64,000 nucleotides of DNA from Argopecten irradians (Eukaryota; Mollusca; Bivalvia; Pectinida; Pectinidae), in contig NC_091149.1 in NCBI RefSeq assembly GCF_041381155.1, forward strand, positions 13,842,609 through 13,906,608. The letters are read 5' to 3'. Both the position numbers and the translations under genes were made by a program. Within the stretch, counting starts at the first letter, position 1; each line of letters begins with the position of its first letter. Below the pieces are notes generated by a model, which was given only the letters and a program-made list of their open reading frames with translations, ran no database searches and was not told the origin of the DNA. Of the stretch, positions 1-64,000 are shown piece after piece.

Positions 1-3000
1 ATCGAGGCCACCCTCGGTGGTAAATTCACAATATTTACCCTCCGGACAGGTGGTACATTGTTCCTGTCCTCCATTAGAATAGTAGCCGGGCTGGCATGGT
101 GTACTGAAATATCAAATTAAAATACACCTTAAATGCCAGGGAAAAACAAAGATACTTTTAGGGCTGTTTTATGACTACCTTAAATTACTCAACACATTTA
201 CAGTAGCTTGAAACGACCTTACTGTAGATGGAGAATCACATAAGGAAGTCCAAAATAAAACATTAAAGCAATATAATTGTATCTTAAGAGATGATTAAAC
301 AAGATACATGATAGGAAGAGATAATCTGTCTAAAACATGTACATAAGGACAACTGGATACGCAGAAGGAGCTTACTAGATGCTAACAAGGATAAAATAAG
401 TCATTTTACAAAGGGAGACACTTGGACTAATTTGAAGGGGAGATTATTACAAGGCGAGATTACTTCTTATGTTATTCTGACCTGCTGTTGTTATTAATAT
501 CTGAACACTTGTATTCAATGGGATAAAGGGAGACAACCAGAATTATTTTCAGGGGAGATTATTACAAGGGGAGACAACAAAATACATCAAAAGGGGAGAT
601 AACTATGTGTCGTAAACTGACCTGCTGTTGGTATTAATATCCGGACACTCATATCCAATGGGACATTCAGTACATGCTGTTTGGTTTCCAACGGAAAATG
701 TTCCAAGGATACAGACGTTCTCAACATTTTGTGTGGAGAAAGGACAAGCACTAGAAATTCAAAAAAAATGACAATATAATTATAACAATCAAAATAAAAT
801 GCCAATGGTTATAACTCATTATTTCCTATTTACATTTAAGCTTCAAAAGGATGGTGCCATGATAAAATCTTCAATAATTTGAGTATTCAAGTGAAGTGAA
901 CTTAATGAATACTGTTAACCCTGGTGACCCATTTTTGCGTTTTTATTACCATCTGCTTTTCATTTAAAGTCTATTCTTGCGATAATTTTTTTAGCATTTT
1001 ATTTCCACAAATTCTAGTCAACCATAAAATACTCAAAAATAAATTGCATACAAAAATAAATTGGTTTACAGTGATGAAATATTTGGCCTGAACTGACAAA
1101 AAAGTGATCAAGTTTGAGTTAGTTTACTGTGATGAAATATTTGTCCTGAACTGACAAAAAGTTCCTTTTTCTCCCCTAGAATAGTTCAAGCATCAAAATT
1201 TCGAGCTCGAATAATCGAGACAATTACCTTCCAGCTGGGCATTCTGTACATGACGTCTGTCTTCCAATCGAGTAAGTTCCAGTCGGACATTCTATGGATA
1301 GATCAGAGGAAGTCGAGGGGCAGTAAAATCCAGCAGGACAATCGGTGCAGTCAACCGAGTTACCAGTGGCATAGGTACCGTCTGTACAAGCTGTTATACC
1401 GACACCATTGGCGTTTGGACACTTTGACCCGGCTGGACATCCAGTACAGCTTGTAGAGTTAACCAGGGAGTAGTATCCCATGGGGCAAGGCAAAACTGTG
1501 TCTGTCCTGTTAGAGCGAAAACATTTATACTGATTATAGTCCTTGGTTAAAAACACGATAAAACATTTGGATCAATTTCAAGATTTTTAATGTTAGGATT
1601 TGTGATATGATTTACGATATAATTATACTTGACAAACTTTATACCTGACCTGGTATCAGTCTTAAGATATCAAGGCTCAGCACCATAAAACTATCCTTAG
1701 ACAAATTTTTACTCATTGAGTTTATGATTTTACATAAATTTGAGTAAAAAATCTGTCTGAGAAAGTTTTAGATGCCAGGCCTTGGAATTACTAGTCGCTC
1801 AACTGATCAAGCTAAAGAGACGTCCTCTCTAGCCGAGGGGTAAATTATAGCTAGTAATGACAAGGTTGCACCAATATCCCATTGAATCTATGTATTATGC
1901 ATCACCTATTACACAAACTTTGTGTCCACAGACAGACAGACAAGACATGGCTATATACTGCCTAGCGATCGGTCAATTGTGCTTGTTTTTGGAGATTACT
2001 TTTGAGGTCATTTTCAGGCTTGACCTCCTGTATCTGCCTCATAATCATATTACAACTTACTGAGTGTCCGGACAATAAGATCCAGCTGGACAGTCGGTAC
2101 AGGTCATCTCTCCGGCCTTTGAGTACTGACCAGGCTGACATAGGACATTAGCGGTGATATCGGCCAAGTCTGGACATCCGTACCCAGCTGGACATTGAGT
2201 ACAGGAGATGGATCCGGGGTTACTGTTATAGCCTAAAACAGGAAAATAATGATTTGCAACTTTGTATCTCTATTTAGTGTGAATGATTTATCATAAGTAT
2301 TATGGTACCATTCTAATACCATTCTGTCTTTTCATATGACAGAGTTACCTCCCTTGCAGAAGGGGATCGATTGTGACATTCATTACTACAGGAGGGAAAT
2401 TATGACATTACCTTAATATACACATAACATCACAATTAATATCTATCTGCAAGGGCAGATAACTCTATCTGCAAGGGCAGATAACTCTACTATGTACTAT
2501 GCAAATATGGAATAGGATAAAACTCAATTGCATCTGTCCCTGTCCAAATCAAGATGATAAAAGGTTTTGTTTGGAAGGTGAAAGTAAAAGGTTATATAGC
2601 ATAAATTTGTCATTTTATGATTCATTATTTAAAATAATCCAAACATTTTGTCATACATATGAATTGATATCTATTCTGAGCTGGTACTGTAAAATACTGT
2701 GTTACTGAAAAGTGACTTTTAAAAATCAATTTCAAAGGAATGACTATTAAATTGCATATCACTGAACGTTTTCTGATTGGTGTAGAAAGCGTTACCTGCA
2801 GGACAGGTTGAGGGGCTGACCGTAGTTGATGGGCAGTAGGACCCTCCAGGACATTGTACACAGGCAGTGGTTGAACCGGCCAAGTTGTATGTGCCACTTG
2901 TACATGCAACAGGCGAAATTCCTTGGTTGGTGCACTCAAATCCTTCAGAAACAAAAAGAAACTTTAAAGCTTTAACACAAACCAAAAGGCAATTCATTGT

Positions 3001-6000
3001 CATAATTACATATTCACTCACTAGATGTAGTATTCAGTTTGAGCATATTTTTTTTTTTTGCATTTTTTAAATAGGTCAAAGGTCAAAATGTATTCCAGTG
3101 ACCTACTGCCTCACTTTTACAAAGCTGTAACCCAGGCATCATGCCTTGATATATGATAACCCACCCTTGGACTCTATTGCCAGTTAGAGACTAAGAATGT
3201 GGTCTGATCATAATATTACAAATGTATACAGGAGATAATCTGGACATAACTAAATATGACAAATTTTAATCACATACATCGTGTACAGTGAAGCCACTTA
3301 TTGTCATGTTGGTTTAGAGTACACTCCTCTTAATATCACACTCCTCTTAATATCACACTCCCTCTTAATATCACACTCCTCTTTATATCACACTCCCTCT
3401 TAAAATCACACTCCTCCTTAATATCACACTCCTCTTAATATCACATTCCTCTTAATATCACACTCCTCTTAATATCACACTCCTCTTAATATCACACTCC
3501 CTCTTAAAATCACACTCCTCTTAATATCACACTCCCTCTTAATATCACATTCCTCTTAATATCACACTCCTCTTAATATCACACTTTTGCCTGACAAATG
3601 GAACATGATAATAAGAGGATTCCACTGTATTACTTTGGGCAGATTAATCATTACTTTACCTGCTGGACAAGTGGTACACGTTTCCTCGCCTAGTAGAGAG
3701 TAGGAGCCGGCCGAACAGGCAGTGGCAGCCGTGGTGGTACACGAACTTCCTGCAGGACACTGGGAGCAGGAATCTGCTCCGGCGGCAGAATAAAATCCTG
3801 TCACAGTACCACAACTTGTTTCAACATCCGCTCCCTGCGGACAATAGTTTCCGGCCGTACATGTGATGCAATTCATTGCTGGGAAAAAAGGAAGGTCAAA
3901 CTTAGAAGGGGTCACACAAATATTCTAGTGCAGAATATAGAGGTCAAAGTTTTAAATTAGAAGGGGTCACACAAATATTCTTGTGAAGAACAAAGGTTAA
4001 AGGTTAAACTTAGTAGAGGTCACAAAGACATTCAGTGAATAGTGACAAAGGTCAAAGGTCAATATAAATAAGATATTCATGCAAAACAAAATTTCACCCT
4101 TTGGAAACCTGGTACAAATATAGATATAATATAACTTACTTCCTGCAGGGCTGTATTCGCCAGGGTTACAAAGTACAGGCGTACTCGTGGCATCAGCACA
4201 AGAGTGACCGCCAGGACAGTCAGTACAAGATGTCTGACCGGCTGTTGAATATTGTCCTGCAATTCAAAGATATTCACAAGTCATGAATCATTCTTCATAA
4301 AATATGGCCGCCTAGTGAATGTAATAAAATTCACTTGCATTTCAAATATGTTCATAAATAATCATAAAATATGGCCAGTTGTTCAATATTACATAATTGA
4401 CCTGCAATTCAAAGATATTCATAAGTCTTTAACAATTCTTCACAAAATTGAAATAATTGAGCTGCAATTCAAACATATTCACAAATATTTAACTGTTCTT
4501 CATAAAATTTGGTCAGAAGTTGAATATTACATAAATGACCTGCGATTCAAAGATATTCATAAATCTTAAACAATTCTTCACAAAATTCAATCTGATTAAA
4601 ATACAGATCCTAATAACCACTCCGTTCAATAGAGGATCTGACAAACATGCCGTAAGGGGTCACGTTTGGATGACCTTTTTACCACGTGTACTTCAGATCA
4701 AATGCATTTTGTACACATTGATAACTCTATTTCGTCCCAGTATATATTTGCATTTTCGTTGTGCTCTTTGGGCGAAATGACTTTGTACACAAAAATAATT
4801 CAAATATTTGATAATAGATTTTACAAGTTATCTTAAAAAGATTTTTAAGCATTAATACTAAGTAATAAAACATGATGTTTTAATTTCATCAACATTTGAT
4901 AAATACTTGTTTTTATGGACAGTGTCACACCTTAAATTTCATAATGGACTGGTCTAGTCTTTGATTTAGAAGAGCCTACATGGGTCTTCAGGGGTGATTA
5001 AGTTCAATCTTTTTTAGAGGTACATACCAGAACTACAGGCGACGGGGTTAGCATTGTTGACAGAACACTTTGATCCAGCAGGGCAGGTCGTACAGGTAGC
5101 GTCACCCAATAACGAATAAGTTCCGGACGTACATGCAGTCATAGCAAGCCTTAACACATGAAAACAACCAAATATAACATCCTATCATATTAATGATAAA
5201 AATTTAAGATATTCAATCATCAATTGTAAAATATATATCAAGCTTATACCTTTACTGATGCATATGCAATGAGCCAATTTTTGAGACCTTGATTTCAATT
5301 GTCCAGAGATAAATACAGACCAAAACTACACAAAACAATTTCATTCTAAAGCAATATCACATTACTTTGATTAAATAATCCTGTCCAATTGCTTCCAACA
5401 TTTTCACTGAGATAAACAAGTATGAGTTTCCAAACAGTCGCCCTCCAGAGGGAGACCTTATCTAATTCAAACAATACAAATTTCTCTTCTTTATTTGTAA
5501 ATTTGCGGCCTCTTTGCAATCCTCAGGATGGATTTTACATAGCTGTGTTTTTCCATGTACATGAGGATAGCCAAGAAGCCAAAAATTTGTAGAAGAAGAG
5601 AAAGTTGTAAAGTTAAACTAGTATGGTCCCCGTTTAGAAATGGACAGATAGGAGGCCAAATAACAAAATTGTGTGATTTCCCTTCCATTGTTTTCTTTTC
5701 CTTTTGGTTGCAAGTAAAGGGTAATTGTCAAGTCATGACAGTAGGACAATGTTTTTCTTCCAGGAACTCTATTTTTTTATGACTATTGCTGTTTCAAAAG
5801 TTATTCAGTACCTGCATATTACAGAGTTATCTGCCCTTATCAGTAGGTATCGATTGTAACATGTGTTTACGAGTGTAATGTCATACATTTCTAAGAAAAC
5901 AACGTCATTTTCGCTCACAAATTGATAACGTCACAATGGCTACCCTCCCCACAAGGGAAGTAACTCTAGGTCTTAAATGTGTAAAAACAGAATAAGATGT

Positions 6001-9000
6001 TATTTGAAATCAAAGAATTCACAAACCAGGAAAATGTTACTACTTACGTAGGGTTTGTACATTCATACCCCGCAGGACACTGCTCACAGAGTGCTTGATT
6101 GCTGTCAGCTCTTTGGTCTGTACAAAACAAATGTAAATATTTCATATATGAAATAACATAACTAAGCAACATATTAATCAACCTGAATAAAAACAGAATT
6201 ATCAAACATTGCTTGTTAGCCAGGTTTTATATTCATTACTGATGTCAAGAAATCCAAGAATCTTTTATCATTTCATGTGCCAGAGCCCAGATGTTCAAAA
6301 TAGTAATTAGGTTAATCAAATACTCACATTTACGAAAAAAAATCTAAATATTATAAATAATCTGTGGTGAACTTAAACTTCGTGAAGTCTTTTTATAAAA
6401 ACACAATTCCTATCACTTTGATTGAATTGAATACCTTACAGATATTTCAGTAAATTAGCAATGGAATAATTACCAATTAAGTGATTAAGATTTATACTGT
6501 CACTTTAAGAACACCTGCTTCAACAATATACTCCACTATTTGCATTCAAAGGGATTACATTATTGCAAGAAAAGGTGCGGTGGTCTAGTATTTAGAGAAC
6601 CTACCAACCCACCAAAGTCCCTTCACATCTGGGTTGCAGCTTTGAAACAAATGCGTGGCAGTTGCTATTCTAAATGAAGACAGCACTCACTAACCAATGG
6701 TTGGTGGTTTTTCACTGGGACTCCATACTTACTATATTTTCAAATTCTAGCACTTTTCTATGTATGCAGTATAATATTTGAATGTTAAAAGAAAGAAAAC
6801 AGACCCTATACATTGAATGAACCAATCTCACCCCCTACCCACAATACAAAAACCCCTGGCACTAGGATATTAAAAGAAAACAGACCCCTAGGCATTGCAA
6901 ATGAAACCAATCTCCCCCACCTCCCCATCAGCACCTCCTCCCCCCACCCAAAAAAAAAACAACAACAAAAAACCCAAACCCTCCTGTGAGACTTACTTGC
7001 AGCACACAGTGTACATGATGAGGATCCAGTAGCAGCCACATAACCAGTGGAGCAGGGAGATGGTGTGGATGTAGCGTTTCCACAAGAGTTTCCTTCGGGA
7101 CAAGGCGTACAGGTTGTGGATCCTGTAATATCAAATTACAGTCATCTCAGTTTAACAGTTCAACATATTCATTGTTAATATAAGAATTTTGAAAAGATAA
7201 TATTTTCAACTACAAGATTTTAGCCTATTTGATTCATGTGACCTTGAATAAAGATCAAGGTCATTCATTTGAACAAACTTCATGTGACTATGCTACATGC
7301 TAAACATATAGGCCTTTCGATTATTCAGAAGAATTTTTTTTAATGAAAAGTTTATGTAGATGGATGGCACACGGCAGATGATCTTGACACGATGATGAAC
7401 AGAGCATGATGACGCTTGATCATCCTGACCCTTTGGGTAGGAAATTAACTTTTAGAACAAATATGGAAATTTTATTAATTTATTCCATTTTTTCAAATGA
7501 TTTTCTTTAAACATGAAATTTTTTTTACTTGAGAAGCTTTAAAATTCATAATCTTATGTTTAATAGTGATTCAAAATTTAGTCAAACGTGATAAACTTAA
7601 TTATTATTTTTTTTTATTTGAAACTACGAATTCAGTGAAGAAGAAATCAACAAAATCAAAATAGGAGTGCAGGGTTCACTTTACAAATGGAGTGTTTCAC
7701 TTCAAGACAACAATTTTTTATATCGTGGTCGAAGGTTGAGATCTAAATTAATTTTCACAAAGAGATACAAACCTGCAGAAGAACTGTAGGTTCCTTCTGG
7801 ACAAGGTAAACATGTTCCGGAGCCGAGAGTGCTGTACAGCCCTGCGATACACTGGACCGGAGCTCCGTGGTTTGGACATTCGCTTCCTGCTGGACATTGG
7901 GAACACGACGTCTGGCCTGGATAACAAAACAATTTTATTTGTGTACCACAAGCAAACGAATAAATCACTCTGTGAATATTCAAAGTACTAACCTTTTCTT
8001 TCTTCAAAATGCCCTAATTCATGACCATTTTACAATACAATAAAGATTGATGATAGTTTTTTTGACAATTAATGTTTTGTTCTTCCTTTCAAAATGATTC
8101 TGAGTGTTTACCTGATATTTGTTATAATTTTTTCATACCCTTAATATATAGACATTTACTCATTTACCCCTGAAAATGTATAATGAATTGTTCCAGTCTT
8201 TGACTCAAGAGAATTCAAATTTGTCTTCAGGGATGATAGAGTTTTAAAGAAGATAATTTCTCAGTTCTGAGATATCTTGATCACATTCAGATAACTTTGT
8301 AATATACAAACACAGAATAGCATCTCTGTCACACCCTTAATATAGATAAAGATTTAACACTTTACTGAACTCATTCATCCCTGAAATCTCATAATAGTCT
8401 AGTCTTTGATTTGGGTGAGTCTAAATGTGTTTTCATGGGTGAACAATTTAATTCTTCATTAATTTTGTACTGGTCTTACCTGTGGAGGAGGTGTAATACC
8501 CGTCCGCACAAACCTGGTGAGCGGTGGATACAGACGGACAGGAACTTCCGATTGGACACGTCGTACATGTGGCTTGGCCTCCAGTGGAATATGAACCTGC
8601 AGCACAATCTGACGCAACGGACGCCGTACACGACTTTCCAGCTGGACAGTCATCACAGGATGTCTGCCCTGTTTGATCTTGATATTTTCCAGTTGCACAT
8701 GCCTACAGAAGATTTGTTAGAATTACAGAAATATCTGAATTAAAATATTGCTGATATTCTAATATAAATGGAAATTAATGATCAATATAGTGAAATTGTA
8801 ATGTTTGCTAACATAATATGCCACGATGAAATTTAAAAATAACTTACGATACAATCCGTGGAGGCTGTGTTTCCATTGGCGTTACTGTAGGTTCCGGCCG
8901 GACAGTCCGTGGCCACATCACCTCCTCCAGTACAGCTAGACAAATCAAAAATAAATGGAATCCATTAGTACAACAGATCATTTTGTGTCCCTAAATGTCT

Positions 9001-12000
9001 GCCGATGGGCCATTAAAGATGCTCCACCGCTGACAAATGGTATTTTTTTCACTATCAAAAACAGGAGCAGACGAATGAGTATTTTTCTTCAGTTACAAAA
9101 GTTACTTACTTTACACCATTACCACCATTGAAAAGTTTGAGCTTCTAATTTTACTTCAAGTTAAAAATATGAAAAATAATTAATTGCATCCCGAAAAAAT
9201 TCCGTGGCACTATATCCTATATGGAATGAAGTACTGATTGCGCATGCACCAAAGGCGAAATAAATTATTTTATATTATTTTTGTGTTAATTATGCATATG
9301 AATACATGATTAAACACCAATTATTGTTCAACTGATGAATATCATTTAAGCTCTGTCGGAGGTGGAGCATCTTTAAACAAACTTTTAGTATAATGTTTGG
9401 TTTGATTGTTGTAATGTCCTATCAACAGTCAGGGTCTTTGATGGATGTGCCAGGTTTGTTGGTTGCGGAAAGCCGGAGTACCCCTGGAAAATCCACTGAC
9501 ATACTGTCAGTACCTGGCAACTGCCTCACATGGGATTCAAACTCGACAATGTGATTGATGGGATGGAATACTTGTGGTAATATGCTGAGACATATTAACC
9601 ACTCCAATACTCGGATAACAGATTTAGGCTTGGGACCATGTCACAAGTGTAGATTTACAACACATTCTCAACCCTGATAGGGCATGAGTCAATAAACTGT
9701 CAACCTTTGTTAAATTGTGGCTCTTTGATATATCATAATTTAAACACAATATATCAAATGCACTACATGTTGTTGATCCAAAGGTTTAATTTGAAATTCC
9801 TGTTGAAATTTTACTCCGTTGATGATTATGTAAAATATGTGTACAATTTGTATCCATGTCCCAGGTATGTATATACAATGTGATCCAGCAGTTCAGAAAA
9901 TAGAATTGACATTTTCCAAAGTGGTCATGTCAGCATATCAAACCGAATATCACTCTGTCATTGAAACATTTTTTTTTTTTGGGATGTGGCTCGGTGGTAA
10001 AAGTCACAGGTATGTTTGGCTAAGCGATGGGATGCCATAGATCGTGAGTTCAAGGTCTAGATAGCTAGCTAGATATAGATAGGGCAAGAGTAGTTATATA
10101 ATGTCATTCTTTGTTAAATTAAATTGTGTTTCTTTGATATGTTATATTTAACTTAATGCAACCAGACAATTATGGGTTACCTCCCCTGGATGTGCTGTAG
10201 ATATAGATATTTATCAAAATATTGATTATCACTGCTGACAAATAGAACATTTAGGTATGACTAGAAAATGGTGGATAAATAATTAATGAGAACTGTTTTA
10301 GGCTATCACGCAAACACATATACTGTGTTAAAATACACATGTGGTTCCTACTCAACGGAAATACAGACTTTAGAAATGGCCTGTGTATCATTCAAAATCA
10401 TGAAAATTTACTGTATAGCCTGTTATTTCATGAGGATGATATTTTAACGCTTTCACATAAGTGGTATTGCTATAAATGCAAAAATATGATCTATGAAATA
10501 TTAAGAAATGTTTGGGTTACATATAAACCTTAAAGCCATAGTGCAAAAATTTAAAATCGCAAAAATCATTTTCTCGTTCTTAGATCAAACTTTGTAAAAA
10601 TAACAAGCTATTTGGTATCACATCTACCAGAACCTATTTATAGGGTTGTAGAATATGGGAATGCTAAGAAAATAATTGGTACCAAACCAAATCTCATATT
10701 AATGTATAAGTTTAACTTTATGAAGTTGCAAAACAAATATTTAACATGAAGAATTTTTCAATGTTAAATTGAATTATGTCACTTAAATCCTGGACATATT
10801 TTTACAGTTATAATACAGGTATGCAATATACATCGATTGATAGCCAGTTGATCAAATTCCCAGGTAACTCAACAATTCTAAGCTTAACCGATATCAAAAT
10901 TTCTACTTGTTTTGTTTTATCACATAAAAAAAATAGTCTTTATTAAAATCAAATTTTATGTGAACTTATTTAGTTGATAAAAATCTAGTACAAACATCTT
11001 GATGTATATAGTACAAGTCTGTTAGGTATTGCACCACACTTACTTCAGAAATGGCTGACATTTCTATAGAAGTTATTTGTATATGTAATTATAAGTAATA
11101 TAATACCTAGTTCCCAGGACAGACCCTACCTTAACATATAAAGCCTGTAAGAAATGTCTAAATGTCTTGTGGGTTACAGTAAATACCTAACCATAACAAA
11201 GAATGCCACCAATTATATAAAGTTTTAAAAAGCCAAGTACCTCTGTACTTCTAATGTTCCAACTTTGATATGTATAGTACATTTATATTGACAAACTTTA
11301 TTCAGTATAAAGTAATGATGAATCTAGAAACCAAAACTGGTCAACAGTTTAAAAGTAATAAGGTTTTCTGAGATATAATTTATAGGTCCCAATGTATATA
11401 TATATATAAGGTCCAAGCCAATTAAACCTATTAAGGATATAATATAGTATACCGTTTCTTGATACTCCAGGGGTTACTATCACTGTCATTATATCTACCC
11501 CATGGACTATGTCATGGCAAAACTACAGGCATTCAGTTCAGGAGACACACAGAGTCTTGTAACATATGTAAATACTTTTGTTCTGTTTAACATATCATAA
11601 AGGAACAGGTAATTTATATTCTTTTCTTATTTTTATTCTTTTCTTTTGAAGTTGTTGATAGAGCTACCATGTATGTATACGAATGACAGTACTGCAGACT
11701 ACCAATCTCTCAAATAACAGGCCACGGTTCTACCTATATACCTGTCTCAGTAGACTTGTATTTACCTGACATAGGCCACGGTTCTACCTATATACCTGTC
11801 AGTAGACTTGTATTTACCTGACAGAGTTAACTCAAAGGCCCTGGTGCATGGTGTTAAAAAATCTTAAGCTTCGATCAAGGAAGAATAAATATGTACATAC
11901 AATAGAGTGTGAATATGTCTAAAAACTTAATTTATTCTTTTCTGGTTTATCTTCTGAACATGCATTGTGTGTATTTAATCGCAAAAGACTACTTCAAATT

Positions 12001-15000
12001 CATGTTATTGAATTAAAAAGTTGTATATCTCATTTGCATAACTTTAATTTAAAGTTTAATGTAATCATACAAATCTATCTGGCATACATACAGCACACTG
12101 CCCTCGTGCAGTACTAGTGGAGATCCAACGGACAACATATTACATTTACTTATTTTCTCAAAGTAGCTAAATTTTACAGTTAACAAAAATTATCTTGTAC
12201 ATTTTTTCATAATATTTGTGTTAATAAAATGTTCTGTCACACTCTCACCAGCTAGATTATAGACAATCAAGAATGACAGTACTCCAATCATGACCCCCTC
12301 CCCGATCTAGCTGCATGAAGCTGTCCCTTCCTCACCTTTCCCTCATCACCATCCCCCTAACTGGGATTTCCCCCTCCCCCACTAGCTGGGAGGACACACT
12401 CTCCTCCTTTCCTACTCCATCCCCCTCTAGTTGGGATTGCCCTTCCCTCCCTTCTCCCCCTCTGTAGCTGTGAATGCCCCCCCCCCAAACCTCTGTAGCT
12501 GGGAATTTCATTTTTCTTGGCTTATAGTAAAGGGTATATAATAATCTTTCTAATATTGATCTATAGTCTTACAATAAATCGAATGTCTATCAGATCTTTC
12601 AAAAATTTAAAACATATTGTTCCTGAATTAAATTTCATACTTTCTGACTGACTTGTAAAACATTTTGAACTATTGTCTTTACCATATTCACTGAAATTAT
12701 AACACCCCTACCCTTGTTCGCAATAGTTGAAGTTATATAAATGCACCATATACCATTCCACTAATTTAACTATGGTTTACAACTGTATGATGCTTGTAAC
12801 ATATCAGCATTGTATCCCATATTACATTAACTATTGTTATATTGTTAATCGCCCTGGGTGCTTATTACAGCAAATACAGTCTATCACAATTCTCAAAAAC
12901 TTTGGTCCAACTAGAATTACCTTTAAGGTAACCTTGTACTTTGGATGAGACCAAATTAAGTTGAAATCTCATATTAACAGTAAATGGTCTAGGCTATTCC
13001 TCCTTTTAAAACTGGAAACTTTTCAACATGCATTGCCAATACTAAGTATTTCATTTATTCAAAAAAATTAATTCCATTTGAAATCTTTTATGTATATTTT
13101 TAGCTTTCTGAATGAGAAAAGTAAATACCATTTTCCATACATTTTGTCACTAGACACATAGAACTTATGAAATCAAAACATATGATTAAGCACTACTGTC
13201 AATAGATAATAATACAAAATGGAAGAATATGTTCTAGATAATTTGTTTTCACACCCAGCCAGACCAGACCTATACATTTAGTAAAATCCTTGGGCTTTCA
13301 ATAGCCGAGCCTTAAAGCAAATTTTCTCCGCTTATAAAATTGGTTCTCTAAATTAAACCATTTAAGATTGACTGTAGAAATGAGTTTGGGGTTTTGGTAA
13401 ACTGCCAACTGCGTCAATATCACCTATGATATATAAGTTTATGGCCGATCTACATTTAAACCTCCTTAATTTACAATTTAGACAATATTTATCGTTAAAG
13501 GTAAAATTCCAGGTAAAGTTTTATAACCAACCACCACAGTGACTTCTAGAAATAATAGATTTTATAACAACCTTCCTGAATGATATATATACACTTCATA
13601 ATATTTATCATTTCTATATTATGAAGTATGTACAGTTATAAACACTGTTATAACAAACCTCTGGGGACCACAAAATTCTTTTGTTAAAAGCACAGTTCGT
13701 TACATACATATTATAGATATATTATAGGAGCCCTGACAGGGATAGCCATAAATTTTTGTAAGGGCGCATGTTCGTTATGAGGCGTTTCACTTATTTTAAA
13801 AGACAGCTCAAATATATTTTGTAAACATGTGTGTCTTTAATTCAATATCTGACATTTACCCAGACAACAATAGCGAAATTTCGCCATTTTCTTTTTCGTA
13901 TTCAAGTCTTACATTTTCCCCAATCATAATGATTTTTTACCAAATTAAAACAAAAAAATATTAACAGGGGAGATAACCGATAGCACACATAAATAAAAAG
14001 TTCTTCATGAAGAGGTAAATTCAAAGCTTTAATGTTAGACAAGAAAAGAAATAATTTGTTAAATTTTGATAACTCACTATTTTCCTGGAGGACACGTTGC
14101 GCAGACTGACGCTCCTGAATCGAAATATTGTCCTGGGCTACAGTTGGTAGCACAGTCTGTTCCGCAATTACACTGGGCTGGAAAAAACAAGGGAAGTAAC
14201 TTTTAACATGGATTGTTTATATCACATTTATACAGCTATACGTGTATAAACTGACAGAAAAGTGTTTGGTTCAAAAATATTCAGCAAAACAAATTTATGT
14301 CAATAATGTGTAACATCAGCATTGTATGCAATATTAAATGAATGAGTCTTCAGGGATTTCCCTCTCGTATTAACTTTGGGAGTCCCATGGACTAATAGGT
14401 TTGAAGTTTGTGAGTCCCTTATAAAAACATTGGAGTCTTATAAAACTTTCTATGCTGTGTCAGAAAATATATCTTGCACTGTAATAACTGTACATGTACA
14501 TGCCTTTGAAAAAATTGACAATTATTGCTTCTAAATATACTTCATCTTTATGAAATGTAATTTTATTTTTAATTTCTTCCACATTGAGTCCCAAGGCTCC
14601 ATCATTTTATTTTATGAGTCCCTAGGCATTTTTGTACGTCCGAGAAATCCCTGAGTCTTTTACATATGAATCACAACATAATAACATATCTCAAAGATTA
14701 AGCCCCAGACCATATATAAGGCATTGATAAAATTTTCTCAGCAAAATTATAATACTAGATTATCTCCCCTAGTTTGACTCTACATGTTTGAATCAAACGT
14801 GCAGTAAAGTTCAGCCAAAATGAAGTGACGTTTTTAAAAATCTGAAGACTATTGGCCAAGCAGTCTTCTCAGTTCCTGTATAGCTATCATATTCTAAGCA
14901 TTAAAGCAATTGTTATCATTTCTGGTTCAGTGCCAGCATGTTTTTTCCTGGTGGTTTAACAAAGCAAATAACAAGTGTATTTATCACAGAATAATCAATA

Positions 15001-16960
15001 CATTAACAGCAATAAATATATGTTTGTAGCTATATATAGTTGTACATGTACAATTAATACACTCCAATATTTACTGAGTATCGATTGGTACATTTGTTTT
15101 CTTTTCACAAGCAAAAGATAGTTTTTTTTTAAAGTATAATAATTTGTTCTGTAAGCTTCGTTCATTTCCAACATTCTTCAATTAAAAATTCAATTAATAA
15201 TGAACTGGCTATAGGCCAAATAAAACTATAAGTGTGTTTACTTTACTTTCTGCTTCAAAAGGATAGAGAAGGAGTATAGTTATGAAATGTTTTATTCATT
15301 TATACCATATTCTGTATTTGTATTCTTTCGTTATGCTGCAAGTGACAAGTATGTTTGGTGCATAAAAATACTAAATATTTATAAAAAAAAAGATCTGCAT
15401 GTTAGTAAAAGGAATTGGCTTAATATTTCCTTTTTCAAAATGAATACATTATACAATTTGATACCTTTAAAATATATAGCTTGTAATATCATTACCTGAT
15501 TTTAAAAACTACTGTAAATATAAAATATTCACAAGTCAACAGCAGAAACATGGATGGTCAGGGAAGGGGAAACACACCTTTTGTTTCATTTGGCCTTTTG
15601 TACAGACCAACATCAATATATGAACATGGTGGTAACTTTCAAGTATGTTTCTTTCATGGAAGCATTTAATAACCTGACTCTATAAAAAGCAATTAGGTCA
15701 TACAACTTTAAATATATTATATAAAAACTTGTAAACATGACATGTATACAGTAGAAATGAATTATGCAATGATTTCTATGGAGAATTTTAATTAAGGGGT
15801 AATAAAGTAATTAACCCTAGGAATGTATGAAATCTCTGATAAAATTTGAGACCCGACAAAGTTTTTCTTTGATGTCAAATAATATGTGGGTCAATAAGTA
15901 AAATGTAGGTCGCAGTGACCCAGTACTGTCTCATTCTAAGTCTCCCATAATCACACTAACAATCTATATATATATAACTAATGTGATCTGTATAGTAAAG
16001 AGAGGAAGCTTGGGCAAACTTTTCTTTGATTGATATATGTAGGTCAAAGTTAAACCTGATAACCTGTTTTTGATAGCGAGAATGAAGGTCAAAAACTGAA
16101 CCTAGTTAGTGACCTATTTTTCTGATCAACATATAGGTCAAAAGTTGAACCATGCAATCACAGTGACCTATTTTTGCTTGATGGGCATTTATACTTAGCC
16201 TAAGGTCAAAATTTGAATGTGTTTAATGGGGTTTTTTTGTGAGTGAGTAAAATGTAGGTCAAAAGTGAAACCTTTTTTGTTACTTGACTGACAATCGATC
16301 AACATTAAAAAGACCTAGTACCATGGTTGACAGCCTTTTTATTCTTTGATAAAAACTAAAATATAGGTCACTGCAACATCATTTTGGTACATGTACAACA
16401 CTATGCAAATCTATAAAGTTCATTAATTTAGAGATTGATATTAAAGTTGAATATGCAACGACTGAGGCAAATAAAATTTTTGCTTATGTTACATTGGCAA
16501 AAAAATAGGGTTGGTCGGTCGGGAGAATTATATTTTTTTTTTTTTTTTTTTTTTTTAAATGCAAAAAACAGAAAAGATTTTTTTTTAATATTTTGCATCT
16601 TCCCATAGTAATAGCTCATAAATCTAAAAGTAATTTAAAAAAAAAAACTATTATGAAACCGATTTTAAAATTATAGCCAATTTTTTCATTACTTATATAG
16701 ACTTAATTTGATACCATATATCTACATACTATGCGTGTATGACCAAAAAATAATTATATAATCATCATACTGTGCATGGCCATCGAAAGGGACTAAAGCA
16801 AGTCTATGAACCCGCGATTCTGTACAATTCACGTGCGGATCTACGTGTAGATTGACTACATTCCCTATACGGGTGTCTTAATCAACTTACCTGTGACGAT
16901 GGAGCGATGTGACCAGCACACCACTAAAAACGCCAGGCATAAATCCATAAACTTGGCCAT
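1..16960 (-). CDS. Secreted cysteine-rich protein with GCC2/GCC3 (ephrin-receptor-like) repeats, 5' part of gene
   Basis: Fifteen exons on the minus strand, all with GT-AG borders, join in one open frame (703 codons): 16891-16960, 14078-14177, 8848-8935, 8480-8702, 7773-7916, 6997-7122, 6048-6117, 5028-5149, 4140-4256, 3660-3878, 2796-2942, 2061-2232, 1228-1506, 622-750 and 1-103 (cut by the window edge). Every junction keeps phase. The start is the ATG at 16960, opening a hydrophobic signal peptide (MAKFMDLCLAFLVVCW). The rest is about 25 half-modules of the form CxxCPAGxxC followed by C..G.YS..G...C, the spacing of Pfam GCC2_GCC3, which is related to TNF-receptor-type cysteine repeats. No transmembrane segment is seen yet, so the end of the protein is unknown. 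Such repeats occur in SVEP1/SCUBE-like and other extracellular proteins; the exact orthologue cannot be named. Likely extracellular adhesion or matrix role (inference). Confidence 0.86.
410..660 (-). repeat. Tandem duplication carrying a second, decayed 3' end of exon 14
   Basis: Two adjoining units share a 'ggggagattattacaagg' core followed by the 3' end of exon 14 with its donor. The functional copy is at 622-660 and encodes CPIGYECPDINTNS. The extra copy at about 480-524 encodes YPIEYKCSDINNNS, with the first cysteine of the module lost, yet keeps an intact donor (CAGCAG|GTCAG). It has no acceptor of its own, so it is read here as an intronic relic. Confidence 0.75.
2340..2488. mobile_element. 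Short MITE-like repeat, inverted ends AGAGTTAYCTSCCYTTG
   Basis: It begins cagagttacctcccttgcag and ends tgcaagggcagataactct, so its ends are inverted copies. A related copy lies at 5822-5968 in another intron of the same gene. The right end carries a 24-bp tandem duplication containing the near-palindrome atctgcaagggcagat. No coding potential; probably a non-autonomous DNA transposon. Confidence 0.55.
3073..3085 (+). promoter_or_regulatory. Perfect DR1 nuclear-receptor half-site pair (AGGTCAAAGGTCA)
   Basis: Two AGGTCA half-sites separated by one base, the consensus for HNF4, RXR/PPAR or COUP-type receptors. It lies in the intron between exons 10 and 11 of the GCC2/GCC3 gene. A second perfect copy is at 4049-4061. 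The second sits in repeated AGGTCA-rich DNA, so chance origin by repeat expansion is likely. Confidence 0.3.
3321..3583. repeat. Minisatellite, 17-18 bp unit (ctcctcttaatatcaca)
   Basis: About 15 tandem units with small variants (ctcctctt or ctccctctt, aatatc or aaaatc). It lies in the intron between exons 10 and 11 of the GCC2/GCC3 gene, about 80 bp from exon 10. Confidence 0.9.
3885..4064. repeat. Degenerate tandem repeat, about 70 bp, rich in AGGTCA
   Basis: Three units of the pattern aaggtcaaacttagaaggggtcacacaaatattc are visible. The last ends in the DR1 sequence AGGTCAAAGGTCA (4049-4061). It is intronic, between exons 9 and 10. Confidence 0.7.
4245..4595 (-). repeat. Tandem copies of the exon 9 acceptor region
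   Basis: The exon 9 start with its acceptor (plus strand ttgaatattgtcctgcaattcaaagatattca) is repeated with decay at about 4385-4425, 4450-4480 and 4520-4565. At least two repeats keep a cctgcaattcaaag-type or cctgcgattcaaag-type core, which reads on the minus strand as a possible acceptor. Only the copy at 4256 opens into a coding exon. Confidence 0.7.
4588..4805 (+). mobile_element. MITE with CAATCTGATTAAAATA ends, right-truncated copy
   Basis: Starts at the family terminus and follows the full copies at 27273-27682 and 53029-53397 through the 'gaggatctgacaaacatg', 'ggggtcacgt' and 'gggcgaaatgact' landmarks. It then loses similarity and has no right terminus. Intronic in the GCC2/GCC3 gene. 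Confidence 0.75.
4920..5015 (-). repeat. Intron segment shared by introns 4 and 8 of the GCC2/GCC3 gene
   Basis: The stretch with ctggtctagtctttgattta and a following cttcaggggtgattaagtt lies beside the donor of exon 8. Related copies are at 8150-8255 and 8325-8455, the latter beside the donor of exon 4. Sharing both position and sequence indicates that an exon plus its flanking intron was duplicated within the gene. Confidence 0.65.
5822..5968. mobile_element. Short MITE-like repeat, second copy of the AGAGTTAYCT family
   Basis: Starts cagagttatctgcccttatc and ends acaagggaagtaactcta. The interior includes the same 'atcgattgtaacat' or 'atcgattgtgacat' landmark as the copy at 2340-2488. Intronic. 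Confidence 0.55.
6575..6735 (+). mobile_element. Degenerate tRNA-derived SINE
   Basis: Reads ggtgcggtggtctagtattt (box A-like start), then gggttgcagctttgaaac where box B would lie, then a tggtggtttttcactgggac core. The core matches the 'ggtttttctccgg.tactcc' centre of the other SINEs in the window. Strongly decayed, no clear tail. Confidence 0.45.
7195..7300 (-). repeat. Dispersed repeat (gattttagcctatttga / gaccttgaataaagatcaagg)
   Basis: The same string of landmarks recurs at about 62585-62705, including 'aaagattttagcctatttgac', 'gaccttgaatgaagatca' and 'ggtcattcatt'. The class is unknown. Intronic here. Confidence 0.55.
8150..8455 (-). repeat. Two further copies of the intron 4/8 repeat
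   Basis: Copies at 8150-8255 and 8325-8455 carry the 'agtctttga' and 'cttcaggg(at)gat' or 'catgggtgaacaa' landmarks of the segment at 4920-5015. The second abuts the donor of exon 4 (8480). Confidence 0.6.
9013..9376 (+). mobile_element. TTAA-flanked MITE, inverted ends AGATGCTCCACCGCYGACA, copy 1
   Basis: A 356-bp element (9017-9372) between TTAA on both sides. The left end AGATGCTCCACCGCTGACA is the near-perfect inverse of the right end TGTCGGAGGTGGAGCATCT. Other copies are at 19061-19427, 21128-21496 and 33634-33985. There is no ORF. TTAA target duplication is typical of piggyBac and some Kolobok-type transposons; which one powers it is not shown. Confidence 0.88.
9394..9616 (-). mobile_element. 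tRNA-derived SINE with the 'ctccggctttcc' core
   Basis: On the minus strand it reads gagtggttaatatgtctcag, then gtcgagtttgaatcccatg (box B, GTTTGAATCCC), then gggtactccggctttccgca, and ends ctgttgataggacattac with a CAAT/CAAA-type tail. Related pieces are at 25268-25447, 50270-50450, 52830-52960 and 57780-57920. The central block resembles the one I remember from bivalve MetaSINEs; that label is from memory. Confidence 0.75.
9975..10150 (+). mobile_element. tRNA-derived SINE fragment
   Basis: The head ggatgtggctcggtggtaaa and the box B-like cgtgagttcaaggtctagat are tRNA-like. It is followed by 'agggcaagagt...tttgttaaatt...tctttgatat', which is also found at 9675-9745 just beyond the previous SINE. 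Confidence 0.45.
11719..11824. repeat. 53-bp tandem duplication
   Basis: Two near-identical units starting aggccacggttctacctata and ending tagacttgtatttacctgac; the second lacks two bases. Intron 2 of the GCC2/GCC3 gene. Confidence 0.9.
12285..12510. repeat. C/T-rich degenerate repeat
   Basis: Runs of cccctccc alternate with variants of ctagctgggaat at roughly 50-70 bp spacing. Intronic; no function visible. Confidence 0.55.
14178..16890 (-). other. Intron 1 of the GCC2/GCC3 gene (2.7 kb)
   Basis: AT-rich DNA without recognised exons. Between about 15885 and 16400 a loose repeat of aggtca/gtgaccta motifs recurs five or six times (for example aatgtaggtcaaaagtgaaa). A T-run of over 20 bases ends near 16556. 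Confidence 0.55.
16891..16960 (-). CDS. First coding exon (signal peptide) of the GCC2/GCC3 gene
   Basis: Seventy bases from ATG to the donor (ACAG|GTAAGT). They encode MAKFMDLCLAFLVVCWSHRS and a few more residues, a typical secretory signal. It ends in phase 1 and joins exon 2 at 14177 to give ...VTG/A-QCNCGTDC. A 2.7-kb intron separates it from exon 2. No other ATG precedes it in frame before the AT-rich upstream DNA. A TATA-like stretch lies on the minus strand near 17095-17110, but support for it is weak. Confidence 0.82.
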
Positions 16961-19060
16961 CGTGTTTCGTGTTCCTTTTCTGTGGTGCAAGGCCTGCTCA
17001 CAACACAACACGACGACCGGGTAGAAAAATATAAACAACAATAAAAATCACAAGATTTAAACAAGAGACCAGCTCTGTTTCGGACACGATAATTTATCTA
17101 TATATCTAATCCATTTTGGTGTGCTTGTCACATATTGAAAGTTTCGTGTGTCCTCAAAATATCGAAAGTTTTACGACTCGTCTAAGTTCCTGTAGTGTTC
17201 GTCTCGAGTCTCGGCAAGCTCACTGTCAATAAATCATGAATATTCATAAGTTTACCGTATTCGCACATCCGGGTAGGGAAAGTGCGCATGTGTGTTCGGA
17301 TGTTACCTAGAGACCGATAAACAAAGTTATAAAAGGTGAAAAATTACCTGTGCCCAGGTAAAGACTTTGCTTGAGTTTAAATTCTTGACACAGATGACCG
17401 GATAAGGCAACATGTTCAAATGTCAATATATCATATATACTTTAGACTTAGCTCTATTGAAGGCATTGCATATATGTATACACACATGTGGCCGCGGCGC
17501 GCACATGTCAATTAAAAAAAAACACAGTAATTATAATGTGCATACCGTATAGACAATAAGAAGAAACGGTGAGACGAGACATCTTTTTTATCCTTTAATC
17601 ATTATCCATAAAAAATGAACAATTTAAAAACTTCAAATGTATATCAACAATGTATAATTATGTACACGTATTTCTTTAAAATCGAATTTTGAATATACAT
17701 ATTATACATGATGCAGATTGAGGTAAAGTTATAAATCTCAACATATAATGTACATGTATTTAAACATTTTGATCATCTAAATTCGACGCCTTGTAAGATT
17801 ATTTGTAATTTTATATCTATCTAAACACTTTCTAATCATACACTGTAAAATTAATCAAATTGTAGGTTACATTAAAACAATATTTTTTCGACTCTAAAGT
17901 GCATGTACATGTTCAATGTATTCATACATTTTCATTTTCGGTTCATACAACACATTTTCGGTTCTGGAAACACAATCTAGATCTGTAGATATCTATGTTT
18001 CAAAATTTTGAAAAAATGACATGATAGAGTCTTAAGTTCTAATGAGAATGTGAAAATGATTAGAACAATACAAACATATATAGTATGAATTTAAATCTCA
18101 AAGAAATCGGCCTATTTATACTAAGTGCACATGTACACCAAAAGGTTCCTAAATTGGCGGGAAAAGATAAATGTCTGCAAGCTATTTTTGTTATGCCTAC
18201 TAGAGTTACTTCCCTTTGTTCGGAAAAAAAAGTCTGTACATAGATTTGACACTGCGTAATATCTTTGTACCATCGACTTAAACATACATGACTGTGTCAA
18301 AATTCCCCGATAAAAAACAACACAATTTGTTGAATCATTTGAAAAAGGTATGCATAGGTACATTTTGCAGTTTACCAGTTTCAAAACGAAAGTAACCGAG
18401 AGAAAAAAAGATTTTGAAAATGTGTTAGACAGAATCGACGCTGATTTTCAAAAAAATTATCAAAAAAAAAAAAATAAATAAAAAAAAAACTATAGTTAAA
18501 TTCTATCGTAATGAGCATCATTGGTAATTGTATAATGCATACTATGTAGTTAGATCGCATAGAAAGAAGGCAAGGACATTGCAGAAAGTTATTACATGTC
18601 AATGGCGGACATGTTTTTGGGACACCCTGCACATATATAAGCATGTTGACCCCAAAAAGGTACACATACTTTATTTAGATAGACGGTAATGGAGAGTTAG
18701 CAAAGTGGAAGCTTCACTTTCTTTCTCCATTTTAATGAAATTGTATTGAAATTAATTGCATAGACAGTTTCTGGCGTAATGGATATCCTTGTATAACACT
18801 TTGGGCACATTGGATGTTTGGGAATATAAAATAAAAAAAAAATATCAAAGAAACACAATTTAACATGGAATATAAGATATACATATAGATCTGAAGTAAG
18901 CTCCTTTCAGACCAATGATAATAGTTGATGCATACAATTGTATATTTCTGAAAATAGTGATGAAGACAAGATATTTTTTCTTCGTTTCTTCCCCAAATTT
19001 ATGTGTGCGTAATTTGTGGGATGGGGTATCAAGAAAATGCTCTGTACAATAGAAAACATT

Positions 19061-19427
19061 ATAAAATGCTCCACCGCCGACAGAGTGTAAACGGAACCCA
19101 CCATTTAAAAAATGACTGATGTTTAATCGTGTATATATGAGTCAAATTAACACAAAACTACATATAAAATAATTTATTTTACTTTTAGTCCATGCGTAAT
19201 TATGACCTCATTCTATGTAGGGCATAATGCCGTGGATTTTTTTTTGCGGGACGCAATTTATCATTTTCAATATTTTTATCTTGAAGTAAAATAAGAAGCT
19301 CAAACTTTTCAATGTTGGTTTAAATGTTGAAAAAGTAAGGTTTGTAACTGAGGAAAAAATCTAAATCGTCTGCACCTGTTTTTGATAGAGAAAAAAATAC
19401 CATTCGTCAACGGTGAAGCATCTTCAA
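19061..19427 (-). mobile_element. TTAA-type MITE, copy 2 (decayed)
   Basis: Left end aaaatgctccaccgccgaca, right end cgtcaacggtgaagcatctt, with the same interior as copy 1 but reversed. Both termini have mutated and the flanking TTAA is lost, so it looks older than copies 1, 3 and 4. Confidence 0.8.
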
Positions 19428-20415
19428 TAAAAAGAAATGGGAAAAATATTTTAGACATTATCTGAATCAAAAATTTCTTAATTTCTTATGAAAATGAAAC
19501 CATAACTGCATAGATAAAATCTGGTGAAATGAATCATACCACTATATATAGTTCAACTGTTGCCCTTTTTATGGTACTTTATATCACTGAAGCATGCCGC
19601 CGAAGCTATTTTTAAACATAAACCCTGCAATGAGATTTTCAGCGAAACATTTGAATCAGAAAAACAGTTTTTTCTGGAAATATGTCCTGTGGAAAGATCA
19701 TAAATGTTACTAGTGATGTGTTATGTACATATGATATTACCATTGCTTTGGAATCGAATTTCATTCTCCTCGTCATGACTAACTCCTGAAAATTGAACTC
19801 TCATCGAAAGGAAAAGTAAAAGGAGGGCAACAAGTCGTATGTGCCCCCAACAGTGAAGGTGCTTAAACTTTCGCTCTTTTGGTCATAGTGAAAACTGTTT
19901 AAGTGTTATACATATTCTTCTCCGTCTGCCTGAGGTTTAAACTTTCTAATTTTACCACTTTTTATAAAGTTGCAGCACTGGGAGTATCTTTAATTATAAA
20001 AGTAAAAAATCTTTTTAACGTGTACACGTGAAAAATAGGCTCGAAAGAAGCCGAATCATTCCGAAATCTTCCGAACATCGTCGTGACAATCTCGAAGTAA
20101 AACGAGAGTTGTGAAACCAAGAGAAAATATCAACAATTTTTCATAAACAAAATATGTGGTCGACCTCATCAGACTTTATCTACAAAGAAAATAATGCTCG
20201 CACGTACATTACAATATTTGATACACACAGCATTATACGGTAATGTGTAAATTGGATGTTTCAAATACTCAATCTGTGGACATATACTAGCATCAAACAC
20301 ATGTGTGCTGACGCTAGTTACCTGGCTCACCACGTGCAGGTCATGTCGAACGTCAGTCACGTGATACGATTAGGAATCCGACAAAACCCGAAGTCACTGA
20401 ACATGGCGGTGATTG

Positions 20416-20952
20416 TTTGTTTGTTTGTTTGTTTCTTAATTAACGTCCTATTAACAGCTATGGTCATGTAAGGACGGCCTCCCATGTATGCAATGTGTTG
20501 CGTGTATGTTGTGCGAGGTGCGTGTTTTGGGAGACTGCGGTATATTCATGTTGTGTCTTCTTGTATAGTGGAACTGTTGCCCTTTTTATAGTGCTATATC
20601 ACTGAAGCATGCCGCCGAAGACACCAGGCAACACACCCCACCCGGTCACATTATACTGACAACGGGCAAACCAGTCGTCCCACTTCCGTTATGCTGAGCG
20701 CTAAGCAGGAGCAGAAACTACCACTTTTATAGACTTTGGTGTGTCTCGGCCAGGGGACAGAACCCAGAGCCTTCCTCACAGGGGCGAGCGCTCAAACAAA
20801 GGTCAAAAGTGAGGTGGTGGTGTTAAGGGAGACTCTAGGAAGAACAAAGTAATTTAGTGAGAAAGAAAAGATAAGATCCTAAATTAAGTCGCCTTTTACG
20901 ATCATGCAATAGGGGCAGCAGGTACAATTCTTACGCCCTACCTGCAGGGCCA
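20416..20952 (-). mobile_element. Full-length long SINE (tRNA-like segment inside, CAAA tail), copy with TSD
   Basis: A 537-bp element flanked by the 11-bp direct repeat GGCGGTGATTG (20405-20415 and 20953-20963). On the minus strand it starts tggccctgcaggtagggcgt and ends with the ggacgttaatt block plus a CAAA-repeat tail. An internal part (gttgagcgctcgcccctgtg ... gggttctgtcccctggc in better copies) resembles pol III boxes A and B. Other good copies are at 29178-29700 and 43351-43881. Confidence 0.88.
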
Positions 20953-20977
20953 GGCGGTGATTGAAGGCGCTTTATTC

Positions 20978-21127
20978 TAAACCAGGAATATATGATTCCT
21001 AGATTTCGGCTCTCTTATAGGCCGACATATGCTTTTGGGGAGCTAAATCATCAAGTTACATGTCAATGTTTAAATATCAAATGTTTAAGTTACATATCGT
21101 TACAGTGAAATTAGCAGCAGTACAACT
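20978..21127 (+). repeat. Dispersed 150-bp repeat
   Basis: Matches 41029-41175 closely (aaccaggaatatatgatycc ... agatttcggctctcttatag ... ggggagctaaatcatcaag). Here a MITE (21128) starts where the repeat ends at caactttaa. The parent element is unidentified. Confidence 0.75.
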
Positions 21128-21496
21128 TTAAAGATGCTCCACCGCCGACAGAGCATAAATGATATTCATCATTTGAACAATAATTGGTGTTAAATTATAT
21201 ATATATATATATGTATAATTAACGCAAAAAAATAATATAAAATGATTTATTTCGCCTTTGATGCATGCGCAATCAGTACTTCATTCCATATAGGATATAG
21301 TGCCATGGAATTTTTTCGGGATGCAATTAATTATTTTTCATATTTTTAACTTGAAGTCAAATTAAAAGCTTAAACTTTTCATTGGTGGTAACGGTGTAAA
21401 GTAAGCAACTTTAGTAACTTAAGAAAAATACTAAATCGTATGATCCTGTTTTTGATAGTGAAACAATACCATTTGTCAGCGGTGGAGCATCTTTAA
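21128..21496 (-). mobile_element. TTAA-flanked MITE, copy 3
   Basis: TTAA at 21128-21131 and 21493-21496. Left end AGATGCTCCACCGCCGACA, right end TGTCAGCGGTGGAGCATCT. Inverted relative to copy 1. Confidence 0.87.
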
Positions 21497-21714
21497 TTGT
21501 CCTGTTAGTCATATCGATAGTAAAAGGTTAAAGGCCAGGAGTGGATGAGGTTATACATGTACAGGGAGCGGTACACAAAAATATTATGTGCATAAAGCGA
21601 AACATTGACTCCATGCCAGGCCTTTCACTGTATCGCTTTGAAGACTCGTTACCATGGTTACAGCCTCCTCAACTTCCGCACACCATCACCCTAACAGCTT
21701 TCTCTCTTCATAAA

Positions 21715-21772
21715 GTCACGTGACCTGTAGTGAAGTACGTCGAAAGGCTGTAAGTTTTCGACAGCCATCTTG
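21715..21772 (+). promoter_or_regulatory. Candidate promoter elements of the ErbB-like gene: E-box palindrome and YY1-like site
   Basis: GTCACGTGAC (21715-21724) is a 10-bp palindromic E-box of the USF/TFE/MITF type. GCCATCTTG (21764-21772) matches a YY1 core, often found near the start site of TATA-less promoters. Both lie within 90 bp of the ATG at 21803, and no TATA box is seen. Their use is inference. Confidence 0.45.
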
Positions 21773-21802
21773 TGTTTTGTTTTCTCACACATACAACCTA
21801 CG

Positions 21803-21899
21803 ATGTGGGGATTTGTTATACTTTATGTGTGTACACTCGGACTGACCACTGTCCACTCGGTTGAGATAGTGGACGTCGTGGATGATTTTTCGGGTACAG
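21803..21899 (+). CDS. First exon of the ErbB-like gene (signal peptide)
   Basis: ATG to donor (GGTACAG|GTATGA), 97 bases, ending in phase 1. It encodes a signal peptide and an acidic stretch ([13 protein letters not shown]) before the conserved ECQGT of the L domain, which begins in exon 2 at 29904. An 8-kb intron follows, containing a long minisatellite. Confidence 0.85.
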
Positions 21900-24800
21900 G
21901 TATGATATTTCTGACCACTTACATATGTCTTTATATATAGACTACACTATACGTGATATAGTACCCATGAGTGCTTGCTAATATCTTTTCTTATAATTAT
22001 GTAAGTAAAGTCTTCGAAACTCGAGCATAATTATTTCTATGCAATAACATATAGACGTGCACTCGTATTTTATCATGTATTATCGATATCTATTTTCATG
22101 TAATGGAAAAGAAATGTTTCTACTTGATGCACGTGGCTAATCAGGGAAATAAGCAGTACATCATATAAATCACACGACACATTAGTCTCCATGGAATTTC
22201 AGATAAACGACGAGTAATTAATAGTTTCCTTCTAACTTCAAATTTTCTGTCTTACTGCTTTACTTTTTATATATTCCACCATGCTGTTAGTATGTTTTCT
22301 AACATGATACGTATCCTTATATGACCCTGACTGTTGGTGTCCCCTTGACACCCATCCTTATATGACCCTGACTGTTGGTGTCTCCTTGACACCCATCCTT
22401 ATATGACCTGACGGTGTCTTCATGACATCTATCATCATATGACCCGGAATGTAGGTGTCTCCTAGACACGTATCCTTAAATGACATTGACTGTTGGTGTC
22501 TCATTGACACCAATCCTTATATGATCCTGACGGTGTCTTCATGACATCTATCATCATATGACTCTGACTATTGGTGTCTCTTTGACACACATCCTCATAT
22601 GACCCTGACTGTTGGTGTCTCCTCGACACACATCCTCATATGACCTTGACTGTTGGTGTCTCTTTGACACCCTTCCTCATATGACATTGACTGTTGGTGT
22701 CTCCTTGACACCCTTCCTCATATGACATTGACTGTTGGTATCTCATTGACACACATCCTTATATGATCCTGGCTGTCGGTGTCACCTTGACACCCATCCT
22801 TATATGACCCTGACTGTTGGTGTCTCCTTGACACCCATCCTCATTTGATCCTGACGGTGTCTTCATGACATCTATCATCATATGACCCTGACTATTGGTG
22901 TCTCTTTGACACACATCCTCATATGACCCTGACTGTTGGTGTCTCCTTGACACCCTTCCTCATATTACCCTGACTGTTGGTGTCTCTTTGACACCCTTCC
23001 TCATATGACCCTGACTCTTGGTGTCTCCTTGACACTCATCCTCATATGACCCTCGACAGTTGGTGTCTCCTAGACACACATTCTCACATGACCCTTGACT
23101 GTTGGTGTCTCCTTGACACCCTTCCTCATATGACATTGACTGTTGGTATCCCTTATATGACCCTGGCTGTCGATGTCCCCTTTACACTCATCCTTATATG
23201 ACCCTGACTGTTGGTGTCTCCTTGACACCCATCCTCATTTGATCCTGACGGTGTCTTCATGACATCTATCATCATATGACCCTGACTGTTGGTGTCCCCT
23301 TGACACCAATCCTTATATGGCCCTGACTGTTGGTGTCTCCTTGACACCCTTCCTCATATGACATTGACTGTTGGTATCTCATTGACACACATCCTTATAT
23401 GACCCTGACTGTTGGTGTCTCCTTGACATCCACCCTCATATGACCATTGACTGTTGGTGTCTCCTTGACACCCATCCTCATATGACCCTTGACTGTTGGT
23501 GTCTCCTGGACACCCATCGTAATATGACCCTTGAATGTTGATGTCTCCTAGACACCCGTCGTCATATGACCCTTGACTGTTGGTGTCTCCTTGACACCCA
23601 TCCTCATATGACCCTTGACTGTTGGTGTCTCCTTGACACCCATCCTCATATGACCATTGACTGTTGGTGTCTCCTTGACACCCATCGTCATATGACCATT
23701 GACTGTTGGTGTCTCCTTGACACCCATCCTCATGTGACCCTTGACAGTTGGTGTCTCCTAGACACACATCCTCATATGACCTGGACACCCATCGTAATAT
23801 GACCCTTGAATGTTGATGTCTCCTAGACACCCGTCGTCATATTACCCTGACTGTTGGTGTCTCCATGACACCTATCCTCGTATGACCCTGACTGTTGATT
23901 TCTCCTTTACACCTATCCTCGTATGACCCTCATTGTTGGTATCTCCTTGACATCTATCCTCATATGACCCCGACTGTAGGTGTCTCCTTGCTGTGCCATT
24001 GTGTTTCTCTCCCTGCTTTAACGATTTGCAAGCGTTTAAGTTGCATACCACATGCCTTTGGCTTTATAGATATACGGACACCTCTTTATATGAGAAATGT
24101 TGTGACACAAATATAGAGCTGTCCGAAGACCTGTGATAGTACATAATTTGTATAACTATCCCACTTCTGGATTATGATACTGTTTGTCGAGTCGGTAGAC
24201 ATTCTGTTTTCATAATCTGCTTAGTTTCTAACCATTTTTCTCGTTTGTGTGTTTGTTTGTTTGCTTGATTAATTAACGTCCTATTAACCCTGTTGCCCTT
24301 TTTATAGTGCTATATCACTGAAGCAGCCGCCGAAGACACCAAGCAACACACCCCTACCGGTCACATTATACTGTGATCTCGAGTTTGAGACCTTGAGAAG
24401 TCACCACGAATTACTCACCGATATCTTGAAGATTTATTTCCTGCATTTCTGGACTTTCCTTGGTTTATAATTCTGACAAACCCTTCAAATAGTCATTAAT
24501 TTAAATACATACCTGTGTATCCATCAAAATGGTATTTCTGTAATCATCATTTAGAACAACCAAATGAAACCATTTTTAACAAATGAATTTAATCAGTAAT
24601 ACTTTATTATCGATTATATTCGAGGATCGCAATTTCCGCGGTTTTGATTAAAAAAAACCAGCGTGAAATCGAATTTCAGTGTTTTTTGAAATTTTTCGAC
24701 CTCGACGTAACGGAATATAATGTGTTCAGGTATTTTTTTTTCAAATATTCCGCGGATAAAAGAAGTCCGATCCCTTTCTCTTTTGTTCTGAAAATAAAAT

Positions 24801-27800
24801 ATTTCTAAACAATCAAACGTTTGCGACAAAAGCATTGTCCTGCGGAATTGCGAAAATACCATCCCCACGAAAATAATGTTATTTGAAGAATAAGACTAGA
24901 GACAACCGGGAAGTATGGACTTCTACGTTGTAGACAGAGATAATGAAATCAGAAAATAAAACTGGGATGGTCCGGGGGTATTTTATGTCTGGTATTTCTG
25001 TAATATTTGACCTATAAGACCACAGAGGAATGTTATCACATTACTACATGTATTTAACTATTCTCACTGACACTTACGTTGTTTACTTATCAATGTATAT
25101 ACTAATTAGTGCCGTAATGAGGTCAGTCAGATGTTTCATTTTGCTTGGTTCATTGCCTCAGCATATAGGGTAAGTAGAATGCACATCTGTGTATTACCAT
25201 GCTTTTGAAAGATTTATTTCTTGGTATTTCTAAAAATCTTGTATAAAGTTGCATTCACGATATGAAGAAACAAGCCCTCTATCTCTGGGTTTCGAGTTCA
25301 AAACCCATGTGGGACATTTGCCAAGTACTGACCGCTGGTTATGTTTTTCTCCGATACTCCGGCTTTCATCCACCTACAAAACTGGCACATCTTCAAATGA
25401 CCATGGCTCGTAATATAGGACGTTTAACTACTAAAACCCAAACCTGATTCTATAGATCAGACATAATTTCCATGATCATGGCTCTATTATGATACATTTG
25501 TATCTTTTGTGTATTTAATGAACCCTGTAAGAGGCATTTGACATGAATTGTGGATATAAAATGTAGCTCAAACAGTGTTTATTCAATATCATCATCGTCT
25601 TCATTATCATTGATTCCTCACTGTTATCACTAAACGGTACCTTCTGTAACAGAACTGTATTTATGACAATAATTATCATCGTCATTATCATTGATTCCTC
25701 GTCGTCACCAGTATAACGCAATTACTTTAACAGAACCGTCGTTCTAGATCTGACGATCATTATCATCGCCGTCTTCGATGATTCCTCGTCGTCATCGACA
25801 TTATAAGAATACGTACAGTTACTGTCTTTCTGACAAGAAAGGGATACAAAGTACTGACCTCACAGCGAGAAGAGGTTTATTGGGGAACCGCACAAAGACG
25901 TCAAAATACCGAGAGTATAATAATCTACTCAAAGACGCATACACACGGCGGGTTACTGAGTACAAGGTACCAATTAAAACAAGAGAAAACATCTGTACAG
26001 TGTTGGGCTTCGTTCTACAGGCGGACGATCAGCTTTCTAAATATAGATCGTGCGCATGCCTTACAGGTGTAATAAACACCGACAACATATGTTTTTAATT
26101 CAATCTTAAAATCATGGTTGAATATTTCGGCAGAAATTTTGATTATTTACACAAAATGTTGTCTGCTATTTATAATTATATAATTTATTATGTATAAGAA
26201 TCAAATGCATACTTCGTGAATCTGTCGAGTTTAGCGTTCAAAATATACAACATTCTGAAAGATCTTTGCAGTATATTTTATGATATACCAATATGCATTA
26301 AATGAAAAGTTAATGTATCATGAATTATTTACAACAAAACAATTAAAGTTCCCATAAAGTAACGTTAAGCTAGATCTGAAATGTGAACTTTAAGTATAGT
26401 TAGGTAAAGCTAGGACAATTTTACTTTTCTTATGATTCTGTCGGCCTTTCAAGAAAGAATAAGAAGTATCGATAAACACACGTATGGCAAGTTTGACTCG
26501 TACAAAACAATCTATATAGCGGATTTTCAAAAATGGGCTAAAATGAATTACAACTAAAATGTCCATGTTTGTATTAATTTCTCCTAATTTAAACTAATCA
26601 TAATGACTATGGTCGCTCTGGGTTTTTTTTTCCATTTCTATCCATCAAAGCAATTGGAAACTTTCGCCACATTAAAATTCCGTAAAAGAGAAACGTGGAC
26701 CTTTACGGAAAGTGCCAAAAGCACCCGATTGGTAAAAAATAGTACATATTGTATTGTTATCCTGTTAGGACATGTTTGTTTGTTTTGGAAGACTGCCGTA
26801 TATTTGTGAGTGTCTACTTGTAAAAGAAGAACTCTTGCCATTTTTGTAGTGCTATCTTAATGAAGCACGCCCCACCAGAGGAAAATGCACAAACCAGACC
26901 AGACTCCCTTAATGCTGAGCGCTAAACAGGAGCAGAAACTACTACTTTTATAGACTATGGTTTGTCTCGGCCAGGGGGACAGAAGCCAGAACAATGATGA
27001 ATCTCCACAGGATTAAGCACTCGACCGATAACAAGAGAGACGTTAGGAAGAAAATATTAAATCCTAAATTTACTTGCCTATTAAGATTACATAACAGGGG
27101 CTGCAGGTACAATTTTAATGCTCTATCAGTGACATCCATACCCCTGCCACACCAATTTATTGCACGGACAAGTATGTTCACACAAGGTCGATTTTGAACA
27201 TAGAATTTCCTTTCCATTCGTGAACAAAAAGAAACACACAGAAACTTAATTCAAATGTAAATGGTGGATGGGCAATCTGATTAAAATACAGATCCTTATA
27301 ACCATTCCGTTCTAAAGAGGATCTGAAAATTCTCATAAGGGGTCACGTCCAGATTACTTTTATACCACGTGAACTTCAGATCAAATGCAGTTTCTACACA
27401 CCTTGCTACATTAATTGAAAACGTCATTTCGCCCCAGTAAACATAAACAACTACATGTAGCTTTGTCGTGCTCTTTGGACGAGATGACTACGTACACGAA
27501 CATAATTTAGATAGCATTTTCAAACTATTTCGTCCCCTGAAATTCACTGTCAAAATTTTGCAAGTAGCAATTTGATTGGCCATTTCCAAAGGTCACCTGG
27601 ACACGACCCCTTATGGAAAAAAAACCCTCAGATCCTCTTATCAAACGTAGTGATAATAAGGATCTATATTTTAATCAGATTGGTACATGGGGTACTTCCC
27701 TACTGAATGTGCATAAGCTATAATAGTAAACGGCGACTTAACTTGGGATCTTATATTTTCTCTTCTTCCTAACGTCTCTATTGGCACCGCCTCATTTTAG

Positions 27801-30800
27801 CATTCGCCACTGTGAGGAAGACTGTCCCCCCCCTGACCATTGTCTATATAAGTGGTAGCTTCTGTGCTCTTGCTAAGCGCGCAGCAAAATGGGAGTGGAA
27901 CGACTGGTTTGCCCGTTGAAATATTACGTGATCGGATGGGATTGTTTTTTCGGTGTCTCTGGCAGCATGGTTCCATCTTTTTTTCCCAAAACACGAAAAG
28001 ACACTGGTACATGGAAGGCAATCTTTAAACGTCTCTATCCGTTAACAGGACAAACATCAAAATACACAGTATTGTAGGTCTACATATATAGGCACTGGCT
28101 TTAATACAACAGTTCCACTACACAAGAAGACACAACACAACACGAATATACCGCGGTCTTCCAAAACACACACCTAGCACTTCACACACGCTATAACACA
28201 CCGCTGAATGGACGTCCTTACATGACCTTGGCTGTTAATAGGACCTTAATCAATCAAACAAACAAATCCTATTACAGCTCTATCTATAGGATATCTTGAA
28301 AAAATAATTACTTGACGAACATGTATTAATTGACACCAATAACAGCATGTAAGTTAATTAAATTAACTCAAGATCGTGAAGTTCACATGTACGAGAATCC
28401 CCGACATTGAAAAGACAAGCTTCCGTTGTGCGTTGGAGTACGTATTTCCGGCGTGGTCGTGACCGTGACAAGTGACACGCGTGCGACTGAATACATGTTC
28501 GCTTTGACATGTCTTCACTCTAATTACCATGTACATAATGCTCATATTGGGTTTTGTTAGGAAGCAATCGTCTTGTGTATGCGGTTGCGACAGAGAAAGT
28601 TTATTTTACATCCATCGAAACACGATCTGTCTGTATATGTTATTCAAATTATTAAACAATGTTGACATGTCCATGTATGACCCATAAACATTTCCCAATC
28701 CCAGCATGCTGATGGCTCAAATATGTTCCGATCAGCCTATATTTTTTTATATAAGCATTACTAGTCTCGATATCTTTTGGCTTCATGAAGCTATAGACAA
28801 AAACGGACTGACATTCCTTTTCATAGAAGCGAAAAACGGAAGGGCATTCTTAATAGACGCTAAACGTCTATGAAAAAGAATATGTCCGTTTTTTTATCCA
28901 TGACTTAATCAATTCCAAAGATATTGAATTTGTTTGTATGTTTGGTGCATTAGCCTGTTAATAGCCATGGTCATGTAAGGACGGCTTCCCATGTATGCGA
29001 TGTGTAGTGTGTATGAAGTGCGTGGTGTATGTTTTGAGACCGCGGTTTATTCGTGTTGTGTCTTCTTGTGTAGTGGAACGTTTGCCCTTTTTATAGTGCT
29101 ATATCAATGAAGAATTGAAAATAATGCCTAGAATTTAATTTCAATAACTCAGTACTAATTAGATATCACTTTCATGCAGGCCCTGCAGGTAGGGCGTTAG
29201 ATCTGTACCTGCTTCCTCTATTGCATGATCGTAAAAGGCGACTAAATTTAGAATCTTATCTTTTCTTTTCTTCCTAACTGACTTTATGTTTCCTAATAGC
29301 TCCCTTGACACCGCCTCACTTTTGGCCTTGAGTTGAGCGTTCGCCCCTGTGAGGAAGGCTCTGGGTTTTGTCCCCTGGCCGAGACACACCAAAGTCTATA
29401 AATGTTTCTGCTCCTGCTTTGCTCTCAGCAAACAGGGAGTGGGACGACTGGTTCGCCCGTTGTCAGCATATTGTGACCGGGTGGGATGTGTTGCTTAGTG
29501 TCCTCGGCGGCATGCTTCAGTGATATAGCACTATAAAAAAGGCAACAGTTCCACTAAACAAGAAGACACAGCAGGAACATACCGCAGTCTCCCAAAAAAC
29601 GCACCTCGCACTTAACACACGCTACATACTGCGTACATGGGAGGCCGTCCTTACATGACCCTGGCTGTTAATAGGACATTAAAATAATCAAACAAACAAA
29701 ATCACTTTCATGCTTTTACCTTTTTTTACAAACCCATTTTATTGGCTATACCCGCTGTTACTGCATGGTAATATGGTGATATTAAAGTTAGAACGCAAAC
29801 ATAAAAAACTCAAATATCATATTTGAAATTTAATTATGAACTAAATTTTTGTACATAATTATATTTCGTCCAAAAATTAAGAGATATGTTTGATCATTTA
29901 CAGAATGTCAGGGGACGCATGTAGGGTTTGGGTTTTCGGGCGGTCACGAATTCCATTACGAGGCTCTGAAGAGACGATACAAAGATTGCACATACGTTGA
30001 GGGAAACCTTGAAATCACCAATCTGGTCAACTCTGCCAACATAACCTATGACCTCAGCTTCCTGTCTCAGATCGAGGTTGTGACGGGCTATGTTCTTATT
30101 GGTCTATTGGACGTCGAGTACATCCCCCTGACGAGCCTTCGACTTATCAGAGCAGACAACACATACAGCATCATGGGAGAAGAGTACGGCCTCGTTTTGG
30201 CATTAACTGCAGAGGCTGAAGGGAAGGAATTTCAAAAGGAGAATACTACTGATGGCGAAGTGCAGGAAATATATAGACATGGCTTGGTGGAGCTTCAACT
30301 TCCGTCACTAAAAGGTAGGTTATTGTTGCCATAGAAACGATGTTGTTTCTTTCATATACAAATGAATATTGCTTTTTCATAATCTTTGAATATAGTTGCA
30401 GTCTTGTATTGCCAATGTTTTATGCATGAATGAAGTAAAGCACAGCAATATACGTATAGAAACTGTTACCAGTATACAACTACAACTAAGATTACCACCA
30501 TAAAATATTTACGAATTTAATAAAGTAATCTGAATTTGAATAAAATCGCTAAAGAATAATAAATCTTATTATTCATTAAGATTATATTCGTTTTGTTTTC
30601 TATAAGTCAGTGAACTCATCAATAATGTTTATATAACTAATGTTTTCCGTTAACGTTTTTAGCAATAAAATAACTATCTCTATTTCTGAGAGGGAAAACA
30701 ATAGAAAGCTGCGCTTAGGATTTTCAATTTCATTTCAGAAATTTCTAAGGGGAAAGTGTTGTTCTATAAGAACCCAATGTTGTGTTTTGTTAACACTGTA

Positions 30801-32587
30801 AACTGGCACGTGATCGTTCCCGGGAGAGAGGACCCCGTTTACTACGGCGACGACGCCTACAGATTTGACTGTAAGTATCGGTAGTGATGACTTAGTTATG
30901 TAATAGAATGCATCTATATGGTGACACCACTTATGATATAGTTAATGATGTAGCGACGCGTGGATGAATGAATCGCTGAAATGACATCTTTTGTAAGCTT
31001 CTGAGCTTGTTTGATGTACGTTAATACTTTCTTCAACTGGTATAGTACTATACATGTACATGCGCGTACTAAATGGCAATACCGCATATCAAGCTGCTAA
31101 TTTGAGGAAATGTGTGAAGCAAGAATATCAGCCTCTTGTATTGATTCAGAACATATAATCGAGGCAATACCTTGTTCAGTATTTTATGGAAGGAATCATG
31201 ACTGCATCATTCAAGATGGCTGCCATCACGTGCCGTATGTAGATAGCCATCTTGGATGATGCATTATGGAGACATTTTACCAGTGCCAGAGAATCATGAT
31301 ATATCTCGTTTAGAATTCTCAGTGATTGATGACTTGGTTAAGTCTTTGTAACTTGGAAAGCACCCAACCAATATGATTTACTTTAATCAATTACACAATG
31401 AGAGCTTATGTATATCTTGTGTTAATTATCTCCCTTAGGTCCACTGGAATGTAACCCTGCATGTCGACAGGATGACGAAACGTCCCACTGTTGGGGACGT
31501 AACCCTCTTATGTGTCAGCGACGTAAGTATAAGCCAACTCGCCCCACTTTTGCTGACTAAATAAGATTAATTGTACCAAGCAATTTACATACAATGGTTA
31601 ATTTATAATATCATTCATTGTGCAGTTGATTTTCAGTGTGTCGTATCGCTTGTTGAGGTCATTCAGTAACACTAGTTTTACATTTGGGTAGGAAATGGGA
31701 CGACTGGTTCGCCCGTTCTCACTATGACTGAGTGGGGTGTATATGTTTGGTGAACCCGGTGATATGCTTCGGTGAGGTAGCACTATAATAAGGACAGAAG
31801 TTCCACTATTACAAGGAGACAAAACACGAATATACCCCAGCCTCCCAAACACACAGACATCCATGAGCCACATATACTGTAACAGATATCGTTTATGAAA
31901 CTAAGAACACTTGTATCGGAGCACGTGATCAGTGTAATAAGCTCAGGTTCCAAACCGTAATTCAATTCGATTTGAAGATAATGTTGATTCTCTTTGCTAG
32001 GTATTACGACCCATACAACTTGAACTGGTGTTTACTACAATATATTTGGAAAATACAAAATCTGTTCAAATTGGAAATTCAATTTTACAGACGAGTCGCC
32101 AGTGAGATGCCATCCAGACTGTCCTGGGCGTTGCTATGACGGCTACATCCTGGGCTGTTGTCATCCGGAGTGTGCCATTGGCTGTTATGGCCCACGTGAT
32201 ACAGATTGTGTGGTATGATTGGCTACTTTCAATGATTACTTCACACTTTGATTTGAAAAGTAGATAAAGTTTAAGCTTATATATACATGAGAGTTCTTTT
32301 TCATCTGAAATGCATTATTCTTTTTAAATATCGTTTGCATGGGTTGTGGCGAATTGTTTGGTCAATGAATTCAGTTTTCCTTTTGACGTACAATGCTGTT
32401 AAACTGTGCAAAAATAACCTCAAACTTCTAACCAATGAAAATTAGCGTAACAAATGAAATCAATTTATGTAAATATATCCTCATTTATTTACAGCTATGC
32501 AAATACTTCAAACACGAAGGAAGGTGTATTTCATCTTGTCCAGCAGGAATATCATATCGGAAAGGACAGGAATGTATCAGATTATGA
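21803..32587 (+). CDS. Secreted EGFR/ErbB-like ectodomain protein (L1 plus partial furin-like region), possible decoy
   Basis: Six exons (21803-21899, 29904-30314, 30739-30870, 31439-31522, 32091-32212, 32495-32587) join in frame to 312 residues. Residues 1-20 form a signal peptide ([16 protein letters not shown]). Residues 33-213 are an EGFR-type receptor L domain: [10 protein letters not shown], then [31 protein letters not shown] and KNPMLCFVN match ErbB landmarks. Residues 214-312 are the start of the furin-like domain ([36 protein letters not shown]). A TGA follows ...[11 protein letters not shown], where ErbB proteins have the dimerisation arm. There is no second L domain, transmembrane helix or kinase, and none is visible downstream. 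Known truncated ErbBs (human herstatin) and secreted receptor decoys act as antagonists; that role here is inference. Confidence 0.9.
22311..23990. repeat. Minisatellite of about 40 units, 41-42 bp each
   Basis: The unit contains catcctcatatgaccctgac followed by tgttggtgtctccttgacac. Each unit carries two small palindromes, TCATATGA and GTGTC-n5-GACAC. A shorter variant (cctgacggtgtcttcatgac) recurs near 22405, 22528, 22853 and 23243, suggesting higher-order duplication. In the 42-bp versions the minus strand stays open (14-residue repeat containing [13 protein letters not shown]), which is a by-product of unit length. It lies in intron 1 of the ErbB-like gene. Confidence 0.93.
24249..24372 (-). 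mobile_element. Long-SINE fragment (3' part)
   Basis: Tail side gtgtttgtttgtttgcttga with aacgtcctattaac, then an internal jump to 'tgttgccctttttatagtgc ... cgaagacaccaagcaacaca'. Truncated with an internal deletion. Confidence 0.75.
25268..25447 (+). mobile_element. tRNA-derived SINE, 'ctccggctttc' core
   Basis: Box B-like ggtttcgagttcaaaaccca, centre tgtttttctccgatactccg with gctttcatccacctac, end atataggacgtttaac and a short A/C-rich tail. Intron 1 of the ErbB-like gene. Confidence 0.65.
25588..25836. repeat. Three degenerate tandem units of about 85-90 bp
   Basis: Each unit has atcatcgtcttcattatcat or a variant, gattcctc, then a taacagaactgt-like end. The plus-strand open frame at 25778-26098 starts in the last unit; it has no recognisable domain and is not called as a gene. 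Confidence 0.6.
26765..27127 (-). mobile_element. Long-SINE fragment
   Basis: Shares the family landmarks gtttgttttggaagactgcc, tgctgagcgctaaacaggag, tatagactatggtttgtctc and gctgcaggtacaattttaat. Decayed, with small deletions. Confidence 0.8.
27273..27682 (+). mobile_element. MITE with CAATCTGATTAAAATA ends, full copy
   Basis: A 410-bp element whose left 26 bases and right 26 bases are inverted copies with one mismatch (CAATCTGATTAAAATACAGA versus CAATCTGATTAAAATATAGA and on). The flanks gtggatggg and gtacatggg suggest a diverged 9-bp target duplication. The copy at 53029-53397 has a perfect one, pointing to a MULE-type (9-bp) rather than hAT (8-bp) element. Confidence 0.85.
27729..28268 (+). 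mobile_element. Long SINE, near full length with internal replacement
   Basis: Runs from the ggcgacttaacttgggatct head block through gaggaagactgtcccccccc, gcccgttgaaatattacgtg and accttggctgttaatag to a CAAA tail. About 110 bp in the middle (27970-28085) does not match other copies. It lies 46 bp after the MITE at 27273. Confidence 0.75.
28799..28890. repeat. Imperfect inverted repeat (hairpin)
   Basis: The left arm aaaacggactgacattcctt with tttcatagaa pairs with the right arm tctatgaaaaagaatatgtc and ccgttttttt. An inner stem, atagacg/cgtctat, sits between. Intronic; probably a fold-back relic. Confidence 0.6.
28927..29111 (-). mobile_element. Long-SINE 3' fragment
   Basis: Reads from the tail side (tgtttgtatgtttggtgcat) through atggtcatgtaaggacggct to tgccctttttatagtgctat, then stops. 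It is a 5'-truncated copy just upstream of the full copy at 29178. Confidence 0.8.
29178..29700 (+). mobile_element. Full-length long SINE with 13-bp target duplication
   Basis: Flanked by ATCACTTTCATGC at 29165-29177 and 29701-29713, so both boundaries are exact. Head aggccctgcaggtagggcgt, internal tRNA-like part near 29330-29395, tail ggacattaaaataatc plus CAAA repeats. It lies 203 bp upstream of exon 2 of the ErbB-like gene, so it is a recent-looking insertion close to an acceptor. Confidence 0.9.
31690..31880 (+). mobile_element. Long-SINE internal fragment
   Basis: Landmarks aaatgggacgactggttcgc, ggtgatatgcttcggtgagg and gaatataccccagcctccca. Lies in intron 4 of the ErbB-like gene. Confidence 0.75.
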
Positions 32588-32660
32588 ATGTCAATCGATT
32601 TTACTGTCATCGGAGTATGAATGCCATTCGATTTTGCTGTCATCGGAGTATGAATTTTAA
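32583..32660 (+). repeat. 33-bp tandem duplication starting at the ErbB-like stop codon
   Basis: Units 32583-32615 and 32616-32648 (tatgaatgycawtcgatttt ... ctgtcatcggag) plus a partial third. The first unit contains the TGA stop, so the duplication copied the stop region into the 3' UTR. Confidence 0.85.
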
Positions 32661-33342
32661 TGCCATCAGACAGTAAAGATACTAACAGCCACTTGGCGTG
32701 CCCAGTTCAAATAAGGTGAGCACCAGAATGATTCACACTGTGAATGCCGTCAGACTGAACGACACAAGACATTAAGTAGAAATTCTCCTCATAACTGACT
32801 GGGATTACTATAATGAATGTATTAAACCGTGAACGCAATCAAATGTGACGACGTTCATTTCAGGATTAACAAGTTGTGAATTTGAACTTGAGTATTGCAT
32901 ATTGTTAGAATATTTGTTGAGTATGTATATGTATATTGATTTATTATGTATATATTTTGATAAAATTATTGAAGAAAATTGAACAGGGTCATTCAATCTA
33001 TTTTTGTCATGTTGAGTTAGGGTTTCACTGCCATTTTGGGATTCAATCCAATTTATATTTACTTTCATATATTTATTATGCATATTCATACACCAACAGA
33101 AACATGCCTTTTATTTATGTCAGTTTTGTTTCACAATCCAATTATTTATTGAGATTATCTAATATTGAAATTTTAATTTATATTGCATGGCTTAACTAGT
33201 CACAGATGCGTTTTAAAATGTAACGTCTATTTTAATGGTTAAGAAAATACATTTGAGTCTTAAGTTATTTAATGATTTCTGCGCCAGTATTTACATGTTT
33301 TTAAACTGTGGGTGCTTATAAGAATATTTTCAGGTACTTATA

Positions 33343-33348
33343 AATAAA
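33343..33348 (+). terminator. Candidate poly(A) signal AATAAA for the ErbB-like gene
   Basis: First canonical AATAAA that I noted downstream of the stop at 32587, in acttataaataaaaatatta. Use is inferred from position only. Confidence 0.35.
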
Positions 33349-33439
33349 AATATTAATATAATTTCAAAATTTTCAATCCGATATGTGATCATATCCCGTT
33401 GTTTGTTTTGGAAATATTTGCATGGAATCAATTGCCTAG

Positions 33440-33570
33440 CTAACAAAACATACCGTAGCCTCGCAAAGCGTCGGCATTCACACAGATGAATACAATGCAC
33501 ACATGAATAGCCGTATATAAATGACTCTGACTGTTACTAGGACGTTACATGTAAACTTAATAAACCAAAC
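33440..33570 (+). mobile_element. Decayed long-SINE 3' fragment
   Basis: Has 'ataccgtagcctcgcaaagc', 'gaatagccgtatataaatga' and 'ctgttactaggacgttac' in the order of the family 3' end, followed by an A-rich tail. Confidence 0.5.
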
Positions 33571-33633
33571 CAGTTTTTCATATCTGCGTTACATTAATAA
33601 TATATAGATCAAAACAACAGAAATTCAGATTGG

Positions 33634-33985
33634 TTAAAGATGCTCCACCGCTGACAAATGGTATTTACAGTAGCAGACGATTTCGTATTACATATGTAGT
33701 TACAAAAGTTACTTACTTTACACCATTACCACCATTGAAAAGTTTGAGCTTCTAAGTTTACTTCAAGTTAAAAATATGAAAAATAATTAATTGCATCCCG
33801 TAAAAAGTCCGTGGCACTATCTCTTATATAGAATGAAGTAATTATTGGGCATACAATATAGGCGAAATAAGATATTTTTATGTAATGTTTTGTGTTAATT
33901 AGGCATATGAATATTCGATTAAACACCAATTATTGTTCAAATGATGAGTATCATTTATGCTCTGTCGAAGGTGGAGCATCTTTAA
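33634..33985 (+). mobile_element. TTAA-flanked MITE, copy 4
   Basis: TTAA at 33634-33637 and 33982-33985. Left end AGATGCTCCACCGCTGACA, right end TGTCGAAGGTGGAGCATCT. Same orientation and interior as copy 1 (9013-9376), with a short deletion near the left end. Confidence 0.87.
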
Positions 33986-34552
33986 GTGATTAAAATATCC
34001 CTAAATTAAAAACAAAGTATTAATCCACCTTTTGATTGTGAATTAGAAACCCAATTTCCAAGTACGAACAGTAACTCAGTATTTTTCCGGGTACTCTTGT
34101 TTACAACTAGCGAAAATCGACATTTTTGAGAGGCTTATTCTAGCCTATCCGAGTTATTTCCCTTTCCCCCACACGCAGAAACACATCACTACTAAGATTA
34201 TCTACATAAATCTACCGTCATAACATTAGTGTCCGGATGATACAAAGAAATAAAAGAACCTTTTTTGAAAATTCATCATACCAATTTTATTTTTTATTAT
34301 GCAACGTTTGATTTTAAATATGCATCAATATTAATGTATGTTTAGGTTTCCTTGACCAACGAACTGTGTTGTATTAAACTCCCTGATCTTAATTTGTTAT
34401 CAAAATTATGTATTAAATATTAGTACAAATTACTTGGCTAGTTATTTTTGCATCTTAACAGACATCGTTTTTGCGGACTAATATATATATATATGACGTT
34501 AACTGGGAGAAATTTTTGACAATTTTTTCTCCAGTAATCTATTGAAAACCAT

Positions 34553-34744
34553 GGGATTTGTTGCTTAAGTTATATAGCACTAAAAAAGGGCAAGAGCTCC
34601 ACTATACAAGAAGACACAAACGAACATACGCTGTCTCCCAAAACACACATCACGCAGTCATATACACTATATACCGAATACATGTGAGGCCGTTCTTAAA
34701 CGGCACTGGCTGTTAATAGGAGGTTAATTAATCAAACAAACAAA
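34553..34744 (+). mobile_element. Long-SINE 3' fragment with CAAA tail
   Basis: Landmarks gttatatagcactaaaaaag, actatacaagaagacacaaa and ggctgttaataggaggttaa, then atcaaacaaacaaa. Confidence 0.8.
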
Positions 34745-35524
34745 ATTGATGAATTAATTAATTAAGTTATGAAAATCATTCAAATGGATAGTCAAACATA
34801 TATGATGCCCTATACACATTAGTTACAACATATAATTTATTCACTGTAAATTTTTTCTTATATTTCATGTATGTTAAGAAGAAAACATACCTACAGAAAT
34901 AACTTCAATTACCAATAAAACTGTATAAATGTGATATGGAATTGTACAACAAATTGATTTCATGCTTTAACGTATATATTCACATTTGTAATTTTATTAG
35001 CTTTCCGATAATACTACAGTTATCATTACCTTCTTCAATTTAATAAAAATAGATAAAAGGTTATTTAATTGTCATACCTCTGCTCGTCTTATTATCCGCC
35101 GTCATTCTAACTACCTGGCGTTAGTTAATTATTACTGCGTCAGACAGACGGATTCACAGCGAAACGAATATTCATTGTTAACACGCAGAGAATCATGCAT
35201 TTATTTGGTGTTGTAACCTCATCTTTTGCATTCATTATGAATTTCTTATACTATAATTGTTTTTAAGAAGCTTAATTTTTTTTGCGGTCAGATAGTGGCA
35301 GTTAATGATGCTCTCTATGTTCGTTCTCTATTAAATTATTCTTTTTATCGACACTGTTGAAAACAAACTCACAGAAATACAACAAACCCATGACCAATGA
35401 TAAGATAACAGCAAACATATTAACTAGACAAAAATATCTAATGTTGTTATCGCTGTTTGAAGAAATTCAGTCATATAAATGTATAATTGATTAATTCACA
35501 GACGACAGAATGGGGGTCATCGTG

Positions 35525-35910
35525 CATTACTTGAGATCATAAAGGCCACCAAATTTATGATATTGCCTTCTCTTCTTCCTAAATAACTTTGTTCTTCCTA
35601 ACGTGTCCCTTGACACTACCTCACTTTTGGCCTGAGATTGAGCGTTCGCCCCAGTGTGGAAGGTTCTGGGTTTTGTCCCCTGGTCGAGACACAAAGTCTA
35701 TAAAAGTGGTAGATTCTGCTCTGCTTAGCGCTTAGTATGAAGGGAGTGGGACGACTGGTTTGCCCGTTGTCAGTATAATGGGACCGGAAAGGGTGTGTTG
35801 CTTGGTGTCTTCGGCGGCAATTTCCGGTGATATATCACAATAAAAAGGGCACATTAATATTGTTCTTCACTCACGAATGACACCACATTCACGGGAGGCC
35901 GTCATTGAAA
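35525..35910 (+). mobile_element. Long SINE lacking both extremities
   Basis: Includes the tRNA-like part (gagattgagcgttcgcccca ... ggttctgggttttgtcccct) and the gacgactggtttgcccgttg block. The 3' end decays after tcacgggaggccgtc. Confidence 0.8.
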
Positions 35911-36141
35911 TATAATAAACCAAACCAGACATGTGCATTTTAAACTTTGGAAGATGTCACGAGAGCAGTAGGATATAAGATCAGTCTGTAACCTTTTACA
36001 ACAACCTTTGAAAGTAATTTATTTATAATATTGTAAACAAAAGATCGCGTTATCGTTTGTATTTTTCCAGATTACAAGCGATATATATCATATTTTACCT
36101 TTATTCAAAGTAGACTTCTCTATACACATAGGGGAGGTTTT

Positions 36142-36168
36142 AAAGCCGCTAATGGCTAAAGCGGCTTT
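36142..36168. repeat. Small perfect hairpin AAAGCCGC-n11-GCGGCTTT
   Basis: An 8-bp perfect stem in otherwise unassigned DNA at the left border of the CpG-containing region. No T-run terminator or known RNA fold was recognised. Confidence 0.5.
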
Positions 36169-38310
36169 ATTAAGATAGGTATGGACCCATATCCGGTTGA
36201 TGCGTGCGCATATGCTGATTTCTGGTGTTGACAGTTCGCTAGATAAACAAGCGATATCAATGTCAACAACCAGTTCATATGATTATAAGGACAAAGCCCT
36301 TCGTGCTCTAAGGACGAAGGGTACGAAATGCGAAGCACTTCTAAGGTACGTAACACGTACATGAAAATATAAGAAAAATCTCTATCTTTAAAATCCTATC
36401 CCACACACTGACAGCTTCAGTTTGCGGCCGCCATTTTGTTATACCTATGGGGAGGGGAATCACAGGTAATCACCATCGATATGATGCTTTGAAGTAAGCT
36501 CATTGTATAATCGAGCGGTTCAAACGCTCTTATGATCTGACACAAACGTAATCTTTATCCGGCAGAAGCTCAGTGCTATCCGCTCTTTATTTGCAATCGT
36601 CAAGTGATTTAGACTACCTTTCAATTTAACAAGCTGACAAAAAACGGAATATCCGTTGCGGAAATAAAATTTCTTCGTTCTCAAATGGAAGTTTCCTTCT
36701 CAAATGAGGGTTTTTGGACAAGGACAGAGTTCGAATACATGAATAAAAAAATAAACAGAAAATTCGGCTCCGTTATTTCCATAAATTGCGCTTTTTAACA
36801 TTGTGCTGTATAACCAATAGGCACTAAAACATCCGGCTGCCTTCAGTCATATTAACCATTACTTGATATTTTTGCAGTTCACAAATTTAAATGGGATTTC
36901 AGTGATGCATTTTTCTGTATTATAAGCGTGTTTCTCGGCCGGTATATGGCTTCAGACGATGGTCTAGTTTTGGTCACTTGCAGTACCGTGGAAAATAGCG
37001 TCGGGTGGAAGCCATGCTTTCACATTTTCACTCCGGGTCGTGTTTGGGAATTCGATCGGTATTGCTATTGATACGAAGATAGTTTGATAATATTGAGATT
37101 AATGCATGTATAATATTGAGAATAATGCAAGTATTAACGGCATTAAAAACATCGTAACAAGTATTTTTGTATCCAGAGTAAATTACGAAACTTAGTGGTT
37201 AATCATAAAATACTGACTGCGTAAACAAAACATGGCGACCGAAAAGTAAAGCATGGTTTCTCCAACTGATCGTGAACTACAAGTACGTAACGTTCACAAA
37301 TAAAGATATTTGAAACTGTTAATGCCTTAAGTAGATGTGTTAGGTAATGCTTTTATGGAATTAGACTGCAGAAACGATGTGCATCGATGACGAATATCTT
37401 TTCCGATTCATGTCAAAAATGACAAGCCGTACGAACACTAAAACGTGTTGACCATGCCGGTTTGAAGTGAAGACAGTTTACATGGAAACATTTATTTGGT
37501 CGTAAATAACATTGAGTTAAATATGGGCACTTTCCATAATTCCTAATTCTTAATAAATGAAATAATAACTTGAACTGAATGACAGAAATAACAAACACAA
37601 ACAGTTGCAGGGTATTCAACACACATGTTTCGTAGTATCGGTTGTGTAGGATATGTTGTTTTTAAGATGAATTAGCAATCAAAATTTGTTGTTGCAGCGG
37701 CATTTCATTTCATACTGACATAAGTCTAGTTTTATTTTGATTGGCCAAAAATAAATAAATTTGCCATATCTAAGGCCACGAAGAACATATTTCTGATATA
37801 ACATGCATATAGATATAGATCTGATATCAATAGTTCTATCTTACCACAAATATGTACATATTTTCCTTTTTTATTTTCTTGTTAATGTATTTTCGGTGTT
37901 TGTTATCGACTGACCCGCTTGGTTGTCACAGGGATTGTTATACGAAAAAGAAATAACGACTTTATTCGGACACTGTTATTTCCTATTTTTTAATTGAAAT
38001 ATATTTTCGTTGGGCTAGTCTGGTGTGGCCAAATAAACAAAACATTCCTACCTTTTAGTATGTAAGAAAATTAAAACAGTCCCAAATTGTTCTGTAAAAA
38101 CGTAGAAATATGCTGTCAACAGAAGCACGGACAATTTAAGTGACTTGTTTGAGTACCATTACAAGTAAAACATATGAAAGAGCGGAGATATTTTACAAGA
38201 CTACGTCCCACACACGGCCCCACACGCAACTTTCACACCGATAAGAGATTGTACGCGTGGTTAAGTAAATGCTGAGCCGTGGCAAAGTTAGCTGTTGAGA
38301 ACCAAGCAAG

Positions 38311-39276
38311 ATGTCGATAGCTGAGCTGTTTCTCTTTTCTCTGATGATGATGGTAGACTGTACTAACGGAGTTAGTCAAACCTCATATCCAATAGGGAAC
38401 ATCGACCAGCAATTCGAACGACTTGAACGTCTTCTGCTGGAGAAGGACCACAGAATTGACCAGCTCGAGGCCAAACTGACGCAACACGTGACTGCTTTCA
38501 CGAACTACGTCGTAAAACGTGACGCGGAAATGACTTCAGTAAACTCAGAGCTTGTTAAGCTTGAACTGAAAGTTAAACAAAAGGAGTATGTCATACAGGA
38601 ACTCCGACAAGTGGTAGAAGATTTGGAGACAAAGGTTTCTAACAGAGATTTCACCAAAGAGCGGAAAATCTACCCGAATGGCGACGACATCTCTACATCT
38701 CACGTAAGTGATCATAATAGTGAACGTATAACTGAAAATAACGAAATTGGTAGGAATGGGACGATACTTAACGTTCGTGACGACATAGAGAAAAGTCTGC
38801 CATCAAACGATATCCCGAGTGTCGATGAAAATGGTCGCGATCTAATTAGAGTTGCGCCGAATATCGATACGAACATCGCTTTTCATGCCGTGATGACAGT
38901 ATTTACTGGACCTATGATTAAGGGATCTGCATTAGTATACAACCAAGAGATTCTAGACCATGGGAACGGATACTCTGAAACTGATGGCCTCTACCTTGTA
39001 CCCGAGTCTGGAACGTATGTGATCACGTGGACAACCGTTACATACCACGACTATGTTCAGACGTTATTGGTCGTGAACGGAGTAACCAGAGGTTCGTCCG
39101 TGACAGATGCTGGAGAAGTGACAGATATACATCAGACTACCATGATTGTTGTCCTCGTTTTGAACCAAGGTGATCACGTGTCCATTCGCGTTGGAAATGT
39201 AGGAAGAGGCACTTTACACACCTCTGATGCTTACAACTATCCCGCGTTTTCTGGATGGAAGCTGGCAGGGATGTAG
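38311..39276 (+). CDS. Secreted coiled-coil C1q-domain protein
   Basis: Single open exon of 321 residues. Residues 1-20 are a signal peptide (MSIAELFLFSLMMMVDCTNG). Residues about 31-110 form a heptad-rich coiled coil (FERLERLLLEKDHRIDQLEA). A polar linker with possible N-glycosylation sites covers 111-180. Residues about 186-321 are a globular C1q domain (IAFHAVMTVFTGPM, YLVPESGTYVITW, LVLNQGDHVSIRV, FSGWKL at the end). There is no collagen stretch, as in most bivalve C1q-domain proteins, where the coiled coil drives trimer or higher assembly. Family members bind microbial or carbohydrate ligands as pattern-recognition lectins; the ligand here is unknown. The start is the first ATG, giving the signal peptide directly. 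ATTAAA at 39502-39507 may serve polyadenylation. Confidence 0.93.
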   Translation: MSIAELFLFSLMMMVDCTNGVSQTSYPIGNIDQQFERLERLLLEKDHRIDQLEAKLTQHVTAFTNYVVKRDAEMTSVNSELVKLELKVKQKEYVIQELRQVVEDLETKVSNRDFTKERKIYPNGDDISTSHVSDHNSERITENNEIGRNGTILNVRDDIEKSLPSNDIPSVDENGRDLIRVAPNIDTNIAFHAVMTVFTGPMIKGSALVYNQEILDHGNGYSETDGLYLVPESGTYVITWTTVTYHDYVQTLLVVNGVTRGSSVTDAGEVTDIHQTTMIVVLVLNQGDHVSIRVGNVGRGTLHTSDAYNYPAFSGWKLAGM

Positions 39277-40125
39277 ACAAGCAGCGCAGCATTGGCAATA
39301 GGATTTGAGATACATGTATCGTATAATTTAAAAGTCTTGTCGTTTTATAGTCGATCCTAGTCGCCAATGTTACAACCAGAACACGTCATCTTATTATTAC
39401 TGTGATGTCTATATATTCTATGATGGCCGATTATCCCACAATACCTTTGTGGGTCAAGAGGTATAACGTGCTTACATGTATTTAATTTGTCACTACACAT
39501 TATTAAAAAAGTATAATAGTTATTGTGGTTTAATATTTTTTTTGTATTCAGGGTGTTCTGCGACGGATGACTCATCTTGTTCTTTAAGTTATGGACCTAA
39601 GCCGAAACCTGGTTTATATGTGAAAGGTGTTTTCGCACAGGGAAATAACACATGATACCCCGTGCTCAATTTTTATATTTCGTCCGAACTGTCTGGTACT
39701 TTTCAGAATTTTACGCCATTCATGTAACAATCGGTGAATGTGACGTTATAATCTTGAATCGGTAACGTCACACGCTTTTCAGAAAATCATTATTATTAGA
39801 AATATGTGCAAACAGTCTTCTAACACGCATTGTTTGGTTTTCGTTTTTAGGCCATCTGACCCGAAAGGTCAAAATGACCTAATATCATTGTGCGCCGTCC
39901 GTCGTCGTGCGCCATCCGCCGTCCGTCGTCCATAAACTTTTCCTTTAAATCGCTACTCGTCAAAAAGTTCACAACGGTGACTCTGACCACCCTGGGGCCT
40001 GAGGGCGGTGCCCAATATGTGAAATTTTGGTAATACTTTTAAAACGCTACTTGTCAAAAAGTTCTCAACGGATTTTAACCAAATTTCGTCAAAATTATCC
40101 TTACGGGAACGGGAGCAATTTTTGT

Positions 40126-40373
40126 GTTCGGGTGGTGAAGTGGTTAAGCCGCTCGCCTTTCACCTAGCCAACGGGGTTTGATCCCCGGCACAGACGTGAA
40201 ACGGTTAGGGGTCACCTATACCCGACCACTTGGGTTTTCTCCGGGCACTCCGGTTTCCTCCCACATTAAGACCCCTCGTGCTCTTACATCCGGGCCATCG
40301 AGAGTGATTTAATAAATTGTATAACTTTTTTCTCAATCGATATAAATATAAAATAAATAAAGTTTATATTTAT
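40126..40373 (+). mobile_element. tRNA-derived SINE with 12-bp target duplication
   Basis: Flanked by AGCAATTTTTGT (40114-40125 and 40374-40385). It starts gttcgggtggtgaagtggtt (box A) with ggggtttgatccccggcac (box B), then gggttttctccgggcactcc with ggtttcctcccac, and ends in an AT-rich tail. A full-length, clean tRNA-headed SINE of a family different from the SINE at 9394. Confidence 0.9.
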
Positions 40374-41028
40374 AGCAATTTTTGTATAATAGGTGACTCT
40401 GATCCCCTGGTGCGAAAGGGGCGCAACCCAATAGGGAACTAGAGGAAAATTCCTTCAAAATGCTACTAGTCATATTATTGGATTTTAACCAAATTTGTTC
40501 TGAAATATCTTTTTGGGAATGTGAACAGTATACCTTTGTATAAATGATGCTTCTGATTCCCCTTGGGCAGGAGGGCCCAATAGGGAAAATTTTGGCGATT
40601 CTTTAAAACGCTACTTGTCATTAAGTTCTCAATGAATTTTTACCAAATTTGATCAGAAACTTCTTTAGGGAAATGAAACAGATTTTATATAAATGATTAC
40701 TCTGTGTAAATTGTATAAATATGAATTAAATGTGGAAATGTGGAAATGAATATATTAAACATTGCTTATCCAACTGCCAAAACATGTTTTGGAAAGATGT
40801 TCTCCAACGTATTTCTAAGTTACATAATTCCCCAATATCAATCTAGATATAAACAAGAAACTCAATTGAAAACAACATTATAGTATAATGCAGATATTAA
40901 AGTCGGAAATAAATGTATATTTTATCAAAACTGGTTCAATGCTGGTGTTGTTACCCTCAATGACCTTATTAAGAATCCTGACAGCTTAACATTTTTCACT
41001 TTCGATGAGGAAATTGAGGTTTTTCAAA

Positions 41029-41175
41029 ACCAGGAATATATGATCCCTAGATTTCGGCTCTCTTATAGGCTGACATATGGTTTTGGGGAGCTAAATCATC
41101 AAGATACATGTCCATGTTCAAATATCAAATGTTAAAACGACATATCGTTTCAGTGAAAATTACAAGAAATACAAC
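41029..41175 (+). repeat. Dispersed 150-bp repeat, second copy
   Basis: Near-identical landmarks to 20978-21127 (aaaaccaggaatatatgatc, ctagatttcggctctcttat). It adjoins the LINE fragment and may be part of the same parent element. Confidence 0.7.
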
Positions 41176-41300
41176 TTTAAGTATATAATACCCAGATTGT
41201 GATTTATATATATATTTATTACATAATTTGTTTACACCAATCTATATATGAAGAAATATAATATTTTCAACTATTACACCGACCGTTCAATAAAACCTTG

Positions 41301-41380
41301 TTATATTGCACGGTTCGAAGTTATATTGCACGCTTCCATGGAAACGTTATATTGCACGGTTCGAGATGTTATATTGCACG
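41301..41380. repeat. Four copies of the motif TTATATTGCACG
   Basis: Copies start at 41301, 41321, 41347 and 41369, with cggttcga or cgcttcc spacers. The same motif is the inner end of the long inverted repeat at 41795-41970, suggesting both belong to one fold-back element. Confidence 0.7.
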
Positions 41381-41794
41381 GCTTTAGGAACACCTCGCTG
41401 TTGTTGTCTAGTTTTGTAGAAAACTTCCGAGGAATTGCGAGTAACAGTGAGTTACGTTATTATGACGTCACAAAGGTTCACGCTCAATTTCGCGCTGGAT
41501 TTATAGATCTCGAATCAAGCACGTCATGTAGACGTTTACTGTACCGAGTAAAGGACGGACACGATGAATGTATTAGATCAAAAGGCTGCAAGCAGGTCTA
41601 ATAATGTGAAAACAGACAATAAGACATCCAAACCGGAGTTACAACGTGACGTACGTGGGCTATACGTCAATCTTCAATAGGATATTAAGTTGTTTTTTTC
41701 CGTACGGTACGGTGTTGATGATTTTGTTAAGTGATTGTCGTATTCGTTTTATAAAAAAAATATTCAACTGAAAAACTGGTGATTATGTAATAAA

Positions 41795-41970
41795 ACAAAT
41801 ATTCCATGGTTACTGTGCTCTAGTTCATAATATTTACCCCTCGGTGATGGTAATCAACAAATGTTATATTGCACTCGGCCTTTGGCCTCGTGCAATGTAA
41901 CATTTGTTGATTATTATCACCTCGGGTTAAATATTATGAACTAGAGCACAGTAATCCATGAAATATTTGT
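41795..41970. mobile_element. Long near-perfect hairpin (fold-back element), 86-bp arms
   Basis: The left arm 41795-41880 and the right arm 41884-41970 are inverted copies with about ten differences, separated by only three bases (ggcc-ttt-ggcc). The arms contain actgtgctctagttcataat and caacaaatgttatattgcac. No coding capacity. It lies inside the insert bounded by the LINE target duplication. Confidence 0.88.
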
Positions 41971-43350
41971 ATAATATACATATTTTAAGACAGTAGTCTC
42001 CCCCCCTCTTTCTTCTTCTGTCTGTTTATTTTTGTCCATATGTCCATCCATTTTATCAGTTGTCATTCTTACACTACATGTGCATTGTTGGTTTGTTCAA
42101 TCCGGTCTGTATACAGTTTTCAGTGTCTGTCTGTATGTTTATCGATGTTTCTGTTTTGTTTTCACTTCCTGTCCATCCCATGTGTTTGTATGTCAATACA
42201 TGTTGTGTACATTGTAGTTTTGTTTATCTGTCTTTGATCTTCATTTTTTTGTATCGTTACCTACCATTAATTTGTGGCTGAATTTGTCCTTCTTGTATAT
42301 GTTTCCAAAATGTTTTTTGGTATATGTGTGTGCATACTTATCTTTCATTTAAGAGTGATGTGTTTATATATCCATGTATGTCCATATGTATAAACTGAGT
42401 ATCTAAATTGTGATAAGAATAATGTGAGTTGGTATGTGATCGCATGTATGTCAATGATGGTAGGTGTAAGAATAGGCCAGAGGTTAACATTTTTGTGTGT
42501 TATTGATATTTCAGAATAAAAATAAATTGAACTGGCTGTATGTAAAGGCGTGTGAGTGTGAGGCTGAATATGTGTATGTGTGTTTATTTTGCATGTATGT
42601 GTATTCCATATATGTACCATCTTAATAAATGTAAAAAAAAAATTTGAAAAATAAAACAATTATAAAAAATAAATGATTACTCTGATCCCTCTAGGGCAGG
42701 ATGGGCGAGGCCCAATTGGGAAATTAGGCGAAAATTCCTTCAAAACGCTATTAGTCATAAAGTTCTTATTGGATTTTTACCAAATTTGTTCAGAAACATC
42801 TTTGCGGTAATGTAACCAGATTTTGTATCGGAGCCCCTGTAGGGGAAATATAGGAACATCCCTTCAAAATGGTACTTGTCATAAAGGAGGAATTTCACCC
42901 AGGTTTGATCTAAAATTGGAAAGGGGAACATATTTTGTATAACTGGTTATTCTGACCCTCCAGGGGCAGGAGGGGCGGGGCCCAGTATGGAATATAGAGG
43001 AAACTTACTTCAAAACGCTATTATTGATACAGTTCCTATTTGTTTTTGACCAAATTTGGTCAGAAACGTCTTTTGGGGAATGCGAGCAGATTTTGTATCG
43101 ATAATGGCTCTGACCCCCCTGGGACAGGAGGGGCGGGGCCAAATACAGTAGGAGAAATTGAGGTATTTGGTTAAAACGCTACTTGTCAGAAAGAACTCGT
43201 TGCATTTTAACCAAATTTGCTCAGAAATATTCTTGAGGGAAGGATAATAGATTTTCTATCAATGTATCCTTTTTGGAATGTGAAAAGATTTTGTAGAGTG
43301 ACTCTGCCCAACACCGTTGTTTCGGTTTCTATTTCACCAAATATTTGTTT

Positions 43351-43881
43351 CCCCTGCAGGTAGGGCGTTAGAATTGTACCTGCTGCCCCTATTGCATGAT
43401 CGTAAAAGAGGCGACTAAATTTAGGATCTTATCTTTTCTTTCTTCCTAAATTACTTTAATTCTTCCTAATGTCTCCCTTGACATCACCTCACTTTTGGCC
43501 TTTGGTTGAGCGCTCGCCCCTGTGAGGAAGGCTCTGGGTTCTGTCCCCTGGCCGAGACACACCAAAGTCTATAAAAGTGGTAGTTTCTGCTCCTGCTTAG
43601 CGCTCAGCATACAGGGAGTGGGACGACTGGTTCGCCCGTTGTCAGTATAATGTGACCGGTTGGGGTATGTTGCTTGGTGTCTTCGGCGGCATGCTTCAGT
43701 GATATAGCACTATAAAAAGGGCAACAGTTCCACTATACAAGAAGACACAACATGAATATACCGCAGTCTCCCAAAACATGCACCTCGCACAACATACACG
43801 CAACACACCGCATACATGGGAGGCCGTCCTTACATGACCATAGCTGTTAATAGGACGTTAATAAACCAAACAAAAAAAAAA
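43351..43881 (+). mobile_element. Full-length long SINE, third good copy
   Basis: Head cccctgcaggtagggcgtta, tRNA-like middle at 43503-43565 (ttggttgagcgctcgcccct, ctgggttctgtcccctggcc), centre gtgtcttcggcggcatgctt, end agctgttaataggacgttaa with an A-rich tail. No clear target duplication is seen. It sits directly after the end of the tandem-unit repeat. Confidence 0.87.
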
Positions 43882-44309
43882 CCTCCTTCCTGTTATAATT
43901 TGTTGAAACGATTTTCAGATGACAGTTAAGGCCCATGTTCCTCTTGCTTATTATTCAAACAGTTTTTACCGATTGATCATCGGTCTTCATTGATATAACA
44001 GAACTGGAATTTTTACGCGGAATTACTTCGAAGCGCAGATGAAATGGTTAATTAGTTTTGAACCAAGAGGCCTAAGATGGGATAATTACACTCTGAACGC
44101 GTATATATATGGGTTTTGTTATACGATAGAGGCGCTAGAAAAATATCTTTTCCTATATGTGATCGATATCTCAGTTTCTGGCTTAGATTTTGTAATATCG
44201 AAATCTCGGCTAATGTCTCGGTTTGGATTGTGTTACCAAATCTTAACCCTCGACTGAGATAACCTGATCTCGATCACTTACAGGTAACAGATTTTATTAT
44301 TCTATACTT

Positions 44310-44475
44310 AAATAAAAAAAATTGCTATGTTTAGATTTAGTTGAAATAATTTAATAATCCTCCAACTGTATATTACGTGGGAGAAAGAATGTATCGAGGT
44401 AGCCGAGGTATTGTTCTCTCTCCCACATATTACAGTATACAGAATTTTCTCTTACTTAAACTTAGCAATTTTCTG
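44310..44475. mobile_element. Second fold-back element (imperfect inverted repeat)
   Basis: The outer arms aaaattgctatgtttagatt and cttaaacttagcaattttc are inverted copies. Further in, actgtatattacgtgggaga pairs with tctcccacatattacagtat around a short centre at about 44395-44415. Confidence 0.65.
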
Positions 44476-44844
44476 TGTTGATAAAGAACTTCTTCATTTT
44501 TCGTTATAAACTAGATTGTTGCATTTTCCTTGAGCACAGCGCCCAATTTCTTGATTCAAACTCCAGTAAAAAAAACCTGACTTCAGTCAAAAAAATTTCA
44601 TATAAGTTACATAAGGAGAAAAAATTTGACTTAAATTCGAACTTTTGTTTCGAGAAATCGAAGCCCGATAGCTCTAATTACGTGCCTTCAACCATATCAA
44701 ATCCAATAAGACAATGTATGGTTACAATTCACATACATTGTTAGCCTGGGATATATATGACAATGGTTCTTGTACTAATTGATTGAAGTGTGCTTTGTGG
44801 TTGGACAGTTTCTACCAGGAAATTCACTTTCAGCATATACACAA

Positions 44845-44945
44845 ATGGCGAATGACGACTGGTTTGCCCGTAGTCAGTATGGTGTCACCGGATGGGGTGT
44901 ACTGTCCGGTGTTTCTTGTGGTTGCTTCAGTGAGATATCTCTAGG
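44845..44945 (+). mobile_element. Long-SINE internal fragment
   Basis: Landmarks gacgactggtttgcccgtag, gtcaccggatggggtgtact and gcttcagtgagatatct only. Confidence 0.7.
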
Positions 44946-45556
44946 GACCATGCGGTCCAAGATTTACCAATTTCGTATGCATATCGTCATAACATCGGCT
45001 ATTACCATGTGAACATGTATTCTAAAAAGCAAACTGTTTGTTAACGAAATGTGAAATATTGTAGAACCAATGGGAAAATATGTGTAAAAGCAACGAGGAA
45101 ATTGGTATGTTTTATGTAAATTTTGTAGTTTCAGGCAACAGCTAATGGAGTTAATAATGGCGCAGCACATGACTGGTTTCACGAACTATTAACATTCGCG
45201 AATTTAAAATTTGAATGAAGAGATTTCAATATAAATGTGGAGAAAACATTCGCGAATTAACACGAATCGCGATATTAGCGGAAGTAAATCGCACGCGAAA
45301 GTTGTTAGTTTACAGTATTTTCAATGCAAATGTACGTTATTTTGTTTCCAAACAACTCTGGCAACAAACTTACTTACATATTATCAACTTAGTCATTTAC
45401 TAGAACTTTACCAAACAATGCCTTTCTCTTAAAACGTTTATATATGGTTATGGGTAAATTGTGGTTTGCTATTTGTATGTAAAATGAGGTGAATGGACGC
45501 AAGGAAGAATTCTTTATAAACAAATAGTCGATATTTAATGTTCGTAGCACACATTG

Positions 45557-46440
45557 TAGGTCACCTGACCATATAGGTTATGGGGACCTATTGCAATAGT
45601 CTGTTGTCGTGCGTCGTCTATCGTGCGACGCTCGTTAATTTTTTCTTGTGAACGCAATAACTTGAGTAAATATAAACAGAGCTTAATGAAAATGTATGTA
45701 GACTAATATTGGAAAGATCTCGGACGAGTTCGAATAATTTACGGATTTATTACCCTTTGCACTAATAATTATGACTGGACCTTGTGAACGCAATAACTTG
45801 AATAAATATAAATTGAGCTTAATGAAACTTTTGTGTGTATACTAACGTTGGAAAGATCTTGAACACGTTCGAAAATCAACTTGATCAAACAATGATTTAC
45901 GGAGGTATTGCCCTTTGCACTAATAATTATTTTAAATATTTTGAACACGAAAACCTGATTAAATATAAATTGAGCTTAATAAAACTTTGTACATAGACTG
46001 ACATTGGAAAGATCTCAGACGAGTTCGAAAATCAGTGTGATTCGACAGTAATTAACAGTATTATTATCCTTCGCACTAATAATTATTATTGGACCTTCTG
46101 AACATGCTAACTTGAGTAAATATGCAGTGAGCTTAATGAAACTTTAGTATGTAGACTAACATCAGAAAGATCTCAGACAAGTTAAAAAATTAGCGTGATG
46201 CGACTGTAACATACATTATTGGAATAATTTGAGTAAATATTCACCCAGCTGAATTTAAACTTGTATTTAGACTAAAACTGGAAAGATCTCGGACGAGTTC
46301 GAAATTCAGCTTGAGCCTACTCCAACTAAATAACAGAGTTATTGTCCTTTGTAATAATAATTATTAAACCTTTTGAATATGATAATGTGAGTGAATATGC
46401 ACCAAGCTGAATTAAACTTTGTATGAGGACTTATTAGATC
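45557..46440 (+). repeat. Dispersed repeat: GTCGTGCG-rich head plus about six tandem units of 130-160 bp
   Basis: The head gtaggtcacctgaccatata is followed by cgtgcgtcgtctatcgtgcg. Units then contain 'cttgagtaaatataaacaga', 'gcttaatgaaactttgta', 'ggaaagatctcggacgagtt' and 'ccctttgcactaataattat'. It shares head architecture with 39849-43330 but has different units. Confidence 0.75.
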
Positions 46441-46547
46441 TATGTTCCTAATTCATGAACAAAAGACATCAGTTGGCTTGTAAATGACATATATATTACT
46501 TATAAAGTGTAATTCTGCAATTTGGAATATTTTTCCATTGTTCAAGA

Positions 46548-46752
46548 AAGTTTGTTTGATTAAATGAACGTCCTATTAATAGCTAGGGTCATGTAAGGAC
46601 GTCTTCTCATGTATGTGGTGTGTACTTAATATATGAAATGCGTGGTGCGTATTTTGGGAGGCTACGGTATATAATTCATATTACGTCTTCTTGCATCGTG
46701 AAACTTTTGCCCTTTTTGTACCGCTATATCACTGAAGCATGCTGCCGAAGAC
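46548..46752 (-). mobile_element. Long-SINE 3' fragment
   Basis: Tail side agtttgtttgattaaatgaa and aacgtcctattaatagctag, through gggaggctacggtatataat to tcactgaagcatgctgccga. Confidence 0.8.
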
Positions 46753-47096
46753 AAAAAAAAGTCGTTCTAACAAAGTTTGTTGTATCTACTGTTTATTTCC
46801 ATTATGCCATTTATTTGTTTTAGATGACGAATATACATATTATGTATACAATATGGTGCCAGAAAAAGCAGTTAACAAAGCGATTTACTGCATTCCATTA
46901 CCATGAATCAAATCGCGAAAAATATACTGGATAAAGCCAATCTATTTACAATGCATATCCTTATTATTACTATGTTGGATTAGAGCAACCTAATTGGGAT
47001 AAAACATATTATATACATTTAGTGTATATCATGTTAAGCTTATCTACATTAGTGTATATATGTATTTTGTTTAGCTGAACAGTACTATTTGAAACA

Positions 47097-47989
47097 TTAA
47101 GGTAGGTCCATACTTTTGAAAACCGCGCCAATTCATATGACGCTATACCGGAAGTTGCGGAGGTTGTTTTGAATTCCAGAATGGTTTCCAATACGCCACG
47201 GCATCCCGATTGGATATTTCTTCAATAGGTGAAAATTGTCTACATATAATATTGAATGTTTAAAATCATTAAATAAATAAAATAAAAGCAGTGAAGTGAA
47301 AATTGTATCATAAAATCATAAAAACAAACAGACATAAACCAGAAATACTATCACAAAACATATGAACTGATGTAGAATGTTTTTTTGCGGCATAATTATC
47401 AAAAAATAGTCAAATATGACCCATCTTAGCATTGGATGAAATGGGGGTAGGGTTGTGAGTTACAAACTTCAAGCTTACAAAATTGTGAAATTTTGATCGA
47501 GGAGCCCATGTTTTTATATGATATTTGAAAAATATATTATCTTGGGCATATCATATACAAATATTGTGAAATTGACATGGGTTTTCATTTCCTTTTGGCC
47601 TATTCATTGATTTTTTACGGGCGAAAATATGGCAAAACATGATAATTACGTATAGAAACGGTCCTGGAAAATAACAAAAAATAGTTAGCAATTGTAAAAA
47701 TACAAGAGTTTTGTATATTGTTCTATCGTTAGAAATTTAGGACAAAAAATCAACAAGATCGAGACTACATTCACCCTAATATTACAGAAAACATAATTTT
47801 ATGATTTTTTTCTATTTTCAGCCAGCAAATTTGCATGGTTGGTATATTTCAAGCTCAAATATCTCAAAAAGTAGATCGAGAACACCCATTTATCTTTACA
47901 GATTTGAAATCTACATGAAAAATGCAAGAAAATAAGACCTGTTAGAAAAAAATGACATGGGTTTTCCCAAAAGTATGGAGCTACCTTAA
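47097..47989. mobile_element. TTAA-flanked non-autonomous element, inverted ends GGTAGSTCCATACTTTTG
   Basis: An 885-bp element (47101-47985) between TTAA copies (47097-47100 and 47986-47989). Left end GGTAGGTCCATACTTTTG, right end CAAAAGTATGGAGCTACC, with one mismatch. Interior AT-rich, with no transposase-like open frame. Target-site type suggests piggyBac-like or Kolobok-like mobilisation (inference). Confidence 0.82.
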
Positions 47990-48744
47990 ACGACCTTTAT
48001 AGTCATATACTTTTCTTAATAATGTTCTGGGCCCAGTTGTTCAAAAGATAATAAGGCAAATCACAATTTTTACGACAATTTTCAAAGCAAGATTAAATAA
48101 TTTTTGGTAATACATATTTTTACAAAAATGTATAAGATTCTTACGTACTTTATCTGCTTGCTGATTTTCGTGAAAATAAAATAACAAATGTTGCAGCAAA
48201 AGAGAAATGAAAATTTCACTTATTATATGAATCAGCCTTTGAACAACCGGACCCTGGTTTGAAACCAAATATGTACATAAACATACAGTGTTAATGCTAT
48301 ATTATACAGGAAAGTGGCAACGTATATCCATATGCACACTTGTTAAAATTAATTTTCCCGAGGATTACATCCTTTCCTCTTAAATGCGTCAGTGTATAAT
48401 GATCAATGTTACATCTATATCATCATTATCCGATCTGAACAATAATATTCAAATGTGGAATCACATATCTTTCCACTCAGCACAGCACCGTGAAATACCA
48501 TCAATGGTTGCCACACACATTACGGATGTGCCTTAATTTGCTGTAGTAAGCTTAAGCTAACCATTCGTGTCTAAGGAGAGAAACAGTTAAAGCTTTCAAC
48601 AATGTCATCTAGCAGTTTTTATGTTTAGATCTCTGTTACCTTCTAGAAGTATAGTTAATGAAGCAACGCCGGACTCCTTATCAGGATATTTCACAACAAC
48701 TTGCAGTCAATACGAAGAATACGCTTTTCAATGTAAGTGTAAAC

Positions 48745-49704
48745 TTACACCAAATAAAACACTTTGATGATGCGCTTATCTTCTTCCGACAATACATTCT
48801 TATGCTGAGAAACACAAATCATTTTCTGGCTGGTTGATGTGAGGAGTTTCCATGGAAACGCAATAGTGTTTTTGCTAAATGTTTTCAAGCTGTCTCCCTG
48901 TGAGGACAATGTAAACATTTTGCCCGAATCCCATGACGCCACCAGTAATTGTGTACCCAAAACAGAAATTCCAGTACAGACACGAATTTGTCCATCGGCG
49001 ACCTTCCACAGAGCTGTTCCATGGAAATCTATACATTTTATATGTGGGTTGGAATTATTATGATCTGTAATGAAAACCTTTTTCTCTGCTGACGTCATGG
49101 CTATGTATGAGAACTTCGCAGATGTGTAGGATTCATCTAGAACCATCATCCATGATTTACCATCGGTTTCAAATATTTCCAAGTCGGATTCGGAGCAAAC
49201 TGCTACATATCGTTCATCAGATGCAATAGCTTTGCATGCAATACTGGTCTTCAGTCTTTTCCCGAGAAGTACATTACCATTTTCTAATACCTCACAGTTT
49301 AAAAGTTCCTGAGAGTCAGGAATCGTCATCATCACGTGATCTCGAGTAGACGAAATAGATGCTACGTCATAAGGTGCTGGGTAGATATGTCTTGTCCGCA
49401 GGCAGTTCAGCGAAGGACCAAAAACAGTAACGACTTCATTACTGTGGTCAATGAGAATTACCTTTCCCGAAGGAAGAATGGCTATACCTGTTATCCACGA
49501 AGGTTTCCCCTGAAATGGTAGATTGATGGAATGCATTGGCATTTCTTTGTCTGGTGGAACATGTACTTGACCATTAGTTACTTCCCCTGGAAAAATCCCT
49601 TCCTTTCCTTCGCCTTGCTGAATCACCAATTTATCAATTTTCTTCTTCATTGATTCGATGGCCTTTGCGATATCCTTATCGGACGTCGAAACAGCGGATG
49701 CCAT
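48745..49704 (-). CDS. TRIM-like protein lacking RING and B-box (C-terminal propeller-like half only)
   Basis: An open frame of 319 residues from the ATG at 49704, in a strong context (GCCATGG). It has a short predicted coiled coil (DIAKAIESMKKKIDKL) and a C-terminal domain about 60% identical by eye to residues 246-506 of the TRIM protein at 58633-60153 (shared LPFQGKPSWITGI, HPAPYD/YPAPYD, CKAIASD, VFITD, LSEEDRR/LSEEDKR). The C-terminus resembles the beta-propeller-like region of bivalve TRIM2/3/45/71-like proteins. An acceptor (TTTGCAG|AAG) lies 12 bp upstream of the ATG. A candidate promoter and noncoding first exon are on the same strand at 52163-52013. No RING or B-box exon was found between them. 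It could be a real headless paralogue or the last exon of a longer gene. Confidence 0.75.
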   Translation of the reverse strand: MASAVSTSDKDIAKAIESMKKKIDKLVIQQGEGKEGIFPGEVTNGQVHVPPDKEMPMHSINLPFQGKPSWITGIAILPSGKVILIDHSNEVVTVFGPSLNCLRTRHIYPAPYDVASISSTRDHVMMTIPDSQELLNCEVLENGNVLLGKRLKTSIACKAIASDERYVAVCSESDLEIFETDGKSWMMVLDESYTSAKFSYIAMTSAEKKVFITDHNNSNPHIKCIDFHGTALWKVADGQIRVCTGISVLGTQLLVASWDSGKMFTLSSQGDSLKTFSKNTIAFPWKLLTSTSQKMICVSQHKNVLSEEDKRIIKVFYLV

Positions 49705-50269
49705 GGCTAACACCTTCTGCAAATATAATCTACATTATTCTTATATTTCTATAATGGGATTCAAGTTATTCAAGACTCATTTTTATTTGTAACGTAATTA
49801 ATCAAAATGCCAGATAAATACTTCACATGTGTGTGACAACTGCTATAGAATTATTTTGATGAAAAAAAAAATTATAAATGCACAATGCAAAAATTTGTGA
49901 GAGACGTGGGGAAAAAACATACTAACGCCCTATCTCATTTTTTTGTATTAATTTGTTGCATTGCTATGCATTGTCTAGCTTTTGTTAAACAGTGTTGATA
50001 AGTAGTTTACGAAAATGAAATTTTAAAATCGATACTTAACAAGACATGGCGAGCAAAATTCACGCTCATCACTCAGTATTTGTTTTTGAAGTTTTTGAAT
50101 TCAATGTATTTTCTAAGGCTGGTTTCTATCATCCTCATAATCAAACATTAAAAAAAAACAATTGCTGTGGAGAAACGCCATTTCAACTACTGAATACAGT
50201 TGCTAAGTCCAGTGCTATATGTGTGCCTTTTAGTCTGCCATTTTAGTACGCCGTCTTAAAGGATAATAG

Positions 50270-50450
50270 ATTATGGGTTTGGGTTTTAGAAGTTTAACGT
50301 CCTATTAAATTCCATGGTCATGTAAGGACGTGCCAGGTTTGTTGGTGGAGAAAAGCCGAAATACCAGGAGAAAAACCACCGACCAGCGGTCAGTATCTTG
50401 GGGGTTGGGGCTTTGTGGTAATATGTCAAGACATGTAAAATGTAGAACAG
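50270..50450 (-). mobile_element. tRNA-derived SINE, 'ccggctt' core, partial
   Basis: The tail side aagtttaacgtcctattaaa and gtcatgtaaggacgtgccag lead to ggtggagaaaagccgaaata, tagged by a gtggtaatatgtcaagacat remnant of the head. Confidence 0.6.
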
Positions 50451-50489
50451 CATAACCACATTGCTGCGAAAGCTGTAGAATTTGGAGGC

Positions 50490-50632
50490 ATGCTTCAGTG
50501 AGATGGCACTATAAAAATCAGAAGAGAAAACAAATATATCGCGGCCTCCCAAATCATACCGATATCCATATTGCGCCCGTGTGAGACCGTACTTAGATGA
50601 CCCTGGATGGTATCAAGACAATTAACCAAACC
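50490..50632 (+). mobile_element. Long-SINE 3' fragment
   Basis: Runs from tgcttcagtgagatggcact through tcgcggcctcccaaatcata to gatgaccctggatggtatca with an aattaaccaaacc tail. Confidence 0.65.
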
Positions 50633-52012
50633 GAAACACTGCCTGTGGAATATAATTTAGTTGGTGATGTTAAATTCATATTAACAGACAGGGTCATTTT
50701 TGGGCGTTCCAAACGTATGTTATTGTGTGTGTCAATGTCTGTATAATTTAGGAGGCTGCGGTATGTTCGTGTTGTGTCCTTCCTTAAATGATCATGTCTT
50801 TAATTTTGGAAAGTGTATGAGAGTCAACAACTGTGAATTTCTTCATTTGTTACTAAAGGGTATATTAAATATAATATTGTAAACGAGTTAAGAGTAAATA
50901 ATTGCTATGTAGCAAATATGTAGATTTAACGCATTTTTGAACAAAAAGATACAAACCTTTCAAAAATAACAAACACGTAGCTATATAAAAAAGTAATTAA
51001 GGTCAAAATTGGTCAACATAGATTTGTCAAAACTTGTTAAATGGCCATGGGTGGCGACGGTGAATATATCGTATTAGTCATCGAAACGTCACGCATACAT
51101 TGTTCAGTGGCTGTGTACCATTATCGTTGTATAAACCATCATTTCCAGCGCACAGAAGATGTTGTAAAATACTTTTATTTCATTTGAGAGGACTCGGTAA
51201 TCTGTCTATTATCTAATGTATTCTCATATAATCCATATTTATGGTAATATTATATTGTTTTATTAAAACTGTGACTCATCGCTAATTTAGTCAAATGGTA
51301 TGCATATCAAATGGTCACGGATCGCACACACGAACGATGCTACATTATACATCTGTGAATATTGGCTGTTTCAACAAACGTGTTTAGTCTGTTTTGGACA
51401 TCAATTAAGTTGAAGTGTTAACTTGTATCATAAAACATGTAATTTGAATTTTGATTTTTTTTTTAAACTGTGGTTTATCTATTGATTGATATTTCATTTA
51501 AAATAAAATCTTTAAGTATTGTCCGTATACACTTACCAAAAAATGTTTGCTGTATTCGGCACTGAAGGAAAAAATCTTTATTTTAGAATTTCAGCATATA
51601 CGCTGATTCGATGACATATTTTCGAAATGAAACAGTGTTTCAAATACGGACATATTTGCAACATTGATGTTATCTTTCACCCTACACGTGTGTGATTATA
51701 GGACGTTAATTAATCAAACAAACAAAGTGTGTATATTGAATTTAAGTTGCAGAATGAAATGTATGCAAAGTATTTAAAAATGTAATTTATATTTTTGGCA
51801 TTACCTGGACAGAAAAAATGTCTTTCTTATTCCAACTACAGTTTATATATTAGAAAACTGCGCACGTTCATGTATTCCCATTTTACTTCCATGTTTAAAA
51901 TTATTGTAAATTTGCAAGGAAACCGCGGTTATCGTGATTGCGGAAGGTTTATATAGCTATATTTCAACAATTAATTATTATTTGTTACCACAGAAAGCCA
52001 ATGAATGCAAAC

Positions 52013-52163
52013 CTGTTTGTATACGTTTTCTTCTTATTCGACCACAAAGGGAAGGTAGATATAAGTGTATATATCTCTCATCCAGCTCGCTTGTCTAGCT
52101 TAACCATGTCTGAATGATCCCAACTTATATACACGAGGTAAAGCCTATGCTGTTGATTTGCAT
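52013..52163 (-). promoter_or_regulatory. Candidate promoter and noncoding first exon of the headless TRIM-like gene
   Basis: On the minus strand ATGCAAAT (52163-52156) lies 32 bp upstream of TATATAAG (52131-52124). The plus-strand modules near 57.2, 62.0 and 63.7 kb have a spacing of 32-33 bp. A transcript starting near 52100 would run to a donor with ACAG|GTTTGC (exon end 52013), like the ACAG|GTTTGT donor of the TRIM gene, and could splice to 49716. The short frame beginning ATGGTTAAG ends within this exon. Confidence 0.5.
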
Positions 52164-52829
52164 ATTTTATTTTTAGACAATCCGGTAACCTTTTAAAACG
52201 TTGTAAGAACGTCATATTCATGAGAGCTCAGGGATGTTGGATTTGTTTTCTTTCCCGGAGACGGGATATTTAAATTATGTTATCGATGTATTAATATGAA
52301 TGAGAATCATTTGGGTCACCTTCAAAAGTGTCATCGTGTGGTTGTCTGACCGACCTTATCTTAAAATCGATAAACACAGACACGTTTATGTTAAGTTTAA
52401 CCGCATTCGTAAATATTTACTCGTGTACACTTGTTACTTGATACAAATGATACAAACGAAGCACAAATAAACCATAATACAACGTTTACTTTTATTTTAT
52501 AGCTCCGCCTTTCATAATAATTCATTGGTATGTTCACTTCCATGTGTACAGAAACAAAATTTAGAATTAAAGTCATATATTGTTCATGATTTAAGTAATG
52601 TTTTGTTTAAATCAGTATATATTAACAACGAATAAACGTATGATTGTGTAGTTCTAAAGACCAATAGTTAAATAATTCTGTTACATTAAAAAAATATTGA
52701 ATCTCGAAAATAATCATTTGTGCGATTTTATTTCTGAATTCGTCAGATATTTGAATAAAGCGATTTACGACGGAGCTGGAGGAGACCTTTGTAATCCAAC
52801 AGCCGTTTCAACAGATTGTGAGTAGAGTT

Positions 52830-52960
52830 AACCCGGATAATAACCGGCGGGCATTACTACTGGATTCGAACTAGCGACAAAGCGACAAACGGGGAAAAAC
52901 TTGTGGTAATATGTCGGGATATGTTACTACTCGACCACCGCAGCCCCTACGCGTGCAACA
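52830..52960 (-). mobile_element. tRNA-derived SINE head
   Basis: On the minus strand gcggtggtcgagtagtaaca (box A-like), then acttgtggtaatatg in complementary form and gctagttcgaatccagtag (box B, GTTCGAATCC). No tail remains. Confidence 0.6.
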
Positions 52961-53028
52961 AAAAGGAACTTCATTCTACTAGTTTGTTCTTTCGAATAGG
53001 ATGAAGTTCATTTTGCTTTTGATTATAT

Positions 53029-53397
53029 CAATCTGATTAACATACCGATCTTTGTTATCACTACGTTGGATAAGAGGATCTGACAACACCTCATTAGGGG
53101 TCACGTCCAGATGACCTTTAGAAATGGCAAATCAAATTGGTACTGCCAGAATCTTGACTGGGAACGAAATAGTTCGAAAAAGCTGTCCGAATTATTTTCG
53201 TGTACGTAGTCATCTAGCCCAAAGAGCACAGCAAAGCTTAATGTATATGTATACTTGGACGAAATGGCGTTATTATTTGACGTAGCAATGTGTAGAAAAT
53301 GGGTCAAAAGGGTCATCCGAACATGACCCTTTATGGGATGTTGTCAGATCCTCTATTGAACGAAGTGGTAATAAGGATTTGTATTTTAATCAGATTG
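53029..53397 (+). mobile_element. MITE with CAATCTGATTAA ends, 9-bp target duplication
   Basis: Ends CAATCTGATTAACATACCGA and TTGTATTTTAATCAGATTG. Flanked by the perfect direct repeat TGATTATAT (53020-53028 and 53398-53406). Nine bases point to a MULE-type element. The interior matches 27273-27682 with internal deletions. Confidence 0.85.
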
Positions 53398-54369
53398 TGA
53401 TTATATATAACATAACCCCTCAAACTCAGATTTCCCAAATACCCCGTTTGTCATGTTGATCGCAATGTCACGGCCATGTCCCTATATATTTCATGTAGAC
53501 AATCCCCTAATATATCGAACCACTATTTGTTGAAACTTCGTATTCCTCGAACAAAATATATTCCCTTTCTATCAAATAGATATTGTTGAAACCATTTTTC
53601 ACCTTGAGATTACTTTTCACTTCAGCATTTCTAAGGTATGTTTTATACGATGTTAGCATAACGATTGAAAGTCAGTTTATAAATGATTATAGAATGAAGA
53701 AAAATATAGAAATTAAAAATGTCATTGATATGAATGATTTGGTATTGTTTCATATGCCATCTTTACTACTGTATATAATATACTTTAAGTTATTATGTAT
53801 ACTCAGATGACCAAACACGGACGATTTGAAAACCAATGCATTAAGTACCTTGCGGTTCCACAGTATGTTTGTAATTTGGTCCAACAACCAACAAAATAAG
53901 ACATTAATAAAAAAAAATAGGCTTGCCTGCTAGGATAATGAATAAGAGGAAAAAAAATATTAATATTTTCAGTAATTACTTAATTTCATGATTTTCAAAA
54001 CTACAGTTTTTATATTCTTAACCGAACAACCATTCCTGAAATCTGAATTTAGTAGCGAGATAAGTAATTAATAACGAACCTGGACAACTCGAAATTAATT
54101 AAAAAGTACTGAAGAGTCTTTGGCAAAATAGATAAAATTATTTTACCGCAAAAATGTCCTCTTTACTTCTCTCTGATACTGGCACACATACACAAACAAA
54201 GCCTCATTTGTTACTGTTTTATGTGTATAACGGGGCAGCCACATTATAATTGTTTGAGGATCAGTGTGAAAATAAAGCATTGTTGATTGTTGAATTTCTA
54301 TTAAAAGGTCAGGGTCATTTAAGTACCGTTTTTCATATAGTCAAGGAGGTGCTAGCTTGTATGGATGTC

Positions 54370-54545
54370 AACATGTATTAAAACTTTGGTTCGCTCGTCT
54401 TACTAAACACATCCAACTCGGTCACATTATACTGACAACGGACAACCAGTCTTCCCACTCCCTAGTACACTACCACTTTTATAGATTATGGTGTGTCTCG
54501 GCCATATATGCTGTGTCTTGGCCAGATACAGTGTTAGCGCTCAAC
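54370..54545 (-). mobile_element. Long-SINE fragment
   Basis: Landmarks cggtcacattatactgacaa, ccagtcttcccactccc and tatagattatggtgtgtctc, with a local duplication of the gtgtctcggcca part. Confidence 0.7.
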
Positions 54546-54551
54546 TCCAAG

Positions 54552-54935
54552 CAATCTGATTAAAATACAGGTTTTTTAACCACTCTGTTCAATAGAGGTT
54601 CCGAAAACATCCGATAAGGGGTCATATAGGATGACCTTTATACCATGTGTACTTTAGATCAAATGCATTTTTCTGCACATTGCTTCATCAATTGACTACA
54701 CCATTTCGCCCAAACATACATTTATAATTAGTTTTGTTGTGCTTTTTTGGCGAGATGTCTACGTACAGGAAAATAAATCTAACAGCTTTTTAAAACAATT
54801 TCGTCCTTTGAAATTAAAAGCTTTAGGACTTTGCAGGCAGAAATTTGATTGGCCATCTTCAAAGGTCACCTGGATATGACCCTAATGGTATGATGTCAGA
54901 TCCTTTTGTCCAACGTAGTTTTTAGGAACCTCTAC
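54552..54935 (+). mobile_element. MITE with CAATCTGATTAAAATA end, right-truncated
   Basis: Starts at the family terminus (gcaatctgattaaaatacag) and follows the family to caacgtagtttttaggaacc, missing the right terminus. It abuts the SINE fragment at 54370-54545. Confidence 0.8.
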
Positions 54936-55889
54936 CAAAAGATATTTGTCAAGCTATTTGCATAATATGTGTATTTTGTGCAGTGTACTAACATGAGTGA
55001 AAGACATTTAAAGACTGTGGTAAATTGGGAGAGAAACGGAGTATTTAAAGTAAAAATTGGCGACCTACGGCCATTACTTTCTATAATAGAAATTATTTCA
55101 AATTAACAAAAAAAAAAAAAAAAAAAAAAACAATAACAAAAAGAAAAAAAAAATATTGATTAAATTATTTTTTAATTCATGAATGCCAACCGTCTAGATT
55201 AAGTCTAGATACATTACAATTTAATTCATAGTGTGATTTTTCGTTTATCCATATACTATTATCAGGTCAGTGCCCGCTGCTGATTAAACACGTGTACGCC
55301 ACAAAACTGTTGTTATACATGTGTATCAGCAGTTTGTTGAAGTATGAACCATCCAGACGTTCGTTCATTAACCATGCAAATCTGACAAGACAAGTTATGA
55401 TCTGTGTCTGAGCTAAGAAATATGTGATGTCATGATAATTAGTTCGTGTATTGTATAAATACTTCCTCCAGTGAGCGGAGCATAAGTTTATTACAAAAAA
55501 TAAGTGTAACGTTTTAAATTTTCTTATGACTTTTTTTTTTATTGACATTTAATGCATTCACACACGTGGCAATTGCAAAGCGTGAATGTGACGGTGTCCA
55601 AAACTTTACTTGTAGCCTGTCTCCAAAGTTATAATTCTCATCATGTATTATATTTATGCTAAAACAACAACTTTGAAGCTTTTATCATCATATTCATTCC
55701 AATTTGATATGTGTACAATTTTGATATTAAATAAAAATTTTAAGTTTCATGAAAATAATTATATAATAAGAATATATATATCGATGGTCTAAGATGCCGT
55801 TGCAACACCAAACAAATGAAACTTACACGTGTGTCATATATATACAGATTGTATGTAAGCAAGTTGTTTAGAAGATCATATCTAATTGT

Positions 55890-57345
55890 TGTCGCATCGG
55901 TAAAATAACTTCTGCGACTCTACAAAATTGCTAATCTTAAATTAACATTAAAAAAAATCGTTTTGAAAAAGTTTTTGGCGTTTAAATATAACCCCCCCCC
56001 CCAAAAAAAAAAAACGCAAGAAAACCTATGAAGTAAAAATAAATGTTAAATAAGTACTATTTAGGGATATGTATAATAAAAACTTTTCTTTTCTTGTGTG
56101 TGGATGGAAGCTGTTATTGGAAGCAAACAAACTTGTATAAAAGTCGTATAGTTTGGGAATGTTTCACACCTTAAAATAATGTATCAAATATTGTAAAAAT
56201 CGATTTGTATCAGTCTGAAGAAATAGAGATGAACTATAACTGATACCAACAAGAAAATTGAATTAGATAAGAACAATGGTTCATTGTTTTTTAGAAGTAT
56301 TCCAAATACATGTAGCTAAGTTAATCATGAAACGTTTTTTTGTTCATTTTTTTTTGTATATAAAATCAATTATACAAATATAGAAGCGCAAAACACGATA
56401 ACAAAACATTTAGCTTATTAAAACTACATAACTAGTTAAGAGGTTAATGATTTATCTACATAAAATGTTAAATAAGCGAGTCTTTCAACTCTAATGAAAT
56501 TCCTTTTCTTGATAAGTTACATTCTATGGCTGCCAAAAGCGGAATAATGAATCTCTCCCTTCACTTGATATAGTCTTTCCATTTCAAAAGATGACGACGC
56601 GGGATAGAATGACTAACAATTCGACATATATATCAACATTATCATATTATACAAAACAAATGTGAATTTAAAAAAACCAAACGACGTACAAAACATGTAT
56701 TCACACTGAAAGGTTGTTAATTGTACTGTAATTAATTTTGTCAATATATAAAAATGGAATCAACGGCCATACCAGTCAATTTCACCAACCGTTACAAATA
56801 TAACGTTCGAATGAAGTCGTAGATGTTCACCTAACTTCAATTATTTTATTGCATAAAAGGTCAAAACTTAAACTTACTTTACTTACTATCTTATTTTCAT
56901 AGTCCTCTAAATTATAAATCAATCTTCATGTCTACAATTAATTACAAAATATGTTCCCAAAACAATTCATATTACCTCTTATTTCTCTCTATATATTTTT
57001 TCTATAAAATTTCATGCTCATTTGAATACGAAATTCTAATATCTGGAAGCGAATGATGAATTTAAATTAGGTATTCCCTTAAGCAAATGTTATTTCTATT
57101 TTAAATGCATGACGTGATGCCTCGTTCTGGATGATGATCAAATTCTACAAAAATAATATGCAAATAAAGGAATAAATTGTGAAATCCGTGTATATAAGAC
57201 ACTTTCACTGCTTTGTCAGACAGCTGAGAGGCGGAAGGCCAACAACGTCCTACATACAATACTACGTTGGCTGTCGTCTAACAGGAACTAATGGTTTTAT
57301 ACAGGTTTGTTTTGGATATATTCAAAGGCCAAAACATTAGCGCAG
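55890..57345 (+). repeat. Segmental duplication, left copy (upstream region and promoter of the TRIM gene)
   Basis: Matches 62310-63895 over its length, with gaps. Shared landmarks in order: actctacaaaattgctaatc, ttttgaaaaagtttttggcg, agcaaacaaacttgtataaa, aaaatcgatttgtatcagtc, tatagaagcgcaaaa, aaattaggtattcccttaa, atgatgatcaaattc and the promoter module. It lies upstream of the intact TRIM gene. Confidence 0.82.
57158..57304 (+). promoter_or_regulatory. Core promoter (octamer plus TATA) and noncoding first exon of the TRIM gene
   Basis: ATGCAAAT at 57158-57165 and TATATAAG at 57191-57198. The start site is expected near 57220, in a block (ctttgtcagacagctgagag, gcggaaggcc) kept in all three plus-strand copies. 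A donor with ACAG|GTTTGT ends the exon at 57304 and would join the acceptor at 58594 (ttatttccag). The exon carries an ATG (57291) not in frame with the main start, so the leader probably has an upstream frame. Confidence 0.65.
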
Positions 57346-57779
57346 TATAGCCATACCGAAATGCTAAAACCTAGACAAGCCGCCGATCATACATTGGCGC
57401 TATAGCATAACAGAAAACTATCATGACATTTTCGTATATCAAACATTTGAAGACATATCGACGCAAAACGATTAGATAACATACATACGAGGAAAAATGA
57501 GAAGAAAAAAAACTAACGATCAAATCGGAAAATTGAAGGTTACTTTACTGATTTAACATTTAAAAATGATGCTTCTGATATCAATTTTTAGTTAGCACGA
57601 GGTTAAACGTATATTATTTTAAGTGCATATGCACTGAAATCAAGCAGAATCCTTCAACAATATTTTCTAAAGAGGTTTTTTTCTTGACTTGAACCTGCTT
57701 CACACACAGTTTTGCTTTATTGAAATGTGAAACTGTTAGCTATTTAAATAGTGCATTTTCTTTTGTTTAGTTCAGCGTT

Positions 57780-57920
57780 ATCTTTACAGTCAGCATCATT
57801 TAAGTACGTACCAGAGTTAAAAGGTGGCTGCGGAAAGCCGGAGAAAAACACTGAAATCGCAACCTAAGGATGGAGGACTTGTTGTATATGTCTGTCGTAA
57901 CCACTGAACTCCTATTGCAA
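57780..57920 (-). mobile_element. Degenerate tRNA-derived SINE
   Basis: Minus strand: gttcagtggttacgacagac head, ttttctccggctttccgcag centre, then ttaaatgatgctgactg. It lies inside the 5' UTR intron of the TRIM gene. Confidence 0.6.
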
Positions 57921-58204
57921 ATATGTCATTTCGGGTTATTGTTCATTGTTGAAGGAGGGGGGGGGGCATTGGGTGAGTCATTGCAAAACGTAAAACTTCA
58001 ATTTTCAAATGATGACAACTGTTGATCCGATGAACAATATATCGTTTCATTTTCAAATCAACATTATTTCATTCTCAAATCATAATCTTATTTTAGATTC
58101 AGCAAGGCGGGACTGTCCAGATAATGATTTGAGGTTCCAGATGAGGGTCCAATTCGCTTAAAGGGAAACTTTGATTTAATGTAGATGGTCACTGATATGT
58201 ACAA

Positions 58205-58302
58205 CTCCTATACATTAACAATAAAACAAGCACGACACAAAACATACATGCTACACACCGCATACATGGGAGGTCATATTCACATGTTAATCAAACAAAC
58301 AA
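58205..58302 (+). mobile_element. Long-SINE tail fragment
   Basis: acatgctacacaccgcatac and atgggaggtcatattcacat, then gttaatcaaacaaacaag. In the 5' UTR intron of the TRIM gene. Confidence 0.65.
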
Positions 58303-58632
58303 GCATTGCCATTAAACGAAACAAAAGTAATTTTTAAAGAATAATCGTGATTAAACAGATAAAGAAAAATATCCTACTCATGCTAACATAAATGATAAAG
58401 GTGTGCTTTTTGTATATAATGCAATACTCACCAGGAGGGCTTAGTTTCAACTATTCTTTATCAGTTCTGTTATTTCATACAACTTTGTTATTCTTCTATT
58501 CTAATTTATTTTATTAAAATAACAATTAAATACAGCCACTTGCTAATTAAATATTGCAATAACTACACGCTTTATCTGAAATATTTATTTCCAGATGGAC
58601 ATTGAATTCGATCGTCACAAACAGACGTCACC

Positions 58633-60153
58633 ATGGCAACATCAATTATCCAGACAGCGGAAGACCAGATCACATGTACGATTTGTCTAGAAATATTCCA
58701 GGAACCTAAAGCCTTGCCATGTCTACATTCATTTTGTAAGAAATGTATCAGCAATTACATTATAGAGGGACATTCGCAAAATCCTCACCGAAACGGATAC
58801 CATTGCCCAGTATGCCGCCGATACGTCTCGGTTCCATTGCATATGAAACAAAACCCGAAACGGTGGGTAGATCAACTGGTCAGCAACCACGTGATCAGTA
58901 CAATGATTGATGCTTACAGAACACCAACGAAGACCGAGCACTGTAAAGAACATCCTCAAAAAGAGCTTGGCCATTTCTGTGTTGATCACAATAAGTCTAT
59001 ATGTTCGATATGCTGCCAAGACCATCGACAATGCAACTACGTTCTCACTCAAAATGAGTCGCAGATCAAAGCTGAAAGGTTAAAAAATTCAGATGCCGTG
59101 AAACTGTCAAGGCAAAGCAACTTGGAACAAGATCTAAGTCTTCTATCTGAACAATGCGACCTTCTCGAGAAAACCATTGATAAGGAGCGTAACACGTGGA
59201 CATTTCTACATCAGTCAGACCAACATCTTCGAGGAGAAATTTATTCGATGAGGAAAAGGATCAGTGAGTTGATCCGACAACGCAAAGATGAGAAGGTGAA
59301 AGATATATCAACAGAGACAAACAACTCGTCTGAACAAACATACAATCCTAAGGATGAGCATGTCCATACCATCAAACTTCCGTTTCAAGGAAAACCGTCA
59401 TGGATCACGGGCATTGTGATTTTACCGTCAGGAAAACTACTACTTGTGGACCACGCGAATGCAGTCCTGACCGTACAGAGTCTTTTTCTCAACTGTGTGT
59501 GTTCCACAAACATCCACCCAGCACCCTATGATGTTGTTTGCATATCGTCGACTCACGATCAGGTTTTAATGTCCATTCCCGATACGCAGGAACTCCTGAG
59601 ATGTGACGTTTCACAGGACGGTTCAGTGTTGCTTGGACGTAAATTAAAAACCAGCATCACATGCAAGGCGATAGCTTCTGATGATAGATATGTGGCCGTC
59701 TGCTCCAGTTCTGAGCTACAGATATTTGAAACTGATGGAGAGTTGTGGATGTTAAATTTAGATGAATCCTACGAATCTACAAAGTTTACATATGTCACCA
59801 TGACGTCATCAGAGCAGAAGGTGTTCATCACTGACCAAATTTATTCAGAACCGCACATTAAATGCATGAATTTTCACGGAGATACCCTGTGGAAGGTTGC
59901 AGATCGTCAAATCGGTATATGTACAGGCATTTGCGTCACAGGTACACAAATACTGGTGACGTCAAAGGACTCAGGGAAAATCTTTTCATTGTCTTTCAAT
60001 GGCGATGACTTGAAAGCCTACAGCAGCAATACCCTATTGGTGCCATGGAAACTTCATACGTCATCAAGACAGAACATAATATGTGTTTCTCAGCACAACA
60101 GAACATTGTCAGAGGAAGATAGGCGTTTGGTGAAAGCATTCCATATAATATGA
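58633..60153 (+). CDS. TRIM family protein: RING, B-box, coiled coil, C-terminal propeller-like domain
   Basis: Single coding exon, 506 residues. The RING is C3HC4 with Cys15, Cys18, Cys30, His32, Cys35, Cys38, Cys58 and Cys61 (CTICLEIF, CLHSFCKKC, CPVC). A B-box spans about 104-134 (CKEH, FCVDH, ICSICCQDHRQC), with Cys134 where a His is usual. A coiled coil covers about 140-235. Residues 246-506 form a repeat-like beta domain (LPFQGKPSWITGI, ILPSGKLLLVDHAN and recurring strands) like the NHL-type propellers of bivalve TRIM2/3/45/71-like proteins. A conserved RING implies E3 ubiquitin ligase activity in the cytoplasm; substrates are unknown. The ATG at 58633 sits in a strong context (CACCATGG). 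An upstream ATG at 58595 opens a frame that overlaps the start and ends inside the RING coding region, which could damp translation. Lies in a locally duplicated locus. Confidence 0.94.
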   Translation: MATSIIQTAEDQITCTICLEIFQEPKALPCLHSFCKKCISNYIIEGHSQNPHRNGYHCPVCRRYVSVPLHMKQNPKRWVDQLVSNHVISTMIDAYRTPTKTEHCKEHPQKELGHFCVDHNKSICSICCQDHRQCNYVLTQNESQIKAERLKNSDAVKLSRQSNLEQDLSLLSEQCDLLEKTIDKERNTWTFLHQSDQHLRGEIYSMRKRISELIRQRKDEKVKDISTETNNSSEQTYNPKDEHVHTIKLPFQGKPSWITGIVILPSGKLLLVDHANAVLTVQSLFLNCVCSTNIHPAPYDVVCISSTHDQVLMSIPDTQELLRCDVSQDGSVLLGRKLKTSITCKAIASDDRYVAVCSSSELQIFETDGELWMLNLDESYESTKFTYVTMTSSEQKVFITDQIYSEPHIKCMNFHGDTLWKVADRQIGICTGICVTGTQILVTSKDSGKIFSLSFNGDDLKAYSSNTLLVPWKLHTSSRQNIICVSQHNRTLSEEDRRLVKAFHII

Positions 60154-62015
60154 AGATTTTATTTACTATTTACGTTTTTCTAAAGGGACGATACTTTCAC
60201 GAACTCAATGGATATGGTTGTGATATGGAAACTTATTTAGGACGAAAGTATTTAGAAGATCGCATTTAAGCTTGTAGACACCTTGTTTCTTTTTTTCTCT
60301 CCATTTTTTGCATTTTATAGCGAACTTTTGACCCGTGAACATTATACCATACGGTGCCATTTAAGTTCGAATGATAGTAAAGCATCCGTATGATTTTTAA
60401 TTCATATTGAAGGATTTCCCTAAATACATACGAATATGTCCCCAATAGAAATCACGGAAAATAAGTAAACTGAATGTACATGTTACAATGAGAACATTAG
60501 CCTATAATAGCAGTGGATTAAGCGACTTTGTGGTAGACTAACTGTTTTAATGGTATTGATATTTATTGATGTGGAATTGTTTCAACGTTCACGTTTTACA
60601 AGTAAAAATCATCATCATTGTTTCAACTTCAAGGCTTTTTGTAGTCAATTGTAAGGATAAATGAAACTTAATAATTGTAGATTATTTATTTATTTAGTAT
60701 ATTGAAAATGACATAAAAACATCAGTTTTGATGGGTTTTTTGTACGGAGCGGGGAAGAAGAAAGTAGCCAGGTGGTATCTACTAGCAGGTTAAATTGAAA
60801 TTTGATTGAAATTGGTCATTTTGGATCTTACAAAAAGCGGCCTTCTTAAGCAGGTGTTTGTAATATAGAGGTGGTCGATTAGACAATTTTTTTTGTATGT
60901 TGGTGTTTTGATAGTAATAACAACAACCTTGTTGCACACTTTCGATAGAGACACTGTTGGATTTGCTTATTTGTATTAATGTAAATATGCCTCAGAAATA
61001 AGAATATATAGACTGGTAACGCTATAATTGTAAACAGGAATAGTTTCGGGTATGGATATTTGTGTTTTAAGTCAACGTTCAAACAGTTCATATAAGGGTT
61101 TCCTTTATATGAGAGAGGATTATTGTAAAAAAAATATAGTTTTAGAAATTCATTTTCGCGTTTTCATGTCTGATGTGTTTTTCGCGGTGATATAATTTGG
61201 TGATTTAAACTTAAATGATTCTACTGATCATATCCACTAAAATATTATTCTATTGATCCTGTGTTTGGAACATTTTTGCGGCGATTACTTTTCCAGTTCA
61301 CCGTAAAATACGCGGAAATCAGCGTATTTACAGTAAAAGAATCCGAAGTGAAATCAGTCTTGTTTTCAGTAAAGGGATGCGAAGTAAAAATAATCGAAAA
61401 TGTCCACACCACGAAATATTCCACTGATACATATCTGTTACTTGGACATTTGTTAGACTGAATACATGATTAGTATTTGTGTTTGACGAAAACATCTGGT
61501 GGAGGATATTTAAATAAAAGGAATAAACAATGTCTCCGGGTTTTTAGTTGTCATTTTATGAGTAAGGCCATTTTTCTGGTTTGTTTCTTCGTGAATATGA
61601 TTTCATATAAAACTCTCCTATTGTCATATATAGAACAAAGGTCGATTGGCCTTATGGCAGTTTTTATTATAGAAATGTTTACATTCTAAAGTTAATTGAT
61701 TGAAGTATATAGCGGTAATTTCACGAAAAATGATACTCCATCACACATATCATTATACATGGAATTTCCATCAACGATAATTTTGTATGATAAATAAACT
61801 CTTTTTTGAAACTAATAATAAAGACATATGCATGATGTAAAATCTATAAAAAAAAGTATGCCCTTGACTAAAATTAACGAATTAATCTCTCTATACTAAT
61901 ATCGCATACTCATTCGAATAGGAAATCTCAATAATAAGTAAAAAGATCATCAATGCTATCAAATGCGTGACGCGATGCCCCGTTCTTGGTGATGATCAAA
62001 TTCGCTAAAAATAAT

Positions 62016-62146
62016 ATGCAAATAAAGAAATAGATTTAAAGTCTGTGTATATAAAACGCCGACATTCAGTGCTTTGTCAGACAGCTGAGAGGCGGAAGGC
62101 CACCAGCTTCATACTTACAATATTACGTTGACTGTCGTCTAATATG
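62016..62146 (+). promoter_or_regulatory. Second copy of the TRIM-type promoter and first exon (donor lost)
   Basis: ATGCAAAT at 62016-62023, TATATAAAA at 62048-62056 (spacing 32), then the conserved gctttgtcagacagctgaga and ggcggaaggcc. Similarity stops at about 62146 (gactgtcgtctaa), before the splice donor. The following DNA matches the downstream flank of the TRIM gene, so this unit seems to have lost its gene body. Confidence 0.55.
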
Positions 62147-62584
62147 TTACAAATAGCGAAACTTTTTATTTATTGTAAATATTCCTTAGAAATAAGAATA
62201 CAGAGACTGGTAACGCTATAATTGCAAACAGGGACAGTTTAATATTTACATTTTTATTCAATTTTAATGAAATTAAAGAAAAGAAGATGATGATAAGTGT
62301 AGTTTTAACGGTAAGCTAATAACGTTCGCAACTCTACGAAATTATTAATCTCGTTTTAAATTCAGATTTAAAAAATAAAATTCGTTTTGAAAAAGTAGTT
62401 GGCGTTTAAATACTAGGGGCCTTAACGGTCATCTGACTATTGACACAATACAACACCTCAAAGGATAAAGTAGTTGCAAACAATTAAGGCAATGAAAAAC
62501 GATTCTTTTAATAGAAGATGTTCAGGTTATAATATATTTGAAAAAAAATAAAATGAAATAGTTTAAATTAAAATCAATTGAATT

Positions 62585-62705
62585 AAGATCAAGGTCATTC
62601 ATTCCAGCATGTCACATGCTCACAAGTTATTCACAAATGTTGTTTAAAGATTTTAGCCTATTTGACCCCCGCGACCTTGAATGAAGATCATGGTCATTCA
62701 TTTTG
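62585..62705 (+). repeat. Dispersed repeat (gaccttgaatgaagatca), second copy
   Basis: Shares landmarks with 7195-7300. It appears to have inserted into the right copy of the segmental duplication, because the left copy lacks it. Confidence 0.55.
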
Positions 62706-63690
62706 GGGGATATAATTGGCAGCAAACAAACTTGTATAAAGGAGTATAGTCTGGGAATCTTTCACATCTTCAAATAATATATCATATTGTAAAAATCGAT
62801 TTGTATCAGTCTTAAGAAATAGAGATGACCTATACCTGATATCGACAAGTAAATTGAATGAGATAAGGACAATAGGTATTTTGTGTTTAGAGGGATTCCA
62901 AATAGCTACGTTAAACATGTAACGTTTTTTAAATTCATTTTAGTGTATATCAAATCAATGATACAAATATAGAAGCGCAAAAGCAACACAACAAAACATT
63001 TAGCTCATTAAATATTTAACAAGCACATAATTTGTAACTTATAGTTAAAATATTTATATTAATGGTACATATCTGCACACTGTACATAAAATGTTATAAA
63101 TGCTAGTCTTCCAACTATAAAAAAAATCATTATGTTGATTGATTACATTCTATAGATGTCAAAAGTGGAATAATCAATCTCTCCCTAGACATGATGTAGG
63201 GTTAATTTCCCAAAGATGTCGACGCGGGTTAGAATGGCTATGCTAACAATTAAACATGTCTATCAACATTACCATATAAATATACATATCAAATCTCAAT
63301 CCTAACATACCAAAATAAGTACAAAACTTAAAACATAGATTCACGCTGAAGTTTTTATATATACAATTCAACATTGTCATATACATAAAAACCAAATGTG
63401 AATTGGATATTCGAATTGAAAATCAATCGTCATGCTTTTAAATTCCACCAATGAATTAGACCGTTAATACTAATTTATAGTAATTTTTTAATTATGTCAT
63501 TGTTGTTCACCTAACTGCAATTTATATATTGCATACAAGGTCAAACCGTAATTAACATACGAAATTTTAATATCTAGTAATGAGATGATGTATGATGAAT
63601 TTAAATTAGGTATTCCCTTAATCAAATTCTATTTTAAATGCACGACGTCTAGCCTCGTTCTGGATGATGATCAAATTCGCTAAAAATAAT

Positions 63691-63841
63691 ATGCAAATAA
63701 AGGAATAAATTGGAAAGTCTGTGTATATAAGACGCCGTCATTCACTGCTTTGTCAGACAGCTGAGAGGCGGAAGGCCAACAACGTCCTACCTACAATACT
63801 ACGTTGGCTGTCGTCTAACAGGAGCTAATGATTTTATACAG
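63691..63841 (+). promoter_or_regulatory. Third plus-strand copy of the TRIM-type promoter and first exon (complete)
   Basis: ATGCAAAT at 63691-63698, TATATAAG at 63724-63731 (spacing 33), the conserved leader, an out-of-frame ATG and the donor ACAG|GTTTGT with exon end 63841, as at 57304. Its gene lies beyond the right edge. Confidence 0.6.
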
Positions 63842-64000
63842 GTTTGTTTTGGATATATTCAAAGACCAAAACATTAGCGCAGTATAACACTACTGAAATG
63901 CGAAAACATTAAAAGGCGTCCGGTCGGAATTTGACGTTAGAACATAACAGAGTACTACCGGGACGTCACCAATACAACAAAAGTCAAATGACCGTTATTC

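Follow-up and report, generated by a model that had tools for sequence, protein, structure and literature searches.

The bivalve Argopecten irradians encodes, in addition to a kinase-bearing EGFR, a separate six-exon gene for an ErbB-type receptor fragment that ends in its dimerisation-arm module, and a second ErbB fragment gene that contains the L2 domain is found elsewhere on the same contig. The first gene lies in the window, i.e., the whole stretch of 64,000 nucleotides that was analysed (contig NC_091149.1, here C16; C16:13842609-13906608), of an assembly of 846 Mb in 1508 contigs. Positions given for this gene are counted within the window, while positions with the prefix C16 and those of the other loci are counted along the contigs. 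On the basis of the sequence, the gene structure, its domains, the truncation, the complete set of cysteines, the location of the EGFR elsewhere and the presence of the second locus can be regarded as established. Our preferred reading, which is put forward tentatively, is that a second ErbB gene was broken and its 5' portion came to encode a secreted L1-CR1 protein, that the L2 part survives elsewhere and that the protein modulates the EGFR negatively.

A six-exon ErbB gene that stops in the arm module

The six exons with correct splice sites and phases that a first-pass annotation had placed at 21803-32587 were reproduced, and they encode 312 aa on the plus strand. Exon 1 (21803..21899), rebuilt from the raw sequence, contains the start codon and, judged by hydropathy, the signal peptide and ends in phase 1; an in-frame stop is located upstream at 21731 and the exon was the sole match of a signal-peptide-exon scan of 19000-29900 on the plus strand. 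Exon 2 (29904..30314; 411 nt versus 351 nt in the animal's own EGFR) starts inside the codon preceding the conserved CQGT and encodes most of the receptor L1 domain, as judged by the rebuilt frame, Pfam and the comparison with the own EGFR, relative to which it carries a 16-residue insertion in L1 with one NxT site. Exon 3 (30739..30870; 132 nt versus 135 nt) encodes the end of L1 in the rebuilt frame, exon 4 (31439..31522; 84 nt in both genes) the beginning of the cysteine-rich region (CR1) and exon 5 (32091..32212; 122 nt in both genes) CR1 modules. Exon 6 (32495..32587; 93 nt with the stop versus 142 nt) encodes, by comparison with the own EGFR, the arm-bearing CR1 module with a shortened loop, the closing cysteine, the residues IRL and the TGA. 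The five introns measure 8004, 424, 568, 568, and 282 bp, AG/GT borders and matching phases are found across all six exons, and the joined frame comprises 939 nt including the TGA. A frame in the neighbourhood of the gene was read by us as C1q-like.

The earlier description of the product as signal peptide, L1 domain and start of a furin-like region is borne out by hydropathy and by Pfam, in which both domains are above the cut-off: Recep_L_domain covers residues 60-195 (4.2e-18; 66 bits, cut-off 21.8) and Furin-like residues 221-310 (3.6e-13; 50.1 bits, cut-off 26.8), the growth factor receptor domain IV staying under its Pfam cut-off. In a PDB sequence search ErbB receptors were the best matches (1n8y, 2.4e-51), with ErbB2, ErbB4, EGFR, and ErbB3 as the nearest solved chains by sequence, and most among the 60 matches listed align to approximately residues 34-304. 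By Pfam, the PDB matches and the alignment with the own EGFR the gene is thus of the ErbB type with L1 and CR1. Against this, in an exon-by-exon Furin-like search of the genome at E 0.001 the exons of the window gene were absent from the matches listed. The top hydrophobic windows correspond to the signal peptide and to internal L1 strands, not to the C-terminus, and no transmembrane segment was found by hydropathy inside the 312-residue protein. In common with dedicated secreted receptor decoys of the Sdr kind, the gene is separate and the protein has a signal peptide and is anchor-free, the latter two judged by hydropathy only.

It had been proposed that the TGA falls just where ErbB receptors carry the dimerisation arm. 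The early stop stands, but the arm module is present, with a loop that is shorter by 15 residues and with its closing cysteine kept: 11 residues lie between the arm-flanking cysteines versus 26 in the own EGFR, and a full-length arm loop is lacking. The stop is located three codons past the arm-closing cysteine, whereas the arm exon of the own EGFR is spliced onward. Homology to EGFR ends at the cysteine codon TGT, which is followed by ATC AGA TTA TGA, and with these final 12 nt (three codons and the stop) a 33-bp tandem repeat of 2.4 copies begins (32576..32655, plus strand) at the edge of the receptor homology. Judged from the sequence, this end of the homology at a tandem repeat looks like the edge of a rearrangement. 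The 631-bp stretch 32570-33200 has a single occurrence in the genome.

The absence of L2 and kinase sequences behind exon 6, originally described for over 5 kb, was extended to 71 kb, comprising the rest of the window and 40 kb beyond it. Two tblastn queries, human EGFR (E up to 10) and the exons of the own EGFR (E up to 20), yielded nothing better than E = 1.5 for L2 or the kinase in this region, and some of the weak matches contain stops. As positive controls, L1 of the window gene was recovered by both queries and the own EGFR, from L1 to the kinase, by the human query. The search covers L2 and the kinase, as the own query was without the transmembrane exon and the human query missed that of the own EGFR. 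Within these 71 kb the gene thus shows neither the L2 nor the tyrosine kinase that a full receptor would have, and a full receptor with far L2 and kinase exons is unsupported.

The animal's own EGFR and a second ErbB fragment gene

The kinase-bearing EGFR of the animal is encoded on the minus strand of the same contig at C16 ~24.13-24.15 Mb (about 24.130-24.147), ~10.3 Mb from the window gene. Its exons were found for L1 and CR1, including an arm loop of normal form (CPLVMDYNIFTLKAEINPKGKYKYGSLC), and for L2, CR2, and the kinase. The claim of the first-pass annotation that the window gene is a separate gene and not a receptor splice form is supported: the kinase-bearing EGFR is encoded at another locus, the searches of the following 71 kb detected neither L2 nor kinase exons, and among the 13 genome matches of the window protein the near-identical ones are only its own six exons. 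A herstatin-like splice form of the kinase-bearing receptor is ruled out by the location of the EGFR at another locus. The intron phases of the window gene and the own EGFR are identical and, together with the similar exon lengths, identify the window gene as an intron-keeping duplicate that was copied at the DNA level; a processed (retro)copy is ruled out, because introns are present at the receptor's phases.

The window protein shares 43.2% identity with the own EGFR over 259 aligned residues, and 37.2% and 38.5% with human ERBB3 and human EGFR, respectively, over 247. The own EGFR shares 42.4% with human EGFR over 264 and, in the L1-CR1 region, 47.5% with human ERBB3 over 263. Comparing the 43.2% within the animal with the 42.4% between its EGFR and human EGFR suggests that the copy is old or evolved fast. 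In a six-sequence tree the window protein is placed beside the own EGFR with weak support (66) and on a long branch (1.45 versus 0.61).

A genome-wide search with the receptor L-domain model at E 0.001 gave six matches (11 candidates scored): two on C10, which we read as insulin-receptor-like, two in the own EGFR, one in the window gene and one at C16:18.539 Mb. The latter marks a second ErbB fragment locus (C16:18539419, minus strand), 4.66 Mb from the window gene and in opposite orientation. Its exons on the minus strand are exon A (18540492-18540381; 112 nt versus 112 nt in L2 of the own EGFR), exon B (18539620-18539453; 168 nt versus 165 nt), exon C (18538131-18537932; 200 nt versus 200 nt) and exon D, which contains the stop (18537326-18537190). 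In the 19.5 kb upstream the scan for signal-peptide exons gave one candidate (18545368-18545284, minus strand), which has a phase-1 donor and is in fitting phase. When the scan was applied to 24 sources on both strands, namely the window and 23 further stretches of 10 kb each, it resulted in 21 matches, among which, besides exon 1 itself, only this candidate reaches the level of exon 1, a level that was picked after exon 1 had been seen. Upstream of the own EGFR only a weaker match was obtained, showing that the sensitivity of the scan is limited.

Joined, the predicted second gene encodes 233 residues, in which a signal peptide precedes L2 and a single CR2 module, the first one, is reached before the stop. 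Residues 28-214 align to 308-499 of the Drosophila EGFR chain 3i2t (2e-50), and several EGFR chains are matched over approximately 311-503, i.e., L2 and the start of CR2, while Pfam reports the receptor L domain alone. Identity to the own EGFR amounts to 39.5% over 200 and eight of ten own-EGFR cysteines are kept, the other two falling in the unmatched tail; one extra cysteine, residue 107, is probably unpaired. In an L2 tree of five sequences with an L1 sequence as outgroup the second protein groups with the own EGFR with weak support (59). Neutral simulation left the frames open in 0/1000 runs at the same divergence, in 10/1000 at half and in 53/1000 at a quarter of it. More L1, CR2 or kinase sequence near the second gene was not detected better than E = 1.5 with the own EGFR as query over 40 kb, of which 20 kb were also covered with human EGFR.

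In content the two fragment genes have zero overlap, the window gene corresponding to the receptor as far as its arm module and the second gene to L2 and the start of CR2. Both are encoded on one contig on opposite strands, and the second gene reads leftwards from the higher coordinate. That the L2 half is present in a second predicted fragment gene suggests that a second receptor was broken and served as source, and it makes the window gene more interesting than the first-pass annotation stated. We infer from the sequences that a single ErbB paralogue was broken up and that both genes are what is left of it, with a predicted secreted fragment encoded by each. The opposite strands on the same contig would fit an inversion without proving it, as this orientation has an even prior chance. 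Blastn of 32401-36000 against the second locus gave 28 rows and of the whole window 82 rows, many of them repeat-like and none on exons of either gene; in these comparisons, with repeats left unmasked, no clear match for a breakpoint between the two loci was seen.

A kinase search at 1e-6 gave at least 62 matches (134 of 235 candidates scored), of which the near-identical ones are exons of the own EGFR only. The best other extended matches show 38-39% identity and are located on C6, with shorter pieces elsewhere reaching up to 55%. A second near-identical EGFR kinase was absent among the 134 of 235 candidates scored, while a much changed one may exist elsewhere. CR2 outside the own EGFR gave weak or small-piece matches only, on C14, C1, C9, and C10. 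At C14:20.23 Mb a 102-bp copy of the edge of the own EGFR's CR2 exon was observed (97%), with no other clear EGFR pieces within the 10 kb examined there, and a cysteine-rich piece was observed at C1:7.06 Mb.

Constraint, ligand contacts and alternative readings

Between the window gene and the own EGFR the codon positions 1, 2, and 3 differ in 116, 104, and 173 of 259 codons, respectively, and 20/20 aligned cysteines are kept. According to the human pairing, these would form ten complete pairs, the last one closing the arm loop. Under this pairing CR1 could be cut at 146 points, 30 of which would break no pair, so that the clean end alone is only mild evidence. When the exons of the own EGFR were mutated uniformly at random to the observed nucleotide divergence (1000 runs), the frames stayed open in 0/1000 runs at full divergence, in 0/1000 at half and in 14/1000 at a quarter. 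This shows constraint on the window gene through most of its divergence, which need not have continued once the gene was truncated; the signal may originate from the era of the whole receptor and leaves the truncation undated.

It is conceivable, albeit unlikely, that the gene is a recently truncated remnant, in which the intact frame and the splice sites are inherited from the receptor era while expression and selection are gone. This would agree with the tandem repeat at the end of the homology, as a rearrangement would give it, and with the probably unpaired extra cysteine at residue 107 of the second fragment. However, the 20 cysteines and the splice borders of the window gene are intact, a passive leftover would be unlikely to have its own signal-peptide exon candidate as the second fragment does, and no later L2 or kinase remains are found in the 71 kb of downstream DNA, which argues that the gene was probably not truncated very recently.

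A comparably low probability is given to the window protein being kept for a non-ErbB role, for example a structural or immune one, in which the L-domain fold is used with a new partner. Apart from the 16-residue insertion in L1, this is suggested by the EGF-contact positions in L1, at which the window protein agrees with the own EGFR in 3/14 cases versus 65/140 elsewhere in L1. Contact positions differ among paralogues anyway, though: human EGFR and human ERBB3 agree at only 4 of these 14 positions, so that the comparison argues neither for nor against ligand binding, and there is no pointer to any specific alternative partner.

The six exons might also represent the front of a longer gene, in which exon 6, from position 32524, or exon 5 is spliced to a distant last exon and the TGA end belongs to one isoform; this is very unlikely. 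A donor-like site in exon 6 at 32524 (AAG/GTGTAT) scores 6.0 and exceeds the 5.2 of the accepted exon 5 donor, but the 71 kb downstream are devoid of L2 or kinase matches better than E = 1.5 and no kinase is located near the window gene on C16 among the matches listed. The location of the halves on opposite strands of one contig would fit an assembly artefact, in which a single receptor gene was split by mis-scaffolding. This is highly improbable: each half has its own signal-peptide exon candidate and its own stop, the CR2 matches outside the EGFR are weak or small (C14, C1, C9, C10) and no second near-identical EGFR kinase is listed among the candidates scored.

Proposed action and relation to known receptor fragments

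According to the reading that we tentatively prefer, the window gene would be the 5' part of the animal's second ErbB gene, from which all sequence beyond the arm module was lost, and the positions of the two fragment genes would be explained by an inversion that had one of its ends within the ancestral ErbB gene. The predicted product is a secreted 312-residue L1-CR1 protein in which the dimerisation-arm loop is mostly gone, and L2, probably from this same lost paralogue, would survive at the second locus in a predicted secreted 233-aa protein. The most likely action of the window protein, if it is expressed and secreted, would be a negative modulation of the remaining EGFR: with L1, which forms one half of the ligand-binding site, it may hold ErbB ligands, or it may contact the receptor, and it would neither dimerise via the arm nor signal. 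ErbB3-type L1 binds neuregulins well, and in the L1-CR1 region the own EGFR is closer to human ERBB3 than to human EGFR, which is not the case for the window protein. In receptor structures the arm of the partner docks partly on CR1 residues that come after the truncation point of the window protein; as these residues are absent, docking in a false dimer would be less likely than ligand binding. Taken together, the secreted fragments would probably antagonise ErbB signalling. There is a slim chance that both act as a two-part soluble trap, in which the L1-CR1 protein of the window and the L2-CR2 start encoded at C16:18.54 Mb would represent the halves of the ErbB ligand cleft of one broken receptor and would meet around the ligand, joined by it and without arm dimerisation, similar to a truncated soluble ectodomain. 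The decoy role, the monomer state and the new partner suggested earlier for the window protein are putative.

The Drosophila secreted decoy of InR (Sdr) reportedly keeps both L domains, which are found here on separate genes. Like the window gene, Sdr is described as a gene of its own whose secreted, receptor-like product has neither transmembrane segment nor kinase, and the protein is described to interact with insulin-like peptides and to lower receptor signalling (PMC12398695). It belongs to the insulin-receptor family, whereas the window gene is an ErbB gene. The C. elegans proteins HPA-1 and HPA-2 are reported to be extracellular and, based on genetics, most likely antagonise EGFR or the EGF/EGFR interaction (PMC3227454). 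HPA-1/2 and the IRLD family are, in analogy to the window gene, described as separate genes whose proteins have receptor L domains but lack a kinase (PMC3227454, PMC9262388). The IRLD family is from nematodes and is described to have weak homology to EGF receptors (PMC9262388), in contrast to the window gene, which is close to ErbB and has CR1 modules and the receptor introns.

Herstatin is described as a secreted inhibitor that consists of ECD I and ECD II without transmembrane segment and kinase, and thereby resembles the window protein, but it is an intron retention product of HER2, its ECD II contains the arm and it carries a 79-residue binding tail (PMC9100580). This intron-encoded tail is reported to be the main receptor-binding part (PMC9100580). 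The window gene is a separate gene with a shortened arm loop and has no such tail, which counts against the proposed action. p45-sErbB3 is a soluble ErbB ectodomain piece like the window protein and of similar length, but p45-sErbB3 and other soluble ErbB forms are products of the receptor genes, without a separate locus. According to a report, p45-sErbB3 is used as serum marker (PMC6567184).

In molluscs, a survey reported two EGFRs each for Lottia gigantea and C. gigas, and the kinase of one of the L. gigantea receptors was described as probably inactive (PMC4914847). The oyster kinome paper, by contrast, appears to treat EGFR as single (PMC4883820), which places the second oyster EGFR itself in doubt. 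The second L. gigantea EGFR is, similar to the window gene, an extra molluscan EGFR that perhaps drifted from signalling, but its kinase domain is described as still being there (PMC4914847). A second molluscan ErbB drifting from signalling would therefore be plausible. The survey is described as having taken kinase-bearing EGFRs only, so that a gene like that of the window would go uncounted (PMC4914847). Among the titles listed in the open-licence literature none on a molluscan gene of such kind was found, and the excerpted accounts of Sdr, HPA-1/2, IRLD, herstatin, and soluble ErbB3 contain no gene pair in which each gene encodes half of the ligand cleft. Measured against these excerpts, the kind of protein is already known (Sdr, HPA-1/2, herstatin), while the two-piece form looks new.

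Kinase-based receptor surveys would overlook such genes. If expressed, the window gene would encode a candidate for a separate secreted ErbB inhibitor in a mollusc, in which the arm loop is cut and the disulphide frame is kept. The two-gene arrangement makes the joint binding of one ligand by both halves directly testable, and it illustrates how a receptor that was broken by a rearrangement could persist in the form of soluble parts.

A second predicted ErbB fragment gene

A second stand-alone ErbB fragment gene is predicted from sequence on the minus strand of C16, the contig that also carries the window gene, at C16:18537190-18545368 (genomic stretches L028 and L029), and its predicted parts are a signal-peptide exon, three L2 exons, the start of CR2 and a stop. 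The 5' border of the first of these L2 exons, comprising the splice acceptor and the segment coding for CSGITEPEFL, is present upstream in about three tandem copies at about C16:18540500-18540720.

Related pieces elsewhere in the assembly

A 102-bp copy of the edge of a CR2 exon of the scallop's own EGFR was found with 97% identity on another contig (C14:20.2346 Mb; L045 4966-5067). Residues 263-304 of the window protein show 49% identity to a cysteine-rich stretch at C1:7064550-7064678 (L015), which is perhaps a furin-like repeat gene. A further Furin-like match above the cut-off, at C16:30908564-30908827 (L042), has a stop inside and lies within a 1039-aa long open frame. Among the tyrosine-kinase matches listed, ones with equal or near-equal scores turn up several times over at C15:31.20-31.29 Mb and on the small contig C127.

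Repeats and a neighbouring frame in the window

Downstream of the window gene, a 325-aa open frame is located on the plus strand at window 38299-39276, and we read its translation as a putative protein that begins with a coiled-coil-like segment and ends in one resembling C1q. Intron 1 of the window gene contains a minisatellite of 41-bp units (window 22313-23990). The gene is flanked on both sides by oppositely oriented copies of a dispersed repeat, roughly 370 bp long (window 21127-21495 and 33632-33985). More copies are present in the window at about 9013-9377 and 19059-19428, and others occur at the EGFR locus and close to the second predicted fragment gene. These copies are a possible substrate for inversions.
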